From positions 372,001 to 436,000 of the forward strand of contig JABMLG010000003.1 in NCBI GenBank assembly GCA_013204985.1: a stretch of DNA of 64,000 nt, written 5' to 3'. The position numbers and the translations under genes are program-made. This DNA is from Microbacteriaceae bacterium VKM Ac-2855. GTDB taxonomy: Bacteria; Actinomycetota; Actinomycetes; Actinomycetales; Microbacteriaceae. The notes beneath the pieces were generated by a model, which searched no databases, was not told the origin of the DNA, and saw nothing but the letters and a program-made list of their open reading frames with translations. Shown piece after piece: positions 1 through 64,000 of this stretch (position 1 is its first letter; each line of letters begins with the position of its first letter).

Positions 1-976
1 GCTTCGGCTGATTGATCGGATGCCAGCTGGCCGCCCCCGCCGCGTGTTCCATCAGCATCCACGGGCCGCCGCTCGAGATGCCGCGCATCCGGTCGCCGCT
101 GAACGAAAGCTCCTGGTGCCGCAGGGGGTCGGGGCCGTAGGTGTAGTGGTCGTTCGCGACGATGTCCATCTCGGGTGCCCAGCGCGCGTAGTCGACCACG
201 TCGGGGCCGAGGCCGACCATGAAGTTCGTCGTCACAGGCAGATCGGGGGTGTGCCGCTTCAGCACCGTACGCTCGGCCCGGTACTGGCCGAGCAGCTCGT
301 CGGAGGAGAACCGTTCGAAGTCGAGCAGCTGCCCGGGGTTGTGTGCGGTGATGCCGCCGGGCGTGGTCACCTCTTCGAACGAGGAGTAGCTGTTGCCCCA
401 GAACGCCATGCCCCAGGCTTCGTTAAGCGCCGCGACGTTGCCGTACCTCGCTGCAACCCACTCGCGGAACCGTGCGTTCGAGACCGGGCAGTGGCAGCGT
501 CCGTTGCCGCCGCCGAGTTCGTTGCTGACATGCCACATCCGTACCGCGGGGTGACCGGCCACGTGCGCGGCGAGGCGCTCGACGATGCGGAGCGAGTAAG
601 CGCGGAATGTCGGGTTCGACGGGCAGAAGCCGAGGCGGCCGCCGGGCGCGAGCGGATGCCCGTGCTCGTCCTGCGGCAGGATCTCCGGGTGCAGGCGGTG
701 CAGCCACATCGGCACTGCCGCTGTGGGCGTCGCGAGATCGACGGCGATGCCGTTCTCGTGCAACAGGTCGAGCATCCGATCGAGCCAGGTGAAGTCGAAC
801 AGCCCCTCGCGCGGTTCGTAGACGACCCACGAGAAGACTCCCAGCGTCACCAGGTTGACCCCGGCATCGCGCATCAACTCCATGTCTTCGAGTACCACCT
901 CCCACGGCCACTGCTCGGGGCTGTAGTCGCCGCCGAACGAGAGCGCGTCGGTGGGCCAATGGTCGAGGGTGCTCAT
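1..976 (-). CDS. Beta-galactosidase, GH42 family (3' end beyond the window)
   Basis: Retaining beta-galactosidase that removes terminal beta-galactose from oligosaccharides, probably in the cytoplasm since no signal peptide is visible. About 325 residues of a protein usually near 650-700 are present; the gene runs off the window start. Seen: an N-terminal GGDYSPEQW motif typical of GH42, the acid/base Glu in HVSNELGGG (about residue 153), a CHCP metal-site-like motif just after it, and the nucleophile region MLMEHAAGAASW near residue 310. The ATG at 976 overlaps the stop of the upstream alpha-galactosidase (ATGA), so it is the last visible gene of the operon that begins with the binding protein at 8770. 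The family call is firm; the exact linkage hydrolysed is inferred. Confidence 0.93.
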   Translation of the reverse strand, partial: MSTLDHWPTDALSFGGDYSPEQWPWEVVLEDMELMRDAGVNLVTLGVFSWVVYEPREGLFDFTWLDRMLDLLHENGIAVDLATPTAAVPMWLHRLHPEILPQDEHGHPLAPGGRLGFCPSNPTFRAYSLRIVERLAAHVAGHPAVRMWHVSNELGGGNGRCHCPVSNARFREWVAARYGNVAALNEAWGMAFWGNSYSSFEEVTTPGGITAHNPGQLLDFERFSSDELLGQYRAERTVLKRHTPDLPVTTNFMVGLGPDVVDYARWAPEMDIVANDHYTYGPDPLRHQELSFSGDRMRGISSGGPWMLMEHAAGAASWHPINQPK

Positions 977-3120
977 GCGTGGTGGTCCGCTTTCGAATCG
1001 GGAGAGGAATCGGGAGAGGAGGTCAGGGTGATCACGCGGGCCGACGGCGCAACCGGGGCGGTCACGTGCAGCTCGCCCGCCGATGCGTCCCAGTGCCACG
1101 ACCATCCGGCGCTCTCGGCCGCGGGGGCCGCGGAGGCCGGGAAGACCGGGAAGAAGGGTGTCGTGGTGAGCTCCCGCCCACGCCAGTTGGGCAGCGGCAG
1201 AACCACGGATTCCGGTGCTCCCGGCCGTCGCCAGACGCTCAGATGGGCCGCCTCGCCGGTGCGCAGGCCGAGCGCCAGCCACGGATCGTCCCAGCCGGGC
1301 AGACCCAGGGGCCAGAAGGGCTCGGACGCTTCGATCGTCGCCAGCACCTGCTTCTGCGCCGCGACGGCCTCGTGGACCAGAGCCCGCTCGGCGTCGCTCA
1401 TCCGATTGAGGTAGCCGGAGAGGTACATCCGGCCGAGTACGCCGTTCACCAGCGCGAACGTCATCAACTCCGTACTCGAACCGGCGAGAGGGTATGCCCA
1501 GTTGCCTGCCTGCTCCGGCAGCATCGACGCCGGCGCCGCGGCGGCGATCGATGCGTACATCACCGGATCCTGCTGGTCGGAGGTCGATTGCAGGTGCAGT
1601 CGCGAGAGCATCGCGTAGTCCATCCGCATCGCTCCGGACGCGCAGCTCTCGATCAGCAGCGACGGATGCCGCGCCTGCACGGCATCGATCCAGTCGAGCA
1701 GCGCACGAGCGTGCCCGAGCAGACCGGCTCCAGGCGAGACGGCGCCGAGGTCGGTGCCCGGGCCGGGCATGGTGTTGTAATCCATTTTGATGAAGTCGAC
1801 GCCGTAGTCGCGGACGATCCGGTCCACTACCTCGTCGAGGTGCGCTCGTGCCGCCGCGCTGCGGAGATCGAGCAGGTGCCGGCCGTGTTCGGCGACCCGC
1901 ACGCCTGCCCTCGAGAAGAACGCCTCGTCCGGCAGGGTCCGAGCCAGTGGCGAGCGCACCCCGATGACTTCGGGCTCGAGCCAGAGCCCGGCGATCATGC
2001 CGTGACTGCGGATGCGGTCGATCACCTCGCCGAGTCCGCCGGGGAAGCGGCGGGCGGCGGGCAGCCATTCGCCGACGCTGTCCCACCAGTGCCCCTCCGC
2101 GTACCAGCCGGCGTCGACGCAGAAGGCGTCGGCCCCTGCCTGTGCCGCCGCATCGATCAGCGGCAGCAGCTTCGCCGTCGTCGGATCGCCCATCAACGTG
2201 TTCATGTAGTCGTTGAACACCACGGGCAGGCTCCGGTCGGCCTGGCGCAGGTGCCGGATGCGCCGCCGCTGCCGAGTCATCGCGGCGAACACCTCGTCCA
2301 CACCTCCGGTCGCGAACACGACGGATGCGGGCACCGAAACGAAGGGTTCGCCCCTCACCAGCCGATGGTTCCACTGGTGCTCCTGATCGCTCGGACCAGC
2401 GAGCAGGAGATACGCGCCGCGCCGGGTCTCGCCGATCTCGAACAGCCACGGTCCGTTGTGCTCGACCTGCCAGGCGAGCGCTGTGACGTCGGGCCGGTCG
2501 GCGGGGCCGAGCAAGGCCGCCGTTGGGGCCTGCTCCCCGCTCGACCAGGAGCCGCGGTTCTGGGTAAGGTGCCGACTGCGCGGCGGGTGGTGCTGCAACT
2601 CGCGGTCGATCCGCGCCAGGCCGATCTCGCGTAGCGGTCGCACGCTCCAGCGGCTCTCCGCCACCCAGTCGTTCGCGGCGGAGGCGAGCGAGAGTTCATC
2701 TACCGACGCCTCGGCGAGGAAGCTGCCGGTGGCGAAGGTCGAGACGAAGTCGAGCACCAGGCCCTCACCGCGCACCTCCGTCCAGGTGCGGAAACCCGAG
2801 GCGCCGGCCTCGAACACGCTGATGACCTCGACCCCGGTCTCGCCGTCGATCTGCCGCAGCCGCAGAACTTCGGCATCCGTGGTGTGTCCGGCATACCGCA
2901 GCCGCGCGCCGATCACCGTGTCGACGTGCCGGAATCCTCCCGGGAAGCGGCCGTGACCGAACGCCGAGACCTCCACGAGCGGTTGCGCGAGTTCGCGCGC
3001 CAGCAGGGGAGCGGAGCCGATGCCGAGCACGGCGACGGGTGCATCCGCTGCGATCGCGAAGGCCAGCGCACCCCAGTGCAGTACCTCCACAGCGACCTCA
3101 GGTGCACCCGCCTCAGGCAT
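973..3120 (-). CDS. Alpha-galactosidase, GH36 family
   Basis: Retaining alpha-galactosidase of 715 residues, acting on alpha-1,6-galactosyl groups of raffinose-type sugars or galactomannan oligosaccharides. GH36 hallmarks are visible: the WLEPE segment, the nucleophile Asp in FIKMDYN (D447) and the acid/base Asp in QSTSDQQDP (D515), preceded by ESCASG. No signal peptide is seen, so it should be cytoplasmic. The ATG at 3120 overlaps the stop of the upstream ATPase gene by 8 bases and its own stop overlaps the GH42 start, so it is translationally coupled within the import operon. It differs clearly in sequence from the second GH36 enzyme at 8952, which has WDHN instead of MDYN, so the two may differ in substrate size or linkage preference. 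Confidence 0.93.
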   Translation of the reverse strand: MPEAGAPEVAVEVLHWGALAFAIAADAPVAVLGIGSAPLLARELAQPLVEVSAFGHGRFPGGFRHVDTVIGARLRYAGHTTDAEVLRLRQIDGETGVEVISVFEAGASGFRTWTEVRGEGLVLDFVSTFATGSFLAEASVDELSLASAANDWVAESRWSVRPLREIGLARIDRELQHHPPRSRHLTQNRGSWSSGEQAPTAALLGPADRPDVTALAWQVEHNGPWLFEIGETRRGAYLLLAGPSDQEHQWNHRLVRGEPFVSVPASVVFATGGVDEVFAAMTRQRRRIRHLRQADRSLPVVFNDYMNTLMGDPTTAKLLPLIDAAAQAGADAFCVDAGWYAEGHWWDSVGEWLPAARRFPGGLGEVIDRIRSHGMIAGLWLEPEVIGVRSPLARTLPDEAFFSRAGVRVAEHGRHLLDLRSAAARAHLDEVVDRIVRDYGVDFIKMDYNTMPGPGTDLGAVSPGAGLLGHARALLDWIDAVQARHPSLLIESCASGAMRMDYAMLSRLHLQSTSDQQDPVMYASIAAAAPASMLPEQAGNWAYPLAGSSTELMTFALVNGVLGRMYLSGYLNRMSDAERALVHEAVAAQKQVLATIEASEPFWPLGLPGWDDPWLALGLRTGEAAHLSVWRRPGAPESVVLPLPNWRGRELTTTPFFPVFPASAAPAAESAGWSWHWDASAGELHVTAPVAPSARVITLTSSPDSSPDSKADHHA

Positions 3121-4009
3121 GCGCCGGCGCCGCTTCGGCGGACTCCCACGACCGGGTGTAGTGGTTGTAGCAGACGGAGTTGTCGAGCCCCGCGCGGTCG
3201 GGAGCGGCCTCGTTCGAGACGACCTTGCCGATCTTCTCGGGGTCGGGGGCGGCGAGCGCCAACAGCCGGGTGTAGTCGTGCTGCGGGTTCAGGATCACGT
3301 CGTCCGCCGGACCGCGCTCCACGACGCGACCGTGGTACAGCACCAGGATCTCGTCGGAGAAGTGTCGGGCGGTGGCGAGGTCGTGTGTGATGTAGAGCAC
3401 GGCGAGGTCGTCCTCGCGCTGCAGCCGGCCCATCAGGTTCAGCACGCCGAGGCGGATCGATACGTCGAGCATCGAGACGGGCTCGTCGGCGATCAGCACC
3501 TGGGCCCCCGGTGCGAGGGCGCGGGCGATCGCGACGCGCTGCCGTTGGCCGCCCGAGAGTTCGTGGGGGCGCCGTGCCGCCATGTCCTCGGTCGGAGTGA
3601 GGTTCACACGCTCCAGCATCTCGAGCACCTTCTCATGCACCGCGGCGGTGCCACTGGCTCGGCTGTGGATCCGGATGGGCCGCGCGATGTGGTGCTCGAT
3701 CGAGTGGAACGGGTTCAGCGAGGCGAACGGGTCCTGGAACACCATCTGCACGTGCCGCCGGTACTGGCCGGCGGGCACGCGTGTGCCGTCCTCGAGCCGC
3801 ACGTCGATCGAGCCCGAGCTGGGCTTCTCGAGCTTGGCGAGCATCCGCGCGATGGTCGACTTGCCCGAGCCCGATTCGCCGACGAGCGCCACCGTACGGC
3901 CTGGCTTCAGCTCGAAGGAGACCCGGTCGACGGCGCGGAACGCTGTACGCCGGACACCCTTGCGTAGGAAGAAGTCCTTGGTGAGGTTCTGCACCTGGAT
4001 GCTGGTCAT
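3113..4009 (-). CDS. ABC transporter ATP-binding protein, OppF/DppF type
   Basis: Second ATPase of an oligopeptide-type ABC importer, 298 residues. Walker A GESGSGKST, signature LSGGQRQR, Walker B LIADEP and the C-terminal oligopeptide-transporter extension (NPQHDYTRLLALAAPDPE) are all visible. The last part has a CYNHYTRSW segment in place of the usual Cys-rich end. The start overlaps the upstream ATPase stop by 4 bases (ATGA). Although the family is named for peptides, the neighbours are glycoside hydrolases, and Opp-type systems next to such genes are known to import oligosaccharides, as in Thermotoga; that is the inferred role here. Confidence 0.93.
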   Translation of the reverse strand: MTSIQVQNLTKDFFLRKGVRRTAFRAVDRVSFELKPGRTVALVGESGSGKSTIARMLAKLEKPSSGSIDVRLEDGTRVPAGQYRRHVQMVFQDPFASLNPFHSIEHHIARPIRIHSRASGTAAVHEKVLEMLERVNLTPTEDMAARRPHELSGGQRQRVAIARALAPGAQVLIADEPVSMLDVSIRLGVLNLMGRLQREDDLAVLYITHDLATARHFSDEILVLYHGRVVERGPADDVILNPQHDYTRLLALAAPDPEKIGKVVSNEAAPDRAGLDNSVCYNHYTRSWESAEAAPAHA

Positions 4010-4983
4010 CGCACGGCCTCCGAAGCGGTGTCGTTCTTCTGGGCGCTGTTCTTCTCGGAACCGTTCTTCTCGGCACCGTTCTTCTCGGCGCTGTCCATCC
4101 CGGTGCCGTTCTCATCCACACCGGTGCGGATGAACGCGCCGCGCGATCCGCTGAGGCTCGGGAACGAGCTCAGCAGCCTGCGGGTGTACGGATGCTGCGC
4201 ATCCCGGTAGATCTGCTCGGCGCTGCCGAGTTCGACGATCTCGCCGCGGAGCATCACCGCGATGCGGTCGCTGATCTCGAGAAGCAGCGGCAGGTCGTGC
4301 GTGATGAAGATGACGGCGAAGTTCAGCTCGTCGCGCAGTCGCACGATCTCGCGGAGGATGTCGCGCTGCACCACGACATCGAGCGCTGTCGTCGGCTCGT
4401 CCATGATCATCACCTGCGGCTCCAGCAGCATCGCCATCGCGATCATCACGCGCTGGCGCATCCCGCCCGAGAGTTCGTGCGGGTAGGAGCGCAGCCGGCT
4501 GCGGTCGACGCCGACGCGTTCGAGCACGTCGCCGGCGCGCTGGGTGCGCTGCGTGCGGCTCAGTTCAGGGCTGTGCGTGAGCAGCACGTCCTCCAGCTGG
4601 GCTCGGATGTTCGTGACCGGGTTCAACGCGTTCATCGCGCCCTGGAACACCATCGACAGTTTCGACCAGCGGAAGGTGCGCAACTGCTCGTCCTCGAGCG
4701 CCAGCAGGTCGACGTCGCTGCCGTCGCGGTCGTGGAAGGTGATGCTGCCGGAGCTGATCCGTGCCGGCGGTTTGTGCAGCCGGTTGATCGCGTAGGCGAG
4801 GGTCGTCTTGCCGCAGCCGGATTCGCCCGCCAGGCCCAGGATCTCGCCGGGGGCGAGGCTGAGGCTGGCGTTCTTCACGGCGGTGACCGGATGCTCCACT
4901 TCGTATATGACGCTGAGATCGTCGATCGTGAGCACGGCGGGGCGGGCGGTTCGGGTCGGGGCCTGGAGGGTGGCGCTCATCAT
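4006..4983 (-). CDS. ABC transporter ATP-binding protein, OppD/DppD type
   Basis: First ATPase of the same importer, about 325 residues. Walker A GESGCGKTT, signature LSGGMRQR, Walker B MIMDEP and the C-terminal YTRRLLSSFPSL extension define the Opp/Dpp ATPase family. Two adjacent ATG codons (4981-4983 and 4978-4980) overlap the stop of the upstream permease; I chose the first. A longer reading back to 5157 would sit entirely inside the permease gene and is rejected. The last 25 or so residues are unusual: four degenerate copies of a pentapeptide of the (S/A)EKN(G/S) kind, encoded by a 15-bp DNA tandem repeat, make a charged hydrophilic tail absent from typical family members. Confidence 0.93.
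   Translation of the reverse strand: MMSATLQAPTRTARPAVLTIDDLSVIYEVEHPVTAVKNASLSLAPGEILGLAGESGCGKTTLAYAINRLHKPPARISSGSITFHDRDGSDVDLLALEDEQLRTFRWSKLSMVFQGAMNALNPVTNIRAQLEDVLLTHSPELSRTQRTQRAGDVLERVGVDRSRLRSYPHELSGGMRQRVMIAMAMLLEPQVMIMDEPTTALDVVVQRDILREIVRLRDELNFAVIFITHDLPLLLEISDRIAVMLRGEIVELGSAEQIYRDAQHPYTRRLLSSFPSLSGSRGAFIRTGVDENGTGMDSAEKNGAEKNGSEKNSAQKNDTASEAVR
4033..4092 (-). repeat. Four 15-bp tandem repeats in the ATPase 3' end
   Basis: Four consecutive 15-bp units (4033-4047, 4048-4062, 4063-4077, 4078-4092), on the plus strand GTTCTTCT followed by variants of CGGCACC or GGGCGCT. The unit is a multiple of three, so copy-number change would keep the OppD-like frame and only lengthen or shorten its hydrophilic tail. 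Confidence 0.9.
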
Positions 4984-5981
4984 GCGGCCTTTCCGAGGGC
5001 GCGCGCCTCGTTCTTCTTCGCCAGTTTGGCGCGCTTGCGGTGCAGGCGGACGTTCTTGAGTTTGGGGTTGATGATCTCGTCGATCGAGAAGTTGATCAGC
5101 GACAGGCCCATCCCGAAGAGCGCGATGATCAGCCCGGGCGGGCCGAACCACCACCACGCGCCGAGCGGCAGGGCGAAGCCGTTCTGCGCGTAGAACAGCA
5201 TCGTGCCGAGTGTTGAGGAGTTCGAGGCACCGAGGCCGAGGAACGAGAGTCCTGCCTCACCGAGCACCGCCGAGATCACCGCGAAGACGAACTGTGACGC
5301 GAGCACCGGCAGCAGGTTCGGCAGGATCTCCACCGCGATCACGCGCCACGCCTTCTCGCCGGCGACGCGCGAGGCGGCGACGTAGTCGCGATTGCGGATG
5401 GAGAGGGTCTGCGCCCGGAGCACGCGGGAGGACGCGGCCCAGCCGGTGATGGCCAGCACGACCGCGATGGTCCAGAGCCCGCGTTGCTCCTGCGGCACGA
5501 AGCCCGAGATGACGATCACCAGCGGCAGGCCGGGGATCACCAGGAAGACGTTGGAGAAGAGCGAGAACGCCTCGTCGGTGAAGCCGCCGATGTAGGCGCC
5601 GAAGATGCCGAAGAACGCGGAGAGCACAGTCGCCAGCACACCGACCAGCAGGCCGATCTCGAGCGAGCCGCGGGTGGCGAAGGCGAGCTGGGCGAAGACG
5701 TCCTGCCCGGTCTGGGTGGTGCCGAGCCAGTGCTCGGCGCTCGGGCCGGTGAGGCCGATGTCGCGGATCGCCGTCGGGTCGGTCACGAAGAACGGCCCGA
5801 CGATCCCGAAGAGGGCGATGCCGCCCACGAGCAGCAGCCCGAAGGCGAGCCACGGCGTCATGGTGGGCAGCAGCATCCGCCACGCTGAGCGCGGCTTCTT
5901 GCCTTTCTCCGCATCCGCAGTGGCGATGGCCCTGGTGGCGTCGGCGACGTTCGGTTCGGTGGTGGGAGCGAGGTTCGTCAT
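4980..5981 (-). CDS. ABC transporter permease, OppC/DppC type
   Basis: Inner-membrane permease of 333 residues. Seen: a cytoplasmic N-terminus, a first membrane segment (LAFGLLLVGGIALFGIVGPF), the extracytoplasmic LGTTQTGQDVF motif typical of DppC/OppC, further hydrophobic segments and an EAA-type loop (AASRVAGEKAWRVIAVEILPN) that contacts the ATPases. A strong ribosome binding site (AAGGAG) precedes the ATG at 5981. It follows the partner permease by 28 bases and overlaps the ATPase start. The tail after the last membrane span is longer and more basic than usual (RLHRKRAKLAKKN). Confidence 0.93.
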   Translation of the reverse strand: MTNLAPTTEPNVADATRAIATADAEKGKKPRSAWRMLLPTMTPWLAFGLLLVGGIALFGIVGPFFVTDPTAIRDIGLTGPSAEHWLGTTQTGQDVFAQLAFATRGSLEIGLLVGVLATVLSAFFGIFGAYIGGFTDEAFSLFSNVFLVIPGLPLVIVISGFVPQEQRGLWTIAVVLAITGWAASSRVLRAQTLSIRNRDYVAASRVAGEKAWRVIAVEILPNLLPVLASQFVFAVISAVLGEAGLSFLGLGASNSSTLGTMLFYAQNGFALPLGAWWWFGPPGLIIALFGMGLSLINFSIDEIINPKLKNVRLHRKRAKLAKKNEARALGKAA

Positions 5982-6009
5982 CGGATGCTCCTTGACTGCG
6001 GGGCGCGCA

Positions 6010-6999
6010 TCAGCTGTGGGCCCGGGTGCGCGGGTCGATGATGCCGTAGAAGAGGTCCACGACCAGGTTGGCGCCGAGGACGGCGAGGGTGATGTAGAGG
6101 AAGATGCCCTGCATCAGTGCGTAGTCGTTGTTCGTCACGGCCGACAGCAGCTTCGAGCCGATCCCGGGGTACGAGAAGACCTGTTCGGTCACGATCGAGC
6201 CCGAGACGACGAAGCCCAGCGCGATCGCGAATCCCGCCACCGAGGGCAGTACCGCGTTGCGTGCCGCGTAGTTGCGTAGGATCCGCCCCTGGCTGAGGCC
6301 CTTCGCCTGCGCGGTGAGGATGTAGTCCTCCGAGAGCGTGGAGACCATCATGTTGCGCATCCCGAGCAGCCAGCCGCCGAGCGAGGCGATCACGATCGTC
6401 GCCGCCGGGAGGAAACCGTACTGGATCGCGGAGGAGATGAACTCCCAGCTCCAGCCCGGGTCGAGGATCACGTCGTATCCGCCCTGCGATGGGAAGAGGT
6501 GCATGGTGGTCGCGAAGACGTAGACCAGGATCAGGGCGAGCCAGAAGTAGGGGACCGCGGCGAGCAGCGTGGTCGCCGGCACGAGGGAGTCGAGCCAGGT
6601 GCCGGGCTTCCAGCCGACCACGGCGCCGAGTACGACGCCGATGATCGTGGCCAGGACGGTGGCGATGCCGACGAGCACGATCGTCCACGGCAATGAGGAG
6701 CTGATCACATCCGTCACCGGGGCCGGGAAGTAGCTGACCGAGACGCCCAGGTCGCCGCGGAACACGTTGACCAGGTAGTCCCAGTACTGCAGAATCAGCG
6801 GCTCGGACGAGTCGCCGCCGAGGAGGAGGGCGTAGGCCTTGCGCGTTTCGGGGGTGACCTGACCACCCCGTTGTTGCAGCTTGGCCAGCAGGATGTCGAC
6901 CGGGTTACCGGGCAGCAACCGCGGGATCAAGAAGTTCAGCGTCAGTGCCGCCCACAGGGCGACGACGTAGAACCCCAGCTTGCGCACGAAGTAGTTCAT
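6010..6999 (-). CDS. ABC transporter permease, OppB/DppB type
   Basis: First permease of the importer, 329 residues. The N-terminus (MNYFVRKLGFYVVALWAALTLNFLIPRLLPGNP) has the amphipathic start, first membrane span and PGNP motif characteristic of DppB/OppB proteins. Several further hydrophobic spans and an EAA-like loop (AQAKGLSQGRILRNYAARNA) follow. AGGAGG lies just upstream of the ATG. It is separated by 58 bases from the binding protein upstream and by 28 bases from the second permease, in the usual order for this transporter class (binding protein, B, C, D, F). Confidence 0.93.
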   Translation of the reverse strand: MNYFVRKLGFYVVALWAALTLNFLIPRLLPGNPVDILLAKLQQRGGQVTPETRKAYALLLGGDSSEPLILQYWDYLVNVFRGDLGVSVSYFPAPVTDVISSSLPWTIVLVGIATVLATIIGVVLGAVVGWKPGTWLDSLVPATTLLAAVPYFWLALILVYVFATTMHLFPSQGGYDVILDPGWSWEFISSAIQYGFLPAATIVIASLGGWLLGMRNMMVSTLSEDYILTAQAKGLSQGRILRNYAARNAVLPSVAGFAIALGFVVSGSIVTEQVFSYPGIGSKLLSAVTNNDYALMQGIFLYITLAVLGANLVVDLFYGIIDPRTRAHS

Positions 7000-7057
7000 C
7001 GCGTCGCCTCCTGTGCGTGGTGGGCCGGACGGCCCTCCTCCTCGGCTCTCATGGCCC

Positions 7058-8770
7058 CTACTTCCCCGTCGGCGTCAGCGTCTTGAAGATCTGCGCGTTG
7101 TCGGGCGACTGCCACACGGCCGGGAAGGCGTAGAGGTTGTCGCTGGTGGGCCAGCCGGTGAACTTCGACGAGTGGAACTCGCTCGTCGTGCCCCCGGTCA
7201 TGATCGGGATGTAGGGCATGTCGGCGACGATCTTCTGCTGCACGATGTTGAACTGCGCCTGACGCGTCGCGGTGTCGGTCGGGTTGGTCGCCTTCAAGAC
7301 GGCGAGGGCCGCGTCGACGGACGGGTCGCTGAAGCGGGCGAGGTTCGTCACCGCGGTCTCACCGACGGGTGCGGTGAAGGTGCTGTTGTAGAACTTGTCG
7401 TAGAGGTAGTAGGGGTCGGATGCGGCGCCCTGGCCGAGCGAGTCGATCGCGAGCTCGTAGTTGCCCTTGCCCTTCTTGTCGGTCCACTCGTTCCAGGAGG
7501 ACTGCGAAGCGGTCAGCTCGATGCCCGCGGCCTTGAGCTGCTGGGCCATGGTGTCGATCGCGGTGATGTAGTCGGTCCAACCGGTGACGACCTCGACCGT
7601 GAGCGAGAGCTTCTCGCCGCCCTTGGCGTAGATGCCGTCGGCGCCCTTGGCGTAGCCGGCGGATTCGAGCAGCGACGCCGCCTTGGCCGGGTCGGGTGCG
7701 CTCGGCGCTATGGGCTCGGCGATGCTCGAGTCGATGAGGTCCTTCTGCGAGGTCGTCAGTGCGAAGGTCGGCGAGACCTCGCTGGCGGTGTCCTCGAAGG
7801 CGAGCGAGTTCAGCTGGTCGCGGTTGATGGCGTAGTAGATCGCCTGGCGGACGGCCGGGTCGGTCTGCGGTCCGACGCAGCCCATGGCGGTGCTCGAGCA
7901 GGTCAGCAGCGCCATCTGGTTCTGCGGCACGGTGATCGCGTCGTAGCCGGGGTAGTTCTTGGCGACGTTCTTGATGTCGGGAACCGGGCCGGTCTGCCAG
8001 TCGATGCTTCCGGAGGCGAGGGCGTCCGCGCCGGCGGTGTTGCCGGAGAGCGAGAGGTAACGCACCGACTTCACCTTCGGCTCGCCGTCCCAGTACGCCG
8101 GGTTCGCGTCCAGCGTGTAGGCCTGCGGCTTGAAGTTGCCGAGCGTGTAGGGGCCGGTGCCGATCGGCTTCTCGACCACGTCGGTCGCGGGGTCGATGCC
8201 CGACCAGATGTGCTCGGGAACGATCGGGGTGCGGCCCAGCACCACGGGCCCGGTGACGAACGCCGGGTGGTCCCACGTGAAGACGACGTGCGTGTCGTCG
8301 GGGGCTTCCACGGTGCCGTCGAAACCACCGGTGTTGATCGCGGGGGTCTTCACCAGCAGGTCGAAGGTGAACTTCACGTCTTCGGCGGTGAAGGCTTCGC
8401 CGTCCGACCAGGTGACGCCGTCGCGCAGCGTGACACTGAGCTGGGTGCCGTCGTCGCTCCAGGAGTAGTCGGTGCCGAGCAACGGCGTGTACGGGTCGGT
8501 GTTCACGTTGGTGATGAAGAACAGCGATTCGAAGATCGTGCCGATGCCGCCGATCTGCGACGGCGAGTACGGGTTGAAGTTGATCTGGTAGTCGCCCGAC
8601 TGGCCGGTGTACGCGATCAGGGTGTCGGCCGCGCTCGCCCCGGAGGTCGAGGAGCCGCTCGACGGAGCGCATCCGGCGAGGAGGAGGGTTGCTGCGGTCG
8701 CCGCTGCGGCGGCGCCGAGGGCCCAGGTACGGCGAGCGGGCCGTCGGCCCGAAGCTCGGAGGAACATCAT
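7058..8770 (-). CDS. ABC transporter substrate-binding lipoprotein, SBP family 5
   Basis: Lipid-anchored extracytoplasmic receptor of 570 residues that delivers substrate to the permeases downstream. The start was set at the ATG at 8768-8770 because GGAAAGGATC lies just upstream and a signal peptide follows at once: basic RASGRRPARR, a hydrophobic stretch and lipobox LLLAGC. A longer upstream reading would cover the divergent promoter and is rejected. The family-5 fold is recognisable by LRDGVTWSDGEAFTAEDVKF and by PIGTGPYTLGNF. First gene of the leftward operon that ends in GH36 and GH42 enzymes, so an oligosaccharide is the inferred ligand; family 5 is named for peptides and the ligand is not proven. 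Confidence 0.93.
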   Translation of the reverse strand: MMFLRASGRRPARRTWALGAAAAATAATLLLAGCAPSSGSSTSGASAADTLIAYTGQSGDYQINFNPYSPSQIGGIGTIFESLFFITNVNTDPYTPLLGTDYSWSDDGTQLSVTLRDGVTWSDGEAFTAEDVKFTFDLLVKTPAINTGGFDGTVEAPDDTHVVFTWDHPAFVTGPVVLGRTPIVPEHIWSGIDPATDVVEKPIGTGPYTLGNFKPQAYTLDANPAYWDGEPKVKSVRYLSLSGNTAGADALASGSIDWQTGPVPDIKNVAKNYPGYDAITVPQNQMALLTCSSTAMGCVGPQTDPAVRQAIYYAINRDQLNSLAFEDTASEVSPTFALTTSQKDLIDSSIAEPIAPSAPDPAKAASLLESAGYAKGADGIYAKGGEKLSLTVEVVTGWTDYITAIDTMAQQLKAAGIELTASQSSWNEWTDKKGKGNYELAIDSLGQGAASDPYYLYDKFYNSTFTAPVGETAVTNLARFSDPSVDAALAVLKATNPTDTATRQAQFNIVQQKIVADMPYIPIMTGGTTSEFHSSKFTGWPTSDNLYAFPAVWQSPDNAQIFKTLTPTGK

Positions 8771-8863
8771 TGATCCTTTCCCAGGCGTGACCACTGGGAG
8801 GCAGTCGACGCCGACTTCATGAGATGCAGGGGATGCAGGTCGAAAACTCGGCCTGTCGGAATC

Positions 8864-8892
8864 ATTGTTACTTAGGTAAATTATGTCGTCAA
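8864..8892 (-). promoter_or_regulatory. Promoter of the importer operon with a palindromic operator
   Basis: On the minus strand TTGACG (8887-8892) and AACAAT (8864-8869) are 17 bases apart, a good sigma-70-type promoter for the binding-protein operon. TTACTTAGGTAA (8868-8879), an inverted repeat TTAC/GTAA, covers the spacer and the edge of the -10 box. The heptamer TACTTAG recurs on the opposite strand in the promoter at 14672-14700. The likely binder is the ROK repressor encoded at 14765. Confidence 0.65.
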
Positions 8893-8951
8893 GTACCGAA
8901 GAAGACTCCGGCAGCCGAGTCCGGCTTCCCCTCCGCCCTGAAAGGCTTCTC

Positions 8952-11162
8952 ATGACCGATCTCGTGGACGCCCCCCTCCGCGGCACAGCCGCCACGGACT
9001 GGGAACCCCGACCCTCCGATCCGCCACCACTCGATGTCGTACTGCTGCGCCGTGACGGCGTCTCGCTGCTGCTGCAGCGGGCCGACTCGACACTGCCGAC
9101 GGTGCTGCACTGGGGCCGCGATCTGGGGGCGCTCGCCGCGGAGGAACTGCCGGAGATCGCGCGGATGCTCAGCCGGCAGACCCCGCCCGGAACCCTCGAC
9201 GGCAGCTGGCAGCTCTCCTTGCTGCCCACCGAGAGCGAGTTCTTCGCGGGCCGGCCCGGCCTCCAGCTGAGCCGCCACGGCGTGCCGCTCTACGCGCGCT
9301 GGGGTGCGGTGCGGTTGCATCAGGATGCGCACTCGGCCGTCACCGTCACGGCCGAGGATGCCGGGTCCGGGCTGCAGCTGACCTCGCGCATCGCCATCGA
9401 AGCGGGCGGCGTGGTCACCGTGGTGCACTCGATCCGTACCACGCCGGGAGCCGAGCCCGTTGTCGTCGAGGCGTTGGAGGCGACGCTTCCTGCACCCAAG
9501 GCGGTCGATCACCTCACGACGTTCGCGGGCCGCTGGACCCGCGAGAAGGTGCCGCAGACGAGCCTCGTCCCGCGCGGATCGACACTGCGGCAGACGCGCC
9601 GCGGCCGCGGCGGGCACGACTCCCCGATGCTCTTCCTGGTCTCGATCGACGCCCCGCGCGACCGCACCGGCGAACTGTGGGCCGTCCACCTGGGCTGGAG
9701 CGCGGACGTCAGTTACCGCAACGATCGGATGCCGGACTCGGTGAACCTCATCGGCGCGGGCGAATTGCTCCGGGCGGGCGAGATCGTGCTCGAGGGCGGC
9801 GAGAGCTACACGACCCCGACGGCGTACTTCGGCTGGTCGGGAGCGGGGCTCGACGGGCTCGCCGAGCGTTTCCACCGCTTCGAACGCGCGCGTCCCCAGC
9901 ATCCGCAGCGCCCGCGGCCGCTGGTGCTCAACACCTGGGAGGCCGTGTACTTCCGGCACGATCCGGGGTCGCTGCTCGAGCTGGCCGAACTCGCAGCCGA
10001 GGTGGGCGTCGAACGGTTCGTGCTCGACGACGGCTGGTTCCTCGGTCGGCGTGACGACACCACCGGCCTCGGCGACTGGTTCGTCGACCCGGCCGTCTGG
10101 CCGGACGGGCTCGAGCCGCTCGCGGAGCAGGTGCACGAGCTGGGGATGGAGTTCGGGCTCTGGTTCGAACCCGAGATGGTGAGCCTCGAATCCGAGCTGG
10201 CTCGCGCGCATCCGGACTGGCTGCTGCACGGGCCGGGCCACCTGCCGACCCCGCCGCATCTGTCGTGGCGCACGCAGTACGTGCTCGACATCGCGAACGC
10301 CGAGGCCTATGCCTACGTCCTCGGCCGGATGGATGCGCTGGTCGCCGAGATCGGCATCGACTTCATCAAGTGGGATCACAACCGCGACCTGGTCGAGTCG
10401 GTGCACAACGGCCGCCCGGGCACGCACCTGCAGACCGAGGCGATGTACCGGCTGATGGGTGAGCTGAAGGCGCTGCACCCGGGGCTCGAGATCGAGTCCT
10501 GCTCCAGCGGTGGCGCGCGCAGCGACCTCGGTGTGCTCGCCGTCGCCGACCGGGTCTGGGCCAGCGACTCGAACGACCCGGTCGAGCGGCAGGACATCCA
10601 GCGCTGGACCCAGCTCCTGCTGGCACCCGAGCTCGTCGGCGGTCACGTCGGGCCGACCACCGCGCACAGCACCGGCCGCACCACCCCACTGTCGTACCGA
10701 TTGGCTACGAGCCTGATGGGCTCGGCCGGCTTCGAGTGGAACATCGCCGAGACGACACCGGAGGAGCGCGCCACGATCACGCGATGGTCGGCGCTCTACA
10801 AAGAACTGCGGCACATCGTGCACACCGGCACGGCTGTGCACGCGGATCCGCGCGACCCGGCACTGCGCGTGGTGGGCGCTGTCTCGCAGGACCAGGCGGA
10901 GGCCCTCTACACGATCGCGACCGTCGCGACGGTCGAGGATTCGTTGCCCGAGCGCATCCGCCTGCACGGTCTCGAACCGGAGGCGCGCTACCGCGTGCGG
11001 GTCCGCGACGAGATCGGGGCGACGCGCCACGGCTTCGCGACGCCCGAGTGGCTCTCGGCCGGCGAGCTGACCGCGTCGGGCCGCGTCCTCGACGAGCTGG
11101 GCGTGCAGATCCCGCCGCTCTGGCCTCTGCAGGCGCTCATCCTGCACGCCGTGCGCCTCTGA
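8952..11162 (+). CDS. Alpha-galactosidase, GH36 family (second copy)
   Basis: Alpha-galactosidase of 736 residues with the long GH36 architecture: N-terminal beta-sandwich, a catalytic barrel starting around VLNTWEAVYF, nucleophile Asp in FIKWDHNRD (D475), acid/base Asp in VWASDSNDP (D539) after ESCSSGGARSD, and a small C-terminal beta domain. The start was placed at 8952, where AAAGG lies 8 bases upstream; an in-frame ATG at 8883 sits in the divergent promoter and has no good ribosome binding site. No signal peptide, so cytoplasmic. It is divergent from the importer operon and shares the operator region with it. Its WDHN signature resembles the better-studied tetrameric GH36 enzymes active on raffinose family sugars. 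Confidence 0.94.
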   Translation: MTDLVDAPLRGTAATDWEPRPSDPPPLDVVLLRRDGVSLLLQRADSTLPTVLHWGRDLGALAAEELPEIARMLSRQTPPGTLDGSWQLSLLPTESEFFAGRPGLQLSRHGVPLYARWGAVRLHQDAHSAVTVTAEDAGSGLQLTSRIAIEAGGVVTVVHSIRTTPGAEPVVVEALEATLPAPKAVDHLTTFAGRWTREKVPQTSLVPRGSTLRQTRRGRGGHDSPMLFLVSIDAPRDRTGELWAVHLGWSADVSYRNDRMPDSVNLIGAGELLRAGEIVLEGGESYTTPTAYFGWSGAGLDGLAERFHRFERARPQHPQRPRPLVLNTWEAVYFRHDPGSLLELAELAAEVGVERFVLDDGWFLGRRDDTTGLGDWFVDPAVWPDGLEPLAEQVHELGMEFGLWFEPEMVSLESELARAHPDWLLHGPGHLPTPPHLSWRTQYVLDIANAEAYAYVLGRMDALVAEIGIDFIKWDHNRDLVESVHNGRPGTHLQTEAMYRLMGELKALHPGLEIESCSSGGARSDLGVLAVADRVWASDSNDPVERQDIQRWTQLLLAPELVGGHVGPTTAHSTGRTTPLSYRLATSLMGSAGFEWNIAETTPEERATITRWSALYKELRHIVHTGTAVHADPRDPALRVVGAVSQDQAEALYTIATVATVEDSLPERIRLHGLEPEARYRVRVRDEIGATRHGFATPEWLSAGELTASGRVLDELGVQIPPLWPLQALILHAVRL

Positions 11163-11184
11163 AGGCGAGGTGCGCGACAGGGTG

Positions 11185-11217
11185 GTCGCGTCGTCGGTGC
11201 GGTGCCGACGACGCGAC
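11185..11217. terminator. Hairpin between convergent genes
   Basis: A perfect 13-bp stem (GTCGCGTCGTCGG at 11185-11197 with its complement at 11205-11217) and a 7-base loop lie between the ends of the convergent GH36 and phosphotransferase genes. No T-run follows, so termination in either direction is inferred from position and stem strength. Confidence 0.65.
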
Positions 11218-11252
11218 GACCCGTGCCGCCGGCCGATGCCCCCGGGCCGTCG

Positions 11253-12107
11253 TCACTCCGCCCCGCTTCTCACGAGGCGCGCGGCGCTCGCCGCGTACTC
11301 GGCGGCGAGGGCGGGTCGGTGCTCGCGGGCCCAGCGTGCAAGATCGAGCGCGCGCAACACGGTGAGCCGGTGCAGAAGGTCGCGAGCGGATGCGTCGAGC
11401 GCGACTCCGGCACCGGCCGCGAACGCGGCGAGCACCTCCTCCTGCTGCTCCTGGTACACCCGCTGCAGTTCGGTCCAGGGCGCCGGGCCCGTCGTCACCG
11501 AGCCCCAGTCGATCAGTGCCGCGCCGTGATCCCGCGCGATGAGGTTGCGCGGCGCCAGATCGCCGTGGGCGAGCCCGTGTGCGAACGGCTCGTCTTCGAG
11601 CGGGGCGATGCGATCCCGGATGCGCGCACGATCCGCTTCGGCGTAGACGCCCTGGTGCAGCAGCGGGTCGGCGGTCGACAGCGCCTCGACGTTGTAGCGG
11701 ACGTGCGCACGCCAGGCCTCCGCGAGATCGCGGCCGAACCGTGAGAACACGCCGTCGGGCGCGTCGTCGAGCGGGATGCACGCGACGGCCGACGCGAACG
11801 CGCCCAGCGTGTGCCACGGGTCGTCGATGGCGCGCCGCGGCGGCTCGTACTCCAGCACCAGGAAGCGATCGCCGAGCGCCACGACGGCGGGGGAGTGGAC
11901 CCCCGCCGCACGCGCCGCTCCGATCGCCCACGCCTCGAGCGGATACGTGTCGGGCGCGCTCGGGTCGACGGGTGTGCGCAGCACCCAGTCGAAGCCCGGG
12001 CCGCGCATCCGCTGCACCCGGTTCTCGACCCCACCGAGCGAGTCCACTCGCTCGAGCCGGCGACCGAGCTGGGCCGCGATCGCCGCGGCCGAGGCCTGGT
12101 TCGTCAC
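11253..12107 (-). CDS. Phosphotransferase of the APH/choline kinase fold
   Basis: Protein of about 284 residues with the aminoglycoside-phosphotransferase-type kinase fold: an N-lobe with NRVQRM and WVLRTP, the hinge LVLEYEPP, the catalytic loop HGDLAPRNL and the metal-binding LIDWGS. No ATG is available near the start; I used the GTG at 12105-12107, 54 bases after the mannosidase stop, without a convincing ribosome binding site, so the start is uncertain. Lying directly downstream of a beta-mannosidase on the same strand, it might phosphorylate a sugar or other small molecule released by the pathway. Members of this fold also act on antibiotics, choline, homoserine or fructosamines, so the substrate is unknown. 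Confidence 0.8.
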   Translation of the reverse strand: MTNQASAAAIAAQLGRRLERVDSLGGVENRVQRMRGPGFDWVLRTPVDPSAPDTYPLEAWAIGAARAAGVHSPAVVALGDRFLVLEYEPPRRAIDDPWHTLGAFASAVACIPLDDAPDGVFSRFGRDLAEAWRAHVRYNVEALSTADPLLHQGVYAEADRARIRDRIAPLEDEPFAHGLAHGDLAPRNLIARDHGAALIDWGSVTTGPAPWTELQRVYQEQQEEVLAAFAAGAGVALDASARDLLHRLTVLRALDLARWAREHRPALAAEYAASAARLVRSGAE

Positions 12108-12160
12108 GGAAAAGGCAACCCGATGAGCGGGTCGCCGTTTCCGTGCCGAGTCGTCTGCCG

Positions 12161-14608
12161 TCAGCGCGCCGCGCCCACCAGCAGGCCGTTCGCGTGGCGC
12201 ACGACCCCGGCGACGAGCTCCGGATCCACCTGAGCGTCGCTGCCGACGCGGAACGTGGCCGACTCGCCGGCCAGCAGCGTGATCAGTCCCGCATCCACCG
12301 TCGCCGCCGGGTCGACCAGGTCGACCAGCAGCGTCACGTCGCGCACGTACGACCGGGCGGTGACGGTGACCTCGTAGCCGCCCTCGACGGCTGCCGCCGT
12401 GACACCGATCGGGTCCGGGTCCAGCCGCTGATCCACGACCTCGGCGGGGTTCCAGATGGCGCGACCGAAGCCGTCGAGCGACGCCACGAGTACTTCGGCA
12501 GTGGCATCGCCGAAGCCGGTGAGCGACTCCGGCAGCGGCACCGTCGTCGCTCCGCGTGCCGGCACCGTGACCGCGACCGTGGTGTCGGCCAGCACCGCGC
12601 CGTCGACCTGCACGCGCGACACGCGCACCGGGCCGACCCACTCCTGCGCGGTGTCGTTCAGCAGCACGAGCGCGAGGCCGCCGTCGCGCGGCTGGATGGT
12701 CGCGAGTCTCGGCTCGTAGACGGCCCGCAGCGCGTACCAGAGCGGCTTGCGGTGCTCCTCGAAGTCGACCGCGGCCCACGACACGACGGGCCAGTTGTCG
12801 TTGAGCTGCCACACGATGGTGCCGGTGTTCAGCGGGGCCAACGAGCGGAAGTGCTCGATGCCGAAACGGACCGCCGCGGCCTGGTTCAGCTGCGTGGCCC
12901 AGTGCCAGTCCTCGATCGTGCGGGGCTCGGGCAGGTGACCCTGCAAGCCGCGGTCGAGCTTGAGGTTGCCGTCCTCCGCCTTCTGATGCACGAGCATCTG
13001 CGGGCCGTACGGGTCCAGCGGCTCGTCGTGCACGACCGCGGTCAGTGTCGACCACGCGGGCGGGCCCTGGAAGCCGAACTCCGAGGCGAAGCGGGGCGCG
13101 TAGTCGCGATACACCGTGTAGTCGCGGGTGTTCCAGACATCCCAGATGTGCATCGTGCCGTGGTGCTGGTCGTTCGGGTGCACGCTGTCGTAATCGAGCC
13201 CAGCGGTGAACGAGAAGGGACTGCCCGGCGAGTACGGCCGCGTCGGGTCCAGCTCCGCCACCAGGCGAGGCAGCAGTTCGCGGTAGTAGCCGTTGCCCCA
13301 GGTGGCGCCCGCCAGTGCCGGGCGCCAGCCCCAGTCGACGTAGCCCCAGATGTTCTCGTTGTTGCCGTTCCAGATCGCCAGCGACGGATGCGCGCTCAAC
13401 CGCGAGATGGCGCCGCGCGCCTCCGCTTCGACCTCCTCGGCCAGCCAGTCCTCTTCGGCGTAGGCCGCGCAGGCGAACAGGAAGTCCTGCCACACCAGCA
13501 CGCCGGCCTCGTCGCAGGCGTCGTAGAAGTCATCGGATTCGTAGAGCCCGCCGCCCCACACCCGCAGCAGATTCATGTTGGCGTCCACCGCATCCTGAAC
13601 CCGCCGGCGATAGCGCGCGGCGTCGATCTCGGTCACGAAGGCGTGATCCGGGATCCAGTTCGCCCCGCGGATCTGGACGGGCTCGCCGTTCACCACGATC
13701 ACGAACGGGGTGCCGTCCGCGTCGGGCTCGGTGTCGAGGGTGATGGTGCGGAAGCCGATCCGCCCGGCCCAGCTCGCGTCATCCACCGCGATGGTGACCG
13801 GGTACAGCGGCTGCTCGCCATGGCCGCGCGGCCACCAGAGCTCTGCATTCGGCACCAGCAGGCGGATGCTCGCCTCGCTCGCCCCGGCCGGCACCGCGAC
13901 CGACCCGTCCACGCCGCCGATCGCCGCGCTGAGCGTCGCCGCGGCGGGAGCGCCGGCCCACTCCAGCTCGACCCGCGCGTCGAGCACGCCGTCCGTCCCG
14001 TCGACGTCGACGAGCGGTCGCACGGCGGCGATCCGCACGCCCGACCACGCGTCGAGGCCGATCGCCTTCCAGATGCCGCTGGTGGCGACATCGATGCCCC
14101 AGTCCCAGCCGAAGTTGCTCGCCGCCTTCCGCAGAGCGTTGTAGGGGTGGTGGTTCACGTGCGGGCGCGGGCCGTGCTCGGCCGAGCGGGCCTCGGCCTC
14201 GTCGACGGGCGCGGCGAAGGTGATCACGAGGCTGTTCTCGCCCTCGACCAGGAGCTCATCGACGGCGAAGCGGTAGGCGCGGTGCTGATTCTGCGTCCGT
14301 GCGACGACGGATCCGTTCAGCTCGATCGTCGCGACGGTGTCGAGGCCGTCGGCGACGAGGTCGTGGCGGTCGGCGTCGTCGGCGGTCCATTCGAAGCTCG
14401 TCCGGTAGCGCCAGACGGTGCTGCCGATCCACTGCTGCGCGGCCTCGTTGTCGCCGTCGAACGGCGCATCGATCAGATCGGCGGCGAGCAGGTCGAGGTG
14501 GGCGCAACCCGGGATCGTCGCGGGGATCGAGCGGCCCGATAGCTTCTCGGGAACGGGGCCGGAGACGGCCTCCAGGGTCCAGCCGGCGTGCAGAGGGGTG
14601 AGAGCCAT
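12161..14608 (-). CDS. Beta-mannosidase, GH2 family
   Basis: Exo-acting beta-mannosidase of 815 residues that trims beta-linked mannose from mannooligosaccharide ends. Seen: N-terminal jelly-roll domain, the catalytic barrel with PVQIRGANWIPDHAF, the acid/base Glu in IWNGNNENIWGY (E418) and the nucleophile Glu in ASEFGFQGPP (E510), followed by C-terminal immunoglobulin-like domains. WNGNNE and SEFG are the mannosidase versions of these motifs; an exo-glucosaminidase would be the nearest alternative. The start at 14608 has AAGGA five bases upstream. No signal peptide is seen. The gene is divergent from the ROK regulator and precedes the phosphotransferase. Confidence 0.93.
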   Translation of the reverse strand: MALTPLHAGWTLEAVSGPVPEKLSGRSIPATIPGCAHLDLLAADLIDAPFDGDNEAAQQWIGSTVWRYRTSFEWTADDADRHDLVADGLDTVATIELNGSVVARTQNQHRAYRFAVDELLVEGENSLVITFAAPVDEAEARSAEHGPRPHVNHHPYNALRKAASNFGWDWGIDVATSGIWKAIGLDAWSGVRIAAVRPLVDVDGTDGVLDARVELEWAGAPAAATLSAAIGGVDGSVAVPAGASEASIRLLVPNAELWWPRGHGEQPLYPVTIAVDDASWAGRIGFRTITLDTEPDADGTPFVIVVNGEPVQIRGANWIPDHAFVTEIDAARYRRRVQDAVDANMNLLRVWGGGLYESDDFYDACDEAGVLVWQDFLFACAAYAEEDWLAEEVEAEARGAISRLSAHPSLAIWNGNNENIWGYVDWGWRPALAGATWGNGYYRELLPRLVAELDPTRPYSPGSPFSFTAGLDYDSVHPNDQHHGTMHIWDVWNTRDYTVYRDYAPRFASEFGFQGPPAWSTLTAVVHDEPLDPYGPQMLVHQKAEDGNLKLDRGLQGHLPEPRTIEDWHWATQLNQAAAVRFGIEHFRSLAPLNTGTIVWQLNDNWPVVSWAAVDFEEHRKPLWYALRAVYEPRLATIQPRDGGLALVLLNDTAQEWVGPVRVSRVQVDGAVLADTTVAVTVPARGATTVPLPESLTGFGDATAEVLVASLDGFGRAIWNPAEVVDQRLDPDPIGVTAAAVEGGYEVTVTARSYVRDVTLLVDLVDPAATVDAGLITLLAGESATFRVGSDAQVDPELVAGVVRHANGLLVGAAR

Positions 14609-14671
14609 GAGCGTCCTTGCGTCAGGGGCGGGTGGGTGCACGGTCGTCGTTGCGACCGACTTTGTTCGATA

Positions 14672-14700
14672 AGGTTACTAAGTAGCTTCGCGGACGACAA
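14672..14700 (-). promoter_or_regulatory. Promoter of the beta-mannosidase gene with a matching operator
   Basis: On the minus strand TTGTCG (14695-14700) and TAACCT (14672-14677) are 17 bases apart. TTACTAAGTAG (14675-14685), one base short of a perfect TTACT-A-AGTAA palindrome, overlaps the -10 box and the spacer exactly as the operator at 8868 does. The shared heptamer TACTTAG is on the minus strand here. The divergent gene is the ROK regulator, which may therefore also control itself. Confidence 0.6.
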
Positions 14701-14764
14701 GACGGGAGATGGACCATGCCATTCACGCAGCGTTCCCGTCCGATTACCCGACGATAGACTCCGG

Positions 14765-15946
14765 ATGTCCCGAGTGAAGCGAGGCCAGGTGCCGGACGAG
14801 TCCGTCGAGGGCGGCCTGGCGCGTCGTTGGCCGTACCTTCCCGATGCCGAGCGCGCCGCGTTGCGCGAACTGCTGATCCATGGCCCGCTGCCCCGTGCCG
14901 AGATCGCCCGGCGGATCGACGTCTCCCGCGCGAGCCTGACCCGCGCGACTCGCGTCCTGATGGAGCACGGCATGATCGCGGAGGGTGAGGTCGCCCTGCG
15001 CGGCGCGATGGGCCGGCCGAGTGAGATGCTCGTCGTGCGGCACGACGCCCACCATTTCCTCGGGGTGAAGCTCACCGGTGATGCGGTCTTCGCCGTGCTG
15101 ACGGATCTGGGGGCCGAGGTGGTCGCGGCGGTCGAGGAGCCGCTGGACGCGCCGACCGTGGAGGCCACCGTCGAGCAGATCGCGCGCATCCACGAGCGGT
15201 TCGCTCGCGACTTCGCCGACATCCACGCCCTGGGCGTCTGCCTCGCGGGCGACATCGTCCGCGACGGCGGCCACGAGGTCGTCGTCGTCTCCGAGTTCCT
15301 GCACTGGCGGGATGTGCGCTTCTCGGAGACGATGTCGGCGCGCATCGGCATCCCTGTCACGGCCGACAACGACGTGCGTGCCCTCACGGCGGCCGAGCAC
15401 TGGTTCGGGGTGGGTGCCGGCTGCGACTCGCTGGCGCTGGTCACGGTGGGTGCGGGTATCGGTACCGGCATCGTCGTCGAGGGGAAGGTCATCGTCGGCT
15501 CGCACGGGCGCGCCGTCCGTCTCGACCACCTCGTCGTCGACACCGGCGGGCCGTCCTGCGGTCTCGGTCACCGCGGTTGCGCGAGCGCGTACCTGACGAG
15601 CGAATCCATCCTCGCGTCGGTGGGTGTTCTCGGGCTCGACTACGCCGGTGCCGTGCGCTTGGCTCGCGAGGGGCACCGTGGCGCTCAGCGGGCGTTCGAC
15701 GATGCGGGTCACGCCCTGGGAGTGCTGATCGGTGCCGTGATCAACGGCTTCGATCCCGAGAAGGTCGTGCTGACCGGTGACGGACTCGCGGTGTGGGAGC
15801 TCGCGGAGCCGCGCATCCGCTCGGCCATCGAAGCGGTGCGGCTCCCGTCGCCGCATCCGGTGCCGCTGGAGGTGCAGCCGTTCGAATTCACGGAGTGGGC
15901 GCGGGCAGGTGCCGTCCTGGCGATCCGGACGGTGCTCGACTTCTGA
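14765..15946 (+). CDS. ROK family transcriptional repressor
   Basis: Regulator of 393 residues. An N-terminal winged helix-turn-helix (RAEIARRIDVSRASLTRATRVLMEHG, about residues 40-67) is followed by a ROK sugar-kinase-like domain with GVCLAGDI, the ADNDVRALTAAE segment, the glycine-rich VGAGIGTGIVV loop and a zinc-site-like PSCGLGHRGC. One cysteine expected in the usual CxCG motif is replaced by Leu, so metal binding may be altered. The start at 14765 was chosen because the recognisable HTH protein begins there; an in-frame start at 14588 would lie inside the divergent mannosidase. Members of this XylR/NagC-like group repress sugar genes and are released by sugars, which fits the operators at 8868 and 14675. 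Confidence 0.9.
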   Translation: MSRVKRGQVPDESVEGGLARRWPYLPDAERAALRELLIHGPLPRAEIARRIDVSRASLTRATRVLMEHGMIAEGEVALRGAMGRPSEMLVVRHDAHHFLGVKLTGDAVFAVLTDLGAEVVAAVEEPLDAPTVEATVEQIARIHERFARDFADIHALGVCLAGDIVRDGGHEVVVVSEFLHWRDVRFSETMSARIGIPVTADNDVRALTAAEHWFGVGAGCDSLALVTVGAGIGTGIVVEGKVIVGSHGRAVRLDHLVVDTGGPSCGLGHRGCASAYLTSESILASVGVLGLDYAGAVRLAREGHRGAQRAFDDAGHALGVLIGAVINGFDPEKVVLTGDGLAVWELAEPRIRSAIEAVRLPSPHPVPLEVQPFEFTEWARAGAVLAIRTVLDF

Positions 15947-15971
15947 GTCGGGACGGCGCGCCGCCGCGCTC

Positions 15972-16000
15972 TTGACGCGCTACTTGTTTTTTGCAAGTAT
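15972..16000 (+). promoter_or_regulatory. Promoter with HxlR-type operator
   Basis: TTGACG (15972-15977) and AAGTAT (15995-16000) are spaced by 17 bases. A perfect inverted repeat, TACTTG (15981-15986) and CAAGTA (15994-15999) with a 7-base T-rich spacer, fills the region between them and runs into the -10 box. An HxlR regulator is encoded in the downstream operon, and binding sites of that family are often TACTT/AAGTA inverted repeats. Confidence 0.68.
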
Positions 16001-16038
16001 CAGCGTTATCGACCGATGAACCTCTGAAGGAGCCCCTG

Positions 16039-16473
16039 ATGACCGCGATCTTCGTCAACCTGCCCGTGACCGACCTCGAACGCGCCAAGGCGTTCTACAC
16101 GGCTATCGGCTTCAGCATCAACCCGGCCTTCACCGACCACAACGCGGCCTGCGTCGTCGTCGAGGAGGACCACAGCTATTTCATGATCCACGTCCGCGAG
16201 TACTTCCAGACCTTCACCGAGCTGCCGATCGGTGATCCCGCGGTGAACCCCGCCTCCTCGACGGCCATCTTCCTCGACAGCCGCGAGGCCGTGGACGCCA
16301 CGGTCGCCGCCGGCCTGGCAGCAGGCGGCTCCGAGCCCGGAGAACCGGCCGACTACGGCTTCATGTACCAGCGCGGCCTCACCGACCCGGACGGCAACAT
16401 CGTCGACTTCGGCTGGATGGACCCGGTCGCCGCGGCGCAGGGTCCGGGCGCCGTCGCCGATCAGCAGGTCTGA
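16039..16473 (+). CDS. VOC (glyoxalase/bleomycin-resistance fold) protein
   Basis: Small protein of 144 residues with one vicinal-oxygen-chelate domain: an opening IFVNLPVTDLERAKAFYTAI, typical of the beta-alpha-beta-beta-beta module, and a closing LTDPDGNIVDFGWMDP. Proteins of this lactoylglutathione-lyase-like group are common in actinobacteria and their substrates are mostly unknown. GAAGGAG lies upstream of the ATG at 16039. It is followed after 5 bases by the HxlR-type regulator and preceded by the promoter/operator at 15972-16000, so the two probably form an autoregulated stress-responsive pair. Confidence 0.87.
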   Translation: MTAIFVNLPVTDLERAKAFYTAIGFSINPAFTDHNAACVVVEEDHSYFMIHVREYFQTFTELPIGDPAVNPASSTAIFLDSREAVDATVAAGLAAGGSEPGEPADYGFMYQRGLTDPDGNIVDFGWMDPVAAAQGPGAVADQQV

Positions 16474-16478
16474 GGTCG

Positions 16479-17120
16479 ATGGCCTCGCGCGAGTACGGCC
16501 AGTACAGCGGCATCACGCAGGCGCTGGAGCTGGTGGGGGAGCGCTGGGCGCTGCTCATCGTCCGCGACCTGCTGGTCGGCCCGCGCCGGTACGGCGAACT
16601 CGCCGCGGGGCTGCCGCGCATCCCGAGCAACATCCTGGCGTCGCGACTGAAAGAGATGCAGGCGGCCGGCCTCATCCGACGGATGCCGCGCTCGCGCATC
16701 ATCGTCTACGAGCTGACCCCCTACGGTCGCGAACTCGAGCCGGTGGTGCTCGCGCTCGGTGCCTGGGGGTTCAAGGCACTCGGCGATCCGCGGGAGGAGC
16801 AGATCATCACCGCCGATTCGATGACGATGGATCTGCGCACCGCCTTCCAGCCTCGCCTCGCGGCGGAGCTGCCCGCGACCGCCTACGCGGCGCAACTGGG
16901 CGGAGCCGAGCTGCTCATCCGCGTCGACGGATCGGCCCTCGACGTGACGCGCGGTAACGGTGCGGCCGACCTCGCCTTCGCCGCCGGCCCGGGCATCCGG
17001 CGCCTCATCTCCGGCGAACTCGCGCCGGAGCGCGCCATCGCGACCGGTGTGGTCGAGGTGCTGCACGGGCGGGGCGACCTGCTCGAACGATTCGCGGCCA
17101 CGTTCCACCTCGCCGCCTGA
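16479..17120 (+). CDS. HxlR family regulator with C-terminal SCP2-like domain
   Basis: Protein of 213 residues. The first 100 form an HxlR winged helix (ITQALELVGERWALLIVRDLLVGPRRYGEL, then PSNILASRLKEMQAAGLI). The remaining half (TMDLRTAFQPRLAAELPATAYAAQLGG onward) looks like an SCP2/sterol-carrier-type domain that could bind a hydrophobic ligand. No Cys is visible in the HTH part, so redox sensing as in YodB or HypR is unlikely and ligand binding by the C-domain is the better guess. It is co-transcribed with the VOC gene and the likely binder of the inverted repeat at 15981-15999. Confidence 0.87.
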   Translation: MASREYGQYSGITQALELVGERWALLIVRDLLVGPRRYGELAAGLPRIPSNILASRLKEMQAAGLIRRMPRSRIIVYELTPYGRELEPVVLALGAWGFKALGDPREEQIITADSMTMDLRTAFQPRLAAELPATAYAAQLGGAELLIRVDGSALDVTRGNGAADLAFAAGPGIRRLISGELAPERAIATGVVEVLHGRGDLLERFAATFHLAA

Positions 17121-17145
17121 GCCGCCGCAGGTGCGAGCATGAGGC

Positions 17146-17934
17146 ATGGCCTCTCTCGACATCGCCGGCAACGTGGTCCGGTACGACGAATACGGAGAGG
17201 CGGGGTCACCCCTGCTGATTTTGGTGCACGGACTCATGGGCGACGCGTCCAGCGTCGCGACGCTCGCCGAACGCCTCGCGGGTCGGTTCCACGTGGTCGC
17301 ACCGGATGCGTTGGGGCACGGCCGGTCATCCCGCCCGGTCGGCTTCACCCTCGCTGATCAGGGCGACATGCTCAACGGGCTGATCGCCGAGCTCGGCGCC
17401 GAGTCCGCCGTGCTGGTCGGCATCTCGATGGGGTCGTATCTGGTCGCCGAGGCCGCGATCCGGGAGCCTTCCCGCACCGAGCGACTCGTGCTCATCGTCG
17501 GAAAGGCGCACGGAACCACCTCGTCCTCGGCCGCCTACGCGGCTCGACGCGGGGTCGACCTCAGTACCCTCTCGCCCGAGGAGATGCTGGCCCTGATGTC
17601 CGAAGCCGTCTGGTCGCCGCACACTCCGGTCGAGAATCGCGGCGCGCTTCTCGCCGCGATGGCGGGCCGACAAGTCGTGCTGACCTCGGCTGAGCAGGCT
17701 GCGGTCGAACGCTCCCTCGCCGACTTCGACCTGCGACCGGGTCTGCCGTCGATCACCGCTCCCACGCTCGTGGTCTCGGGTGCCGGCGACGGGCTGAACC
17801 CTCCCGAGGCGGGCCGGGAGCTCGCATCGTTCATCCCCGACGCCCGGTTCGAGGTGTACGAGCACTCCGCCCACATGCTCGCGTACGAGGAGACGGACCG
17901 GCTCGTCGCCGACATCCTCGACTTCACCGCCTGA
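17146..17934 (+). CDS. Alpha/beta-fold hydrolase
   Basis: Protein of 262 residues with a complete catalytic triad: nucleophile elbow GISMGS (S94), Asp in SGAGDG (D215) and His in EHSAHM (H243), plus the oxyanion strand LLILVHGLMGD. The family includes esterases, haloperoxidase-like enzymes and C-C hydrolases; the substrate cannot be told from sequence. The gene starts 25 bases after the HxlR gene on the same strand and may be co-transcribed with the VOC/HxlR pair. The strong hairpin at 17942-17979 closes the unit. Confidence 0.88.
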   Translation: MASLDIAGNVVRYDEYGEAGSPLLILVHGLMGDASSVATLAERLAGRFHVVAPDALGHGRSSRPVGFTLADQGDMLNGLIAELGAESAVLVGISMGSYLVAEAAIREPSRTERLVLIVGKAHGTTSSSAAYAARRGVDLSTLSPEEMLALMSEAVWSPHTPVENRGALLAAMAGRQVVLTSAEQAAVERSLADFDLRPGLPSITAPTLVVSGAGDGLNPPEAGRELASFIPDARFEVYEHSAHMLAYEETDRLVADILDFTA

Positions 17935-17941
17935 CGACGAA

Positions 17942-17979
17942 GGTCCGTCCGGCTGAGCCGAGGCTCAACCGGACGGACC
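17942..17979. terminator. Bidirectional terminator hairpin
   Basis: GGTCCGTCCGG (17942-17952) pairs with CCGGACGGACC (17969-17979); the interior TGAGCC/GGCTCA continues the stem across one mismatch, leaving a 2-base turn. It lies between the convergent hydrolase and subtilase genes and is likely used from both sides. Confidence 0.85.
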
Positions 17980-18006
17980 CTGGCGTTACGCCCGCGAGAT
18001 CGTCGG

Positions 18007-21000
18007 CTACTTCACCGTGATCTTCGTCGTCTCCAACGGAACCGCGCGCAACGCATCCGATCGGAGCGAGGCCCCGGTCGTCCACGAGCCCTTCGCGAGA
18101 CCGCGCAACGTGTAGTCGAAGCTCACGGTGCCACCGGCCGTCGGCGGCGCCGTGGTCACGGCCACCTCGTCACCCGAGACCGGCAGCGGCGACAGCGTGG
18201 CGCCGCTGGTGCCGTCGCGGTTCTCTGCGCCGGTGAGCACACCGGCTCCCGCATCGCCCACCGCGTCGGCGCCGTAGTTGAACCACGCGCCTTCCGTGCC
18301 GCCGAGCTCGATCCAGGTCTGGAACGAGTTGACGGCGTTGCCGCTCCACGTCGGGACCCGGTCGTAGTCGACGATCAGCCAGCTGGTGACACCGTCGGTG
18401 AGGGTTCCCACCCGGATTCCGCCGTCGGCCGGAGCGTTCTCCGGGTTCAGGTCGGTCCACAGCGGCGCGAGCACGTTGTTCGGTGCGGTCGGGTTCGGGA
18501 CGCCGTTCGGCTCGAAGAGCACGTCACCCGTTCCGCCGCCGCCGACCACCACATAGCCGTTCGAGACGACACCGATGCTGGTGTAGGTCTCGGAGCCGTA
18601 GAGGAACGACGGAACGGTGAAGTTCAGGATCTGCTCATCGGTCAGCGCGGTCGGTGCGATCCCGAACTCGCTCAACGGCAGGTATCCGCCGCCGGGCGAG
18701 GTACCCGGTTCGATCGTCGCGACCGAGGTGATCGCCGGTGCCAGCGCCGGGGCGAGGGTACCGCTCCACTTCGCTCCGAGGATCGACTTCTTGGCGGGCG
18801 CGGTCACCGAACGCGTCTGCAGCAGCGGGTTCGAGGCCACGTCGATCGTCGCCTCCACCGGAACCGGCAGATAGTTCGACGCGGCGACCGTGCAGGTCGT
18901 GGTCGCGCCGCGGGCGATCGTGGTCGGGGCGCACGACTGGGTCAGCGAGATCTCGGCCTCTCCGACATTCGCGGCCACCGGGAGCACCACGGCGTTCTTT
19001 CCCGTGCCCGTCGCGGTGATCGTGATCTGGCCCTCGTGCCAACCGTCCTCGGCATCGAGCCCGTCCAGCAGCACGGTCAGGTCGCGGGAGGCGCCGGCGG
19101 CGAGCGAGAAGCGCGCCGGGAGCACCGTGATCCGCAGACCCGCCTCGTTCGTCGCCGAGACGCGGAACGACTGCGACGAGCCGCTCACGTTCGTGACGGT
19201 GCGGGTGGTCGAGATCGCGCCGGGCAGCGGATCCACGTAGACGCTCGGGATGTTGAGGTCGACGCGGTTGAGTTCATCCGTGGCACTGGCCGCGAAGTCG
19301 GCCGCACTCTCGCTGATGGTCAGCACGGGAGCGACGGCGCGATCGGCGCGGATGGAGCCCGCACCGCGATCGAAGACGCCCGCATCCGAGCCGTCGACGT
19401 TCACGACGTCCTGCAGGGAGGAGGTCATCAACGCGGACTTGATCTGGCCGGGTGTCCAACTCGGATGAGCGGCCTTGACCAGGAGGGAGACGCCCGCGGC
19501 GTGCGGGGCCGACATCGAGGTGCCGGCGATGGCCTGGTAGAGCTCACCGGCCGGACCACTCGCGACGTCGATCGGCGTGGGCGTGTTGCCCGCGAGGATC
19601 TGCACGCCGGGAGCGGTGATATCGGGCTTGAGGAAGTCGCCGATCGGACCGCGCGAGCTGAAGCCCGCCATCACGTCACCCTGCGACACCGTCGCCTCGC
19701 CCTGTGCCCACGTCGCCGTGACGCCGGGGTGGTCTCCGAGGTAGGCGAGCAGATCGTCGTTCGGCCCTTCGAGGTGGATGGCGGGGAGGAAGTGGTTGTC
19801 GGTCTCCACGTCGGAGGCGGTCGGGTTCGCCAGGATCATGCCGGCGGCCCCGCCCTGGGCGGCGTTGAAGCCCTTCTCGACGCGGCCGTTGCCGCCGCGG
19901 AGGCAGACGACGACCTGACCGGTCACGGATCCGGCCGCGAACGGAGCCTCGCAGAGCTCGCCGCCCGTGTACCCGGGGACAGCCGTGGCGAGCACGACCG
20001 GAGTGTCGGTGACGCCGGCCGTGATGGTGGTGCCCTCCTTGACGAAGGTGGCGCCATCGCTCGAGGTGAGCTCGAGGGTCGAGGTGTAGGAGCGATCGAA
20101 CGTGGAGGCGCCGACCGTGGTGGTCCACGGGCTCGCGTGATCGGCCGTCGAGGCGCCGGGGCCGGAGTTGCCGGCCGAGGAGTTCACGGTGATCCCGGCC
20201 GCGAACGCGTCGAGGAAGGCGATCTCCGTGGCGTCGTACGGGTCGGCGCTGCCGCTGATGGAGTAGTTGATCACGTCGACGCCGTCGAGCACCGACTGGC
20301 CGATCGCCGCGACGAGGTCGCCGGTGAATCCACCGCTGGGGCCGAGGGCGCGGTACGCGATGACGGAGGCGCCGGGTGCGACGCCGCTGATCGCGCCGCG
20401 GTCGACGCCGAAGATGGGGGAGGAGTCGACGGCGCTGCCGGCCGTGGTGGTCGCGGTGTGCGTACCGTGTCCTTCGGCGTCGCGGGCCGAGCACGCGGTC
20501 TCGGAGCAGTAGGCCTCAGGCCCGGGGCTGCCGGCTGCCGAGATGTAGGTGTCGAGGAAGGCGTAGGCGCCGATCAGCTTGTCGTTGCAGGCGAAGGCCG
20601 GGCCGGTGCTTCCGTCGCCGAACTCGCAGGCCCAGGGGCCGCCGACCGGAGCGTCGATGCCGTTGTCGGCCAGCATCGGATGCTCGGGCCAGATCCCGGT
20701 GTCGATCACGCCGACGATCAGGCCTTCACCCGCCTTGGTCTGTCCGCCGAGGCTGGGCCAGACCGCATCCGCACCGATGAAGGTGCTCGCGTCGGCGTCG
20801 GGCGCCGGGTCGCCGATGGTGGCGGCCGTGGTGGTGGTCGCTGCGGCGGCGGTCGTCCTCGCGGTGGTCTCGGCTGCTGCCTGGTGCAGTTCGTTGCTCT
20901 GCACGGCGGCGACGCTGCCGAGGGCGAGGAGGTCCTTCGCGCGGTTCGCGGGGATCAGCATCGCGAATCCGCCGTACACCGTCGTATACGTCGAGAGCAG

Positions 21001-21426
21001 GGTCGCCGATGGGATCAGCCCGGTCGCCTCCGCCTGCGCGGCGGCGATCGCGTCGTTCACGTAGGCGGTGTACGCCGAGATGGCGCTGCTGCCCTTCGCG
21101 ATCGAGACCCCGGTGACGTCGGGGCTCGTCGCGGCGAAGCCCTCGATGCCGCCGGCGTAGGAGGCGACCGGGTCGACATCGACCTTGACCATCACGGGGG
21201 TGACCGCGGCGTCGGCCCGGGCGAGGAGATCCGGGTCGCTCTGCGCGAGGCGCCCGGTGGCCGATTTGGCGCCGGTCCCACCGCCACCGTCCGGGGTGAG
21301 GGCTGAGGCGGTGAACGATGACACGTCGACCTCCTCAGCGGATGCGGGGGTCGCGATCACTGCGGCGAGAACACTCGCTACGGCGACAAGCGCGATCCAA
21401 GAACGAGGACGACGAACGGAATTCAT
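18007..21426 (-). CDS. Secreted subtilisin-like serine protease (S8)
   Basis: Large exported protease of 1139 residues. From the ATG at 21426 (GAGGAG just upstream) there is a signal peptide ending near TPASAEE, an I9-type propeptide region, and the S8 domain with Asp in VGVIDTGIWPEHP (D242), His in EGHGTHTATT (H320) and Ser in GTSMSAPHAAG (S637). A protease-associated (PA) insert lies between His and Ser (about residues 490-570). After the catalytic domain come fibronectin-like and other beta-rich domains for roughly 400 residues. No LPXTG or membrane anchor is seen at the end, so it should be released. It resembles the cucumisin/lactocepin-type branch. It is transcribed toward the hydrolase and shares the terminator with it. 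Confidence 0.94.
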   Translation of the reverse strand: MNSVRRPRSWIALVAVASVLAAVIATPASAEEVDVSSFTASALTPDGGGGTGAKSATGRLAQSDPDLLARADAAVTPVMVKVDVDPVASYAGGIEGFAATSPDVTGVSIAKGSSAISAYTAYVNDAIAAAQAEATGLIPSATLLSTYTTVYGGFAMLIPANRAKDLLALGSVAAVQSNELHQAAAETTARTTAAAATTTTAATIGDPAPDADASTFIGADAVWPSLGGQTKAGEGLIVGVIDTGIWPEHPMLADNGIDAPVGGPWACEFGDGSTGPAFACNDKLIGAYAFLDTYISAAGSPGPEAYCSETACSARDAEGHGTHTATTTAGSAVDSSPIFGVDRGAISGVAPGASVIAYRALGPSGGFTGDLVAAIGQSVLDGVDVINYSISGSADPYDATEIAFLDAFAAGITVNSSAGNSGPGASTADHASPWTTTVGASTFDRSYTSTLELTSSDGATFVKEGTTITAGVTDTPVVLATAVPGYTGGELCEAPFAAGSVTGQVVVCLRGGNGRVEKGFNAAQGGAAGMILANPTASDVETDNHFLPAIHLEGPNDDLLAYLGDHPGVTATWAQGEATVSQGDVMAGFSSRGPIGDFLKPDITAPGVQILAGNTPTPIDVASGPAGELYQAIAGTSMSAPHAAGVSLLVKAAHPSWTPGQIKSALMTSSLQDVVNVDGSDAGVFDRGAGSIRADRAVAPVLTISESAADFAASATDELNRVDLNIPSVYVDPLPGAISTTRTVTNVSGSSQSFRVSATNEAGLRITVLPARFSLAAGASRDLTVLLDGLDAEDGWHEGQITITATGTGKNAVVLPVAANVGEAEISLTQSCAPTTIARGATTTCTVAASNYLPVPVEATIDVASNPLLQTRSVTAPAKKSILGAKWSGTLAPALAPAITSVATIEPGTSPGGGYLPLSEFGIAPTALTDEQILNFTVPSFLYGSETYTSIGVVSNGYVVVGGGGTGDVLFEPNGVPNPTAPNNVLAPLWTDLNPENAPADGGIRVGTLTDGVTSWLIVDYDRVPTWSGNAVNSFQTWIELGGTEGAWFNYGADAVGDAGAGVLTGAENRDGTSGATLSPLPVSGDEVAVTTAPPTAGGTVSFDYTLRGLAKGSWTTGASLRSDALRAVPLETTKITVK

Positions 21427-21648
21427 AGCACTCCTCAGCACAGGCGGTGCACTCGGATGTCCGCGACAGGAATCTGGCACGTGTTTCGCACACTAATGCG
21501 CAAACGCTCAATAGGAAAGGGTGGAAAGAGGGGCTATTCACGGCTCGCTACAAGGCATCTGCAATCCTGCGAGCGATCGACGCCAGGGCGCGCGAGACCC
21601 TCCCGAACGGGTCGGAAACGCTCGGAAGGGTCAGCCGAACGAGATCGC

Positions 21649-22452
21649 TCACCCGCAGTACTCGCTGACCGGCGTGTCCTGGTGGTTCACGGTGATCGAG
21701 TGGACCGTGCTCGAATCGGTGTAGACCGCGAACGTGATGTACACCCCCGCGCCGTTCGAGACCGCGAAGTAGTCGACACCGTCACCGTAGCTGCCGGTGC
21801 GCTCGATGTCGGGATAGGCCGCGAGCATCTCGGCCAGACTCGAGCCCATGCCGATACCGGCACGGGTCCGCGGGCCGGTCACCGCGGATCCCTGATTCAG
21901 GTTCAACCCGATCGTCCCGATCACATCGGCGTTCGCTGCCGTCGGGTCCGGGGCGAGAACCATTTCGCCGTACACCGATCCATCCGTAACGAAGAATCGT
22001 GCCGGGCACTCGTCGGCGCTTGTACCGCTCAACGCGTACGGAGTCGCCTGCAGAACCGTCGCCGTTTCGGCGATCGAACCGCCGAAGGAGACGGGACCGA
22101 CCCCGTCGAAGTCGATCGTCCACGTGTCGGGATCACTCGGGTCCAGCGTCGGTGTCGGCGCGGGCGCCACGATGATCGGCGTGGGCTCGATGGTCGGCGT
22201 GGGCACCGGGGTCGAGGTGGGCGAAGGCGTAGGCGCTACGCTCGCGGGCGGTGCGGCGACCGGGAACGGGAATACTCCTGTCAACGCGATCGCCACGCCG
22301 CCGGACGAGACCAGCAGCGCCGCGACGATCAGGCCGATCAAGAAGGAAGCTCGGCGTCGACGCGAGGGAGCTGGCTCGGTGCGGCTGACTTCGGCGAGCA
22401 TCCGCCGGATGGCAAGGTCGCGTTCGGGATCGAAGATCGGCTTCTCGGTCAT
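21649..22452 (-). CDS. Single-pass membrane protein, probable partner of the adjacent sigma factor
   Basis: Protein of 267 residues: a short cytoplasmic N-terminus (MTEKPIFDPERDLAIRRML), a basic patch RRRRASFL, one membrane span (about residues 38-60), a long Pro/Thr linker and an extracytoplasmic domain ending VSEYCG with two Cys in the outer part (DECPARFF and the C-terminal YCG). Its start overlaps the stop of the sigma factor gene by 4 bases. Position and topology suggest an anti-sigma or sensor role, but the short cytoplasmic part lacks a recognisable zinc-anti-sigma HxxxCxxC motif, so the function is inferred from context only. Confidence 0.75.
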   Translation of the reverse strand: MTEKPIFDPERDLAIRRMLAEVSRTEPAPSRRRRASFLIGLIVAALLVSSGGVAIALTGVFPFPVAAPPASVAPTPSPTSTPVPTPTIEPTPIIVAPAPTPTLDPSDPDTWTIDFDGVGPVSFGGSIAETATVLQATPYALSGTSADECPARFFVTDGSVYGEMVLAPDPTAANADVIGTIGLNLNQGSAVTGPRTRAGIGMGSSLAEMLAAYPDIERTGSYGDGVDYFAVSNGAGVYITFAVYTDSSTVHSITVNHQDTPVSEYCG

Positions 22453-23054
22453 CGTGCACCTCCAGCGGCGGTTGCGTCATCGGCGGCATCGATCGCGAGA
22501 GCGTCGATCAGCCCCGCGAGCTTCTTCTTGGCCCGCGAGAGTCGCGACTTCACGGTGCCTACGGGAACCCCCAGAGCGGCGGCGGCTTCTGCATCCGACA
22601 TCTCGGCGACGACGCAGAGCGAGAGCACATCCTGGTCTCGGACCGGGAGGTCCCGGAAGGCCACGCGGATGGCCGCGCGGTGCACCTCCGAGTCGATCCG
22701 ATCATTCACTTCGCCGGAGAAGTCGTCATGTGCGTTCTGATGCGGAAGGCGATTCATCGCTTCGCGGTGGCGTCGCCGCGATCGGGCGAGATTACTCGCG
22801 ACATAGTTCGTGCTGGCGAGCAGCCAGGCGAGAGGCGAACCGTTGACGATCCGGATCGATGCGTGCTTCCGCCAGGACTCCAGGAACACCAGTGCCGTGA
22901 TGTCCTCCGCATCCTGCACCATGTTCGTATGGCGCAGGGCGTGCCAGAACACGCGGTCGCGGAACTCCGTGTACATGTGGGCGAAGGCCGTCGGGTCGCC
23001 GAGTCGTAACGCCTGATCGCCCGGCGGGGCCTCGCGAGCCAGTGGTGTCGTCAT
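22449..23054 (-). CDS. ECF-type RNA polymerase sigma factor
   Basis: Sigma-70 family factor of 201 residues with region 2 (HMYTEFRDRVFWHALRHTNMVQDAEDITALVFLESWRK) and region 4 (LPVRDQDVLSLCVVAEMSDAEAAAALGVPVGTVKSRLSRAKKKL) and no regions 1 or 3, as in ECF factors. The ATG at 23054 was chosen over one 36 bases upstream because the conserved part starts there. The following gene overlaps it (ATGA) and encodes a membrane protein, the usual sigma/regulator arrangement. Divergent from the LCP gene at 23290. The signal sensed is not evident. Confidence 0.92.
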   Translation of the reverse strand: MTTPLAREAPPGDQALRLGDPTAFAHMYTEFRDRVFWHALRHTNMVQDAEDITALVFLESWRKHASIRIVNGSPLAWLLASTNYVASNLARSRRRHREAMNRLPHQNAHDDFSGEVNDRIDSEVHRAAIRVAFRDLPVRDQDVLSLCVVAEMSDAEAAAALGVPVGTVKSRLSRAKKKLAGLIDALAIDAADDATAAGGAR

Positions 23055-23289
23055 AACCGTTAAGTGTCCGATGGGTCGGAATCGTTCCATTCCCGATGCC
23101 GACGGCGCCGGTGCAGGAGGCTCCCCGACCGTAACCTGCGCGAAACGTCAGGATCAACGGACGGAGGGTACCCTGGGGGCGCGGCCGACGCGTGTCGCTT
23201 TCGAGTCGATGGCCGGAACAGGTTCCGTCGTCTCCGCTCCGGTCCACCGATCCCCCCGGTCGACCGCACCCGCCGACGAGAGGACACGG

Positions 23290-24630
23290 ATGCGCCGCAC
23301 AACGGTCGACTCCGCCGACGCCCCTTCCGCCCACCCGCAACCGTACGTGCGTCACGGTCGGCAGAAGCGTTTCAGTCTCGCGCGCACGATCGGCCGAACC
23401 GTCGCCGCCGTCGCCGGCGTGGGCGTGGTTGCGAGCGTCTCGGTCGTCGCCGTCGCCGCGAGCATGCTGGTCTCGAGCGCCCAGCCCTCCGTCGACCTGC
23501 ATCCGGCGGCGGTCGGCTCCTCCGTTCAGGCGGCCGCCGAGATCCCGTCGATCGGCGAGATGGAGGGCGGCTTCAACCTGCTCATCGTCGGCAGCGATTC
23601 GCGCGAGGGCCAGGGCGAGATCGGCTTCGGCGACCCGCAGGAGGAGACCGCCGTCCTCAACGACGTGACCATGCTGATGCACGTCTCCGAGGACCACAAG
23701 AACGTCTCGGTGATCAGCTTCCCCCGCGACACCTACGTCGACATCCCCAGCTGCGTGAACCCGAAGACCGGCGAGGCGACCGGCGGGAGCTACGGCACCA
23801 AGATCAACGAGGCCCTCGGCCAGGGTGGTCTCGGCTGCGTCGCCGCGACGATCGAACAGCTGATGGGCATCCGGGTCGACTATGGCGCGGTGGTGCAGTT
23901 CAACGGAGTGATCGAGATGTCGAACGCTGTCGGCGGCGTCGAGGTCTGCGTCGCGACCGAGATCGACGACGACTACACGAACACGCATCTGGAGCCCGGT
24001 ACGCACACGCTTCAGGGCATGGCGGCGCTGCAGTTCCTCCGCTCGCGCCACGGCGTGGGCGACGGCAGCGACCTGACCCGCATCAGCAATCAGCAGGTCT
24101 TCCTCTCGTCGCTGGTGCGCAAGGTGAAGAGCGCCGAGACGCTCACGAACATCGGCACGCTGTACGGTCTCGCGCGGGCGACCCTCGGCAACATGGTGCT
24201 GTCGAACGAGCTGAACAACCTCAACACCATCGTGCAGATCGGCAGCGCACTGAAGGACGTCGACATCGCGGACGTGGTGTTCGTGCAGTACCCGACCTTC
24301 CTCGACTCCGGCGGAGTCGTTCCGGATACGGCGTCGGCGGCGATCCTCGCCAGCGCGTTGCAGAACGATCAGCCGCTCGCGCTGAGCGGCACCACCGGTC
24401 AGGGCGCCACGGTCGACCCGGCCGCTACCCCGGCAGAGGCCGCCGTTCCCGTCGAGCCGGCGGCTCCCGTGGATCCGACAGCGGATCCCGTCGCCACCGA
24501 CCCGGCCGCCACCGATCCCGCTGCCTCGGTTCCCGTGACTCCTACGGATGCTTCCAAGGTTGCTCTGCCAAACTCCGTAACCGGCCAGAGCGCCGACCAG
24601 CAGACCTGCTCCGTCGGTTTCTTCGGCTGA
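23290..24630 (+). CDS. LytR-CpsA-Psr (LCP) family protein, first of two
   Basis: Membrane-anchored LCP phosphotransferase of 446 residues, expected to attach undecaprenyl-linked cell-wall glycopolymers to peptidoglycan outside the membrane. Seen: basic cytoplasmic N-terminus, one membrane span (about residues 35-60), then the LCP core with NLLIVGSDSRE, LNDVTMLMHVS, VISFPRDTYVDIPSC and LQFLRSRHGVGDGSDLTRI. The conserved Arg/Asp residues of these motifs bind the polyprenyl pyrophosphate. The tail is Ala/Pro/Thr-rich and ends with a Cys-containing QTCSVGF. The start at 23290 has AGAGGA upstream. The adjacent gene is a close paralogue. Confidence 0.92.
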   Translation: MRRTTVDSADAPSAHPQPYVRHGRQKRFSLARTIGRTVAAVAGVGVVASVSVVAVAASMLVSSAQPSVDLHPAAVGSSVQAAAEIPSIGEMEGGFNLLIVGSDSREGQGEIGFGDPQEETAVLNDVTMLMHVSEDHKNVSVISFPRDTYVDIPSCVNPKTGEATGGSYGTKINEALGQGGLGCVAATIEQLMGIRVDYGAVVQFNGVIEMSNAVGGVEVCVATEIDDDYTNTHLEPGTHTLQGMAALQFLRSRHGVGDGSDLTRISNQQVFLSSLVRKVKSAETLTNIGTLYGLARATLGNMVLSNELNNLNTIVQIGSALKDVDIADVVFVQYPTFLDSGGVVPDTASAAILASALQNDQPLALSGTTGQGATVDPAATPAEAAVPVEPAAPVDPTADPVATDPAATDPAASVPVTPTDASKVALPNSVTGQSADQQTCSVGFFG

Positions 24631-24726
24631 TACGCTCCGTCACCTGAGGCGGAGGTCGCCCGTGCCCGCGCACGAGGCGATGGTCCGGAGTACCGCCGTC
24701 GTGGCGCGAGAGAGAGTACGACCCCG

Positions 24727-26001
24727 ATGAGCGAACCCACCGGCTCGCGGCGGACGGCCGCACGACACGGCCGACTCCGCCGCCGAAGCGGACTCCGCAC
24801 GATCGCGAAGGTCCTCGCCGCCTGCGTCGGAGTCGGCGTGATCAGCACGGTCGCGATCGTCGCGATCGCCGTATCGATGCTCGTCGGCAGCGCCCAGCCC
24901 TCCGTCGACCTCGACGTCGATTCCAGTGGCTCGCCGATCGCGGTGCCCGAGATCGGCGCGATCGAGGGTGGTGTCAACATCCTGCTGGCCGGCAGCGACA
25001 GTGCCCAGGGGTCGGCCGACGGCGCGTTCGGCGAACGCGGCGAGAACCTCAACGACGTCACGATGCTGATGCACATCTCGGCGGATCACCAGACCGTCGA
25101 GGTGATCAGCTTCCCGCGCGACATGTACGTGCCGATCCCGTCCTGCACCGACCCGACGACCGGCACGGTGTCGAGCGCCTCGAGTTCGCAGAAGATCAAC
25201 ACGTCCCTCAGCTACGGCGGCCTCGCCTGCACCGTCGCCACCGTCGAGCAGCTGACCGGACTGGAGATCCCGTACGCCGCCCTGATCCAGTTCGACGGTG
25301 TCATCGAGATGTCGAACGCCGTCGGCGGAGTCGACGTCTGCGTCGCCTCCGCGATCGAAGACAACTACACGGGGCTCGAGCTCGATGCCGGTGTGCACAA
25401 TCTCGTCGGCGCTCAGGCGCTCGCGTTCCTCCGCACGCGGCACGGGGTAGGAGACGGCAGCGACCTGACCCGGATCTCAAGCCAGCAGGTCTACCTCTCG
25501 TCCCTCGTCCGCAAGATCAAGAGCGCCGAGACCCTCACCAACCCCGTCGCGCTTTACGGACTCGCGAAGGCCGCCTTGTCGAACATGCAGCTCTCGACCT
25601 CGCTGAACAACGTCAACACGATGGTGTCGATCGGGCTCGCGCTGCAGGATGTCGACCTGAACAGCGTGGTCTTCGTGCAGTATCCGAGTGTCGTCGACGG
25701 TGACGGGACCTACCCGGTGGAGGCCGCGGCGGCAACGTTGAACGCCGCCCTGAAGGCCGACCAGCCGATCGCGCTGACCGGAACGACCGGCGGCGGCTCG
25801 GAGGCGACGTCGACGCCGGATCCCGCGGCGACCACACCGGCCACCGAGGCGGCCCCGACCGATCCGACCGCTCCCGCCGCCGATCCGAACGCGACGACGG
25901 TTCCTGCGACGGACACCCCCGTTCCGATGTCGACCGATGTCGCGGGTCAGACGGCGGCGCAGGAGACCTGCACCGTGGGGCGCACGCTGGAGGACCAGTA
26001 G
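24727..26001 (+). CDS. LytR-CpsA-Psr (LCP) family protein, second of two
   Basis: LCP protein of 424 residues, closely similar in sequence and layout to the preceding gene: one N-terminal membrane span (IAKVLAACVGVGVISTVAIV), an AQPSVDLDV segment shared with its neighbour, core motifs VISFPRDMYVPIPSC and LAFLRTRHGVGDGSDLTRI, and a Pro/Thr/Ala tail ending ETCTVGR. A purine-rich GAGAGAG lies upstream of the ATG. The two genes look like a tandem duplication and are separated by 96 bases. Both could ligate different wall polymers or act redundantly. Confidence 0.92.
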   Translation: MSEPTGSRRTAARHGRLRRRSGLRTIAKVLAACVGVGVISTVAIVAIAVSMLVGSAQPSVDLDVDSSGSPIAVPEIGAIEGGVNILLAGSDSAQGSADGAFGERGENLNDVTMLMHISADHQTVEVISFPRDMYVPIPSCTDPTTGTVSSASSSQKINTSLSYGGLACTVATVEQLTGLEIPYAALIQFDGVIEMSNAVGGVDVCVASAIEDNYTGLELDAGVHNLVGAQALAFLRTRHGVGDGSDLTRISSQQVYLSSLVRKIKSAETLTNPVALYGLAKAALSNMQLSTSLNNVNTMVSIGLALQDVDLNSVVFVQYPSVVDGDGTYPVEAAAATLNAALKADQPIALTGTTGGGSEATSTPDPAATTPATEAAPTDPTAPAADPNATTVPATDTPVPMSTDVAGQTAAQETCTVGRTLEDQ

Positions 26002-26074
26002 CGCCGTCGCGTGTCACGACGTGTCTTCTGATTCGGTTATGCTGGTCGTCGTGCGTTCGCGAAGCGGATGCTCG

Positions 26075-26165
26075 GGAGACGTCGCATAGTTCGGCCTAGT
26101 GCACCACCCTGCTAAGGTGGAGAACCCTTTATTGGGTTCCGTGGGTTCAAATCCCACCGTCTCCG
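26075..26165 (+). tRNA. tRNA-Ser (anticodon GCT)
   Basis: A 91-base class II tRNA: acceptor stem GGAGACG/CGTCTCC with discriminator G, anticodon stem CCACC/GGTGG around loop CTGCTAA (anticodon GCT, reads AGC/AGU), a long variable arm with AACCC/GGGTT, and T-arm GTGGGTTCAAATCCCAC. CCA is not encoded. The long variable arm and anticodon both indicate serine. Confidence 0.97.
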
Positions 26166-26174
26166 CACCTCCAC

Positions 26175-26220
26175 GAAAGGCCCCCCGATCCGCACCACGA
26201 TGCGGATCGGGGGGCCTTTC
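26175..26220 (+). terminator. Strong hairpin after tRNA-Ser
   Basis: A perfect 20-bp stem (26175-26194 with 26201-26220; begins GAAAGGCCCCCC, ends GGGGGGCCTTTC) with a 6-base loop starts 9 bases after the tRNA. It also faces the 3' end of the convergent aminotransferase gene and could stop both transcripts. Confidence 0.9.
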
Positions 26221-26244
26221 GCCGTCCCTGGTCGTCGCCGACGC

Positions 26245-27429
26245 TCAGGCGGTGAGTCCCAGATCGCGGACGAAGGCGCCGAGGCGACGCACGCCTTCGT
26301 GCAGCAGGGCGGGTGAGGCGGCGTAGGAGATCCGGACGTGGTCGTCGGCCGTGTGCGTGCCGAAGTCCTTACCGGGAGTGAGAGCGACATGCGCCTCGCG
26401 GAGGGCGCGCTCGCAGAACTCCCATGACGACAGCCCCGTGGCGGTGATGTCGAAGTACGCGTAGAACGCACCGTTCGGCGCCACCGGCACGCGAAGGCCG
26501 ATTGCAGCCAGGCCCGTGAGCACGATCTCGCGGCGGGCGAGGAGTTCGAGCCGTCGCTGCTCGCAGAGTGCCAGCGTCTCCGGGGTGAAGCAGGCCAGAG
26601 CGGCCTCCTGCGCCGGCGCGGATGCGCAGAGGAAATAGTTCATGGCGAGGCGCTCGGCCGCCGGTACGAGCGCTTCGGGAAGCACGCACCAGCCGAGCCT
26701 CCAGCCGGTCATACCGAAGAACTTCGAGAAGCTGTTGATCACGATGGCGTCGGGATCGGCGGCGAGCACGGTGCGGGCGGGTGCGCCGTTCTCGTCGGGA
26801 TCGGCCAGGTCGAGGTAGATCTCGTCGACGATGCGCCACACGCCTCGATCGCGGGCGAGAGCGCAGATCGCGTCGAGTTCCGCATCCGGGATGGACGTAC
26901 CGGTGGGGTTCGACGGCGACGCGATCATCACGGCGGCGGTGCGCTCGCTGACGGCTGCCTCGACGTGGTCGCGGGTCAGCTGGAATCGGGTGGTGGCATC
27001 CGTCGGTACCGCGATGACCTGCCCGCCGAAACTCCGGATCAGCTCGCGATTGCACGGGTAGGAGGGGTCGGCCAGGATCACCTCGGAGCCGGGATCGACG
27101 GTCGCCGCGGTGACGAGGAGCAGCGCTGCGGAAGCGCCGGAGGTGATCACGATCCGCGCAGGATCGACGGCGACACCGTGCCGGTCGCGGTAGAACCCGG
27201 CGATCGCTGCGCGTAGAGCGGACGACCCGAGCGGAGGCGTGTAGGGCTGCGGCCGTCCGTCCATCACGTCGCTCATCGCCGCACGGACGGCGGGCGGCGC
27301 GCCGAAATCGGGCTCGCCGATGCTGAGTCGCACAACGTTGTGCCCGGCAGCCTCGAGTTCGGCGGCCTCCTGCCCGATACGCAGGGCGTGGAACGGCTCG
27401 GCGTTCTCGGCACGGCTGGACAGTTGCAT
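26245..27429 (-). CDS. PLP-dependent aminotransferase, class I/II fold
   Basis: Aminotransferase of 394 residues of the aspartate-aminotransferase fold. The Schiff-base lysine is in NSFSKFFGMTGWRLGW (K236); other fold-type-I signs are SIGEPDF near the N-terminus, ASPSNPTG and VDEIYLDL, and the substrate-carboxylate Arg in VRISYA. The ATG at 27429 has GGAGG seven bases upstream; the in-frame ATG at 27459 lacks a better site. It resembles class I aminotransferases of broad or unknown specificity, such as the DapL/PatA-like and aspartate types, and no neighbouring pathway narrows it. Confidence 0.9.
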   Translation of the reverse strand: MQLSSRAENAEPFHALRIGQEAAELEAAGHNVVRLSIGEPDFGAPPAVRAAMSDVMDGRPQPYTPPLGSSALRAAIAGFYRDRHGVAVDPARIVITSGASAALLLVTAATVDPGSEVILADPSYPCNRELIRSFGGQVIAVPTDATTRFQLTRDHVEAAVSERTAAVMIASPSNPTGTSIPDAELDAICALARDRGVWRIVDEIYLDLADPDENGAPARTVLAADPDAIVINSFSKFFGMTGWRLGWCVLPEALVPAAERLAMNYFLCASAPAQEAALACFTPETLALCEQRRLELLARREIVLTGLAAIGLRVPVAPNGAFYAYFDITATGLSSWEFCERALREAHVALTPGKDFGTHTADDHVRISYAASPALLHEGVRRLGAFVRDLGLTA

Positions 27430-27625
27430 GCGGGAGCCTCCAGGCGCGGGCGCATTCATGCCCGCCCCGCAAGGGTATTCGGACCCGCGCCACGTGAACC
27501 GCCGAGGGGGTCGGCCCTCAGCTCGCGGCAGAGGCGCAGACGAATCGTCGGGAGGCCCGGTCTCGGCGGGGGAACTTGTGGCGGAAAACGCCTCCGAGCG
27601 TTGACGAAGCGACACCCATTCGGGG

Positions 27626-27654
27626 GTGACAAACTCGAACAAGTGTTCTATACT
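27626..27654 (+). promoter_or_regulatory. LexA-box promoter without an assigned gene
   Basis: GTGACA (27626-27631) and TATACT (27649-27654) are 17 bases apart. TCGAACAAGTGTTCTA (27635-27650) lies between them and agrees with the actinobacterial SOS box TCGAAC-N4-GTTCGA except in one base of the last pair. The promoter points right, into 27655-27817, where no convincing gene is found. Confidence 0.6.
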
Positions 27655-27817
27655 GGGTGGATCACATCGACCCGAAGGGTAGCTGGATGACCCGCGCCGA
27701 GAGTGGGGCGCGGGCGCCGCCGCGAGCAACCGCGTGAGCTCTACCGACCTCCGAGAGAGGTCAGAACATTGATAACTCCACAGGGGAAGACGGAACGCGC
27801 CGTGGTGACGCGAGCAG
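27655..27817 (+). other. Non-coding stretch with two hairpins downstream of the LexA-box promoter
   Basis: Two stem-loops are visible: CCCGCGCC (27691-27698) with GGCGCGGG (27707-27714), and GACCTC (27746-27751) with GAGGTC (27757-27762) and a CGAGA loop. Only very short open frames occur (for example a 16-codon ATG frame at 27687). The rest of 27430-27625, upstream of the promoter, shows no gene or clear signal. This may be a small RNA or the leader of a deleted SOS gene. Confidence 0.3.
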
Positions 27818-28399
27818 TCAGGCCGCCGACGCCTTACGTCCGCTGGAGAGGAGGAACAGGGTCGTGACGCCCACGATGACGAGCAGGATCGCGGCGACGG
27901 TGACGAAGGAGGCGAGGGCGAGGATGGGCATGATGGCGACCAGCACACCGGCGATAATCGAGGCGATACCGGCGGTCACCGGGAGCCAGCGGAGTTGATC
28001 CGTCCGGGTCGCCCTGCTGGCGATGGAGGCGACGCCGTCGACGATCCACGCTGCGCCGATCACGATGCCGAGAATCGAGAGCGATTGCCACGGGTTCGAG
28101 AGGCAGAGGATACCGCCGACGAGGACGAGGCCGCCGAGGAGTCCGGTGAGCCAGCGGATCGACCCGGGCAGCCGGTCGGCGGTGAACGCCATGATCAGTC
28201 GGAACACGCCGCTCGCGATCAGGTGGATGCCGAACAGGATCGCGACCGTCAGCAGCGTGGCTCCCGGCACGAGGAAGGCGATGACGCCGAGCACGATCGC
28301 GAGGATGGCGACCGCGACGATCCAGCCGCGCTCGACGCCGGAACGGGCGAGCAGTCCGGATGCGGGCGACCCGGGAGTGGGAGTGGGCGAGCTGCTCAT
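27818..28399 (-). CDS. HdeD/DUF308-like membrane protein
   Basis: Protein of 193 residues made of about six closely spaced hydrophobic helices (for example IVAVAILAIVLGVIAFLVPG and SLSILGIVIGAAWIVDGVA), the pattern of the HdeD/DUF308 family with three two-helix repeats. Founding members are linked to acid stress in enteric bacteria; in actinobacteria the role is unknown. GAAGGA lies upstream of the ATG at 28399. Flanking genes are not obviously related. Confidence 0.86.
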   Translation of the reverse strand: MSSSPTPTPGSPASGLLARSGVERGWIVAVAILAIVLGVIAFLVPGATLLTVAILFGIHLIASGVFRLIMAFTADRLPGSIRWLTGLLGGLVLVGGILCLSNPWQSLSILGIVIGAAWIVDGVASIASRATRTDQLRWLPVTAGIASIIAGVLVAIMPILALASFVTVAAILLVIVGVTTLFLLSSGRKASAA

Positions 28400-28509
28400 G
28401 CGTCGAGTCCTTCGAACGGGGCCGCGGTGGCGGGATCCCGCCAGCACCCACTATCGCAGTCTCGGCGGCACTCCGTCGTGCACCCGCGCCGGGAGAGAGC
28501 AGGACAGGT

Positions 28510-31404
28510 TCAGAAGCCTCGGCGAAGTGCTTGGTCGAGCATCGCGACGAAGAACTCGGCACTCTCCTCGGTGAAGCACAGTGGTGGCTTCACCTTGAGA
28601 ACGTTCTGCCTGTCGCCGGTCGGCTGCACGATGACACCGAGTTCGAGCATCCGCTCGCATACGGCGGCGGTCTCCTCTCGGGCGGGCTCGAGGGTCTCGC
28701 GATCTCGGACCAGCTCGATGCCGAGGTACAGTCCGCTTCCGTGCACGGTGCCGATCAGCGGATGCTTCTGCGCGAGGTCGAGAACACGCCGGGTCAGCAG
28801 CCCGCCGACACGGAGGGCGTTCGCCTGCAGGCCCTCGTCCTCCATGATGTCGAGGATCACGGTGCCCAGCCGGCTGCTCAGCGTGCTTCCGCCGGCGGAG
28901 GAGAAGAACGTGCCCTGGACGGCGAGGCTCTCGGCGATCGCGCGGCGGGTGATGACGGCGCCGAGCGGATGTCCGTTGCCCATCGCCTTGGCGACTGTGA
29001 CGACATCCGGTACAACGCCGGGATGCTGCTGGAACCCCCAGAACACGTCGCCCTGTCGCCCGTAGCCGACCTGGACCTCGTCCGAGATGGTGACGCCGCC
29101 GCCGGCGCGTACGGCTGCGTAGACGGCGGCGAGATAGCCCGCCGGCACCTCGATTCCGCCGGCGTTGCCGTGGCGTGGCTCGGCGATGAACGTGCCGATC
29201 GGGGTGCCGGCTGCGGCGAGCTCGGTCAGCTGCGCGACGGTGTCGGCGGCGTACGCGGCGCCCGCATCCTCGCCGCGATGGGCGCCCCGATACGCGTTGG
29301 GCGCGGGGGTGACGTGCACCCAGCCGGGTCGGGTGGACTCGGCCTGCGGATTGTCGGAGACCGAGGTGGACACGGCATCGGTGGCGAGGGACCAGCCGTG
29401 ATACGACTCACTGACGCACATCACGTCGTCGCGGCCGGTGAAAGCGGAGGTGAGCCGGAGAGCGAGGTCGACGGCTTCGGTGCCGCTGTTCACCAGCAGC
29501 ACGGTGTCGAAGGACCCGGGCAGGGTCCGCAGCAGCCGCTCGCTGAGCTCGACGACGGCATCGTAGTGGAACCGCGAGTTGGTGTTGAGCATCCGCCACT
29601 GGTCGTCGGCCGCATCCGCGAGGCGCGGGTGACCGTGCCCGAGCACGGTCACGTTGTTCACCATGTCGAGGTAGTGCCGGCCGTCGGTGTCGATGAGGTG
29701 CTCGGCCCAGCCGCGCTCGATCTGCGGCGGGGAGGCGTAGTAGTGGCTCTGCAGCGGATCGTAGGCGCGGTCGCGGCGGGCGAGCTCCGCCGAAGAATCA
29801 GGGCGGGGCGCAGCCGTGCTGATGAGGCCGAGCAGCGGCGCAGGGTCGAGACAGCGCGTCCGCCACGCCGAGAACTCGCCGGGTCGCACGAACAACGGTG
29901 GAGGTTCGGCGCCCGACACCGTCAGCCAGATGGTGACCGTGTCCGTTGCACGGCCGATCACGGCGCCGGAGGCGACGGCGCCGAGGGGCTCGGGCGACAG
30001 GCCGGCGATCACCACACGATGCTCCGCGCCGTCCAGAATCACCAGGTCGTCGCGGCGGTGTGCGGTTGCGGCGAACGGGGCGTACAGCGGATGACCGCCC
30101 TCGGCGAAATGCACCTCGACGCCGAGAGCGGTGTTGATGGGCTCGCCCGACCGGTGGACGGCGGAGCGGGTGAGTCGGGACTCACCGAAGCGAGTGACTG
30201 CGCATCCGTTCGCCGCAGCCGCCTTGGCGAGCAGGCGGCGCTCGAGGGCGATCGGCTCGCGCAACCAGGCGCCATCCCGCAGGACCCTGCTGCTGCAGCC
30301 GAGATCGAGCTGCGCCGGTGCGCTGTCGACGACGAGCATCCGGGTCGAACCGTGCAGTGGCGTCGGTGCGACGACGGTCCGGCCGAGCCGAGCGCGGATG
30401 GCCGCGGTGGCGACGTCGATGTCGACGGCGGCCGGGACGGCGAAGATCGTCCACTCCCGTTCGCGCGCGACGTCGGCGTAGCGGTTGCCGGGATCCGCCG
30501 CGATCTGCTGCTCGCCGCTCACCACGAGGACGGCGCCCCGCAGCACGATGAGCGGCCAGAGCGCCGCGATCTCGGTATCGCTGAGGGGAACGAGCGAGTC
30601 GAAGGCGGCGATGGTCTCCAGTACCGCGAACGGCTGCTCGGGCTCGTGGTGGAAGATCGCGGTGCAGGCGATCGCGAGTTCGGCAACGCGCCAGCCGAGG
30701 CTCGCGTCGCCGAAGTCGATGATGCCGTCGATGATCGGCCGGCCGATCGCGTCGGCGTGACAGACCACGTTGTCGTCGGTGAGGTCGCCGTGAAGGGGCT
30801 GCGTCGGCAGCCGGTCCCGGAGCGGTGACAAGCGGGCGACGGCGCGACCGGCTGCGGCGCGGAGGAACTCGCGGCGTTCGGGCGGAGCGTGCTGCAGCAG
30901 GTCCGAGACGACGGTCTCGGCGCGGCGGAGGTCCCATTGCAGAGTGCGATCGAGCCCCTCATGCCGCAGACCGGCCAGCGCCGCCGAGACGCGGCCGGCG
31001 ACGGTGCCCAACTGTCGAGCGCTCGCCACGGAGAGATGGTCGAAATCGATCAGGGGGGTGCCGTCGACGAATTCGAGCAATCGCACCAGGTGGGTGACCC
31101 CGTCGAGGTCGACGGCCGCGATCTCTTCTCCTCGGAAGGAGAGGCGGGGGCGGGGAGTCGCCAGGCCGCCGCCGTGCAGCGAGGTCATCACCGCGTTCTG
31201 CGCCTCGACCTCGGCTCGGGTGAAGGCAGGATTGCTGATTTTGAGGAGCCACCGCGTGCCGTCCGCCGTCTCCAGCCGGAAGTTGCGATCCTGCTGGCTG
31301 CCGAGTTCGTGCAACCGTCCTCGCACGCCGAACAGCTCGGCGGCGATCGCGGCGGCGCGCGCCGACGACACGTCCGGGCGGGGCAGCTCAGCGGTGATGC
31401 TCAT
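28510..31404 (-). CDS. Fusion: APH-type kinase, degenerate M23-like domain, class III aminotransferase
   Basis: Protein of 964 residues with three parts. Residues about 10-310 form an APH-type phosphotransferase with catalytic loop LHGDLTDDN (H205) and metal site IDFGD. Residues about 400-500 resemble the M23 (lysostaphin-type) fold, INTALGVEVHFAEGGHPLYAPF then VVIAGLSP, but the metal-binding His expected in HLGID and GHLS are Thr-Ala and Ala here, so peptidase activity is unlikely. Residues about 540-964 are a class III PLP aminotransferase with NSGTEAVDLA, SDEVQVGYGRQG and the lysine in VAKAMGNGHPLG (K806). Related fusions and ethanolamine-phosphate phospho-lyases suggest an amino-alcohol or amino-sugar route: phosphorylation followed by PLP chemistry. 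The start at 31404 has GAGAGG upstream. Confidence 0.88.
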   Translation of the reverse strand: MSITAELPRPDVSSARAAAIAAELFGVRGRLHELGSQQDRNFRLETADGTRWLLKISNPAFTRAEVEAQNAVMTSLHGGGLATPRPRLSFRGEEIAAVDLDGVTHLVRLLEFVDGTPLIDFDHLSVASARQLGTVAGRVSAALAGLRHEGLDRTLQWDLRRAETVVSDLLQHAPPERREFLRAAAGRAVARLSPLRDRLPTQPLHGDLTDDNVVCHADAIGRPIIDGIIDFGDASLGWRVAELAIACTAIFHHEPEQPFAVLETIAAFDSLVPLSDTEIAALWPLIVLRGAVLVVSGEQQIAADPGNRYADVAREREWTIFAVPAAVDIDVATAAIRARLGRTVVAPTPLHGSTRMLVVDSAPAQLDLGCSSRVLRDGAWLREPIALERRLLAKAAAANGCAVTRFGESRLTRSAVHRSGEPINTALGVEVHFAEGGHPLYAPFAATAHRRDDLVILDGAEHRVVIAGLSPEPLGAVASGAVIGRATDTVTIWLTVSGAEPPPLFVRPGEFSAWRTRCLDPAPLLGLISTAAPRPDSSAELARRDRAYDPLQSHYYASPPQIERGWAEHLIDTDGRHYLDMVNNVTVLGHGHPRLADAADDQWRMLNTNSRFHYDAVVELSERLLRTLPGSFDTVLLVNSGTEAVDLALRLTSAFTGRDDVMCVSESYHGWSLATDAVSTSVSDNPQAESTRPGWVHVTPAPNAYRGAHRGEDAGAAYAADTVAQLTELAAAGTPIGTFIAEPRHGNAGGIEVPAGYLAAVYAAVRAGGGVTISDEVQVGYGRQGDVFWGFQQHPGVVPDVVTVAKAMGNGHPLGAVITRRAIAESLAVQGTFFSSAGGSTLSSRLGTVILDIMEDEGLQANALRVGGLLTRRVLDLAQKHPLIGTVHGSGLYLGIELVRDRETLEPAREETAAVCERMLELGVIVQPTGDRQNVLKVKPPLCFTEESAEFFVAMLDQALRRGF

Positions 31405-31516
31405 CCGGGCCTCTCTGGCAGGAAGGTTGCAGTCTGACGAGGAACGACTCAGCGCCACCCTACAAGCGCGGCGGGCGGTCATCCGGGCCATCGCGGAGGG
31501 GCACCTCGAGATCGGC

Positions 31517-32176
31517 CTAACGCCGCAGCGCGCGACGCGCGAGCGTGTTGCCGAGCCACTGCACCAGCTGCACGATCACGATGATCACCAGCACCGCGGC
31601 CCACGTCACGACCGGTTCGAACTGGCGGTAACCGTACTGGATGGCGAAGGTGCCCAGGCCGCCGCCACCGATGGTGCCCGCGACGGCCGACATGTCGACC
31701 AGCGCGACCACGATGAACGTGTAGCCGAGGATCAGCGGGCCGAGCGCCTCGGGCACGATGACCGACCAGATGATGCGGAAGCGGCTGGCTCCGACCGAGC
31801 GGGCGGCCTCGATCACGCCGGGCTGAACGGTCAGCAGATTCTGCTCGACGATGCGGCTCACACCGAACACCGCCGCGAGCGCGAGGGTGAAGGTGATCGC
31901 GTTGTTGCCGATGCCGAGGCCGGTGACCGCGCGGGCCAGGGGCTGAGCGGCGGCGATGAAGATGATGAAGGGGATGGGCCGGAAGATGTTCACCAGCAGG
32001 TTGAGCACCCCGAAGACCAGGCGGTTCGGGTAGAGGCTGCCGGCACGGGTGACATAGAGACCGAGGCCGACCAGCAGGCCGCCGAGGCCACCCGCCACGA
32101 GGCTGATGCCGACGATGTAGAGGGTCTCACCGGTCGCCTGGCTGAGCTTGGGCAGCAGGGGAATCAGTTCGTCCAC
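31517..32176 (-). CDS. metI: Methionine ABC transporter permease MetI
   Basis: Inner-membrane permease of 219 residues with five or so hydrophobic spans and the MetI-type loop ARSVGASRFRIIWSVIVPEALGPLI, which docks to the ATPase, preceded by PGVIEAARSVGAS. The N-terminal TGETLYIVGISLVAGGLGGL span is typical. The start overlaps the end of metN by 13 bases. It is the last gene of a metQ-metN-metI unit read leftward. Substrate by family: methionine, possibly also D-methionine or N-formyl forms. Confidence 0.93.
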   Translation of the reverse strand: MDELIPLLPKLSQATGETLYIVGISLVAGGLGGLLVGLGLYVTRAGSLYPNRLVFGVLNLLVNIFRPIPFIIFIAAAQPLARAVTGLGIGNNAITFTLALAAVFGVSRIVEQNLLTVQPGVIEAARSVGASRFRIIWSVIVPEALGPLILGYTFIVVALVDMSAVAGTIGGGGLGTFAIQYGYRQFEPVVTWAAVLVIIVIVQLVQWLGNTLARRALRR

Positions 32177-33204
32177 GTCGGGACCTCCGTGACGGTGAGG
32201 CGCTCGGCGAGGCTCGCGAGCAGCGGGTCGATCGCGTCATCCGCTCCGGCGAGAGCGAGGGTGAGGTGTCCGAAGACACGGCCGCGGATATCGGTGATGC
32301 CGCCGTAGACCAGTTCGAAGCCGACACCGGCAGCGGAGATCCGCGCGAAGATCTCGCCTTGCGAGGGGGTCGACTCGGTGAACGACAGCGTCACGAGGCG
32401 TCCGTCGTGGCGGCTGCGCAGCACGGCCGCCTCCTCGGCGGACGGGAGCGAGCGCACCACGGTCGAGACGAAACGTCGGGTGACCGGTTGCTGCGGATCC
32501 GAGAACACGTCGAACACGTCGCCGCGTTCCACGATGCGGCCGTTCTCCATCACGGCGACCTTGGTCGCGATCGACTGGATCACGTCCATCTCGTGCGTGA
32601 TGACGATCACGGTGACCCCGAACTCCTCGTTCACTCGCCGGAGCAGGGCGAGCACCTCGTGCGTGGTCTCAGGATCGAGGGCGCTGGTCGCTTCGTCGGC
32701 GAGCAGCAGCCGGGGCGAGGCTGCGAGGGCGCGGGCGATTCCGACCCGCTGCTTCTGGCCGCCGGAGAGCTGTTCCGGGTAGGCGTCGCCCTTGTCCTCG
32801 AGGCCGACAAAGCGCAGCAGCTCGTCGACTCGTGCCCGGATCTCGCCGCGCGGGCTGCCGGCGACGTGCAACGGGTAGGCGATGTTGCCGCGCACCGATT
32901 TCGAGGCGAACAGATTGAACTGCTGGAAGATCATGCCGATGCCGAGACGCACTCGGCGCAACTCCGACTCGCGGAGGCCGACGATCTCGCGGCCGTCGAC
33001 GAGGATGCTGCCGGACGTGGCGGTCTCGAGCGCATTCACCAGCCGGACGAGCGTGCTCTTGCCCGCCCCGGAATAGCCGATGATGCCGTAGATGTCGCCG
33101 GCTTCGATGTCGAGGCTGACGGCGTCGATCGCGACGGCCGCAACTCCACCGCGCTTGGGCGGCGGATACGTCTTGGTCACGTCGCGGAAGGAGACGAGGG
33201 GCAT
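32164..33204 (-). CDS. metN: Methionine ABC transporter ATPase MetN
   Basis: ATPase of 346 residues: Walker A GYSGAGKST, signature LSGGQKQR, Walker B LLLADEATSALD, His switch VITHEM, and a C-terminal NIL domain (about residues 265-340) that binds methionine and feeds back on transport in the E. coli protein. Length and layout match MetN. It lies 116 bases downstream of metQ and overlaps metI. Confidence 0.95.
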   Translation of the reverse strand: MPLVSFRDVTKTYPPPKRGGVAAVAIDAVSLDIEAGDIYGIIGYSGAGKSTLVRLVNALETATSGSILVDGREIVGLRESELRRVRLGIGMIFQQFNLFASKSVRGNIAYPLHVAGSPRGEIRARVDELLRFVGLEDKGDAYPEQLSGGQKQRVGIARALAASPRLLLADEATSALDPETTHEVLALLRRVNEEFGVTVIVITHEMDVIQSIATKVAVMENGRIVERGDVFDVFSDPQQPVTRRFVSTVVRSLPSAEEAAVLRSRHDGRLVTLSFTESTPSQGEIFARISAAGVGFELVYGGITDIRGRVFGHLTLALAGADDAIDPLLASLAERLTVTEVPTWTN

Positions 33205-33320
33205 TGCGGGCCTTTCGGAGGCGGGAGGGTGTCCCAGAGAACGGAGAGGGGCGTGGAAACGCGGATGCGGCCGGCCGTCGAGAATGTCGACGACCGGCCG
33301 CGGTCAGGCGGCGAGCTGGA

Positions 33321-34208
33321 TCAGCCCTTCGCCTCGATGTCCTTCTCGACCGTCTCGAGGGACGACTGCAGATCGGCGACCGGGGTCTTCACGAAGACCG
33401 CTGTGCCACCCGACTTCTCCTGGACGCCGTCGAGGACGGCCTGGGTGTCCTGGTAGATCGAGACGAGCTTCGCGTAGGTCTCGTCGTCCTTGTCCTCGGC
33501 GCGCGCGGCGAAGATGTTCACGTACGGCAGGGCGTTGGGGTCGGATGGGTCGTCCTGCGCGATCGCGTCGGAGGCGGTGAGTCCGGCGTTCTCGAGGAAG
33601 TCGTTGTTGATGATCGCGGCGGCGACGTCGGGCAGCGAGGTCGCGGTGAGCGACGCATCCAGCGAGGTGACCTTCACCTTCGATGCCGCGGTGTCGACGT
33701 CGTCGACGGTCGAGAAGATCGAGCCTCCACCCTTCAGCTCGATCAGGCCCGCCGACTGCAGCACGAGCAGGCCCCGGGCCTGGTTGCTCTCGTCGTTGGG
33801 CACGGCGACGGTCTCGCCCTCTGCGATGTCGGAGACATCGTCGTATTTGGTCGAGTAGAGCCCGAGCGGGTAGATCGCGGTGGCGCCGACCGGTACGAGG
33901 TCGGCGTCGCTGGCCGCGTTGTACTGCGCGAGGTAGACGATGTGCTGGAACTGGTTGAGGTCGATCTCGCCCTCGGTCAGCGCCGGGTTGGGCTGCGTGT
34001 ACTCGGTGAAGTCGACGATCTCGACGTCGATGCCGGCCTCTTTCGCGGCTTCGGTGTACGTCGCCCAGTACGGGTCGCTGGCGCCGACGACGCCGATCTT
34101 CACGCTCTCGTCGGCGGCGGCGTCGCTGCCGGACGAGGCGCAACCGGAGAGCAGCGCGACGACGGAGGCGCCGGCTGCGATGGTGAGAAGGGTGCTGCGG
34201 AGTGACAT
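33321..34208 (-). CDS. metQ: MetQ/NlpA-type methionine-binding lipoprotein
   Basis: Lipoprotein of 295 residues; lipobox ALLSGC follows a short hydrophobic signal. The NlpA/MetQ fold is shown by VKIGVVGASDPYWATYTEAAKEAGIDVEIVDF, the EGEIDLNQFQH segment and PNDESNQARGLLVLQSAGLI. GAAAGGAT lies upstream of the ATG at 34208. First gene of the metQNI operon; a structured leader at 34229-34311 precedes it. The substrate is methionine by family, though some relatives carry other small amino acids or dipeptides. Confidence 0.93.
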   Translation of the reverse strand: MSLRSTLLTIAAGASVVALLSGCASSGSDAAADESVKIGVVGASDPYWATYTEAAKEAGIDVEIVDFTEYTQPNPALTEGEIDLNQFQHIVYLAQYNAASDADLVPVGATAIYPLGLYSTKYDDVSDIAEGETVAVPNDESNQARGLLVLQSAGLIELKGGGSIFSTVDDVDTAASKVKVTSLDASLTATSLPDVAAAIINNDFLENAGLTASDAIAQDDPSDPNALPYVNIFAARAEDKDDETYAKLVSIYQDTQAVLDGVQEKSGGTAVFVKTPVADLQSSLETVEKDIEAKG

Positions 34209-34228
34209 GGTGGGGTGGATCCTTTCGT

Positions 34229-34311
34229 GGTCCGGGCCCGCGGGCGTCGTTGTTCGCCGCCAGGTGCATCCGGTCGCTGTCGTTCCGGAACGCACCGCCT
34301 CGTCGCGGACC
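34229..34311 (-). promoter_or_regulatory. Structured leader upstream of metQ, candidate regulatory RNA
   Basis: Read on the minus strand, GGTCCG (34306-34311) pairs with CGGACC (34229-34234) and encloses two hairpins: GGTGCGTTCCGG (34285-34296) with CCGGATGCACC (34263-34273), eleven pairs with one bulge and one G-U, and a short GGCG/CGCC stem (34255-34258 with 34243-34246). This makes a three-way junction ending about 20 bases before the metQ start. I do not recognise it as SAM-I or SAM-IV. No transcription start is proven. Confidence 0.45.
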
Positions 34312-34434
34312 CTGAGAAGCACCGTAGGGAACGATCACGGAGAACGCGAAACATGTTCGTAACACGACGGAACATCCGCTGCAGCCTGCCTGGCGCTCCC
34401 GGATATCGTGGTGGCGACAGCGGGAGGAGGACGC

Positions 34435-35610
34435 ATGCCGGACACCTCCGGATTCTCGCCCGAGCCGCTGCAGCGCATCGTCGAGCGGTTGGCGAACACG
34501 CTGCACCGCTCGGTCGCCGTCGACGACGCGGAGTTGCGGCTGCTCGCGAACAGCGCCCACTTCGGTGACGAGGATCCGGCACGCATCCACTCGCTGGTCG
34601 GCCGCTCGCAGACCCCGGAGCGGATGGAATGGTCACGGGTGCACGGCGTGCTCCGCGCGACGGCGCCGATCAACACGCCGGGTGAACCCGCGCTGGGCAT
34701 CCGGCCGCGATACGTCGTTCCGGTCCGGCTCGACCGCGAGCTGCTGGCGATCATCTGGATCATCGACGACGGCACACTGACGCCGGATGAGATCGCGGCG
34801 ATCGATCGTGCGGCGGACGACGTCCGCGTGGTCGTGCTGCAGCGCGCCCACCGCTATGAGGAGGACGTGCGCCGACTGCAGCAGCGGCTCGCGGGTCTGG
34901 TGTCGGGCGATACGGCGGAGAGGGCCGCGGCGGCGTCCGAGCTGAGCTCGTTCCGCGACTGCTCGGCGTTCCAGGTGGTCCTGCTGCGGACGGAGACCGA
35001 GACGGCTCCGCCGCTGCGGGTGATCGAGCGAGCGATCGCGCCGCGGAGCTCGGCACTGGCCGTCGCGCGGATCGGCGGCGAGATGATGCTGCTGATCGGC
35101 TACGCGTCCGTTCCCGCATCCGAACAGCAGGACGCCATGGTGGATGCCCTCCTGCGCGCGCTCGATGCGGAGACGGCGGGGGTCGTGGTCGGGGTGGGTG
35201 GCGTGGTCGATGACCTCGAGCTGGCCTACGCATCCCGCGACCAGGCCGATCGGGCGCTGCGGATCGCTCGCGCCCGCGATGAACGGACGGTTCGTTGGGA
35301 GCAGTCGACCCTCGACGGTCTCCTCGCGGCCGCACTGCCCGAGCACCTGCCGGCGCACCTGCTGCCGCCGGCGCTGGCCGACGCGATCGAGAGCCAGTCG
35401 GAGGAGAACCTGCTCGCCGTGCGCGGTTATCTCGCCAACGCCGGCAACGTGGTGAAGACCAGCACCGAACTGCACCTGCACCGCACCACCGTCTACTACC
35501 GGCTGAGTCGCTTCACCGAAGGCACAGGCCTCGACCTGGAGGACGGCGACACCCGCCTTCTGCTGCACCTCTGGTTCGCACTGCGCCCCTACACGATTCT
35601 GGTGCCCTGA
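34435..35610 (+). CDS. PucR/CdaR-type transcriptional regulator
   Basis: Regulator of 391 residues with a GAF-like ligand region at the N-terminus, a GGDEF-related middle part (FQVVLLRTETETAP to VVGVGGVVDDLELAYASRDQADRALRIA) and the C-terminal PucR helix-turn-helix NAGNVVKTSTELHLHRTTVYYRLSRF. GGGAGGAGG lies upstream of the ATG at 34435. Divergent from metQNI and upstream of FAD oxidases; relatives control purine, sugar-acid or amine catabolism, so the downstream oxidase gene is a plausible target. No operator was identified with confidence. Confidence 0.9.
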   Translation: MPDTSGFSPEPLQRIVERLANTLHRSVAVDDAELRLLANSAHFGDEDPARIHSLVGRSQTPERMEWSRVHGVLRATAPINTPGEPALGIRPRYVVPVRLDRELLAIIWIIDDGTLTPDEIAAIDRAADDVRVVVLQRAHRYEEDVRRLQQRLAGLVSGDTAERAAAASELSSFRDCSAFQVVLLRTETETAPPLRVIERAIAPRSSALAVARIGGEMMLLIGYASVPASEQQDAMVDALLRALDAETAGVVVGVGGVVDDLELAYASRDQADRALRIARARDERTVRWEQSTLDGLLAAALPEHLPAHLLPPALADAIESQSEENLLAVRGYLANAGNVVKTSTELHLHRTTVYYRLSRFTEGTGLDLEDGDTRLLLHLWFALRPYTILVP

Positions 35611-35722
35611 CCCCTCCCGCGGGAGGGCGGAGGGTGGCGCTCCGACAGGCGTCGATCCGCGCGCGAGCAGGTTTCGACAGCGGTGCCTGCGCCCGCCGGC
35701 GCGGGCGTGCCTACCATCAAGG

Positions 35723-36967
35723 ATGGCTACGAATATCGGACCGGTCTGCGTCATCGGCGCGGGCATCCTCGGCGCTTCGACGGCGCTGCATTTGATGCTC
35801 GGCGGAGCGAGTGAGCTCACGCTGATCGACGCGGGCTCGCCGCTCAGCGGCACCACCGCTGCGGGCGCCGGATTCGTGGCGCGCTTCGGCGCCGACCACC
35901 ACCGCCGCATCGGCGAAGGCGCGATCCCGCTGGAGGAGTACGGCCTCGACTTCTACCGCGGCCTGCACGAGGACGGCGTCGACATCGAGTTCGCGCACAA
36001 CGGCAACATCGCCATCGCGCGCTCGGCCGGTGTGCTCGACACGCTGGAGCAGGGCATCGCCCGGCATCCGCTCGCCAGCCCCGGCACGCGGGTGCTCGAC
36101 GCCGACGGCGTCGCCGAGCGGATGCACGGCGCGATCGATCCAGCCGCCATCGTCGGCGGCGTGCTGATGCCGGAGGCGATCCAGCTGACGACGGCGAAGG
36201 CGCTGACCGAGATCCTCGACAGGCTCGAGGCCGGTGGCGTCAGGGTCCTCTGGAACACGACCGCAACAGGCGTGAAGCTGCACAACGGCGCGGTAGCCGG
36301 GGTGCACACGCCGGCGGGCACTGTCGACGCGACGACGATCGTCTTCGCGGCCGGCGCGTGGACGTCCGAACTGTTGCGCGGCGTCGGTCGACCGCTGCCG
36401 CTGGTGCCGACCGTCGCCACGCGTTTCGTGTCGGAGCCCGCCGGGCTGCCCGCGACGATGCCGACCGTGCAGAGCCTCGAGCTCGGCCTGTGGCTGCGGG
36501 AGCTCCGGGGTGCTTTCTCGTGGGGCGGCGGCTTCGCCTACCGACGAGTGTCGGCGCTCGCTGCCGAGGAGGGGCTCTCCTTCGGTTTCGAGCGCCCGGT
36601 GTCACCCACGTTGATCACGCAGCAGCACGCGGCTCAGGCCCGGATCGCGGAGGTCTTCCCGGCGCTCGCCGGTCTGCAGACGGCGGAGATCGTGCAGGGG
36701 ATCCCCGTCTACTCCGTCGACGGTGGGCTCTACGCGGGCGCGGTTCCCGGCATCGACGGACTGTGGGCGCTCGCCGGCGACAACGAATCGGGCGTGACGC
36801 ACGGGCCGGGTATGGGCCGCCTCGTCGCCGAGCTCATCCTCGGGGTGCAGCCGTACGCCGATCCGGCGCCGTTCAGGCTCGACCGGGTCGACCCGGCCCA
36901 CTACCCCGACGAGTCGGCGATCGTGGCGGCGATGGCCGGCGATCGTGTGGCGGCGGCGCTGAACTGA
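35723..36967 (+). CDS. FAD-dependent amine/amino-acid oxidoreductase (DAO family)
   Basis: Oxidoreductase of 414 residues. The N-terminal Rossmann motif VIGAGILGASTALHLMLGG binds FAD; SGTTAAGAGFVARFG and the closing LWALAGDNESGVTHGPGMG are the usual DAO-family segments. Relatives oxidise sarcosine, glycine, dimethylglycine or D-amino acids and often pass electrons to oxygen. It lies 112 bases downstream of the PucR-type regulator on the same strand. Convergent with a second FAD oxidase, the two 3' ends being separated by a 14-bp tandem repeat. Confidence 0.9.
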   Translation: MATNIGPVCVIGAGILGASTALHLMLGGASELTLIDAGSPLSGTTAAGAGFVARFGADHHRRIGEGAIPLEEYGLDFYRGLHEDGVDIEFAHNGNIAIARSAGVLDTLEQGIARHPLASPGTRVLDADGVAERMHGAIDPAAIVGGVLMPEAIQLTTAKALTEILDRLEAGGVRVLWNTTATGVKLHNGAVAGVHTPAGTVDATTIVFAAGAWTSELLRGVGRPLPLVPTVATRFVSEPAGLPATMPTVQSLELGLWLRELRGAFSWGGGFAYRRVSALAAEEGLSFGFERPVSPTLITQQHAAQARIAEVFPALAGLQTAEIVQGIPVYSVDGGLYAGAVPGIDGLWALAGDNESGVTHGPGMGRLVAELILGVQPYADPAPFRLDRVDPAHYPDESAIVAAMAGDRVAAALN

Positions 36968-36978
36968 GCCGACTCCGC

Positions 36979-37087
36979 GACCGAGGCTCAGCGACCGAGG
37001 CTCTGCGACCGAGCCTCAGCGACCGAGGCTCAGCGACCGAGGCTCAGCGACCGAGGCTCAGCGACCGAGCCTCAGCGACCGAGCCGG
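36979..37087. repeat. 14-bp tandem repeat between convergent oxidase genes
   Basis: Seven full units of GACCGAGGCTCAGC or one-base variants (36979-37076) and a partial eighth (37077-37087). Units 3 and 7 have GAGCCTC in place of GAGGCTC, which makes them complementary to neighbouring units and allows hairpins. The stop codon of the minus-strand gene lies in unit 7, so the array was probably seeded by that gene end. Not a CRISPR: there are no spacers. Confidence 0.95.
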
Positions 37088-38181
37088 AACCGCGCGGGCG
37101 CGGTCAGACCCTCGGCGAGGTCGACCAGGATCCGACCGATCGCCGGCGTGAACTTGAAGCCGTGGCCCGAGAATCCCGCGCCGACGACGACGGGCCCTTC
37201 GCGATCGAGCACGAAATCCTCATCCGCCGTCATCGTGTAGGTGCAGCTGATCACGTCGAACACATCCGGATCCGCGCCGGGCAGCCACTCGCCGACGTAC
37301 CGGCGCAGCGCGGCCAGTTGCCCCGGATCCGCGTGGTGCGGGCGATGGTCGGGATCGATCGCGGCCCCCACCCCGTGCCAGCCCGCCTTGAGGCCCTCAC
37401 CGGGCGTGAGCATTCCGTAGACCGCGCTGAGCCAGTACGCGTCCTCGGGCGCGTCGGGGTCGGGCGAATGGTTGAAGCTGGGCCAGGCGATGTCGGTGAC
37501 TCGGGGGCGGAAATGCGCGGGATGCTCCTCCGTCACCACCAGCCGCGGCAGCGGCATCCGTGAGCCGAGAAGGGCCGTGGTCCAGGCACCCGCAGTGACG
37601 ATCACCCGGCGTGCACGGTATTCGGCGTCATCCGTGCCGACGACGACCTCGTCGGGACCCACGACATCGATCGAGCGGACCGGGCTCTCGTATCGGAAGA
37701 GCGCCGAACGGCGCTCCGCTGCGGCGCGCAAGGCGATCAGGGCTTCGTCGGCTCGAACGCGACCGCCACCCGGTACATGCAGCACCTCGCTTCGGAAGCG
37801 CAGACCCGGCCAGCGCGCGGCGGCCTCACCGGGCGACAGAAACACGCTGTCGATTCCGACACGCTCGTGCTCCGCCCGCACACGCAGCAGCGGCGCGAGA
37901 TGACCGTGGTTCACCAGGCCCACGCTCTCGAGAAGGGTCTCGCCGTGCTCCTCGGCCAGCGTGTTCCACATCCGTCGCGCTTCGACCACGAGGTCGACGT
38001 AGTCGGCGCGGTCGTAGGCCTCATTGAAGTTGCGGGTCGCGCCGTGCGAGGCGCCGTGGTGGTGACCGAAGTCGAACTGTTCGAGCAGCACGACGTCGAG
38101 TCCGCGCTGCGCGGCCTGCCACGCCGCCGCCGAGCCCATCGCTCCGCCGCCGACGATCACGATGTCGAGCTTCTCGCCCAC
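37072..38181 (-). CDS. FAD-dependent monomeric sarcosine oxidase/N-methyltryptophan oxidase-like protein
   Basis: Oxidase of 369 residues. FAD motif IVIVGGGAMGSAAAWQAAQRG, the flavin-contact region HHHGASHGATRNFNEAY (where sarcosine oxidases have SSHGxxR), and the closing VVVGAGFSGHGFKFTPAIG typical of MSOX/SolA proteins including the Gly-Phe-Ser-Gly-His-Gly-Phe-Lys stretch. The Cys that carries covalent FAD in these enzymes is plausible in VISCTYTMTADEDF. The GTG at 38179-38181 was chosen because GGAGGGA is five bases upstream; no ATG fits. The substrate is an N-methylated amino acid by family. Confidence 0.9.
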   Translation of the reverse strand: MGEKLDIVIVGGGAMGSAAAWQAAQRGLDVVLLEQFDFGHHHGASHGATRNFNEAYDRADYVDLVVEARRMWNTLAEEHGETLLESVGLVNHGHLAPLLRVRAEHERVGIDSVFLSPGEAAARWPGLRFRSEVLHVPGGGRVRADEALIALRAAAERRSALFRYESPVRSIDVVGPDEVVVGTDDAEYRARRVIVTAGAWTTALLGSRMPLPRLVVTEEHPAHFRPRVTDIAWPSFNHSPDPDAPEDAYWLSAVYGMLTPGEGLKAGWHGVGAAIDPDHRPHHADPGQLAALRRYVGEWLPGADPDVFDVISCTYTMTADEDFVLDREGPVVVGAGFSGHGFKFTPAIGRILVDLAEGLTAPARFRLGR

Positions 38182-38449
38182 GGTGCTCCCTCCGATCGAT
38201 GCCTCATCCACCCTCCCCGCCGGCGCATCGCTCGGCAATCGACAGGTGGCGAGGCCGGGTGGTCGACGTCTCGTCAGGAGTCGAAGCCGACACAGCAGCA
38301 GAGTTCGACAAACGTCGCATCCGCCGGGCGCAGGGTGCGACGACTATGCAACGCCGCGCGGCGTGCTGGTCGGCACCATGGAGGGACAGCCCTGCTCGTC
38401 CGTCACCCTCGTCCCGCTTCCCTCTGTGCGGGACCCAAGGAGCCACTCC

Positions 38450-40066
38450 ATGCGCCCTCGCCTCCTGCCCGCGCTCGCCGTCCTCACGGCGACCGGCCTC
38501 GCCCTCTCCGCCTGCTCGGCCTCGACGGAGGGCGGGTCGACCGCCGACGGGATCATCGTCGGCACGACCGACTCCGTGACCGCGCTCGACCCGGCGGGTT
38601 CGTGGGATCGCGGCTCATCGACGCTGCAGAACCAGGTGTTCTCGTGGCTGCTCACCTCGGAGCCCGGCTCCACCGATCCGGTGCCGGACCTCGCCGCGTC
38701 CGCCGAGTTCACCTCGCCCACCGAGTACACGGTGGTGCTGCGCGAGGGGGTGACCTTCGCGAACGGCAACGCGCTGACCGCCTCCGACGTGAAGTTCAGC
38801 TTCGATCGCCAACTCGCGATCGCCGACGAGAACGGGCCCAGCTCGCTGCTCTCCGACCTCGTCTCGACGACGACCTCGGGCGACGACACGGTGGTCTTCA
38901 CCCTCGCCAGCACCGACAACAAGCTGTGGCCGCAGCTGTTGACCAGCCCGGCCGCGGCGATCGTGGATGAGGACGTCTTCTCGGCGGAGAAGCTCACCAG
39001 CGACGACGACATCGTCGCGGGCGAGGCGTTCGAGGGTCAGTACTCGATCTCGAGCTACACCAAGAACACGTTGGTCCAGCTGACGAAGAACGCCGACTAC
39101 GACGGCCTCCTCGGTGCGGCGAAGAACGACGCGGTCGTGGTGAAGTATTACGCCGACGAGAGCAACCTCAAGCTCGATCTGCAGGAGGGCGAGATCCAGG
39201 TCGCCTACCGCACGCTCAACGCGACGGACACCGACGACCTGCGCGGTGACGACAGCGTCGAGGTGCACACCGGACCCGGTGCCGAGATGCGCTTCTTCGC
39301 CTTCAACCTCGAGACGATGCCCTTCGGCTCCGCCACCGCGGAGGCCGATGAGGCGAAGGCGCTCGCCGTACGCACCGCGGTCGCCGATCTGATCGACCGC
39401 GAGGAGATCGCGTCGCAGGTCTATAAAGACACCTACTCCCCGCTCTACACGATCGTGCCCGAGGGCGTGACCGGATCGACGCCGGCGTACGAGGCGCTCT
39501 ACGGCGACACGCAAGGTGGCGCCAGCCTCGACGCCGCGACCGCAGCGCTCGCCGCGGCCGGCGTCAGCACCCCGATCGAGCTGAAGCTGCAGTACAACAC
39601 CGACCACTACGGTGCGAGCACCTCGGACGAGTACGCGTTGATCAAGAACCAGCTCGAGGAGAGCGGCCTGTTCTCGGTCGACCTGCAGTCGACCGAGTGG
39701 ACCCAGTACGTGCAGCAGTTCTCGACCACGTACCCCGCCTACCAGCTCGGCTGGTTCGCCGACTACCCGGATGCGGACAACTACCTGCACCTGCTCGAGG
39801 GAACCGATGAGTCGCCTTCCGTGCTCGGCGCCGCGGCCAACGATCCGGCTTTCAACGCCCTCGTGCTGCAGGAGCGCGCTCTCGACCCGGGCGCCGAACG
39901 CGATGCCGTGCTCGCGCAGGCTCAGCAGCTCGCCGCCGAGCGCCTGGTCACCGTCCCGCTACTGCAGGGCACCGAGACGGCGATCGCGAGCACCAGTGTG
40001 CAGGGCGTCGACGACACGCTCGACGGCTCCGGCCGGTTCCGGTTCGGACTGCTCAGCATCGGCTGA
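38450..40066 (+). CDS. ABC transporter substrate-binding lipoprotein, SBP family 5 (orphan)
   Basis: Lipoprotein of 538 residues; start at 38450 with AAGGAG upstream, signal with lipobox LALSAC. SBP family 5 segments are visible: VVLREGVTFANGNALTASDVKFSFDR, FEGQYSISSYTKN and YPDADNYLHLL near the end. No permease or ATPase follows; transcription ends at the hairpin at 40098-40133 and then an islet begins. Divergent from the sarcosine-oxidase-like gene, so both might serve amine or peptide use. It could work with the transporter encoded at 3113-6999 or with one outside the window. Confidence 0.92.
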   Translation: MRPRLLPALAVLTATGLALSACSASTEGGSTADGIIVGTTDSVTALDPAGSWDRGSSTLQNQVFSWLLTSEPGSTDPVPDLAASAEFTSPTEYTVVLREGVTFANGNALTASDVKFSFDRQLAIADENGPSSLLSDLVSTTTSGDDTVVFTLASTDNKLWPQLLTSPAAAIVDEDVFSAEKLTSDDDIVAGEAFEGQYSISSYTKNTLVQLTKNADYDGLLGAAKNDAVVVKYYADESNLKLDLQEGEIQVAYRTLNATDTDDLRGDDSVEVHTGPGAEMRFFAFNLETMPFGSATAEADEAKALAVRTAVADLIDREEIASQVYKDTYSPLYTIVPEGVTGSTPAYEALYGDTQGGASLDAATAALAAAGVSTPIELKLQYNTDHYGASTSDEYALIKNQLEESGLFSVDLQSTEWTQYVQQFSTTYPAYQLGWFADYPDADNYLHLLEGTDESPSVLGAAANDPAFNALVLQERALDPGAERDAVLAQAQQLAAERLVTVPLLQGTETAIASTSVQGVDDTLDGSGRFRFGLLSIG

Positions 40067-40096
40067 GTCGGACCCCCTCGGGCGAGGACGAATCGA

Positions 40097-40151
40097 GCGG
40101 ATGCGGAGAGAACGGGCGGTCCTCTCCGCATCCGTTTCGTTTCTCCTCCGG
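40097..40151. repeat. 55-bp direct repeat, left copy, containing a terminator
   Basis: Stem CGGATGCGGAGAG/CTCTCCGCATCCG with an 11-base loop, followed by TTTCGTTTCTCC. It ends the transcript of the binding-protein gene. The same 55 bases with three changes recur at 41448-41502. The rest of 40067-40397 outside this copy holds no gene I can support. Confidence 0.9.
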
Positions 40152-40397
40152 CGAGGGGGCGCGGTTTGTGCTCCAAGACTTGGTGCCGTCGACCGGCGGG
40201 ACGATCCCGAGCGGCAATGTAGATCGTCGCGGTACAGCTACACCTGCTGGGAACCCAGACGTGCCCCGAACCAGGCGTTTGCCGACAACTCTGAGTGAGC
40301 GGACGCAGGTCGAGCCTCTACTCGATGTCGGTGCTGAACGTCATAATGGGCACAGCGTCGAAGTCGGCGCGGGGCAGGACAACTGAAGGGATCCACA

Positions 40398-40571
40398 TTG
40401 GGTAAACACGAGACTGAGCGCCCCAACGGCCCGCTAACGGTTCCGGCGAGTGCTGACCCTGATTGGCGCGAGAAGGTCGACGCTGCACGGCTGGCCCGCG
40501 AGACCGCCATTAGGGTGCGACAAGGCCGACCTACGAGTTTTCGTCGAGGTGTCGGACACGACGCCCGATGA
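40398..40571 (+). CDS. Small hydrophilic protein with TTG start, coupled to the protease gene
   Basis: A 57-residue frame starting TTG at 40398 (GAAGGGAT seven bases upstream) and ending TGA at 40569-40571, overlapping the ATG of the next gene (ATGA). The protein begins MGKHETERPNGPL and ends with a basic SFRRGVGHDAR; it has no Cys and no membrane segment, and has a short helix-like DWREKVDAARLARETAIRV. I recognise no family. The coupling, the ribosome binding site and shared base composition argue that it is real and acts with the protease, possibly as a partner or substrate. The rest of 40152-40397 upstream shows a CATAAT (40342-40347) that may be a -10 box. Confidence 0.6.
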   Translation: MGKHETERPNGPLTVPASADPDWREKVDAARLARETAIRVRQGRPTSFRRGVGHDAR

Positions 40572-41428
40572 GTGGTTCGCTCCTTGGCGGGAGCAGCAAA
40601 ACCTATCTCTTTGCCGCGCAGCACGCTGACCGATATGAGCGGCAAACAATCATTCGCGCTTACGAAGAATTAACCGGAGCTCGCCTGATCGTGCTGATTG
40701 ATCAGATCTTTAGTCCGGGCGTCACGCTTCTGGAAGAACTTCTCATGGACGCCTCCCGCGACCAGCCTCTTCACCTATTGTTGTCGAGCCCTGGTGGCGA
40801 TGGTGAAGTGGCAGTGCGCCTGGTTCGCTCCATGCAGGCGCGCTGCTCGCAACTGACGATAATCGTTCCGGATATGGCGAAGTCGGCGGGTACCATCATG
40901 TGCCTCGGTGCAAATCAAATTCTTATGGCCCCGGCTTCTGATCTCGGCCCAGTGGACCCGCAATTCCAACACAACGGCCGCCTGGTAGGGGCGAAGGAGA
41001 TTCAAAATGCGGTAGCGAGGGCGGAAGAGCGAGTGGCGGCCGAACCAGCGTCATTCCCCCTATATTCTGGGCTTTTGGCGGATGTGACAATGGTCATGGT
41101 TGAGCAAGCGCGTTCGGCTATGGCACGGAGCTACTCTTTAATCGACGAGGCCATCGAATGCTCTGGCCTGGACTCTTCGGCTCGAGCCGCCCTCGTCGAA
41201 AAAGTGAAAGGTCCCTTAATTGACGAGGCGCACTACCATGGCGCCACGGTCGGGCCAGAAGCGGCTCGTAATCTCGGCCTGCCGGTCACTATTGTTGATC
41301 CAACCTCGGATCAATGGCAGCATATTTGGGCGTTGTGGACACGTTACTTTCAAATGGGGGCGTGGCCGGCTGGGGGCGTTGCGGTTTACGAGGGGCGTGT
41401 TGCGTCGCAAATTCGGTACCCGAGCTAG
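40568..41428 (+). CDS. Clp-fold serine protease of the SDH proteinase/SppA-like group
   Basis: Soluble protein of 286 residues with the ClpP/crotonase fold: LHLLLSSPGGDGEVAVRLVR supplies the oxyanion Gly-Gly (residues 76-77), and the catalytic Ser is in VPDMAKSAGTIMCLGANQI (S106), followed by LGPVDPQF. This pattern is that of serine dehydrogenase proteinase (SDH_sah) proteins. No signal peptide or membrane span is seen, so it should be cytoplasmic. Base composition and codon use differ from the flanking genes, and the gene sits in an islet bounded by direct repeats. Its start overlaps the small gene upstream. The substrate is unknown; a role in defence or stress is speculation. Confidence 0.85.
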   Translation: MSGSLLGGSSKTYLFAAQHADRYERQTIIRAYEELTGARLIVLIDQIFSPGVTLLEELLMDASRDQPLHLLLSSPGGDGEVAVRLVRSMQARCSQLTIIVPDMAKSAGTIMCLGANQILMAPASDLGPVDPQFQHNGRLVGAKEIQNAVARAEERVAAEPASFPLYSGLLADVTMVMVEQARSAMARSYSLIDEAIECSGLDSSARAALVEKVKGPLIDEAHYHGATVGPEAARNLGLPVTIVDPTSDQWQHIWALWTRYFQMGAWPAGGVAVYEGRVASQIRYPS

Positions 41429-41447
41429 GAAGCGCGGTTTTCGCCCT

Positions 41448-41502
41448 GCGGATGCGGAGAGAACCGGCGGTTCTTTCCGCATCCGTTTCGTTTCTCCTCC
41501 GG
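41448..41502. repeat. 55-bp direct repeat, right copy, containing a terminator
   Basis: Matches 40097-40151 in 52 of 55 positions. The three changes keep the hairpin: one is in the loop, one at its edge and one gives a G-U pair. It lies 19 bases after the protease stop and faces the 3' end of the nei-type gene. Confidence 0.9.
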
Positions 41503-41545
41503 TGAGGAACGAGGGGCGAGGGGGCGAGGCGCGCCGGCTGCCCGG

Positions 41546-42331
41546 TCAACTCTGGCAGCGCGGGCAGAAGTAGGTGATCCGCAGTTGCAACTCGTCGTCG
41601 CCCAGCTCACTCCGTCGGATGGGGGTGCGGCAGCGCCGACACGGCTTACCCTCGCGCCCGTAGACCCACAGCTGCTGGCCGGGCCGGAGGTTGCCGGTCG
41701 TGGTGCGTTCGGTGCGGTCCTTATTGGCGACGATCATCCGCTGGGCGAGCGTGATCGTGCGGGCGAGGTCACCCGATTCGCCGACGGGCCGGGTCGGCAG
41801 GATGCCGCGTAGGAAGCACACCTCGGCGCGGTACACGTTTCCGAGGCCGGCGAGGTTGCGCTGATCGAGCAGGGCCAGCCCGATCGGCCGTTCCGGGCTC
41901 GCGGCGAGACGTCGCAGCGCTTCCTCCGCGTTCCAGTCGGGACCGAGCAGGTCGGGGCCGAGGTAGCCGACGGCGTCGTCCTCTTCGCTGCCGCGCAGGA
42001 TCTCGAGCGTGCCGAGTTCGAAGCCGACGGCCTGCCAGCGCTCCGTCTCGAGGATGATGCGGGCCTGATACGCCGGGCGTCGCCATTTCACCGGCGTGGT
42101 GCGGTCGTAGAGATGCCAGCTGCCCTCCATCTTGAGATGCGAGTGGATGAGGTAGTCGCCCACGCGCATCAGCAGGTGCTTGCCGCGCGGCACCACGGAG
42201 TCGATCCGCTCGCCGGTCAGGTCGACCGTCGCGTATTTCGGCACCCGCACGTCGCACCGCGTCAGCATCTCTCCGTCGAGCGCTGCGGCCAGGTTGTGCG
42301 CTGCTCGGTAGACGGTGTCTCCCTCGGGCAC
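41546..42331 (-). CDS. nei2: Fpg/Nei family DNA glycosylase (Nei2-type)
   Basis: Base-excision-repair glycosylase/AP lyase of 261 residues. The N-terminal MPEGDTVYRAA places the catalytic Pro2 and Glu3; the middle has the helix-two-turn-helix region (DQRNLAGLGNVYRAEVCFLRG), and the C-terminus has a zinc finger CRRCRTPI to FCPRCQ. It starts 2 bases after the lhr stop, in the same operon; lhr-nei2 pairing is common in actinobacteria. Specificity for oxidised pyrimidines is inferred from the Nei2 group. Confidence 0.93.
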   Translation of the reverse strand: MPEGDTVYRAAHNLAAALDGEMLTRCDVRVPKYATVDLTGERIDSVVPRGKHLLMRVGDYLIHSHLKMEGSWHLYDRTTPVKWRRPAYQARIILETERWQAVGFELGTLEILRGSEEDDAVGYLGPDLLGPDWNAEEALRRLAASPERPIGLALLDQRNLAGLGNVYRAEVCFLRGILPTRPVGESGDLARTITLAQRMIVANKDRTERTTTGNLRPGQQLWVYGREGKPCRRCRTPIRRSELGDDELQLRITYFCPRCQS

Positions 42332-42333
42332 GC

Positions 42334-45300
42334 CTATGCCCGCATCCGCAGACCACGCGGATTCGCCACGAAACCCGCCGCCGTGAGAGCGTCGCCGAAC
42401 GGCGTGCCCAGCGAGAAGGCGCCGTCGACCTTCTCCACGGTGAGCTTCTCGACGCCGCGACCGCGCACGAGCTGAGCGAAAGCGCCGGCGGCGTCGGCGA
42501 GCACGGTCTCATCGTCGCTGAAGGTGAGCGCCGTCTTGCCGCCGCGCTCGAGATAAACGGCGAGGTCGCCGTCGACGATCGCGACCAGCGCGCCCGCTTT
42601 GCGACCCGGCCGATGCCCCTCCCCGGGTGGCCACGGCAACGCTGCACCGAACGGATTCGCGGGGTCGGTCGCCGCCAGAGCGAGCACCGGGCGGGCGCGG
42701 CGTTCGTCGCCGTCGTCGGGGCGGACGAAGGCGCGCAGCCGGTCGACGCTCCCGGCCGTGCCGAACTGTGCGGCGCCGAGCTTCTCGATGAAGTAGCCGC
42801 GCCGCGCCTTGCCCTGCTCCTCGAACCCGCTGAGCACCTTGTACGCGAGCGCGAATCCGCCCAGTACGCCCTCGGCTTGCACCGCTCCGCGTGTGACGAC
42901 GCCGTAACGCTCGAGCAGAGTCTCACCGAGGGCGTGGCCGCGCACGGTCGCATCGGTGTCGGCCAGTGGCACGATCGACCAGCGCCCACCCGCGGTGGGC
43001 GGCCCGGTGCGGGTCACCATGCTCGGCCGCGCGAAGGTGCGGCCGCGGGGGAGCCGCGCGCGCGCCGGTTGCCGCGGTTGGCGGTGGGCGCCACCGCTCG
43101 CTCCGATGAGGGTGCGCAACGGCGCCAGGGTGTCGTTGCTGACGAGGCCGGCCCAGACCAGGTCCCAGAGGGCGTCGACGAGCTTCGCGTCGTCGACCGA
43201 GCCGACGGCGTCGCTGAGTTGGCGGAAGAAATAGCCGCCGCCGGAGCCGAGGGCGGCGACGATCTCGCGCTGCAGCTCGGTGAGCGGGACCGCCTCCGGC
43301 GCCGGGACGGGCAGGGTGAGGTGCGCGGTGTCGGCGAGGTGCAGGCTCACCCAGCCGTCGTTGCCCGGCAGAGAGCCGGCGCCGGCCCAGAGCACCTCGC
43401 CGGTCGCGGTGAGTTCGTCGAGCATCGCGGGAGAGTAGTCGTTCACCCGCGCCGGCAGCACCAGGCTCTCCCAAGCAGAGGCGGGAATCGGCGCACCCGC
43501 GAGCTGATCGATCACGGAGGCGACGGCGTCGATGCCACGGAGGTTGCCGCCGACGTGCTGCCAGGCCGGCAGGAAGCGCGCGTAGGTGGAGGCATCGACC
43601 GGCTCGACCTCCTTGCGGAGGGCGGCGAGCGAGCGGGAACGGAGCCGGCGCAGTACTTCGGAATCGCACCACTCGCTGCCGACGCCGGTGGGGCGGAACT
43701 CGCCCTCGACCACACGGCGCTCGCCCGACAATCGGCGCAGCGTGCCGGCGACGACGGCGGAGCCGAGCCCGAAGCGAGTGGCGACGGCCTGCGCGGTGAA
43801 CGGCCCGTGGGTGCGTGCGTAGCGGCTGACGAGGTCGCCGAGAGGGTCGCGCACCGGGTCGATGAACGCATCCGGCACGCCGATCGGCAAGGGCACGCCG
43901 AGCGCATCACGGAGCCTGCTCGCATCCTCCATCGCGGCGAAGCGCTCGTCGCCTGCCAGCGTGAACCGCAACACTCGCTTAGCCGAGACCAGATCGGCGA
44001 GGTGCTGGGAGATCGTGTCGGCACCGGCCGGCGGAGCCTTCGCCGTCTCGGCGCTCGTCACGTCGCCATCGACAAGACGGGGCCCGATCTCCTCCGCCGT
44101 CAGTGGTCCGAGGATGCGCAGCAGATCGGCGACGCCCTCGATACCGCGGAGGCGGCGGTCGGATGCGGTGCGCTGCAACTCCTGCTCGGTGCGTTCCAGC
44201 ACCCCCGGGTCGAGGAGTTCGCGCAGCTCCGCGCGGCCCAGCAGCTCGCCGAGGAGGGCGGCGTCGACCGACAGTGCCGCCGCCCGACGTTCGGCGAGCG
44301 GGCTGTCGCCCTCGTACATGAAGGCGGCGACGTAGCCGAACAGCATCGATCGGGCGAAGGGGCTCGCGTTAGGTGTGTCGGCCTCGAGGATCCGCAGCTC
44401 GCGATTGTCGAGGCGGGTCGCCAGACGCATCAGCGCGGGCAGGTCGTAGACATCTTGCAGGCACTCTCGCACCGTCTCGAGGATGATCGGGAACGTCGGG
44501 TACTCGCGGGCGACGTCGAGCAATTGGGCGGCGCGCTGGCGTTGCTGCCAGAGCGGGCTGCGCTTGCCGGGGTTGTAGCGCGGCAGCAGGAGTGCGCGAG
44601 CCGCGCATTCGCGGAACCGCGAGGCGAACAACGCGGAGCCACCTACCTCGGTGGTGACGAGTTGCTCCAGCTCGATCCGCTCGAAGAGGAAGAGTTCGGC
44701 GCCCGGCGGCTCGGCCTCGGTGTCGGGGATGCGCACCACGATGCCGTCATCGCTCGCCATGCAGGCGCCGTCGATGCCGTGCCGCTCGCGCACCCGTGCG
44801 CCCACCGCCAGCGCCCAGGGCGCGTGCACCTGCATCCCGTACGGCGAGTGCAGCACGAGGCGCCAGTCACCCAGTTCGTCGCGGAACCGTTCGAGCACGA
44901 GCGTGCGATCGTCCGGGATCTGGCCGGTGGCGAGGCGCTGTTCGTCGAGGAAGGCGAGCAGATTGTTCGCGGCGAAGAGGTCGAGACCGGCAGCGGTGAC
45001 ACGAGCGCGCGCATCGGCCGCCTTCGCGCCCGCGATCTCGCGGGTGAACGCGCCGATCGCCTCGCCGAGTTCGGCGGGGCGGCCCTGCGAATCGCCCTTC
45101 CAGAACGGCAGTCGGCCCGGTTCACCGAAAGCCGGCGTGACGATCACGCGGTCGTAGGTGATCTCCTGGATGCGCCAACTGGTGGCGCCGAGCGCGAAGA
45201 CGTCGCCGACCCGTGACTCGTAGACCATCTCTTCATCGAGCTCGCCCACACGGTTGCCGGTCGATCCCGGCTCGCCGACCATGAAGACTCCGAAGAGACC

Positions 45301-46962
45301 GCGGTCGGGGATCGTGCCGCCGCCGGTCACGGCGAGCCGCTGCGCTCCCGGGCGGCCGGTGAGGGTGTTCTCGTCGCGATCCCAGATCAGGCGGGGCCGC
45401 AGCTCGGCGAACTGGTCGGACGGGTAGCGGCCGGCCAGGAGGTCGAGCGTCGCCTCGTACGCCGAGCGCGGCAGGCCGACGAAGGGAGCGCTGCGACGCA
45501 CGGTGTCGAACCAGTCGTCGACGTCGAGCGGCTCGAGCGCGGTCGCGGCGACGGTCTGCTGCGCGAGGATGTCGAGGGGATTCGCCGGTACCGCGAGCGA
45601 CTCGATGAGTCCCGCGGTCATCCGCTCGGTCGCGACCGCCGAGTGGAGCAGGTCGGCGCGGTGCTTGGGATAGAAGACGCCGCGAGAGGTCTCGCCGACC
45701 TGGTGGCCGGCGCGGCCCACTCGCTGCAGGGCCGATGCCACGGAGGGCGGGGTCTCGACCTGGATCACGAGGTCGACGGCTCCCATGTCGATGCCGAGTT
45801 CGAGGCTGGACGTGGCGACCACGCACCGGAGCCGGCCCGACTTGAGGTCGTCCTCGATGAGGGCGCGCTGCTCTTTGCTGACGGAGCCGTGGTGCGCGCG
45901 GGCGAGCAGCGGATCCGTACCGGGAGCGGCCTGTCCGGATCCGGAGGTCTGACCCGAGGCGCCGATGAGTGCGGCCGGCGGATGGCCCACGAGCACGGGC
46001 TCCTCGACCGGTTGGGTGCGCTCGCTGTAGATCTCGTTGAGCCGGGCGGTGAGCCTCTCGGCGAGGCGCCGCGAGTTGGCGAACACGATGGTTGAGCGCT
46101 GTTCGAGGATGCGGTCGACGATCGACTCCTCCACGTGCGGCCAGATGGAGCCGTTCTGCGGGCCGGACGCCCCCGAGGTCGAGCCCTCCTGCGGCGGGGC
46201 GGCGCCGAGCTCTGACATGTCCTCGATCGGCACGATGACACGCAGCTCCCACTTCTTGGTGGACGTGGGCGCGACGATGCTGACCGGTGCGCGGCCGGCG
46301 AGGAACCGAGCGACCTCTTCGCGAGGGCGCACCGTGGCCGAGAGGCCGATGCGTTGCACGGGCTTCGCGAGCAGGGCGTCGAGCCGCTCGAGGCTCACAG
46401 CGAGGTGGGCGCCGCGTTTGGTGGCGGCGACGGCGTGCACCTCGTCGACGATGACCGTCTCGACGCCCTTCAAGGTCTCTCTCGCCGCGGACGTGAGCAT
46501 CAAGTACAGCGATTCGGGGGTCGTGATGAGGATGTCGGGCGGTGTCTTGGCGAGCGTTCGCCTATCGGCCGAGCTGGTGTCGCCGGAGCGGACGCCCACC
46601 GTGACCACCGGCGGCTCGGAGCCGATACCGGATTCGGCGAGTCGCTTCGCCGTCTGCGTGACGCCCACGAGGGGCGAGCGCAGGTTCCGCTCGACGTCGA
46701 CGCCCAGTGCCTTCAGCGGCGACACGTAGAGCACACGGGTGCGGTGCAACGGGTTCTCGGGGCGGGTGAAGCCGACCAGACGGTCGATCGCCCAGAGGAA
46801 GGCGGAAAGCGTCTTGCCCGAGCCGGTCGGCGCGACGACGAGAGCGTGGGCGCCGGAGGAGATCGCCGTCCACGCGCCGAGCTGCGCGGCCGTGGGCGCG
46901 GGGAAGGCCCCGGCGAACCACTCGCGGGTCGCCGGGGAGAAACGCTCGAGGATCTCCGCCAT
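42334..46962 (-). CDS. lhr: ATP-dependent helicase Lhr
   Basis: Large superfamily 2 helicase of 1542 residues, the usual length for bacterial Lhr. Walker A is APTGSGKTLSAF, motif II IVDEVHAVAATKRGAH, motif III LSATVRP, and motif VI QRVGRAGHQVG. After the helicase core come the winged-helix domain and the long Lhr-specific C-terminal part that forms a tetramer in characterised homologues. It translocates 3' to 5' on single-stranded DNA and unwinds RNA:DNA hybrids; mycobacterial lhr is induced by DNA damage. Operon with nei2 supports a repair role. Divergent from the gene at 47046. An internal insert with GSTSGASGPQNGS and SGQTSGSGQAAPG looks like a flexible linker. Confidence 0.97.
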   Translation of the reverse strand: MAEILERFSPATREWFAGAFPAPTAAQLGAWTAISSGAHALVVAPTGSGKTLSAFLWAIDRLVGFTRPENPLHRTRVLYVSPLKALGVDVERNLRSPLVGVTQTAKRLAESGIGSEPPVVTVGVRSGDTSSADRRTLAKTPPDILITTPESLYLMLTSAARETLKGVETVIVDEVHAVAATKRGAHLAVSLERLDALLAKPVQRIGLSATVRPREEVARFLAGRAPVSIVAPTSTKKWELRVIVPIEDMSELGAAPPQEGSTSGASGPQNGSIWPHVEESIVDRILEQRSTIVFANSRRLAERLTARLNEIYSERTQPVEEPVLVGHPPAALIGASGQTSGSGQAAPGTDPLLARAHHGSVSKEQRALIEDDLKSGRLRCVVATSSLELGIDMGAVDLVIQVETPPSVASALQRVGRAGHQVGETSRGVFYPKHRADLLHSAVATERMTAGLIESLAVPANPLDILAQQTVAATALEPLDVDDWFDTVRRSAPFVGLPRSAYEATLDLLAGRYPSDQFAELRPRLIWDRDENTLTGRPGAQRLAVTGGGTIPDRGLFGVFMVGEPGSTGNRVGELDEEMVYESRVGDVFALGATSWRIQEITYDRVIVTPAFGEPGRLPFWKGDSQGRPAELGEAIGAFTREIAGAKAADARARVTAAGLDLFAANNLLAFLDEQRLATGQIPDDRTLVLERFRDELGDWRLVLHSPYGMQVHAPWALAVGARVRERHGIDGACMASDDGIVVRIPDTEAEPPGAELFLFERIELEQLVTTEVGGSALFASRFRECAARALLLPRYNPGKRSPLWQQRQRAAQLLDVAREYPTFPIILETVRECLQDVYDLPALMRLATRLDNRELRILEADTPNASPFARSMLFGYVAAFMYEGDSPLAERRAAALSVDAALLGELLGRAELRELLDPGVLERTEQELQRTASDRRLRGIEGVADLLRILGPLTAEEIGPRLVDGDVTSAETAKAPPAGADTISQHLADLVSAKRVLRFTLAGDERFAAMEDASRLRDALGVPLPIGVPDAFIDPVRDPLGDLVSRYARTHGPFTAQAVATRFGLGSAVVAGTLRRLSGERRVVEGEFRPTGVGSEWCDSEVLRRLRSRSLAALRKEVEPVDASTYARFLPAWQHVGGNLRGIDAVASVIDQLAGAPIPASAWESLVLPARVNDYSPAMLDELTATGEVLWAGAGSLPGNDGWVSLHLADTAHLTLPVPAPEAVPLTELQREIVAALGSGGGYFFRQLSDAVGSVDDAKLVDALWDLVWAGLVSNDTLAPLRTLIGASGGAHRQPRQPARARLPRGRTFARPSMVTRTGPPTAGGRWSIVPLADTDATVRGHALGETLLERYGVVTRGAVQAEGVLGGFALAYKVLSGFEEQGKARRGYFIEKLGAAQFGTAGSVDRLRAFVRPDDGDERRARPVLALAATDPANPFGAALPWPPGEGHRPGRKAGALVAIVDGDLAVYLERGGKTALTFSDDETVLADAAGAFAQLVRGRGVEKLTVEKVDGAFSLGTPFGDALTAAGFVANPRGLRMRA

Positions 46963-47045
46963 GCCTCCATCCTGCCGTGCACCTCCGACATCGAGTGAGG
47001 CTTGACGATTCGTCGACCCGCCTCCTTCCGCGAGAGGCTGGGAGC

Positions 47046-47348
47046 ATGCCTTCCTATCGCGTCGTCGTAACGATCGGGTCGCTCGCCGCGGGCGTCGATC
47101 CCGCTGCCGTCGTTCCGGCGGCGGGCGAGGCGGCCGCGGCGTTCACCACTCTGGAGTCGGGCGGGATCGCGGTGGTGCGGGGTGAGCCGCGCATCACCAT
47201 CCGCTTCACGGGCATCGACGACGCCGAGGCCGGGGAGGTGTCGACCGCCGTGATCGACACGGTTCGCACGATGGCGGCGATCGAGCGCGCTCAGATCCTG
47301 CGGCTGACCCGAGGCCGGTGGGTTCGCCTACACGATCTCCTCGGCTGA
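47046..47348 (+). CDS. Hypothetical protein, 100 residues
   Basis: Small protein starting MPSYRVVVTIGSLAAGVDPAAVVPAA. Alternating strand and helix patterns and AFTTLESGGIAVVRGEPRITIRFTG suggest a compact alpha/beta domain with no signal peptide or membrane span. I do not recognise the family. GGGAG is close to the ATG, and the gene is divergent from lhr with 83 bases between starts. High-GC third positions agree with a real coding frame. Confidence 0.65.
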   Translation: MPSYRVVVTIGSLAAGVDPAAVVPAAGEAAAAFTTLESGGIAVVRGEPRITIRFTGIDDAEAGEVSTAVIDTVRTMAAIERAQILRLTRGRWVRLHDLLG

Positions 47349-47394
47349 CGCCTCGCTCCGGACGGGACGTGCCTCACGACCGACCGGGAGCCAT

Positions 47395-48054
47395 TCAGCT
47401 GGACAGAGCGCGGGCGAAGCCGGCGCGGATGAAGCGGCTCACGTCGGCGAGTTCCTCCTGGCTCACCCCATGGGCGACGTCCTCGTAAACGCGGGCATCG
47501 AGTGTCGAGTGCGCCGGCAGCCAGGCCGCTGTCGCGGCGACGGCACGCGGCGGGATCACCGTGTCGAGCGTGCCGCGGCCCCAGAACACGTCGGGCCGAC
47601 GCTCGGCGAGACGAGCGTCCGCCGGCTCGTCGATACTCGGCGCGACGAATCCGGAGAGGACGACGGCGAACGCGAAACGCCCGGGATCGCGCCGGAGCAG
47701 CTGCAACGCCGTGGCGCCGCCCTGCGAGAATCCGACCAGACCGACCGGACCATCGTGGCCCACGTCTCCCAACCAGGCGAGCACCGCGTCCGCCGCCCTG
47801 TCGACGTCCTCCGGATCGAGGAACTCGCCCTCCGGATCGAGCGGCAACTGCAGGGGGAACCAGGAGTTCGCGCCGCCGCCGAGGTCGATCGGTGCCCGCA
47901 ATGACGCCAGCACGGGCTCGAGCGGCAGGTAGGCGCCCAGCGAGAAAAGGTCTCCCTCGTGCGACCCGAGCCCGTGCAGCAGCACCAGCAGAGGGCGGCC
48001 CGCGCGGTCTTTCGCACTTGAAGACCACAGCACGGCATTCGCATCCAGACGCAT
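47395..48054 (-). CDS. Phospholipase/carboxylesterase-like alpha/beta hydrolase
   Basis: Hydrolase of 219 residues of the carboxylesterase 2 type: LLVLLHGLGSHEGDLFSLG, nucleophile in GLVGFSQGGATALQLL (S110), Asp in GTLDTVIPP (D164) and His in EDVAHGVSQ (H195). These are cytoplasmic esterases with short-chain ester or thioester substrates. The ATG at 48054 begins the conserved domain; a longer frame upstream overlaps the divergent NUDIX gene and is rejected. Ends 46 bases from the convergent gene at 47046. Confidence 0.9.
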   Translation of the reverse strand: MRLDANAVLWSSSAKDRAGRPLLVLLHGLGSHEGDLFSLGAYLPLEPVLASLRAPIDLGGGANSWFPLQLPLDPEGEFLDPEDVDRAADAVLAWLGDVGHDGPVGLVGFSQGGATALQLLRRDPGRFAFAVVLSGFVAPSIDEPADARLAERRPDVFWGRGTLDTVIPPRAVAATAAWLPAHSTLDARVYEDVAHGVSQEELADVSRFIRAGFARALSS

Positions 48055-48141
48055 GCCACCATCATCGCCCGTCGTCACCGGATGCGGCTGTGCGGGCGCC
48101 GCCGAAACGGCACCGTCATCCGCATCGGGTAAGAATGACCC

Positions 48142-48681
48142 ATGGACGTGCGAACCCCTGATCCCAACTCCGGGTGGCTCTCCGACGAGGAACTCGCCGA
48201 GATCCGCCGCCGATTGCCGCTGCTGTACGTCGAGGCGGTGCCCGTCCGCGTCGACGGACTCGGGCAGGTGACCGAGGTGGGAGTGCTGCTGAGGGCGACA
48301 TCGGCCGGGCAGATCACGCGGACGATCGTCTCGGGACGCGTGATGTACGGCGAGACCCTGCGCGATGCGCTCTTCCGGCATCTCGAGAAGGACCTCGGCC
48401 CGATGGCCTTCCCTCTGCTGCCGGCCAGCCCCAACCCGTTCCACGTCGCCGAGTACTTCCCGCTGCCGGGCATGGGCGCGTTCACGGACGAGCGGCAGCA
48501 CGCGGTCTCGCTCGCCTACGTCGTGCCGGTCACCGGCACGTGCGAGCCGCGACAGGATGCGCTCGAACTCACCTGGATGACCCCTGCGGAGGCCGCATCG
48601 GAGGGGGTCTCCGCCGAGATGGAGGGTGGCCGCGGCGCCCTGGTGCGCGCTGCTCTCGCCTCGGTGGGCAAGCTGGTGTAG
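48142..48681 (+). CDS. NUDIX-like hydrolase (DUF4916)
   Basis: Protein of 179 residues starting MDVRTPDPNSGWLSDEELAEIRRRLPLLYVEAVPV, the signature of actinobacterial DUF4916, a NUDIX-fold group. The NUDIX box region is visible as SGRVMYGETLRDALFRHLEKDLG, but it lacks the canonical REUXEEXGU glutamates, so catalysis differs or is lost. Divergent from the esterase. The substrate is unknown. Confidence 0.85.
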   Translation: MDVRTPDPNSGWLSDEELAEIRRRLPLLYVEAVPVRVDGLGQVTEVGVLLRATSAGQITRTIVSGRVMYGETLRDALFRHLEKDLGPMAFPLLPASPNPFHVAEYFPLPGMGAFTDERQHAVSLAYVVPVTGTCEPRQDALELTWMTPAEAASEGVSAEMEGGRGALVRAALASVGKLV

Positions 48682-48759
48682 CGGCGACGTGCGCGGGCTC
48701 GCAGCGTCGGTGGGAATGCCGCTCGACGCTCGCGGCTGGAACGGCCGCACGAAGACGGC

Positions 48760-48990
48760 TCAGCCGCCGGCTCCGCGCAGCTCGCGCAGGCGCACGTCGA
48801 CCAGCCATCGCTCGATGCCAGCGAGATCCGGTTGCGCGGGCAGCGAGCTCGGCGCGGCTTCGAAGGCTCGACGGCGCTCCTGACTCACCGCGTCGAAGGC
48901 GGCGAAGCAGAGGGTCGGCAGCACCTCGCGGTCGTCCGGCTACACAGGCCGTCTCAGCCTCGATGAGACGTCGGACGGCCACCTCGACAT
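48760..48990 (-). pseudogene. Remnant of an unidentified gene
   Basis: On the minus strand a well-formed C-terminal frame (EVLPTLCFAAFDAVSQERRR to WLVDVRLRELRGAGG, stop at 48760-48762) is cut upstream by an in-frame TAG near 48940, while a helix-like segment (AHVEVAVRRLIEAET) lies just beyond it in another frame. This looks like a decayed gene with at least one frameshift. The family is not recognised. No intact gene is seen from 48682 to 49767. Confidence 0.4.
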
Positions 48991-49040
48991 GGGCCCGCGT
49001 CGCTCGGCGGAGTGGCGCGACGCGTACGGCGGCTGGCCGG

Positions 49041-49118
49041 GACGACACAACCTCGGCTGGGAGCCGACCTCGGCCGTCATCGGGGCTGAGGTCCGCTCTC
49101 AGCCGAGGTTGTGTCGTC
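49041..49118. repeat. 78-nt long-hairpin element
   Basis: Two 35-base arms (49041-49075 and 49084-49118) are complementary in 32 of 35 positions, the outer 19 perfectly (GACGACACAACCTCGGCTG and its complement), with an 8-base loop. Two of the three mismatches would be G-U pairs in RNA. It lies between a gene remnant and GC-rich repeats, far from a live gene end, so it is more like a small palindromic element than an ordinary terminator. Confidence 0.9.
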
Positions 49119-49171
49119 GTCCCTCCCGGTCGGCCCGGACGACTCAACCGGGGCCCGCGTCGGGGCGGCAC

Positions 49172-49493
49172 GGGTTGGCGAGAATCGTCCGTTTTCGGGG
49201 TCGGGCCGGGCGGTTTGTGACCACCCGGGCTTTCAGTGTGGGCGATGGGGCGGGTCGGGGCGGGGCGGATCCGGGTGGGGCCGGGGCGGGGCGGATCCGG
49301 GCTGGGGTAACCCGGGTTGGCGGTAATCGTCCGGTTTTGGGTCCCGACCGGGCGGTTTGTGACCACCCGGGCTTTCGGTGTCGGGGCGGGTGCGAGGGTG
49401 CGGGCCGACTGCGGGGTGGGGTGACCCGGGTTGGCGGTAATGGTCCGTTTTCGGGCCCGGACCGGGCGGTTCGTGACCACCAGGGCTTGCGGC
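49172..49493. repeat. Three GC-rich dispersed repeat units
   Basis: Units beginning GGGTTGGCG at 49172, 49314 and 49428 share GTAATCGTCCG-like cores and GCGGTTTGTGACCACC (49210-49225, 49352-49367) or GCGGTTCGTGACCACC (49466-49481). GC-rich, lower-complexity DNA separates them. Long reading frames across this region follow the repeats and are not genes. Related units occur at 59220-59640. Confidence 0.9.
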
Positions 49494-49494
49494 G

Positions 49495-49798
49495 GCGGCG
49501 GCGGCGATCATCTCGGAGAGCAGACCGACGGCGTTGCAGCCACAGCGGCGCAAGCACCGACGGGTTCGCCTTCAGCGCGAGCCGCAGGAACTTCTCGAGT
49601 TCGTGGAAGCTCGCGTCGGGGGCGTGGGTGACCACGGTGTCGGCTGGGCGGTCGAAGCCGAGCAGGGCGCGGGTCTGGTGCAGCACCACTCCCGCCGGTC
49701 GATGTCGGACAGCAGCCCCGCGAGTCCGTGCGTGGCCGCGCCCACGACACCGCTCAGGATGAACTCATCAGTCGAGCTCTCCGGCGGCCCGCAACCAC
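49495..49798 (-). pseudogene. Broken nucleotidyltransferase (YcgL/COG3541-like)
   Basis: Frame one reads DEFILSGVVGAATHGLAGLLSDIDRR, the nucleotidyltransferase GS-like/DxD segment; after a run of three G the sense continues only in another frame (VVLHQTRALLGFDRPADTV then THAPDASFHELEKFLRLAL), as expected if one G was lost. A third frame gives NAVGLLSEMIAAA, then the repeat array begins. At least two frameshifts, no good start codon and a missing C-terminus show that it is dead. It overlaps the 3' end of the adjacent HD gene. Confidence 0.7.
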
Positions 49799-50517
49799 GC
49801 GGCCGACGGACTCGGCCGGGCACTCGGCCCGCGTCCGGCGAGATCGGCGTCGACGACGCGCGCCCACTGCGCCAGTGTCGCGCCGCCCTGCGCCAATCGT
49901 GCGCGCACCCGACGCGCCGCGCGTGCAGTCGGCGCTCCGACCACGTGCATCATGTGCTCCCGCACGATCGCGGCGATCGGCTCGCTGACGGATGCGGGGG
50001 CGCCGAGCCGCCTGAGCAACGCAGCAGCCAAGGGGGCGCCGGCCGAGTCGTGACCGTGCGAGCTGATGCGAATGACCGTGCCGTCGGCGTCGTGATGGAT
50101 CTGCGTCGCGACCGCCTTTCCCAGATCGTGCAGCAGGGCTCCACCCACCGCGAGCACGCGGTCGCGTTCGTCGAGGCCTTCGCCCGCATCCGCTGCTGCG
50201 GCCGCCGCAGCCTCGCCGGCCAGCGCGAGGTGCACGCCCACCGGTCCCTCCGCGTGCCAGCGTGGATCCTGCGGCACGTCGAGGGCCGCCTCGAGCTCGG
50301 GCAACAGCTCGATCCAGCCCGTAGCGCGCAGCTCCGCGAAAAGCACGCCGAAATGGCGCCCACGGGTGAGGATGCGGACGGTCTCGGCCCAGATCTCCGC
50401 TTTCGCGATCTCGCGCACAGCGGCTCGCCGCTCGCGGATCCGCCGACGGAGCTCGTCATCGAGGGGAGCGCCGGTGATCGCGACGTCGCCGAGGGCGCGC
50501 AGTGCTGCATCCGTCAT
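49768..50517 (-). CDS. HD-domain protein resembling the C-terminal half of Cca
   Basis: Protein of 249 residues. The order of motifs, AEIWAETVRILTRGRHFGVLFAEL, PRWHAEGPVGVHLAL, LLHDLGKAVAT (H130, D131) and SHGHDSAGAPLAAALLRRL, follows the neck and HD domain of CCA-adding enzymes of the E. coli type, where the HD part has phosphatase/phosphodiesterase activity. The nucleotidyltransferase head is absent. A ruined nucleotidyltransferase gene of a different group lies directly downstream, so the two may once have been partners. The start ATG at 50517 begins the homologous region. Confidence 0.8.
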   Translation of the reverse strand: MTDAALRALGDVAITGAPLDDELRRRIRERRAAVREIAKAEIWAETVRILTRGRHFGVLFAELRATGWIELLPELEAALDVPQDPRWHAEGPVGVHLALAGEAAAAAAADAGEGLDERDRVLAVGGALLHDLGKAVATQIHHDADGTVIRISSHGHDSAGAPLAAALLRRLGAPASVSEPIAAIVREHMMHVVGAPTARAARRVRARLAQGGATLAQWARVVDADLAGRGPSARPSPSAAWLRAAGELD

Positions 50518-50595
50518 CGTTTCCTCCTGCGCCGCACCGGGAGCGAGCCGATCAGCCTACAACGGCGACCTGCTGCAGACCTATGCCGACAACGA

Positions 50596-50631
50596 CGAAG
50601 GCCGCCCCGAACGGAGTCGGGACGGCCTTCG
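50596..50631 (-). terminator. Terminator of the DEAD-box helicase gene
   Basis: CGAAGGCCGCCCCGA (50596-50610) pairs with TCGGGACGGCCTTCG (50617-50631) with one mismatch and a 6-base loop, 11 bases after the helicase stop on the minus strand. Confidence 0.8.
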
Positions 50632-50641
50632 AGTTCGGGGG

Positions 50642-52180
50642 TCAGCCCTGGGCGCGACGGCCCTGGCGGCGCTGGCCGGAGCCGTTGCCGCCGCGCTCCG
50701 AACGCTCGGGGACGGCGCCGGCTCCACCGGTGGTCGAGGTGCTGTAGAACGAGCGCGAGCCGCCGGCGGGAGCCGCGGCACGACCGCGACCCGCTCCACC
50801 GGAACGCTGGCCGCGACCGGCCGCGGGGGCCTCGGCAGTGCGGCCGCTGCGGTCGCGACGCGGTCGCGCATCCGCAGAGCGCTCCGTGCCGTGACCGGCC
50901 GGCGCGCCCTCGCGGACGGCGCGCTTGCGCTGGGCGTTGGCTCCCTGCGAACGTCCGCCCTGCGACTGGCCGCGTACGGGCTCGGCCGCCTTCGGGGCCG
51001 GCTTCACGAAAGCGGCGATCTCGCCGACGAGCGTGTTCACCGGAGCGGAGTCGGCGTGGACCAGCTGCGGAGTCACCTGGATGGCGGCCTTACGCAGCAG
51101 GGTCTTCACGTCGCCGCGCTGCGTGGGCAGCACGACGGTGACGACGTCACCTTCCGAACCGGCGCGGGCGGTACGGCCCGAGCGGTGCAGGTACGCCTTG
51201 TGCTCCATCGGCGGGTCGACGTGGATGACCAGCTCGACGTCGTCGACGTGCACGCCACGGGCGGCGACGTCGGTGGCGACCAGCACCCTGACGTCTCCGG
51301 CGCCGAAAGCCGCGAGGTTGCGGTCGCGGGCCACCTGCGAGAGGTTGCCGTGCAGGTCGACCGAGGGGATGCCCTGCTCGGTGAGCTGCTTGGCCAGCTT
51401 CTTCGCATGGTGCTTGGTGCGCATGAAGAGGATGCGGCGGCCGGTACCCGAGGCGAGCTTCTTGACCAGCGCGTTCTTCGCGTCGACGCCGTCGACCTCG
51501 AACACGTGGTGGGTCATCAGAGCGACGGGGGAGTTGGCTTCATCGACCGAGTGCAGCACCTCGTTTTGCAGGTACTTCTTGACGAGCTTGTCCACGCCGT
51601 TGTCGAGCGTCGCCGAGAACAGCAGGCGCTGTCCACCGCGGGGGGTCTTGTCGAGGATGCGCGTGACGACCGGGAGGAAGCCCAGGTCGGCCATGTGGTC
51701 GGCCTCATCGAGCACGGTGATCTCGACGGCGTCGAGGTTGACGAAGCCCTGCTTCATCAAGTCCTCGAGGCGGCCGGGGCAGGCCACGACGATGTCGACG
51801 CCCTGCTTGAGCGCGGCGACCTGGCGCTGCTGCGAGACGCCGCCGAAGATCGTGGTGGTGACGATGCCGTAGGCGTCCGCGAGCGGAGCCATGGCGGCGG
51901 TGATCTGGGTGGCGAGTTCACGGGTCGGCGCGAGCACGAGCCCCAGCGGTCGACCCGGGCGGCGGCGACCGCCGGCCAGCTTGCCGCCGAGACGGGCGAT
52001 CATCGGGATGGAGAACGCGAGGGTCTTGCCGGAGCCGGTCTTGCCGCGGCCGAGAACGTCGCGACCGTTCAGCGTGTCGGGCAGGGTGTCGACCTGAATG
52101 GGGAACGGCTCGTTGATGCCGTTCGCCGCAAGGGCGGCGACGAGAGGCGCGGGAACGCCGAGAGTGGAGAAATCAGACAT
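50642..52180 (-). CDS. DEAD-box RNA helicase
   Basis: RNA helicase of 512 residues. The Q-motif region (FSTLGVPAPLVAALAANGINEPFPIQ), Walker A GRGKTGSGKTLAF, motif Ib and II (VACPGRLEDLM, VLDEADHMADLGF), SAT, and motif VI HRSGRTARAG are all present. The last 130 or so residues are a basic, Arg/Gly/Ala/Gln-rich tail without fixed structure, as in many DEAD-box proteins that remodel ribosomal or cold-shock RNA. A rather long leader lies upstream. A purine-rich GAAAGGCACCACCCCT stretch precedes the ATG. Confidence 0.95.
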   Translation of the reverse strand: MSDFSTLGVPAPLVAALAANGINEPFPIQVDTLPDTLNGRDVLGRGKTGSGKTLAFSIPMIARLGGKLAGGRRRPGRPLGLVLAPTRELATQITAAMAPLADAYGIVTTTIFGGVSQQRQVAALKQGVDIVVACPGRLEDLMKQGFVNLDAVEITVLDEADHMADLGFLPVVTRILDKTPRGGQRLLFSATLDNGVDKLVKKYLQNEVLHSVDEANSPVALMTHHVFEVDGVDAKNALVKKLASGTGRRILFMRTKHHAKKLAKQLTEQGIPSVDLHGNLSQVARDRNLAAFGAGDVRVLVATDVAARGVHVDDVELVIHVDPPMEHKAYLHRSGRTARAGSEGDVVTVVLPTQRGDVKTLLRKAAIQVTPQLVHADSAPVNTLVGEIAAFVKPAPKAAEPVRGQSQGGRSQGANAQRKRAVREGAPAGHGTERSADARPRRDRSGRTAEAPAAGRGQRSGGAGRGRAAAPAGGSRSFYSTSTTGGAGAVPERSERGGNGSGQRRQGRRAQG

Positions 52181-52477
52181 AGGGGTGGTGCCTTTCGGGC
52201 ATCAGCCGACTCATCGAGCATGAGCTTGCGAGTATCGGCTTGTTCGGGCGAAGGTGACGGAGGTCACATCCGTTCGCCGTACGAAGTGGCGCAGGAAAAC
52301 CGAGACCCGACGGGCCTGGAATCCGACGCTGCAGCCAGATGGCCGGGGAGCATGCTCCTGCCGGCGTTAATGGGCGTTCTACGACGCGGGGGAGCGCAGT
52401 CATCGCGCTCGCACACGTCAACCCTAGCCGATGCCCAGCCCGCCCGCCTCCTTTCGACCGGATTCGGCGCCGGCCAT
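52181..52477 (-). other. Long non-coding leader region of the helicase gene
   Basis: About 300 bases upstream of the helicase without a gene I can support. Open frames here are short or overlap the neighbouring elements. A long leader would suit an RNA helicase that regulates its own message, but I found no specific structure beyond scattered short hairpins. Confidence 0.35.
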
Positions 52478-52560
52478 GGGGAAATGCAGGAGATCGCGGG
52501 CTCTGCGCCCCGTTGGTGCGGATGAGACCGGTAACAGTCCGCGATCTCCTGCATTTCCCC
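52478..52560. repeat. 83-bp element with 22-bp perfect terminal inverted repeats
   Basis: 52478-52499 (begins GGGGAAATGCAGGAGATC) is the exact reverse complement of 52539-52560; 39 bases lie between. It sits 14 bases after the stop of the DUF1684 gene on the minus strand, so it may act as its terminator, but the long arms and AT-richer arm ends resemble a miniature mobile element or REP-like unit. Confidence 0.9.
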
Positions 52561-52574
52561 TTCGGAAAGGGGGG

Positions 52575-53318
52575 TCAGCCCCGGTAGCGCTCTCCCACCG
52601 GCACCTCGACCGGCAGGGTATTGCCGGCCTGGGCGAGGGGGCAGGCCCATGCGGGGTCGTACGCGCAGGAGGGGTTGTAGGCGAAATTGAAGTCGAGCAG
52701 CAGCGTCGACGGTGTCGATCCCGTGCCGAGATCGGCGCCCTTGATCGTGTCGAGCAGGTAGCGCCCGCCGCCGTACGTTCCGCCGGGTTGGCCCGCCAGA
52801 GCATCCTTCACCGGCACGAAGAGACCGCCGCCGTAGGAGCTGAGTCGCCAGACGTCGAGGGTCCCCGCGCGCGGCACGTCGACCGTGCCGATGAGGGTGA
52901 ACGGCACGATCCCGTCGGTTCCGGTCTCGACCTCCATCCGCCGCTCCTCCGTCGCCGGGTGCACCTCGAGCTCGAAGCGCCACGCCGCGTCGTAGGGCGC
53001 GACGGGCAGCGAGCGGAAGTGCGCGCGCTGCTCGGGCAGCAGGGGAGTGGCGGGGTGCCGGGCGAAGAGGGCGTTCCGGGCGCGGATCCAGGACGCGTGC
53101 GCGGCGAGCAGGTCGATGTTCGACAGCCGGCGCACCTCGGCGTAGAGCGTGTGCACCTGTCGGCGCCAGTCGGCGACCTCCACCGCCGTCGCCAGCCGTT
53201 CCCGGGCGTCGGCACCCTCGGACATCGTCGGTCCCTCCTGCGGCTCGCGGCCGCCGGGCCAGCGGAAGTGCAGCAGGTCGTTGCGCGAGAGTTCGACCGA
53301 CTCCTCGGTGACGCTCAT
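52575..53318 (-). CDS. DUF1684 protein
   Basis: Protein of 247 residues. Typical DUF1684 segments are present: RNALFARHPATPLLPEQRAHF, GTYGGGRYLLDTIKGAD and the strongly conserved LLLDFNFAYNPSCAYDPAWACPLA close to the end. Family members are cytoplasmic and of unknown function. The ATG at 53318 overlaps the stop of the upstream SRPBCC-like gene (ATGA), so the two are coupled. Confidence 0.88.
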   Translation of the reverse strand: MSVTEESVELSRNDLLHFRWPGGREPQEGPTMSEGADARERLATAVEVADWRRQVHTLYAEVRRLSNIDLLAAHASWIRARNALFARHPATPLLPEQRAHFRSLPVAPYDAAWRFELEVHPATEERRMEVETGTDGIVPFTLIGTVDVPRAGTLDVWRLSSYGGGLFVPVKDALAGQPGGTYGGGRYLLDTIKGADLGTGSTPSTLLLDFNFAYNPSCAYDPAWACPLAQAGNTLPVEVPVGERYRG

Positions 53319-53836
53319 ACGGACTCCTCGACGATCTCGCGGCCCGTGGCATCCGCCACCGGATCGTAGCTCCAGCCGGGCGCGAGGCTGCGGATGCGGG
53401 AACCGCGCCACTGCCACAGCGCCCACAAGGTGGGCCAGACCACGGGATTCATCAGCCCGGCGTCGAAGGTGAGCTGGTCGCGGAAGAGCGTGCGGCCGTC
53501 GGGCAGCGGCGAGACCGCCATCCGGTGGTCCCAGCTGGTCACCAGCCGCAGCGCGCCCGAAAGCGGTCCGCCGTTGTCGCGCAGGATGCGCACGCCGGGT
53601 TCCGAGGGCACGCGTCGGTACGAGAGGTCGATGGCCTGGGCGCCGACCGGCAACACGCCGAACGCATCCAGCGCCATCTCGTGGCTGCCGAGCGACCATC
53701 GCGTCGGGAAGCCGCCCTCGAGCGAAGCGGCACCGATCCAGGGAGCGGACACCTCTTGGAAGACCGCGGGCGACTGCAGTGCGCGCCAGGCCGCATCCGC
53801 GTCGGTGTCGAGCACGTGCTTGAGGAGAACTCTCAT
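53315..53836 (-). CDS. SRPBCC-like small-molecule-binding protein
   Basis: Protein of 173 residues beginning MRVLLKHVLDTDADAAWRALQSPAVFQEVSAPW, the first strand and helix of the START/polyketide-cyclase-like (SRPBCC) fold, with SWDHRMAVSPLPDGRTLFRDQLTFDAG as central strands. The ligand is unknown. Translationally coupled to the DUF1684 gene, and divergent from the EVE gene with 75 bases between starts. Confidence 0.72.
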   Translation of the reverse strand: MRVLLKHVLDTDADAAWRALQSPAVFQEVSAPWIGAASLEGGFPTRWSLGSHEMALDAFGVLPVGAQAIDLSYRRVPSEPGVRILRDNGGPLSGALRLVTSWDHRMAVSPLPDGRTLFRDQLTFDAGLMNPVVWPTLWALWQWRGSRIRSLAPGWSYDPVADATGREIVEESV

Positions 53837-53911
53837 GGCACCAGTCTGGCCCGCCCACCTGTGCGCCGCACCGGCAGCGGCGATGTCGGTGGTGAGGAGT
53901 ACAACGGTGCT

Positions 53912-54379
53912 ATGACGGATGAACGCAAGGCGTGGCTGGCCGTGGTGCAGCGGGCGCACGTTCTGCGCGGGGTCGAGCTGGGAATCGCGCAGATCAACCA
54001 CGGCTCGAAGGCGGGGATCGGCCGGCTGAGACCGGGGGACCGTTTCGTCTACTACTCGCCCAAAACGGATCTCGAGGGCGGTGAGCCGCTGAAGTCGTTC
54101 ACCGCCATCGGCATCGTCGCCGAGGGCGAGTCGTGGCAGGCGGAGGACGGCGATTTCCGGCCCTGGCGCCGACGTATCGATTACGACTCGACCGCGGAGG
54201 AGGCGCCGATCGCGCCGTTGCAGTCGGTGCTCGAATTCACGTCGGTGCCGAACTGGGGCTATCAGCTGCGCCGCGGTCTGATCGAGATCTCGTCGAGTGA
54301 TTTCGCCCTGATAGCGCACGCGATGGTGTCGATGCTCGGGTCGGATCCCGCGGCGGGGGCCGATACCGTGGACGGGTGA
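53912..54379 (+). CDS. EVE domain protein
   Basis: Protein of 155 residues matching the EVE/UPF0310 group: AWLAVVQRAHVLRGVELGIAQINHGSKAGIGRLRPGDRFVYYSPKT at the start and the YQLRRGLIEISSSDF strand near the end. EVE domains bind modified bases in DNA or RNA. GAGGAG lies upstream of the ATG. Its stop overlaps the GTG start of the next gene. Confidence 0.9.
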   Translation: MTDERKAWLAVVQRAHVLRGVELGIAQINHGSKAGIGRLRPGDRFVYYSPKTDLEGGEPLKSFTAIGIVAEGESWQAEDGDFRPWRRRIDYDSTAEEAPIAPLQSVLEFTSVPNWGYQLRRGLIEISSSDFALIAHAMVSMLGSDPAAGADTVDG

Positions 54380-54921
54380 ACGACAGCACCGTATTCGACC
54401 AGTCGAGCTACCAGATCCGCCTCGATTGGGGCGTGGCGGGGCTGGCGCGTCTCGCGCCCGCACAGATCACGGTCCTGGTCGACGCCCTGCCGTCTGCCGT
54501 CGCACTGGCCTCCGCAGTCGCCGAGCTGCCCGCGATCGAGGGGCGCGTCGTTCGGTCCTCGCTCGCGAACCGCAGCGCCGTCGCCCGATGGATCCTCGAG
54601 CGGCAGCACGAGAACGGCGGTCGCACCAGCGTCAACGTGATCGCGCTCGGCGAGACCGGCACGCGGGGCGAGAACCGCTTCGCGCTCGAGGATCAGCTTG
54701 CGGCGGGCGCCCTGGTGGATGCCCTGATATCGCTCGGCATCGACCACACCTCGCCCGACGCCGCGGTCGCGAGCGCCGCCTACGACGGGCTCCGCCGTGC
54801 CTGCGTGCATCTGCTCTCGGCGTCGGCGACCGGTCGGCAGCTGCGCGCTGCGGGCCGCGCCGAAGAACTCGCGGCGGCGAGTCGTGTCGACAGCTCCGAC
54901 GCGATCGACGTCTTGGCGTGA
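54376..54921 (+). CDS. ComB-like (2-phosphosulfolactate phosphatase family) protein
   Basis: Protein of 181 residues with GTG start (54376) overlapping the EVE stop. The N-terminus FDQSSYQIRLDWGVAGLARLA, the ITVLVDALPSAVALASAV strand-helix and the later DAAVASAAYDGL match the COG2045 group as found in actinobacteria. In archaea and some bacteria ComB dephosphorylates phosphosulfolactate in coenzyme M synthesis; here no other sulfolactate gene is near, so the substrate may differ. Confidence 0.65.
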   Translation: MNDSTVFDQSSYQIRLDWGVAGLARLAPAQITVLVDALPSAVALASAVAELPAIEGRVVRSSLANRSAVARWILERQHENGGRTSVNVIALGETGTRGENRFALEDQLAAGALVDALISLGIDHTSPDAAVASAAYDGLRRACVHLLSASATGRQLRAAGRAEELAAASRVDSSDAIDVLA

Positions 54922-54987
54922 CGCCGAGAGCGGCGTAGCGTTCAACCGGGTGCGGACGCCCGAGCCGCCCCGGAGATGAGTCACCGC

Positions 54988-55290
54988 ATGAAGGCCGTAC
55001 TCAACGACGTCGTCCTCGCCGAAGCACCCGACGCCGAACTGATCTCGATCGAGGGCAACTGGTACTTCCCGCCTGAGAGCGTGAACGCTGAGCTGCTCGA
55101 GAAGAGCCCCACGCCCTACACGTGCCCGTGGAAGGGCGAGTGCCAGTACTTCAACGTCCGCAGCGGCGATGGAGTGCTGACCGACCGTGCCTGGTCGTAT
55201 CCGAAGCCCTACCCGACGGCATTCGATCGTGTCGGCAAGGACTTCTCCGACTACGTCGCCTTCTGGAAAGAAGTGCGCGTCACCGACTGA
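54988..55290 (+). CDS. DUF427 protein
   Basis: Protein of about 100 residues. DUF427 features are clear: GNWYFPPESVNAELLEKS, the TCPWKGECQYFNV stretch and AWSYPKPYPTAFDRVGKDFSDYVAFW. The family is small, soluble and of unknown function. I prefer the ATG at 54988 (MKAVLNDVVLAEA) to the one at 54976, whose GGAG touches the start codon. The 3' end overlaps the convergent CGNR gene by 11 bases. Confidence 0.9.
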   Translation: MKAVLNDVVLAEAPDAELISIEGNWYFPPESVNAELLEKSPTPYTCPWKGECQYFNVRSGDGVLTDRAWSYPKPYPTAFDRVGKDFSDYVAFWKEVRVTD

Positions 55291-55885
55291 GCTCGCGGGT
55301 GCGCGCCCGGTGGGCGCGCACCTTCGCCCGATTCCCGCAGCGTTGCATCGAGCACCATCGCCGGGTGCCCGAGCGCGAGGTGTCGAGGTAGACGATCCCG
55401 CAATCGTCGGCGCTGCACCGGCGGATGCGTCCGGAGGCGTCGCCGGAGAATGCGGCAACCGCCTCGCGGGCGATGGTCGACAGCGCCTGCCGGGCACTCG
55501 CACGTGTGGCGCCGGCCTGTCGTGATCCGCCGGACAGCGCCGGGGGCACGTCGGGGGTGGCCGCGAACAGGTTGATCACGTCGACGTCGGACGGATCGCG
55601 CGCGGCGTCGGATGCGGCGGCGTCGGCGAGGTGCGCGATGGACGCGCGCAGCATCAACGCATCCGCCGGCTGCACGTCGCGCCCCGAGGCGGACACTGCG
55701 CCGAACCTGTCGCTCAGCCAGGCGGCGAGAGCGTCGGCATCGTGCAGCCGCTCGGGTCGGCCTCCGAGCGCGCCGGTGTAGGCGAAGTCGAGCGCGATCG
55801 AACCGGAGTCGAACCACCACCGGGTCTCGTCCTCGAACCACTGCCCCGTGGCGATGTCGCGGGAGGCGGGCACGGCGGAGGTCAT
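55280..55885 (-). CDS. ABATE/CGNR zinc-finger protein
   Basis: Protein of 201 residues. The N-terminal part (WWFDSGSIALDFAYTGALGG) fits the ABATE stress-response domain and the C-terminus is a CGNR zinc finger: CSADDCGIVYLDTSRS, then WCSMQRCGNR and a basic tail. Such proteins are thought to bind nucleic acid and regulate transcription. The start at 55885 is the first ATG of the domain, although GGAGGT directly abuts it. Targets are unknown. Confidence 0.88.
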   Translation of the reverse strand: MTSAVPASRDIATGQWFEDETRWWFDSGSIALDFAYTGALGGRPERLHDADALAAWLSDRFGAVSASGRDVQPADALMLRASIAHLADAAASDAARDPSDVDVINLFAATPDVPPALSGGSRQAGATRASARQALSTIAREAVAAFSGDASGRIRRCSADDCGIVYLDTSRSGTRRWCSMQRCGNRAKVRAHRARTRELSR

Positions 55886-55923
55886 ACCTCCATTGTGTCG
55901 CGCGTCACCGGCCGGGGCCTCGT

Positions 55924-56412
55924 TCAGCTCTCGGCGCGCGCGCTGCGGCGCTGCTCGGCCGTGATCTCGCGCTTGCGCCACTCGATGACGTTCGCCCTGT
56001 CGAAGCCGCGTCCGCAGCGTCCGCACGCCAGTGTTCGCGCCGGTCGGCGGTGCCGGTAGAACGTGTGACCGCGGGGGCATGATCCGACCCACGGCGCGAG
56101 CTCGTCGGCGACGCTGTTCTCGTGGGTGCGCCGGCCCACGTAGCCGATCGCGGCTGCGTTGCGACGCCACACGGCGCCGTGCGCTTCGCGGGCTCCCGAC
56201 ATGGCGTGCGCGACCTCGTGCAGCAGCGTCTGATGCACCTCCTCGTCGCTCCACCGAGCGGCGAGGTAGCGCGAGACGGTGATTCGTCGCGTGCCCCAAT
56301 GACACGCGCCGCCCCGGGTCTTCGCGTTGTCGAACGCGAAGCTCCACGTGGGGTCGAGATGCAGTCGGATCAGTGCGTCAGCCCATACGCGGACGCGGTC
56401 GAGGTCAGCCAT
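55924..56412 (-). CDS. SprT-like metalloprotease domain protein
   Basis: Protein of 162 residues with the zinc-protease motif HEVAH (H65-H69) in EEVHQTLLHEVAHAMSG and a C-terminal zinc-ribbon (CPRGHTFYRHRRPARTLACGRCG). This is the SprT/Spartan-like layout; eukaryotic relatives degrade DNA-protein crosslinks, while bacterial roles are poorly known. It is separated from the ABATE/CGNR gene by 38 bases and from the TPR gene by 29, all on the same strand. Confidence 0.9.
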   Translation of the reverse strand: MADLDRVRVWADALIRLHLDPTWSFAFDNAKTRGGACHWGTRRITVSRYLAARWSDEEVHQTLLHEVAHAMSGAREAHGAVWRRNAAAIGYVGRRTHENSVADELAPWVGSCPRGHTFYRHRRPARTLACGRCGRGFDRANVIEWRKREITAEQRRSARAES

Positions 56413-56441
56413 GACGTGAGGTTAGGTCACCCCACCGACAT

Positions 56442-57014
56442 TCACTGCTCGTCGGCGCGGCGGCGGCCTCGCGCCTGGCCGTCGGCGCGCCTCTCGCGCA
56501 GCGATTCGTCCTGCATCTCACTCGCCGCGACGAAGCCGAGTCGCGACACTTCCAGGTCTTCCTCCGGCAAGCCGATCCGCGTCCCCAACGCCGACGCGGC
56601 ATCGAAATCGCGTGCCGCAGCACCGAACTCGCCTGCGTCGAACTGGGCCAAGCCCCGCATCCGCAGAGCGAAGGCGTGTTCGAGATGCCACTCGTGGGTG
56701 CGCGCTTCATCGACGCACAGCGACAACTCGGCGAGCGCCTCGTCGGGTTTGCCGCGGAGTTGCATCAGCCGGCCGCGTCGCGCGCGAGCAGTGATCAGCT
56801 CGGCGCGATCGCCGGAGAAGCGGGTGCGGCGAACGGCCTCGTTCGCGACGTCCCAGGCCTCGTCGAGTCGGTCGAGCAGGCGCAGCAGCTCCACCTTCTC
56901 GCTCAGCGCGGCGAGACTGCGCAGTGTTCCGATCTCGTCCAGTCGTTCGGCGGCAGCGGAGACGTCGACCTCTTCGCGCAAGGTGGCGGGGTCATGGCGG
57001 ATGATGATGCTCAG
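56442..57014 (-). CDS. Tetratricopeptide-repeat protein (start uncertain)
   Basis: Helical protein of about 190 residues with TPR-like pairs: ELLRLLDRLDEAWDVANEAV, ARRGRLMQLRGKPDEALAELSLCVDEAR and ALRMRGLAQFDAGEFGAAARDFDAA. No ATG suits the start. The open frame runs back to a GTG at 57140, but that stretch contains the terminator of the upstream gene, so I placed the start at a CTG (57014) behind GAGAG, reading LSIIIRHDPATLREEVDVS; this is a guess. TPR proteins mediate protein contacts; no partner is evident. Confidence 0.65.
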   Translation of the reverse strand: MSIIIRHDPATLREEVDVSAAAERLDEIGTLRSLAALSEKVELLRLLDRLDEAWDVANEAVRRTRFSGDRAELITARARRGRLMQLRGKPDEALAELSLCVDEARTHEWHLEHAFALRMRGLAQFDAGEFGAAARDFDAASALGTRIGLPEEDLEVSRLGFVAASEMQDESLRERRADGQARGRRRADEQ

Positions 57015-57096
57015 GATGATGCTCTCTCGTGACGCGGGGTAGCCGGGAGGTCGAGATCGGCGGGCGCTGGCGCCGGCACCGTTCTGCAAGTTTAGG

Positions 57097-57128
57097 CCGG
57101 ATGCGGGCCTCGGCCGCCCCGCATCCGG
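57097..57128 (-). terminator. Terminator of the sugar dehydrogenase gene
   Basis: CCGGATGCGGG (57097-57107) and CCCGCATCCGG (57118-57128) form a perfect 11-bp stem starting 9 bases after the stop of the dehydrogenase-like gene on the minus strand. The downstream TPR frame would have to read through it, which argues for a later start of that gene. Confidence 0.8.
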
Positions 57129-57136
57129 TTGACGCG

Positions 57137-58291
57137 TCACCCGACAGGGACGACGCCGATCCGATACAGCCGATCGTCGCCGTCTGCGGGATCACCTCGA
57201 CCGTCGGTATTACTCGTCAAGAAGTACAGCGAACCGTCGGTCGCGGCGGCCACATCACGGATGCGCCCGTAGCTGCCGACGAACCAGCTCCGCGGGGTGC
57301 CGATGCCGTTCGCGACGTCGACCGACCAGATCCGCTCGCCCTGCAACGCGGCGAGGAACAGCGTCCCGTCGATCGCGGCGAGGCCGCTCGGGCTGGCGTC
57401 GTCCGTGGGCCACTGCTGCACCGGGTTGACGAAGCGTGCATCCGAGCCGATGCCCTCGACGGTGGGCCAGCCGTAGTTCGCGCCGGGGGTGATCACGTTC
57501 AGCTCGTCCCAGGTGTTCTGACCGAACTCGCTCGCCCACATCCGCCCGTCCGCGGTCCAGGCGATGCCTTGCGGATTGCGGTGGCCGAGACTGTACAGAG
57601 CGGACCCGGGCACGGGGTTGTCGGCGGGAACCGAACCGTCCGGCTCGATCCGCAGGATCTTGCCGCCGAGGGAGGTCGGATCCTGCGCGCGCGACGGCTC
57701 GCCCGCATCGCCGGCCGTGACGTAGAGCAGCCCATCGGGCCCGATGGCGATCCGGCCGCCGTTGTGGTTGCCCGCCTTAGGGATCCCGGTCAGGATCGCA
57801 GTGGCGGCACCTAATGTGCGGGTGGCCCGCTCGCCCGAGATGGGCAGGGTCACGACGCGGTTGTCGTCGGCGGCCGTGTAGTAGGCGAAGAGCGTGGCCT
57901 CGTCAGGCGCGATCGCGAGACCGAGCAGCCCGCCCTCGCCCCCGGGTTCGACGCCCTCGATCGTGGTGACGTCCCTGAGCGTGCCGTCGGTCGCGACCTC
58001 GCTGATCGTGCCGGTGTCCCTTTCGCTGACGAAGGTGGTGCCGTCCGCGAAGCGAGCGATCGACCACGGCGCGTCGAGACCTTCGGCCGCCGGCACGGGA
58101 TCGCCGCTCGGCGCGACAGGTCGCAGGGTCGGCACTGCGGAAGCGGTCGGCGCGGCCGACGCGGTCGGCGCGGCGGATGCGGTCGGCGCTGCGGATGCGG
58201 CCGTTGCTGCGGCGCCCGGTTCAGACTCGCCCGCTCCGGACGTGCAGCCCACTAGAGCGAGCACGAGCAGGACCGGCGCGAACTTCCGCAT
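57137..58291 (-). CDS. PQQ-dependent sugar dehydrogenase-like lipoprotein
   Basis: Exported protein of 384 residues with lipobox LALVGC and the six-bladed propeller of soluble glucose dehydrogenase/HHIP-type (GSDH) proteins: DAPWSIARFADGTTFVSERDTG, EGGLLGLAIAPD, NHNGGRIAIGPDGLLYVTAGDAG, YSLGHRNPQGIAW and ASEFGQNTWDELN are family landmarks. The start at 58291 puts the signal first. The linker after the lipobox is a low-complexity Ala/Pro/Thr stretch coded by an 18-bp tandem repeat (58143-58160, 58161-58178, 58179-58196). Substrate and cofactor are inferred; many family members have no proven PQQ use. Confidence 0.9.
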   Translation of the reverse strand: MRKFAPVLLVLALVGCTSGAGESEPGAAATAASAAPTASAAPTASAAPTASAVPTLRPVAPSGDPVPAAEGLDAPWSIARFADGTTFVSERDTGTISEVATDGTLRDVTTIEGVEPGGEGGLLGLAIAPDEATLFAYYTAADDNRVVTLPISGERATRTLGAATAILTGIPKAGNHNGGRIAIGPDGLLYVTAGDAGEPSRAQDPTSLGGKILRIEPDGSVPADNPVPGSALYSLGHRNPQGIAWTADGRMWASEFGQNTWDELNVITPGANYGWPTVEGIGSDARFVNPVQQWPTDDASPSGLAAIDGTLFLAALQGERIWSVDVANGIGTPRSWFVGSYGRIRDVAAATDGSLYFLTSNTDGRGDPADGDDRLYRIGVVPVG

Positions 58292-58336
58292 GCTCCCAGC
58301 CTGAAGGAGACAGTGCCGCAACGGAACCCCTCGCGC

Positions 58337-59197
58337 TCAGCCGCCCCGGCGCACCTGGAAGATCGACCGCGCGGGAGGCGGGGACGGCGTGGCGGTGGCG
58401 TCGGTCGCGATCTTCGCGCCGGCGACGAAGTTCACCAGCTCGGCGCCCTGCACCACCTTCGCGGGCGACGGATCCGAGGCGACCAGCCGCGGCATCCGCT
58501 CGAACGGCAGCGGTTGCTGCGAGGCGAACATCACCACGTTGCCGAAGCGCTTGGCCTTCAGCATCTGCGTATCGGTGACGATCGCGACGTGCGCGAAGAC
58601 GCTTTTCAAGGTGGCGGCCTGCGAGCGGGCGAAGGCGAGACCGGCTCCGTCGGCGACGTTGACCGCAATGAATCCGGTGGACGCCAGCAGCGGCACGATC
58701 TCGCCGTAGAACTCCTGGCTGGTCACGTGCGCCGGGGTCCGAGCGCCCGAGAAGATGTCGACGACCACGACGTCGACGCTGCCGCGCAGCCCTGGTGGAA
58801 GCTTCGCCAGCACCTCACGGGCGTCACCTTGGCGGATGCGGATCTGCGCGGCGCGGGGGAGCGGCAGCTCGGCGCGCACCAGCTCGACCAGCTCGCCCTC
58901 GATCTCGATCACCTGCTGCCGCGAACCGGGGCGGGTCGCGGCGACGTATCGCGGGAGGGTGAGGGCGCCGGCCCCGAGGTGCACCGCTGTGATCGGGTCG
59001 CCCTCCGGCGCGACCAGATCGATCCCGTGCCCGATCCGGCGCACGTACTCGAAGGAGAGGTACGTCGGGTCCTCGAGGTCGACGTGCGACTGCGGGGTGC
59101 CGTCGACGACGAGGGTGAACGACCCGGGCGAGTAACGGTCGGGCTCGATCTCGGCGCGGAATCCGCTCGCCAGTGTCCGGTTCGGGCGCTCCTGCAT
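58337..59197 (-). CDS. Spermidine synthase-like methyltransferase-fold protein
   Basis: Protein of 286 residues with the polyamine synthase core: VHLGAGALTLPRYVAATRPGS (glycine-rich nucleotide loop), QVIEIEGELVELVR, IRIRQGDAREVLAKLPPG and DVVVVDIFSGARTPAHVTSQEFY. Actinobacterial members of this group lack the full polyamine-binding set and may act on other acceptors. Start at 59197 behind AAGGATGGTGGA. Upstream lies the GC-rich repeat array. Confidence 0.85.
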   Translation of the reverse strand: MQERPNRTLASGFRAEIEPDRYSPGSFTLVVDGTPQSHVDLEDPTYLSFEYVRRIGHGIDLVAPEGDPITAVHLGAGALTLPRYVAATRPGSRQQVIEIEGELVELVRAELPLPRAAQIRIRQGDAREVLAKLPPGLRGSVDVVVVDIFSGARTPAHVTSQEFYGEIVPLLASTGFIAVNVADGAGLAFARSQAATLKSVFAHVAIVTDTQMLKAKRFGNVVMFASQQPLPFERMPRLVASDPSPAKVVQGAELVNFVAGAKIATDATATPSPPPARSIFQVRRGG

Positions 59198-59219
59198 TCC
59201 ACCATCCTTCGCGTTGAAG

Positions 59220-59640
59220 CCCGGGTTGTCACATCCCGCCCCGTTTTCGGACGGACGGGGGCGGTTCGCGCCCACCCCGGCTGCGTGCCCGAGGTGTGGC
59301 GTGGCCCGGGTTGTCCGGGAACGTTCGACCTGGGCGGGTGCGGGGCGGTTCGCGCCCACCGGGGGCTGCGCGCGGGGGTGTGGCGCGGCCCGGGTTGTCG
59401 GTGAACGTCCGTTTCGGGCGGATGCGGGGGCGGTTCGCGCCCACCCCGGCTGCGTGCCCGAGGTGTGGCGTGGCCGGGTCGTCGGGGAGCGTCCGTCCGG
59501 GCCGGTTGCGGGGCGGTTCGCACCCACCCCGGCTGGGCGCGTCGGGTGTGGCGTGGCCCGGGTTGTCGAGGAGCGTCCGTCGCGACACGAAAACGGGGCG
59601 GTTCGCGCCCACCCGGGCGGGGGCGGATGCCGTGCCGCGG
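59220..59640. repeat. Array of about 84-bp GC-rich repeat units
   Basis: GCGGTTCGCGCCCACC or a one-base variant recurs at 59261, 59345, 59430, 59513 and 59598, spaced 84, 85, 83 and 85 bases. Units share GGGTTGTCGG-like and GAACGTCCG-like cores with the three units at 49172-49493. Several long open frames on both strands run through the array only because of its composition and period; none looks like a gene. Confidence 0.93.
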
Positions 59641-59681
59641 CACGCATACAGGAGCCGGAGCGAAGACGCAAGGATCTCGAC

Positions 59682-59711
59682 TTGCGCGGCGTGGCGCAAC
59701 GGGCCTATATT
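59682..59711 (+). promoter_or_regulatory. Probable rpoB promoter
   Basis: TTGCGC (59682-59687) and TATATT (59706-59711) are 18 bases apart, in an AT-richer patch after the repeat array. It would give a leader of about 220 bases before the rpoB TTG; the leader (59712-59939) contains GACCCGACGGGGTC near its end and a strong GGAGG, and no gene. Confidence 0.55.
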
Positions 59712-59939
59712 TGTACTTTGCGCTCCCGAATACCCATGCCCTCATATTGCGGTCGGCCGGGTCGGACTCGTCATCAAATGGTGGATGACGACTCGCCACA
59801 CTCTAGCCCCGACCAGCGGGCCCTCGTCAAATGACGCAAGTCGTCTGCTGACACGGCCGCCGTGACGGCGTGAGGCGGGAGCCCCACTCCATACACAAAC
59901 CAACAATGAGACCCGACGGGGTCTACGGAGGTTCCTTCC

Positions 59940-62900
59940 TTGGCTGCTGCGCCCAACGCAACCACCACCTCTCCCAAGAACGGACGCGGCGCCTCGCGTC
60001 TCTCGTTCGCCAAGATCAGTGACACCCTCACGGTTCCGGATCTTCTCGCTCTCCAGACCGAGAGCTTCCACTGGCTCGTCGGTTCGGAGGCGTGGAAGAC
60101 CCGCGTCGCCGAGGCGAAGGCCCAGGGTCGCGACGACCTGCCGGCTCACTCCGGTCTGGACGAGATCTTCGAGGAGATCTCCCCGATCGAAGACCTCAGC
60201 GAGACGATGCAGCTGAGCTTCACCAACCCCTACCTCGAGCCCGAGAAGTACACGATCGAGGAGTGCAAGGAGCGCGGCAAGACCTACGCCGCTCCGCTGT
60301 ACGTCGAGGCCGAGTTCATGAACCACCTCACGGGTGAGATCAAGACTCAGACGGTCTTCATGGGCGACTTCCCTCTCATGACCGAGAAGGGCACGTTCAT
60401 CATCAACGGCACCGAGCGTGTCGTCGTGTCCCAGCTCGTCCGCTCCCCGGGTGTGTACTTCGAGCGCCAGCAGGAGAAGACCTCCGACAAGGACATCTAC
60501 TCCGCTCGCGTGATCCCGAGCCGCGGTGCCTGGCTCGAGTTCGAGATCGACAAGCGCGACCAGGTCGGCGTTCGCATCGACCGCAAGCGCAAGCAGTCCG
60601 TCACGGTCTTCCTCAAGGCCCTCGGTCTCACCTCGGAGGAGATCCTCGAGCAGTTCGCCGGCTACGAGTCGATCGAGCTGACCCTCGAGAAGGACAACAT
60701 CCTCACCAAGGAGGACGCCCTCCGCGACATCTACCGCAAGCTCCGTCCGGGCGAGCAGGTCGCCGCCGAGGCCGCCCGCGCGCTGTTGGACAACTTCTAC
60801 TTCAACTCCAAGCGCTACGACCTCGCGAAGGTCGGTCGCTACAAGATCAACCGCAAGCTCGGTATCGACAAGGCGCTGTCCGACTCGGTCCTGACCGTCG
60901 AAGACATCATCGCGACGATCAAGTACCTGGTCGCGCTGCACGACGGCCGCACCACGCTGCCCGGCGTGCGCGACGGCAAGCCCGTCGAGCTGCGTCTCGA
61001 CGTGGACGACATCGACCACTTCGGCAACCGTCGCATCCGCGCGGTCGGCGAGCTGATCCAGAACCAGGTCCGCACCGGTCTGTCCCGCATGGAGCGCGTC
61101 GTCCGCGAGCGTATGACCACGCAGGACATCGAAGCGATCACCCCGCAGACCCTGATCAACGTGCGCCCCGTCGTCGCCGCGATCAAGGAGTTCTTCGGCA
61201 CCTCGCAGCTGTCGCAGTTCATGGACCAGAACAACCCGCTCGCGGGTCTGACCCACAAGCGCCGCCTGTCCGCGCTCGGCCCCGGTGGTCTGAGCCGCGA
61301 GCGCGCCGGCGTCGAGGTCCGCGACGTCCACCCCTCGCACTACGGCCGCATGTGCCCGATCGAGACCCCGGAAGGCCCGAACATCGGCCTGATCGGTTCG
61401 CTCGCCTCGTTCGCGCGGATCAACTCCTTCGGCTTCATCGAGACCCCGTACCGCAAGGTCGTCGGCGGCCTGGTGACTGAGCAGATCGACTACCTCACCG
61501 CTTCGGAGGAGGACGAGTACCTGGTCGCGCAGGCGAACGCCCCGCTGACCAAGGACTTCCACTTCGCCGAGCCCAAGGTCCTCGTCCGCCCGAAGGGTGG
61601 AGAGGTCGAGCTCGTCGACGCCGACCGCGTCGACTACATGGACGTCTCCCCGCGCCAGATGGTGTCGGTCGCGACCTCGCTCATCCCGTTCCTCGAGCAC
61701 GACGACGCGAACCGCGCCCTCATGGGTGCGAACATGCAGCGTCAGGCCGTCCCGCTGCTGCGCAGCGAGTCGCCCGTGGTGGGTACCGGTATGGAGGGCT
61801 TCGCGGCCATCGATGCCGGCGACGTGATCACCGCCGACAAGGCCGGTGTGGTGCAGGAGGTCTCCGCCGACTCCGTCACCGTCCAGCTCGATGAGGGTGG
61901 AACGCAGACCTACTTCCTGCGCAAGTTCGACCGCTCCAACCAGGGCACCTCGTACAACAACCGCGTGGTCGTCTCCGCCGGTGAGCGCATCGAGGTCGGC
62001 GAGATCGTCGCCGACGGTCCTGCGACCGAGAACGGCGAGCTCGCGCTCGGCAAGAACCTGCTCGTCGCGTTCATGCCGTGGGAGGGTCACAACTTCGAGG
62101 ACGCGATCATCCTCAGCCAGAACCTGGTGAAGGACGACGTCCTCTCCTCGATCCACATCGAGGAGTACGAGGTCGACGCCCGCGACACCAAGCTCGGCAA
62201 GGAGGAGATCACCCGCGATCTGCCCAACGTCAGCCCCGAGCTTCTGGCCGACCTCGACGAGCGCGGCATCATCCGCATCGGCGCCGAGGTCCGTCCCGGC
62301 GACATCCTCGTCGGCAAGGTCACGCCCAAGGGCGAGACCGAGCTGTCGGCCGAGGAGCGCCTGCTCCGCGCGATCTTCAACGAGAAGAGCCGCGAAGTGC
62401 GCGACACCTCGCTGAAGGTTCCCCACGGTGAGCAGGGCACCATCATCGGTGTCAAGGTGTTCGACTCGCAGGACGGCGACGACGAGCTCGGCTCGGGCGT
62501 CAACCAGCGCGTGGTCGTCTACATCGCCCAGAAGCGCAAGATCACCGAGGGCGACAAGCTCGCGGGCCGTCACGGCAACAAGGGCGTCATCTCGAAGATC
62601 CTCCCGGTCGAGGACATGCCGTTCCTCGCCGACGGAACTCCGGTCGACATCGTTCTGAACCCGCTGGGCGTCCCCGGCCGAATGAACTTCGGCCAGGTCC
62701 TCGAGATCCACCTCGGATGGATCGCCAAGCAGGGCTGGAAGGTCGAGGGCAACCCCGAGTGGGCTGCTCGTCTGCCCGAGCACGCCCGTGAGGCCGTCGC
62801 CGGTACCAAGGTCGCCACCCCCGTCTTCGACGGCGCGGCGGAGGAGGAGCTGGCGGGTCTGCTGGACTCGACGACGGTCACTCGCGACGGCGACCGCCTG

Positions 62901-63431
62901 ATCGGTTCCTCGGGCAAGACCCAGCTGTTCGACGGCCGCTCCGGCGAGCCGTTCCCGGACCCGGTCTCGGTCGGCTACATGTACATCCTGAAGCTGCACC
63001 ACCTCGTGGACGACAAGATCCACGCGCGTTCGACGGGTCCGTACTCGATGATCACGCAGCAGCCCCTGGGTGGTAAGGCGCAGTTCGGTGGACAGCGCTT
63101 CGGCGAGATGGAGGTGTGGGCCCTCGAGGCCTACGGTGCCGCCTACGCGCTGCAGGAGCTGCTCACGATCAAGTCCGACGACATCCTGGGCCGCGTGAAG
63201 GTCTACGAGGCCATCGTCAAGGGTGAGAACATCCAGGAGCCGGGCATCCCCGAGTCCTTCAAGGTCCTCATCAAGGAGATGCAGTCGCTCTGCCTGAACG
63301 TCGAGGTGCTGTCCGCGGACGGCACGGCGGTCAGCCTGCGCGACACGGATGACGAGGTCTACCGCGCCGCGGAGGAGCTCGGAATCAACATCTCCAGCCG
63401 CTTCGAGTCGTCCTCCGTCGACGACATCTAA
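59940..63431 (+). CDS. rpoB: RNA polymerase beta subunit
   Basis: Catalytic beta subunit, 1163 residues, normal for actinobacteria. TTG start at 59940 with GGAGG eight bases upstream; N-terminus [20 protein letters not shown]. The rifampicin-binding region reads [21 protein letters not shown] then LSALGPGGL, with the wild-type Asp, His and Ser at the three common resistance positions. Conserved [14 protein letters not shown] and the C-terminal [20 protein letters not shown], which contacts beta-prime, are intact. Followed after 85 bases by rpoC. Confidence 0.99.
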
Positions 63432-63456
63432 GGGCGTGCCGAGGAATCGGCGATGA

Positions 63457-64000
<544 letters not shown>

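Follow-up and report, generated by a model that had tools for sequence, protein, structure and literature searches.

A short, low-GC segment flanked by two near-identical repeats lies in the genome of Microbacteriaceae bacterium VKM Ac-2855, and it raises three connected questions: whether the segment was acquired, how it came to be bordered by repeats, and what its two genes do. The window considered throughout is the whole 64,000-nt stretch of DNA that was analysed. A sequence-only reading of this window had described an islet between two copies of a terminator, carrying a Clp-fold serine protease gene and a coupled small gene. The islet itself spans 40157-41447, between two direct repeats spaced 1351 nt apart, and its genes are a 57-aa ORF followed by a 286-aa ORF that overlaps it by ATGA. 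The features on which the following analysis depends are given here in window coordinates.

26075..26166, + strand: tRNA-Ser(gct), which bounds the variable region discussed below at the end away from the islet
38162..40066, + strand: SBP_bac_5 solute-binding protein gene, left neighbour (PF00496, E 2e-62); open frame as listed, its true start probably lying further downstream
40073..40159, no strand assigned: palindrome that contains the left repeat, a full-length member of a palindrome family (inverted repeat; 89.5 bits against covariance model R1 at 40076-40156)
40157..40397, + strand: islet leader, from the left palindrome to the small gene (GC 0.627)
40398..40571, + strand: small partner gene, 57 aa, TTG start (from the ORF listing and homologues at 4 further loci)
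40568..41428, + strand: Clp-fold, SDH-type serine protease gene, 286 aa, ATG start (PF01972)
41448..41507, no strand assigned: right repeat, a family member shortened at the end facing the islet (37.4 bits against R1, outside the training set)
41546..42331, - strand: Fpg/Nei-type DNA glycosylase gene (nei2), right neighbour, convergent with the protease gene (genus orthologues)

The base composition of the islet sets it apart from its surroundings. Its GC content is 0.596 (40157-41447) as compared to 0.692 for the whole window, and the interval 40501-41500 falls to 0.582 against ~0.69-0.70 in the surrounding sequence. GC3 values for the small gene and the protease gene are 0.596 and 0.605, respectively, while those of four neighbour genes are 0.929, 0.881, 0.888, and 0.843. 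The earlier description of a low-GC islet is therefore borne out both overall (59.6% vs 69.2%) and at GC3 (0.60 vs 0.84-0.93). A reading of the ORF translations of 40157-41447 recognised no recombinase or integrase, as had been claimed, and no phage gene was recognised within the islet; family scans covered its two genes. The leader DNA returned no matches in phage and plasmid collections, and a promoter scan returned no sites.

The direct repeats (40097-40156 and 41448-41507) are 60 nt long and identical at 56 of 60 positions (93%); over the first 55 positions the previously claimed identity of 52/55 was reproduced exactly. The left copy occupies the interior of a longer, ~84-nt palindrome at 40073-40159. 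When this palindrome is used as a query, only positions 25-84 of 88 match at the right copy, which is 5'-truncated and lacks the first 24 nt of the palindrome. Both repeats are predicted to form strong RNA hairpins on the + strand (-34.9 and -33.2 kcal/mol, z about -5), and 0 of 200 shuffles folded as well for either one. Of the two copies, a terminator-type scan returned only the right one, which lies between the protease gene and the convergent nei2. The assertion that each copy is a working hairpin is thus upheld for the predicted folds of both, but the terminator-type scan gives the right copy only.

Comparisons within and between genomes leave room for another origin of these repeats than the terminator duplicated on entry that had been suggested. 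A search with the left palindrome, in which at most 40 candidates were scored per genome, found at least ten further places of >=70 nt in the genome of the window (71-82% identity, with similar borders), and none of >=70 nt among the matches listed for 14 congeners. The covariance model R1 (alignment A7) was trained on ten copies from the genome of the window, the left islet copy being one of these, and so favours that genome. With at most 150 candidates scored per genome, R1 gave at least 75 matches there (E <= 0.01; five are the opposite strand of another match), at least three in one congener (G008), and none among the matches listed in the other 13. Within the window, E values below 0.01 were reached by the two islet copies only. 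The same palindrome family also occurs in the genome of the window (G000) as arrays of ~80-nt palindromic units at C21:330766-331431, C22:335205-336227, C12:618754-620179, C25:44395-45509, and C3:482-1477 (in part the loci L246-L249), with periods of 128 and 148 nt in two of them and about 69 nt in C12.

Judged by sequence similarity, the flanking repeats are members of an ~81-nt palindromic family that is special to the genome of the window, expanded there and nearly absent from congeners. A nearby pair of repeats needs no duplication by insertion, because the family has at least 75 matches in this genome and none among the matches listed in 13 of 14 congeners. The entry-duplication idea is therefore weakened and not required, and after the family searches a duplicated terminator was no longer retained as the only source of the repeats. 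The islet may instead have entered by recombination at palindromic repeats. Another reading takes the repeats as attL and attR of an integrative element, since lost, that targeted a terminator. It draws on the two near-identical copies that exactly border the islet and on the abrupt start of the right copy at the inner hairpin, but the palindrome has its many other matches in this genome, a large part of them in arrays, and an integrase was not recognised in the islet; we consider this origin quite improbable. The flanking repeats are comparable to palindromic repeats of the REP/BIME type, given their length of about 80 nt, many copies, and occasional arrays; they differ in being a sequence family private to one genome and, weakly, one congener. 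Such repeats can pass for insertion scars even though they belong to a genome-specific palindromic family.

The chromosomal setting was then compared across the genus. A nei2 orthologue is present in 15 of 15 genus genomes, the one containing the window included. Extended flanks cover 13 congeners (all but G012), and in 12 of these the distance from tRNA-Ser(gct) to nei2 is 0.6-7.7 kb; in G008 no tRNA-Ser appears in the roughly 11.5 kb of flank that precede the contig end. The same distance in the window is 15.4 kb, with the islet at its end. Taken together, these spans put the islet inside a variable region, at the end that adjoins nei2. In all 14 congeners the 0.9-1.5 kb next to nei2 lack a binding-protein match, nor was such a gene found in the longer nei2 flanks of 13 of them. 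No empty site with a single repeat was found, these 14 genomes having no junction of the binding-protein gene and nei2 at which to look for one.

The 13.9 kb from tRNA-Ser to the islet (26182-40066) reads as amino-acid metabolism and transport, with aminotransferases, MetNIQ-like ABC genes, two oxidoreductases, and the solute-binding protein; the corresponding position in 12 congeners holds no DNA that matches it. A tandem 14-nt repeat array (GCGACCGAGGCTCA-like) is found at 36945-37111, between two convergent oxidoreductase genes. The stretch 37132-40053, which holds the binding-protein gene and its neighbour, has a 73% DNA match in G014 at another place, and no islet-type repeat is present in the 0.5 kb that follows it there.

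The two islet genes have no match in any of the 14 congeners, and their wider distribution was followed in three overlapping genome sets. Among 60 relatives including the genome of the window, the pair type is present in that genome and G046 only; the third match, in G017, was excluded as weak (23%, 4e-5). Among 396 genomes sampled from the order there are 15 with a match, five of which are of the pair type (the genome of the window, G046, G484, G632, and G567); G484 is the Demequina sp. B12 genome itself and thus not an independent locus, and the ten weaker matching genomes were left out of the pair counts. The pair type was confined to the genome of the window among 394 genomes of the class, where 17 other matches (22-37% over part of the protein) were left out. 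A search with the small protein in 394 genomes gave two matches, its own genome and a weak one in G113 (9.6e-4), and the Demequina locus was the single hit of a pattern-based scan of GTDB species genomes, a method limited to close relatives.

Adjacent pairs were found in Demequina, G046, G632, and a phage-like contig, and the neighbours of each were listed, as the earlier reading had proposed. Coordinates of two of these loci are as follows.

Demequina sp. B12 (L011): 5825-5995, small gene; 5992-6867, protease gene
G046 (L073): 1227-1394, small gene, a homologue upstream of the protease gene

With the window, five distinct loci keep the small gene and the protease gene together and in the same order, the protease being intact in four. 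The genes overlap by 4 nt at four loci (ATGA in the window, Demequina, and G632; TTGA in G046) and are separated by a 2-nt gap in the phage-like contig, so that this is a two-gene module whose genes point the same way, overlap or abut, and recur together at five loci. Set against five other loci, the islet region shows DNA similarity within the genes only. Two more distant proteases (L110 and L111, 26% identity) were not accepted as pair members, as no small partner of the pair type was seen upstream of them. The absence of the genes from all 14 congeners, their foreign composition, and the same pair elsewhere in mobile settings bear out the proposal of a portable two-gene accessory cassette, and the islet is very probably an acquired, conserved gene pair. 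The protease fold and family are known, and no description of the conserved partner or of the stand-alone mobile pair was found among the papers listed in the literature searches, in which coverage of subscription papers is limited.

The protease half of the pair is readily placed. It matches PF01972 (SDH_protease) at 48.7 bits (cut-off 31.3, E 7e-13), which together with the ATGA overlap confirms the claimed Clp-fold protease with a coupled small gene, and it matches PF00574 (ClpP) marginally, at 21.4 bits against a gathering cut-off of 20.2. An AlphaFold2 model built with 33 sequences has a pLDDT of 90.8, and its best PDB matches in Foldseek are ClpP subunits (E about 1e-6). Ser106, Asp130, and His224, in that order, are invariant in 33 aligned rows and also in an eight-row alignment that includes G632 and four plasmid relatives; from family and fold, we infer that these residues form the catalytic set. 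The triad order of ClpP is Ser-His-Asp. The window protease departs from it in having Asp, and not His, at the invariant second position, plus a late invariant His. The Clp fold, the Ser-Asp-His order, and the score above the Pfam cut-off are shared with the SDH_protease family (PF01972/NF047768), whereas the NCBIfam equivalog NF047768 (Clp_like_SDH) is matched at 68.1 bits, far below its cut-off of 250, and the window protease has an N-terminal motif of its own and a small upstream partner. The protease is probably cytoplasmic, since no transmembrane helix is apparent by eye. Between the window and Demequina, pN is 0.19 and pS 0.81, with synonymous sites saturated; these values indicate purifying selection, with strong constraint on amino-acid change.

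Homologues of the small partner lie directly 5' of the protease gene in 4 further loci, those of the nearest protease relatives, and this recurrence indicates, at the level of sequence, that the small gene is real. A five-row alignment shows invariant P16, W23, A30, R34, R41, P45, and F48. One helix is predicted at residues 23-42, followed by a conserved tail with P45 and S47/F48; the AlphaFold2 model, from three rows, is of low confidence (mean pLDDT 66.9). The window protein has no matches in Pfam, NCBIfam, PHROGs, or PADLOC, and the Demequina and phage-contig proteins have none above the Pfam cut-off and none in PHROGs. From the window to Demequina the small gene has a pN of 0.49 and a pS of 0.62, indicating weak selection by this measure.

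The loci outside the window associate the pair with mobile DNA. The Demequina pair lies just outside an att-like repeat adjoining a tyrosine integrase gene (PF00589) and a gene with a weak, sub-threshold FtsK-like match; further along lie another integrase-like ORF, identified by reading, and the other copy of the repeat. The first 6640 nt of the Demequina locus L221 probably represent tandem integrative elements beside the pair. Within L221, the integrase gene and the integrase-like ORF are each followed by an ~89-nt repeat (618-706 and 6551-6640, 86.5% identical), and the stretch at the second copy reads as a tRNA 3' end, a whole tRNA not being found there. On its other side, the pair is flanked by a type II restriction-modification pair, an EcoRI-type methylase and a GmrSD/HNH gene (PADLOC MTase_II, REase_II). 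In G632 (L222) the pair is beside tRNA-Leu, with an AbiEii-like nucleotidyltransferase about 3.4 kb away. The G046 pair adjoins a fragment whose resolvase-type HTH matches stay under the cut-off, and the protease of this pair is interrupted by a frame break as well as an in-frame stop. G567 retains only a C-terminal protease half, in the same frame, after two stops and behind what reads as the C-terminus of a tyrosine recombinase (integrase). Broken or halved genes thus account for 2 of the 6 copies found (G046 and G567).

The phage-like contig is represented by three IMG/VR records (L107-L109), of which L107 and L108 were not counted apart, their pair proteins being the same as those of L109. 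Here an AAA/primase-like gene lies on one side of the pair and the TerL and portal genes on the other; a C5 methylase is encoded in the vicinity. A single-sequence protease query found no matches in viral contigs, while an alignment query gave 115 pattern hits, of which 100 were confirmed and 80 kept, and distant relatives are therefore frequent there. These observations bear on the possibility that the pair works for its carrier, a phage or mobile element: the protease would remove a host or rival-phage protein, in lysogeny control, takeover, or counter-defence, and the copies in chromosomes would be leftovers or domesticated genes. The position between replication and packaging genes, the remnants in G046 and G567, and the frequency of viral relatives all speak for such a role; on the other side, the window copy is intact, and the Demequina pair keeps company with restriction-modification and integrative-element genes and not with recognisable phage structural genes. 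We regard a phage-serving role as somewhat unlikely. A further reading, in which the protease is the head-maturation protease of a lost prophage, is very improbable. Weak PHROG matches to head maturation proteases, and a distant relative in L111 that comes after terminase-like ORFs (by reading), are in its favour, but the best PHROG match is to a family of unknown function (1e-34), the pair precedes TerL in the phage-like contig and does not follow the portal gene, and no phage gene is present in the islet so far as recognised.

Our preferred reading, held tentatively, is that the pair is a toxin-antitoxin-like system for defence or element maintenance, a protease restrained by its small partner. 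The ~57-aa partner would be translated just ahead of, and overlapping, the protease, and this protein, a helix with a conserved tail, would bind the protease as an inhibitor or adaptor in the manner of an antitoxin. Infection or a rival element could remove or titrate the small protein, and the freed protease might cleave phage or host targets, such that phage growth is stopped or the carrying element is kept. In favour of this model are the conserved order and coupling of the genes, their rarity, their mobile settings, the purifying selection on the protease, and the defence-type neighbours at 2 of 5 pair loci (Demequina and G632). Against it are the lack of a PADLOC match, the weak selection on the small ORF, its TTG start, the low-confidence small-protein model, and the two broken or halved copies among six. 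Carriage by a phage is just as well explained by a phage-serving role. PADLOC assigned no family to either window protein or to the Demequina, phage-contig, and one plasmid protease, and no defence gene was recognised by reading beside the pair in the window, the phage-like contig, or G046, although the phage-like contig has its C5 methylase. The stress or defence role guessed at earlier thus retains circumstantial support from the restriction-modification neighbours in Demequina and the AbiEii-like gene in G632, but finds none in PADLOC for the window genes themselves.

An ordinary accessory protease for quality control or stress, working with a small adaptor and mobile merely as accessory genes often are, is another possible reading of the pair. 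The fold and family match housekeeping Clp/SDH proteases, and one more distant plasmid relative adjoins trxC, rhomboid, and HdeD-like genes. The very patchy distribution and the repeated mobile contexts argue the other way, and we judge an ordinary quality-control role unlikely.

The nearest relatives of the protease outside the pair lie in ubiquitin-like operons. The best six plasmid matches have 30-34% identity over 86-87% of the protein, and in the four of these that were read (H1, H3, H5, and H6), multiubiquitin and ThiF-type E1 genes are found upstream of the protease gene. E2 and DUF6527 genes are also annotated in three of the four, the H5 annotation being without them, and Pfam identifies Multi_ubiq, Prok-E2_E, ThiF, and DUF6527 in H1. 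The protease start overlaps the preceding annotated gene in three of the four plasmid loci; the annotation of the fourth lacks that gene. These multiubiquitin-E2-E1-DUF6527 operons closed by a protease occur on alphaproteobacterial plasmids (Methylocystis, Rhizobium, and Phenylobacterium). More distant plasmid and phage relatives (H8, H15, H18, H22, H26, and H27) have no ubiquitin-like neighbours in their annotation. A multiubiquitin-E2-ThiF operon is also seen on the Microbacterium plasmid pSGAir0570_2 (H21; L045 3192-6665), where the ThiF and protease regions, annotated as several short genes, are perhaps broken. At L042, L043, L044, and L071, a Fic-family gene with a small upstream gene lies beside the multiubiquitin operon, divergently in three.

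An N-terminal F.A..A.RY.RQ motif and two C-terminal tryptophans are common to the pair and plasmid proteases and are not found in three phage-type rows. In the tree, the pair clade (window, Demequina, and phage-like contig) is fully supported, and its grouping with the plasmid proteases and L110/L111 has support of only 82/76, under a midpoint root and with long branches. The pair could be a ubiquitin-free branch of the multiubiquitin-E2-E1 operon protease, in which the small helix-and-tail protein replaced the conjugation machinery to leave a minimal two-gene immune or element-addiction system carried by phages and integrative elements; we consider this derivation possible and rather doubtful. 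The conserved partner is unrecognised by any of the four family collections, and the closest kin of the protease outside the pair belong to bacterial ubiquitin-like operons; if the pair does work alone, it would be a very small, testable system for the control of such proteases and for the question of their action against phages.

The pair can be compared with several known systems. The proteases of multiubiquitin operons resemble the window protease over nearly their full length, in the N-terminal motif, and in the two C-terminal tryptophans. The loci differ in that genes for Ubl, E2, E1, and DUF6527 are missing from the window, where an unrelated 57-aa partner lies upstream instead. Bub (bacterial ubiquitination-like) operons contain a serine protease family. 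The nearest other relatives of the protease are housed in Ubl-E2-E1 operons, which may or may not be Bub operons; the window locus has no conjugation machinery. Bub pathways are described as putative immune pathways, with protection against phage not yet shown (PMC13373217). With regard to type II toxin-antitoxin systems, the pair contains no known toxin or antitoxin family, and it resembles them in placing the small gene first, in the 4-nt overlap, in its mobility, and in its patchy distribution.
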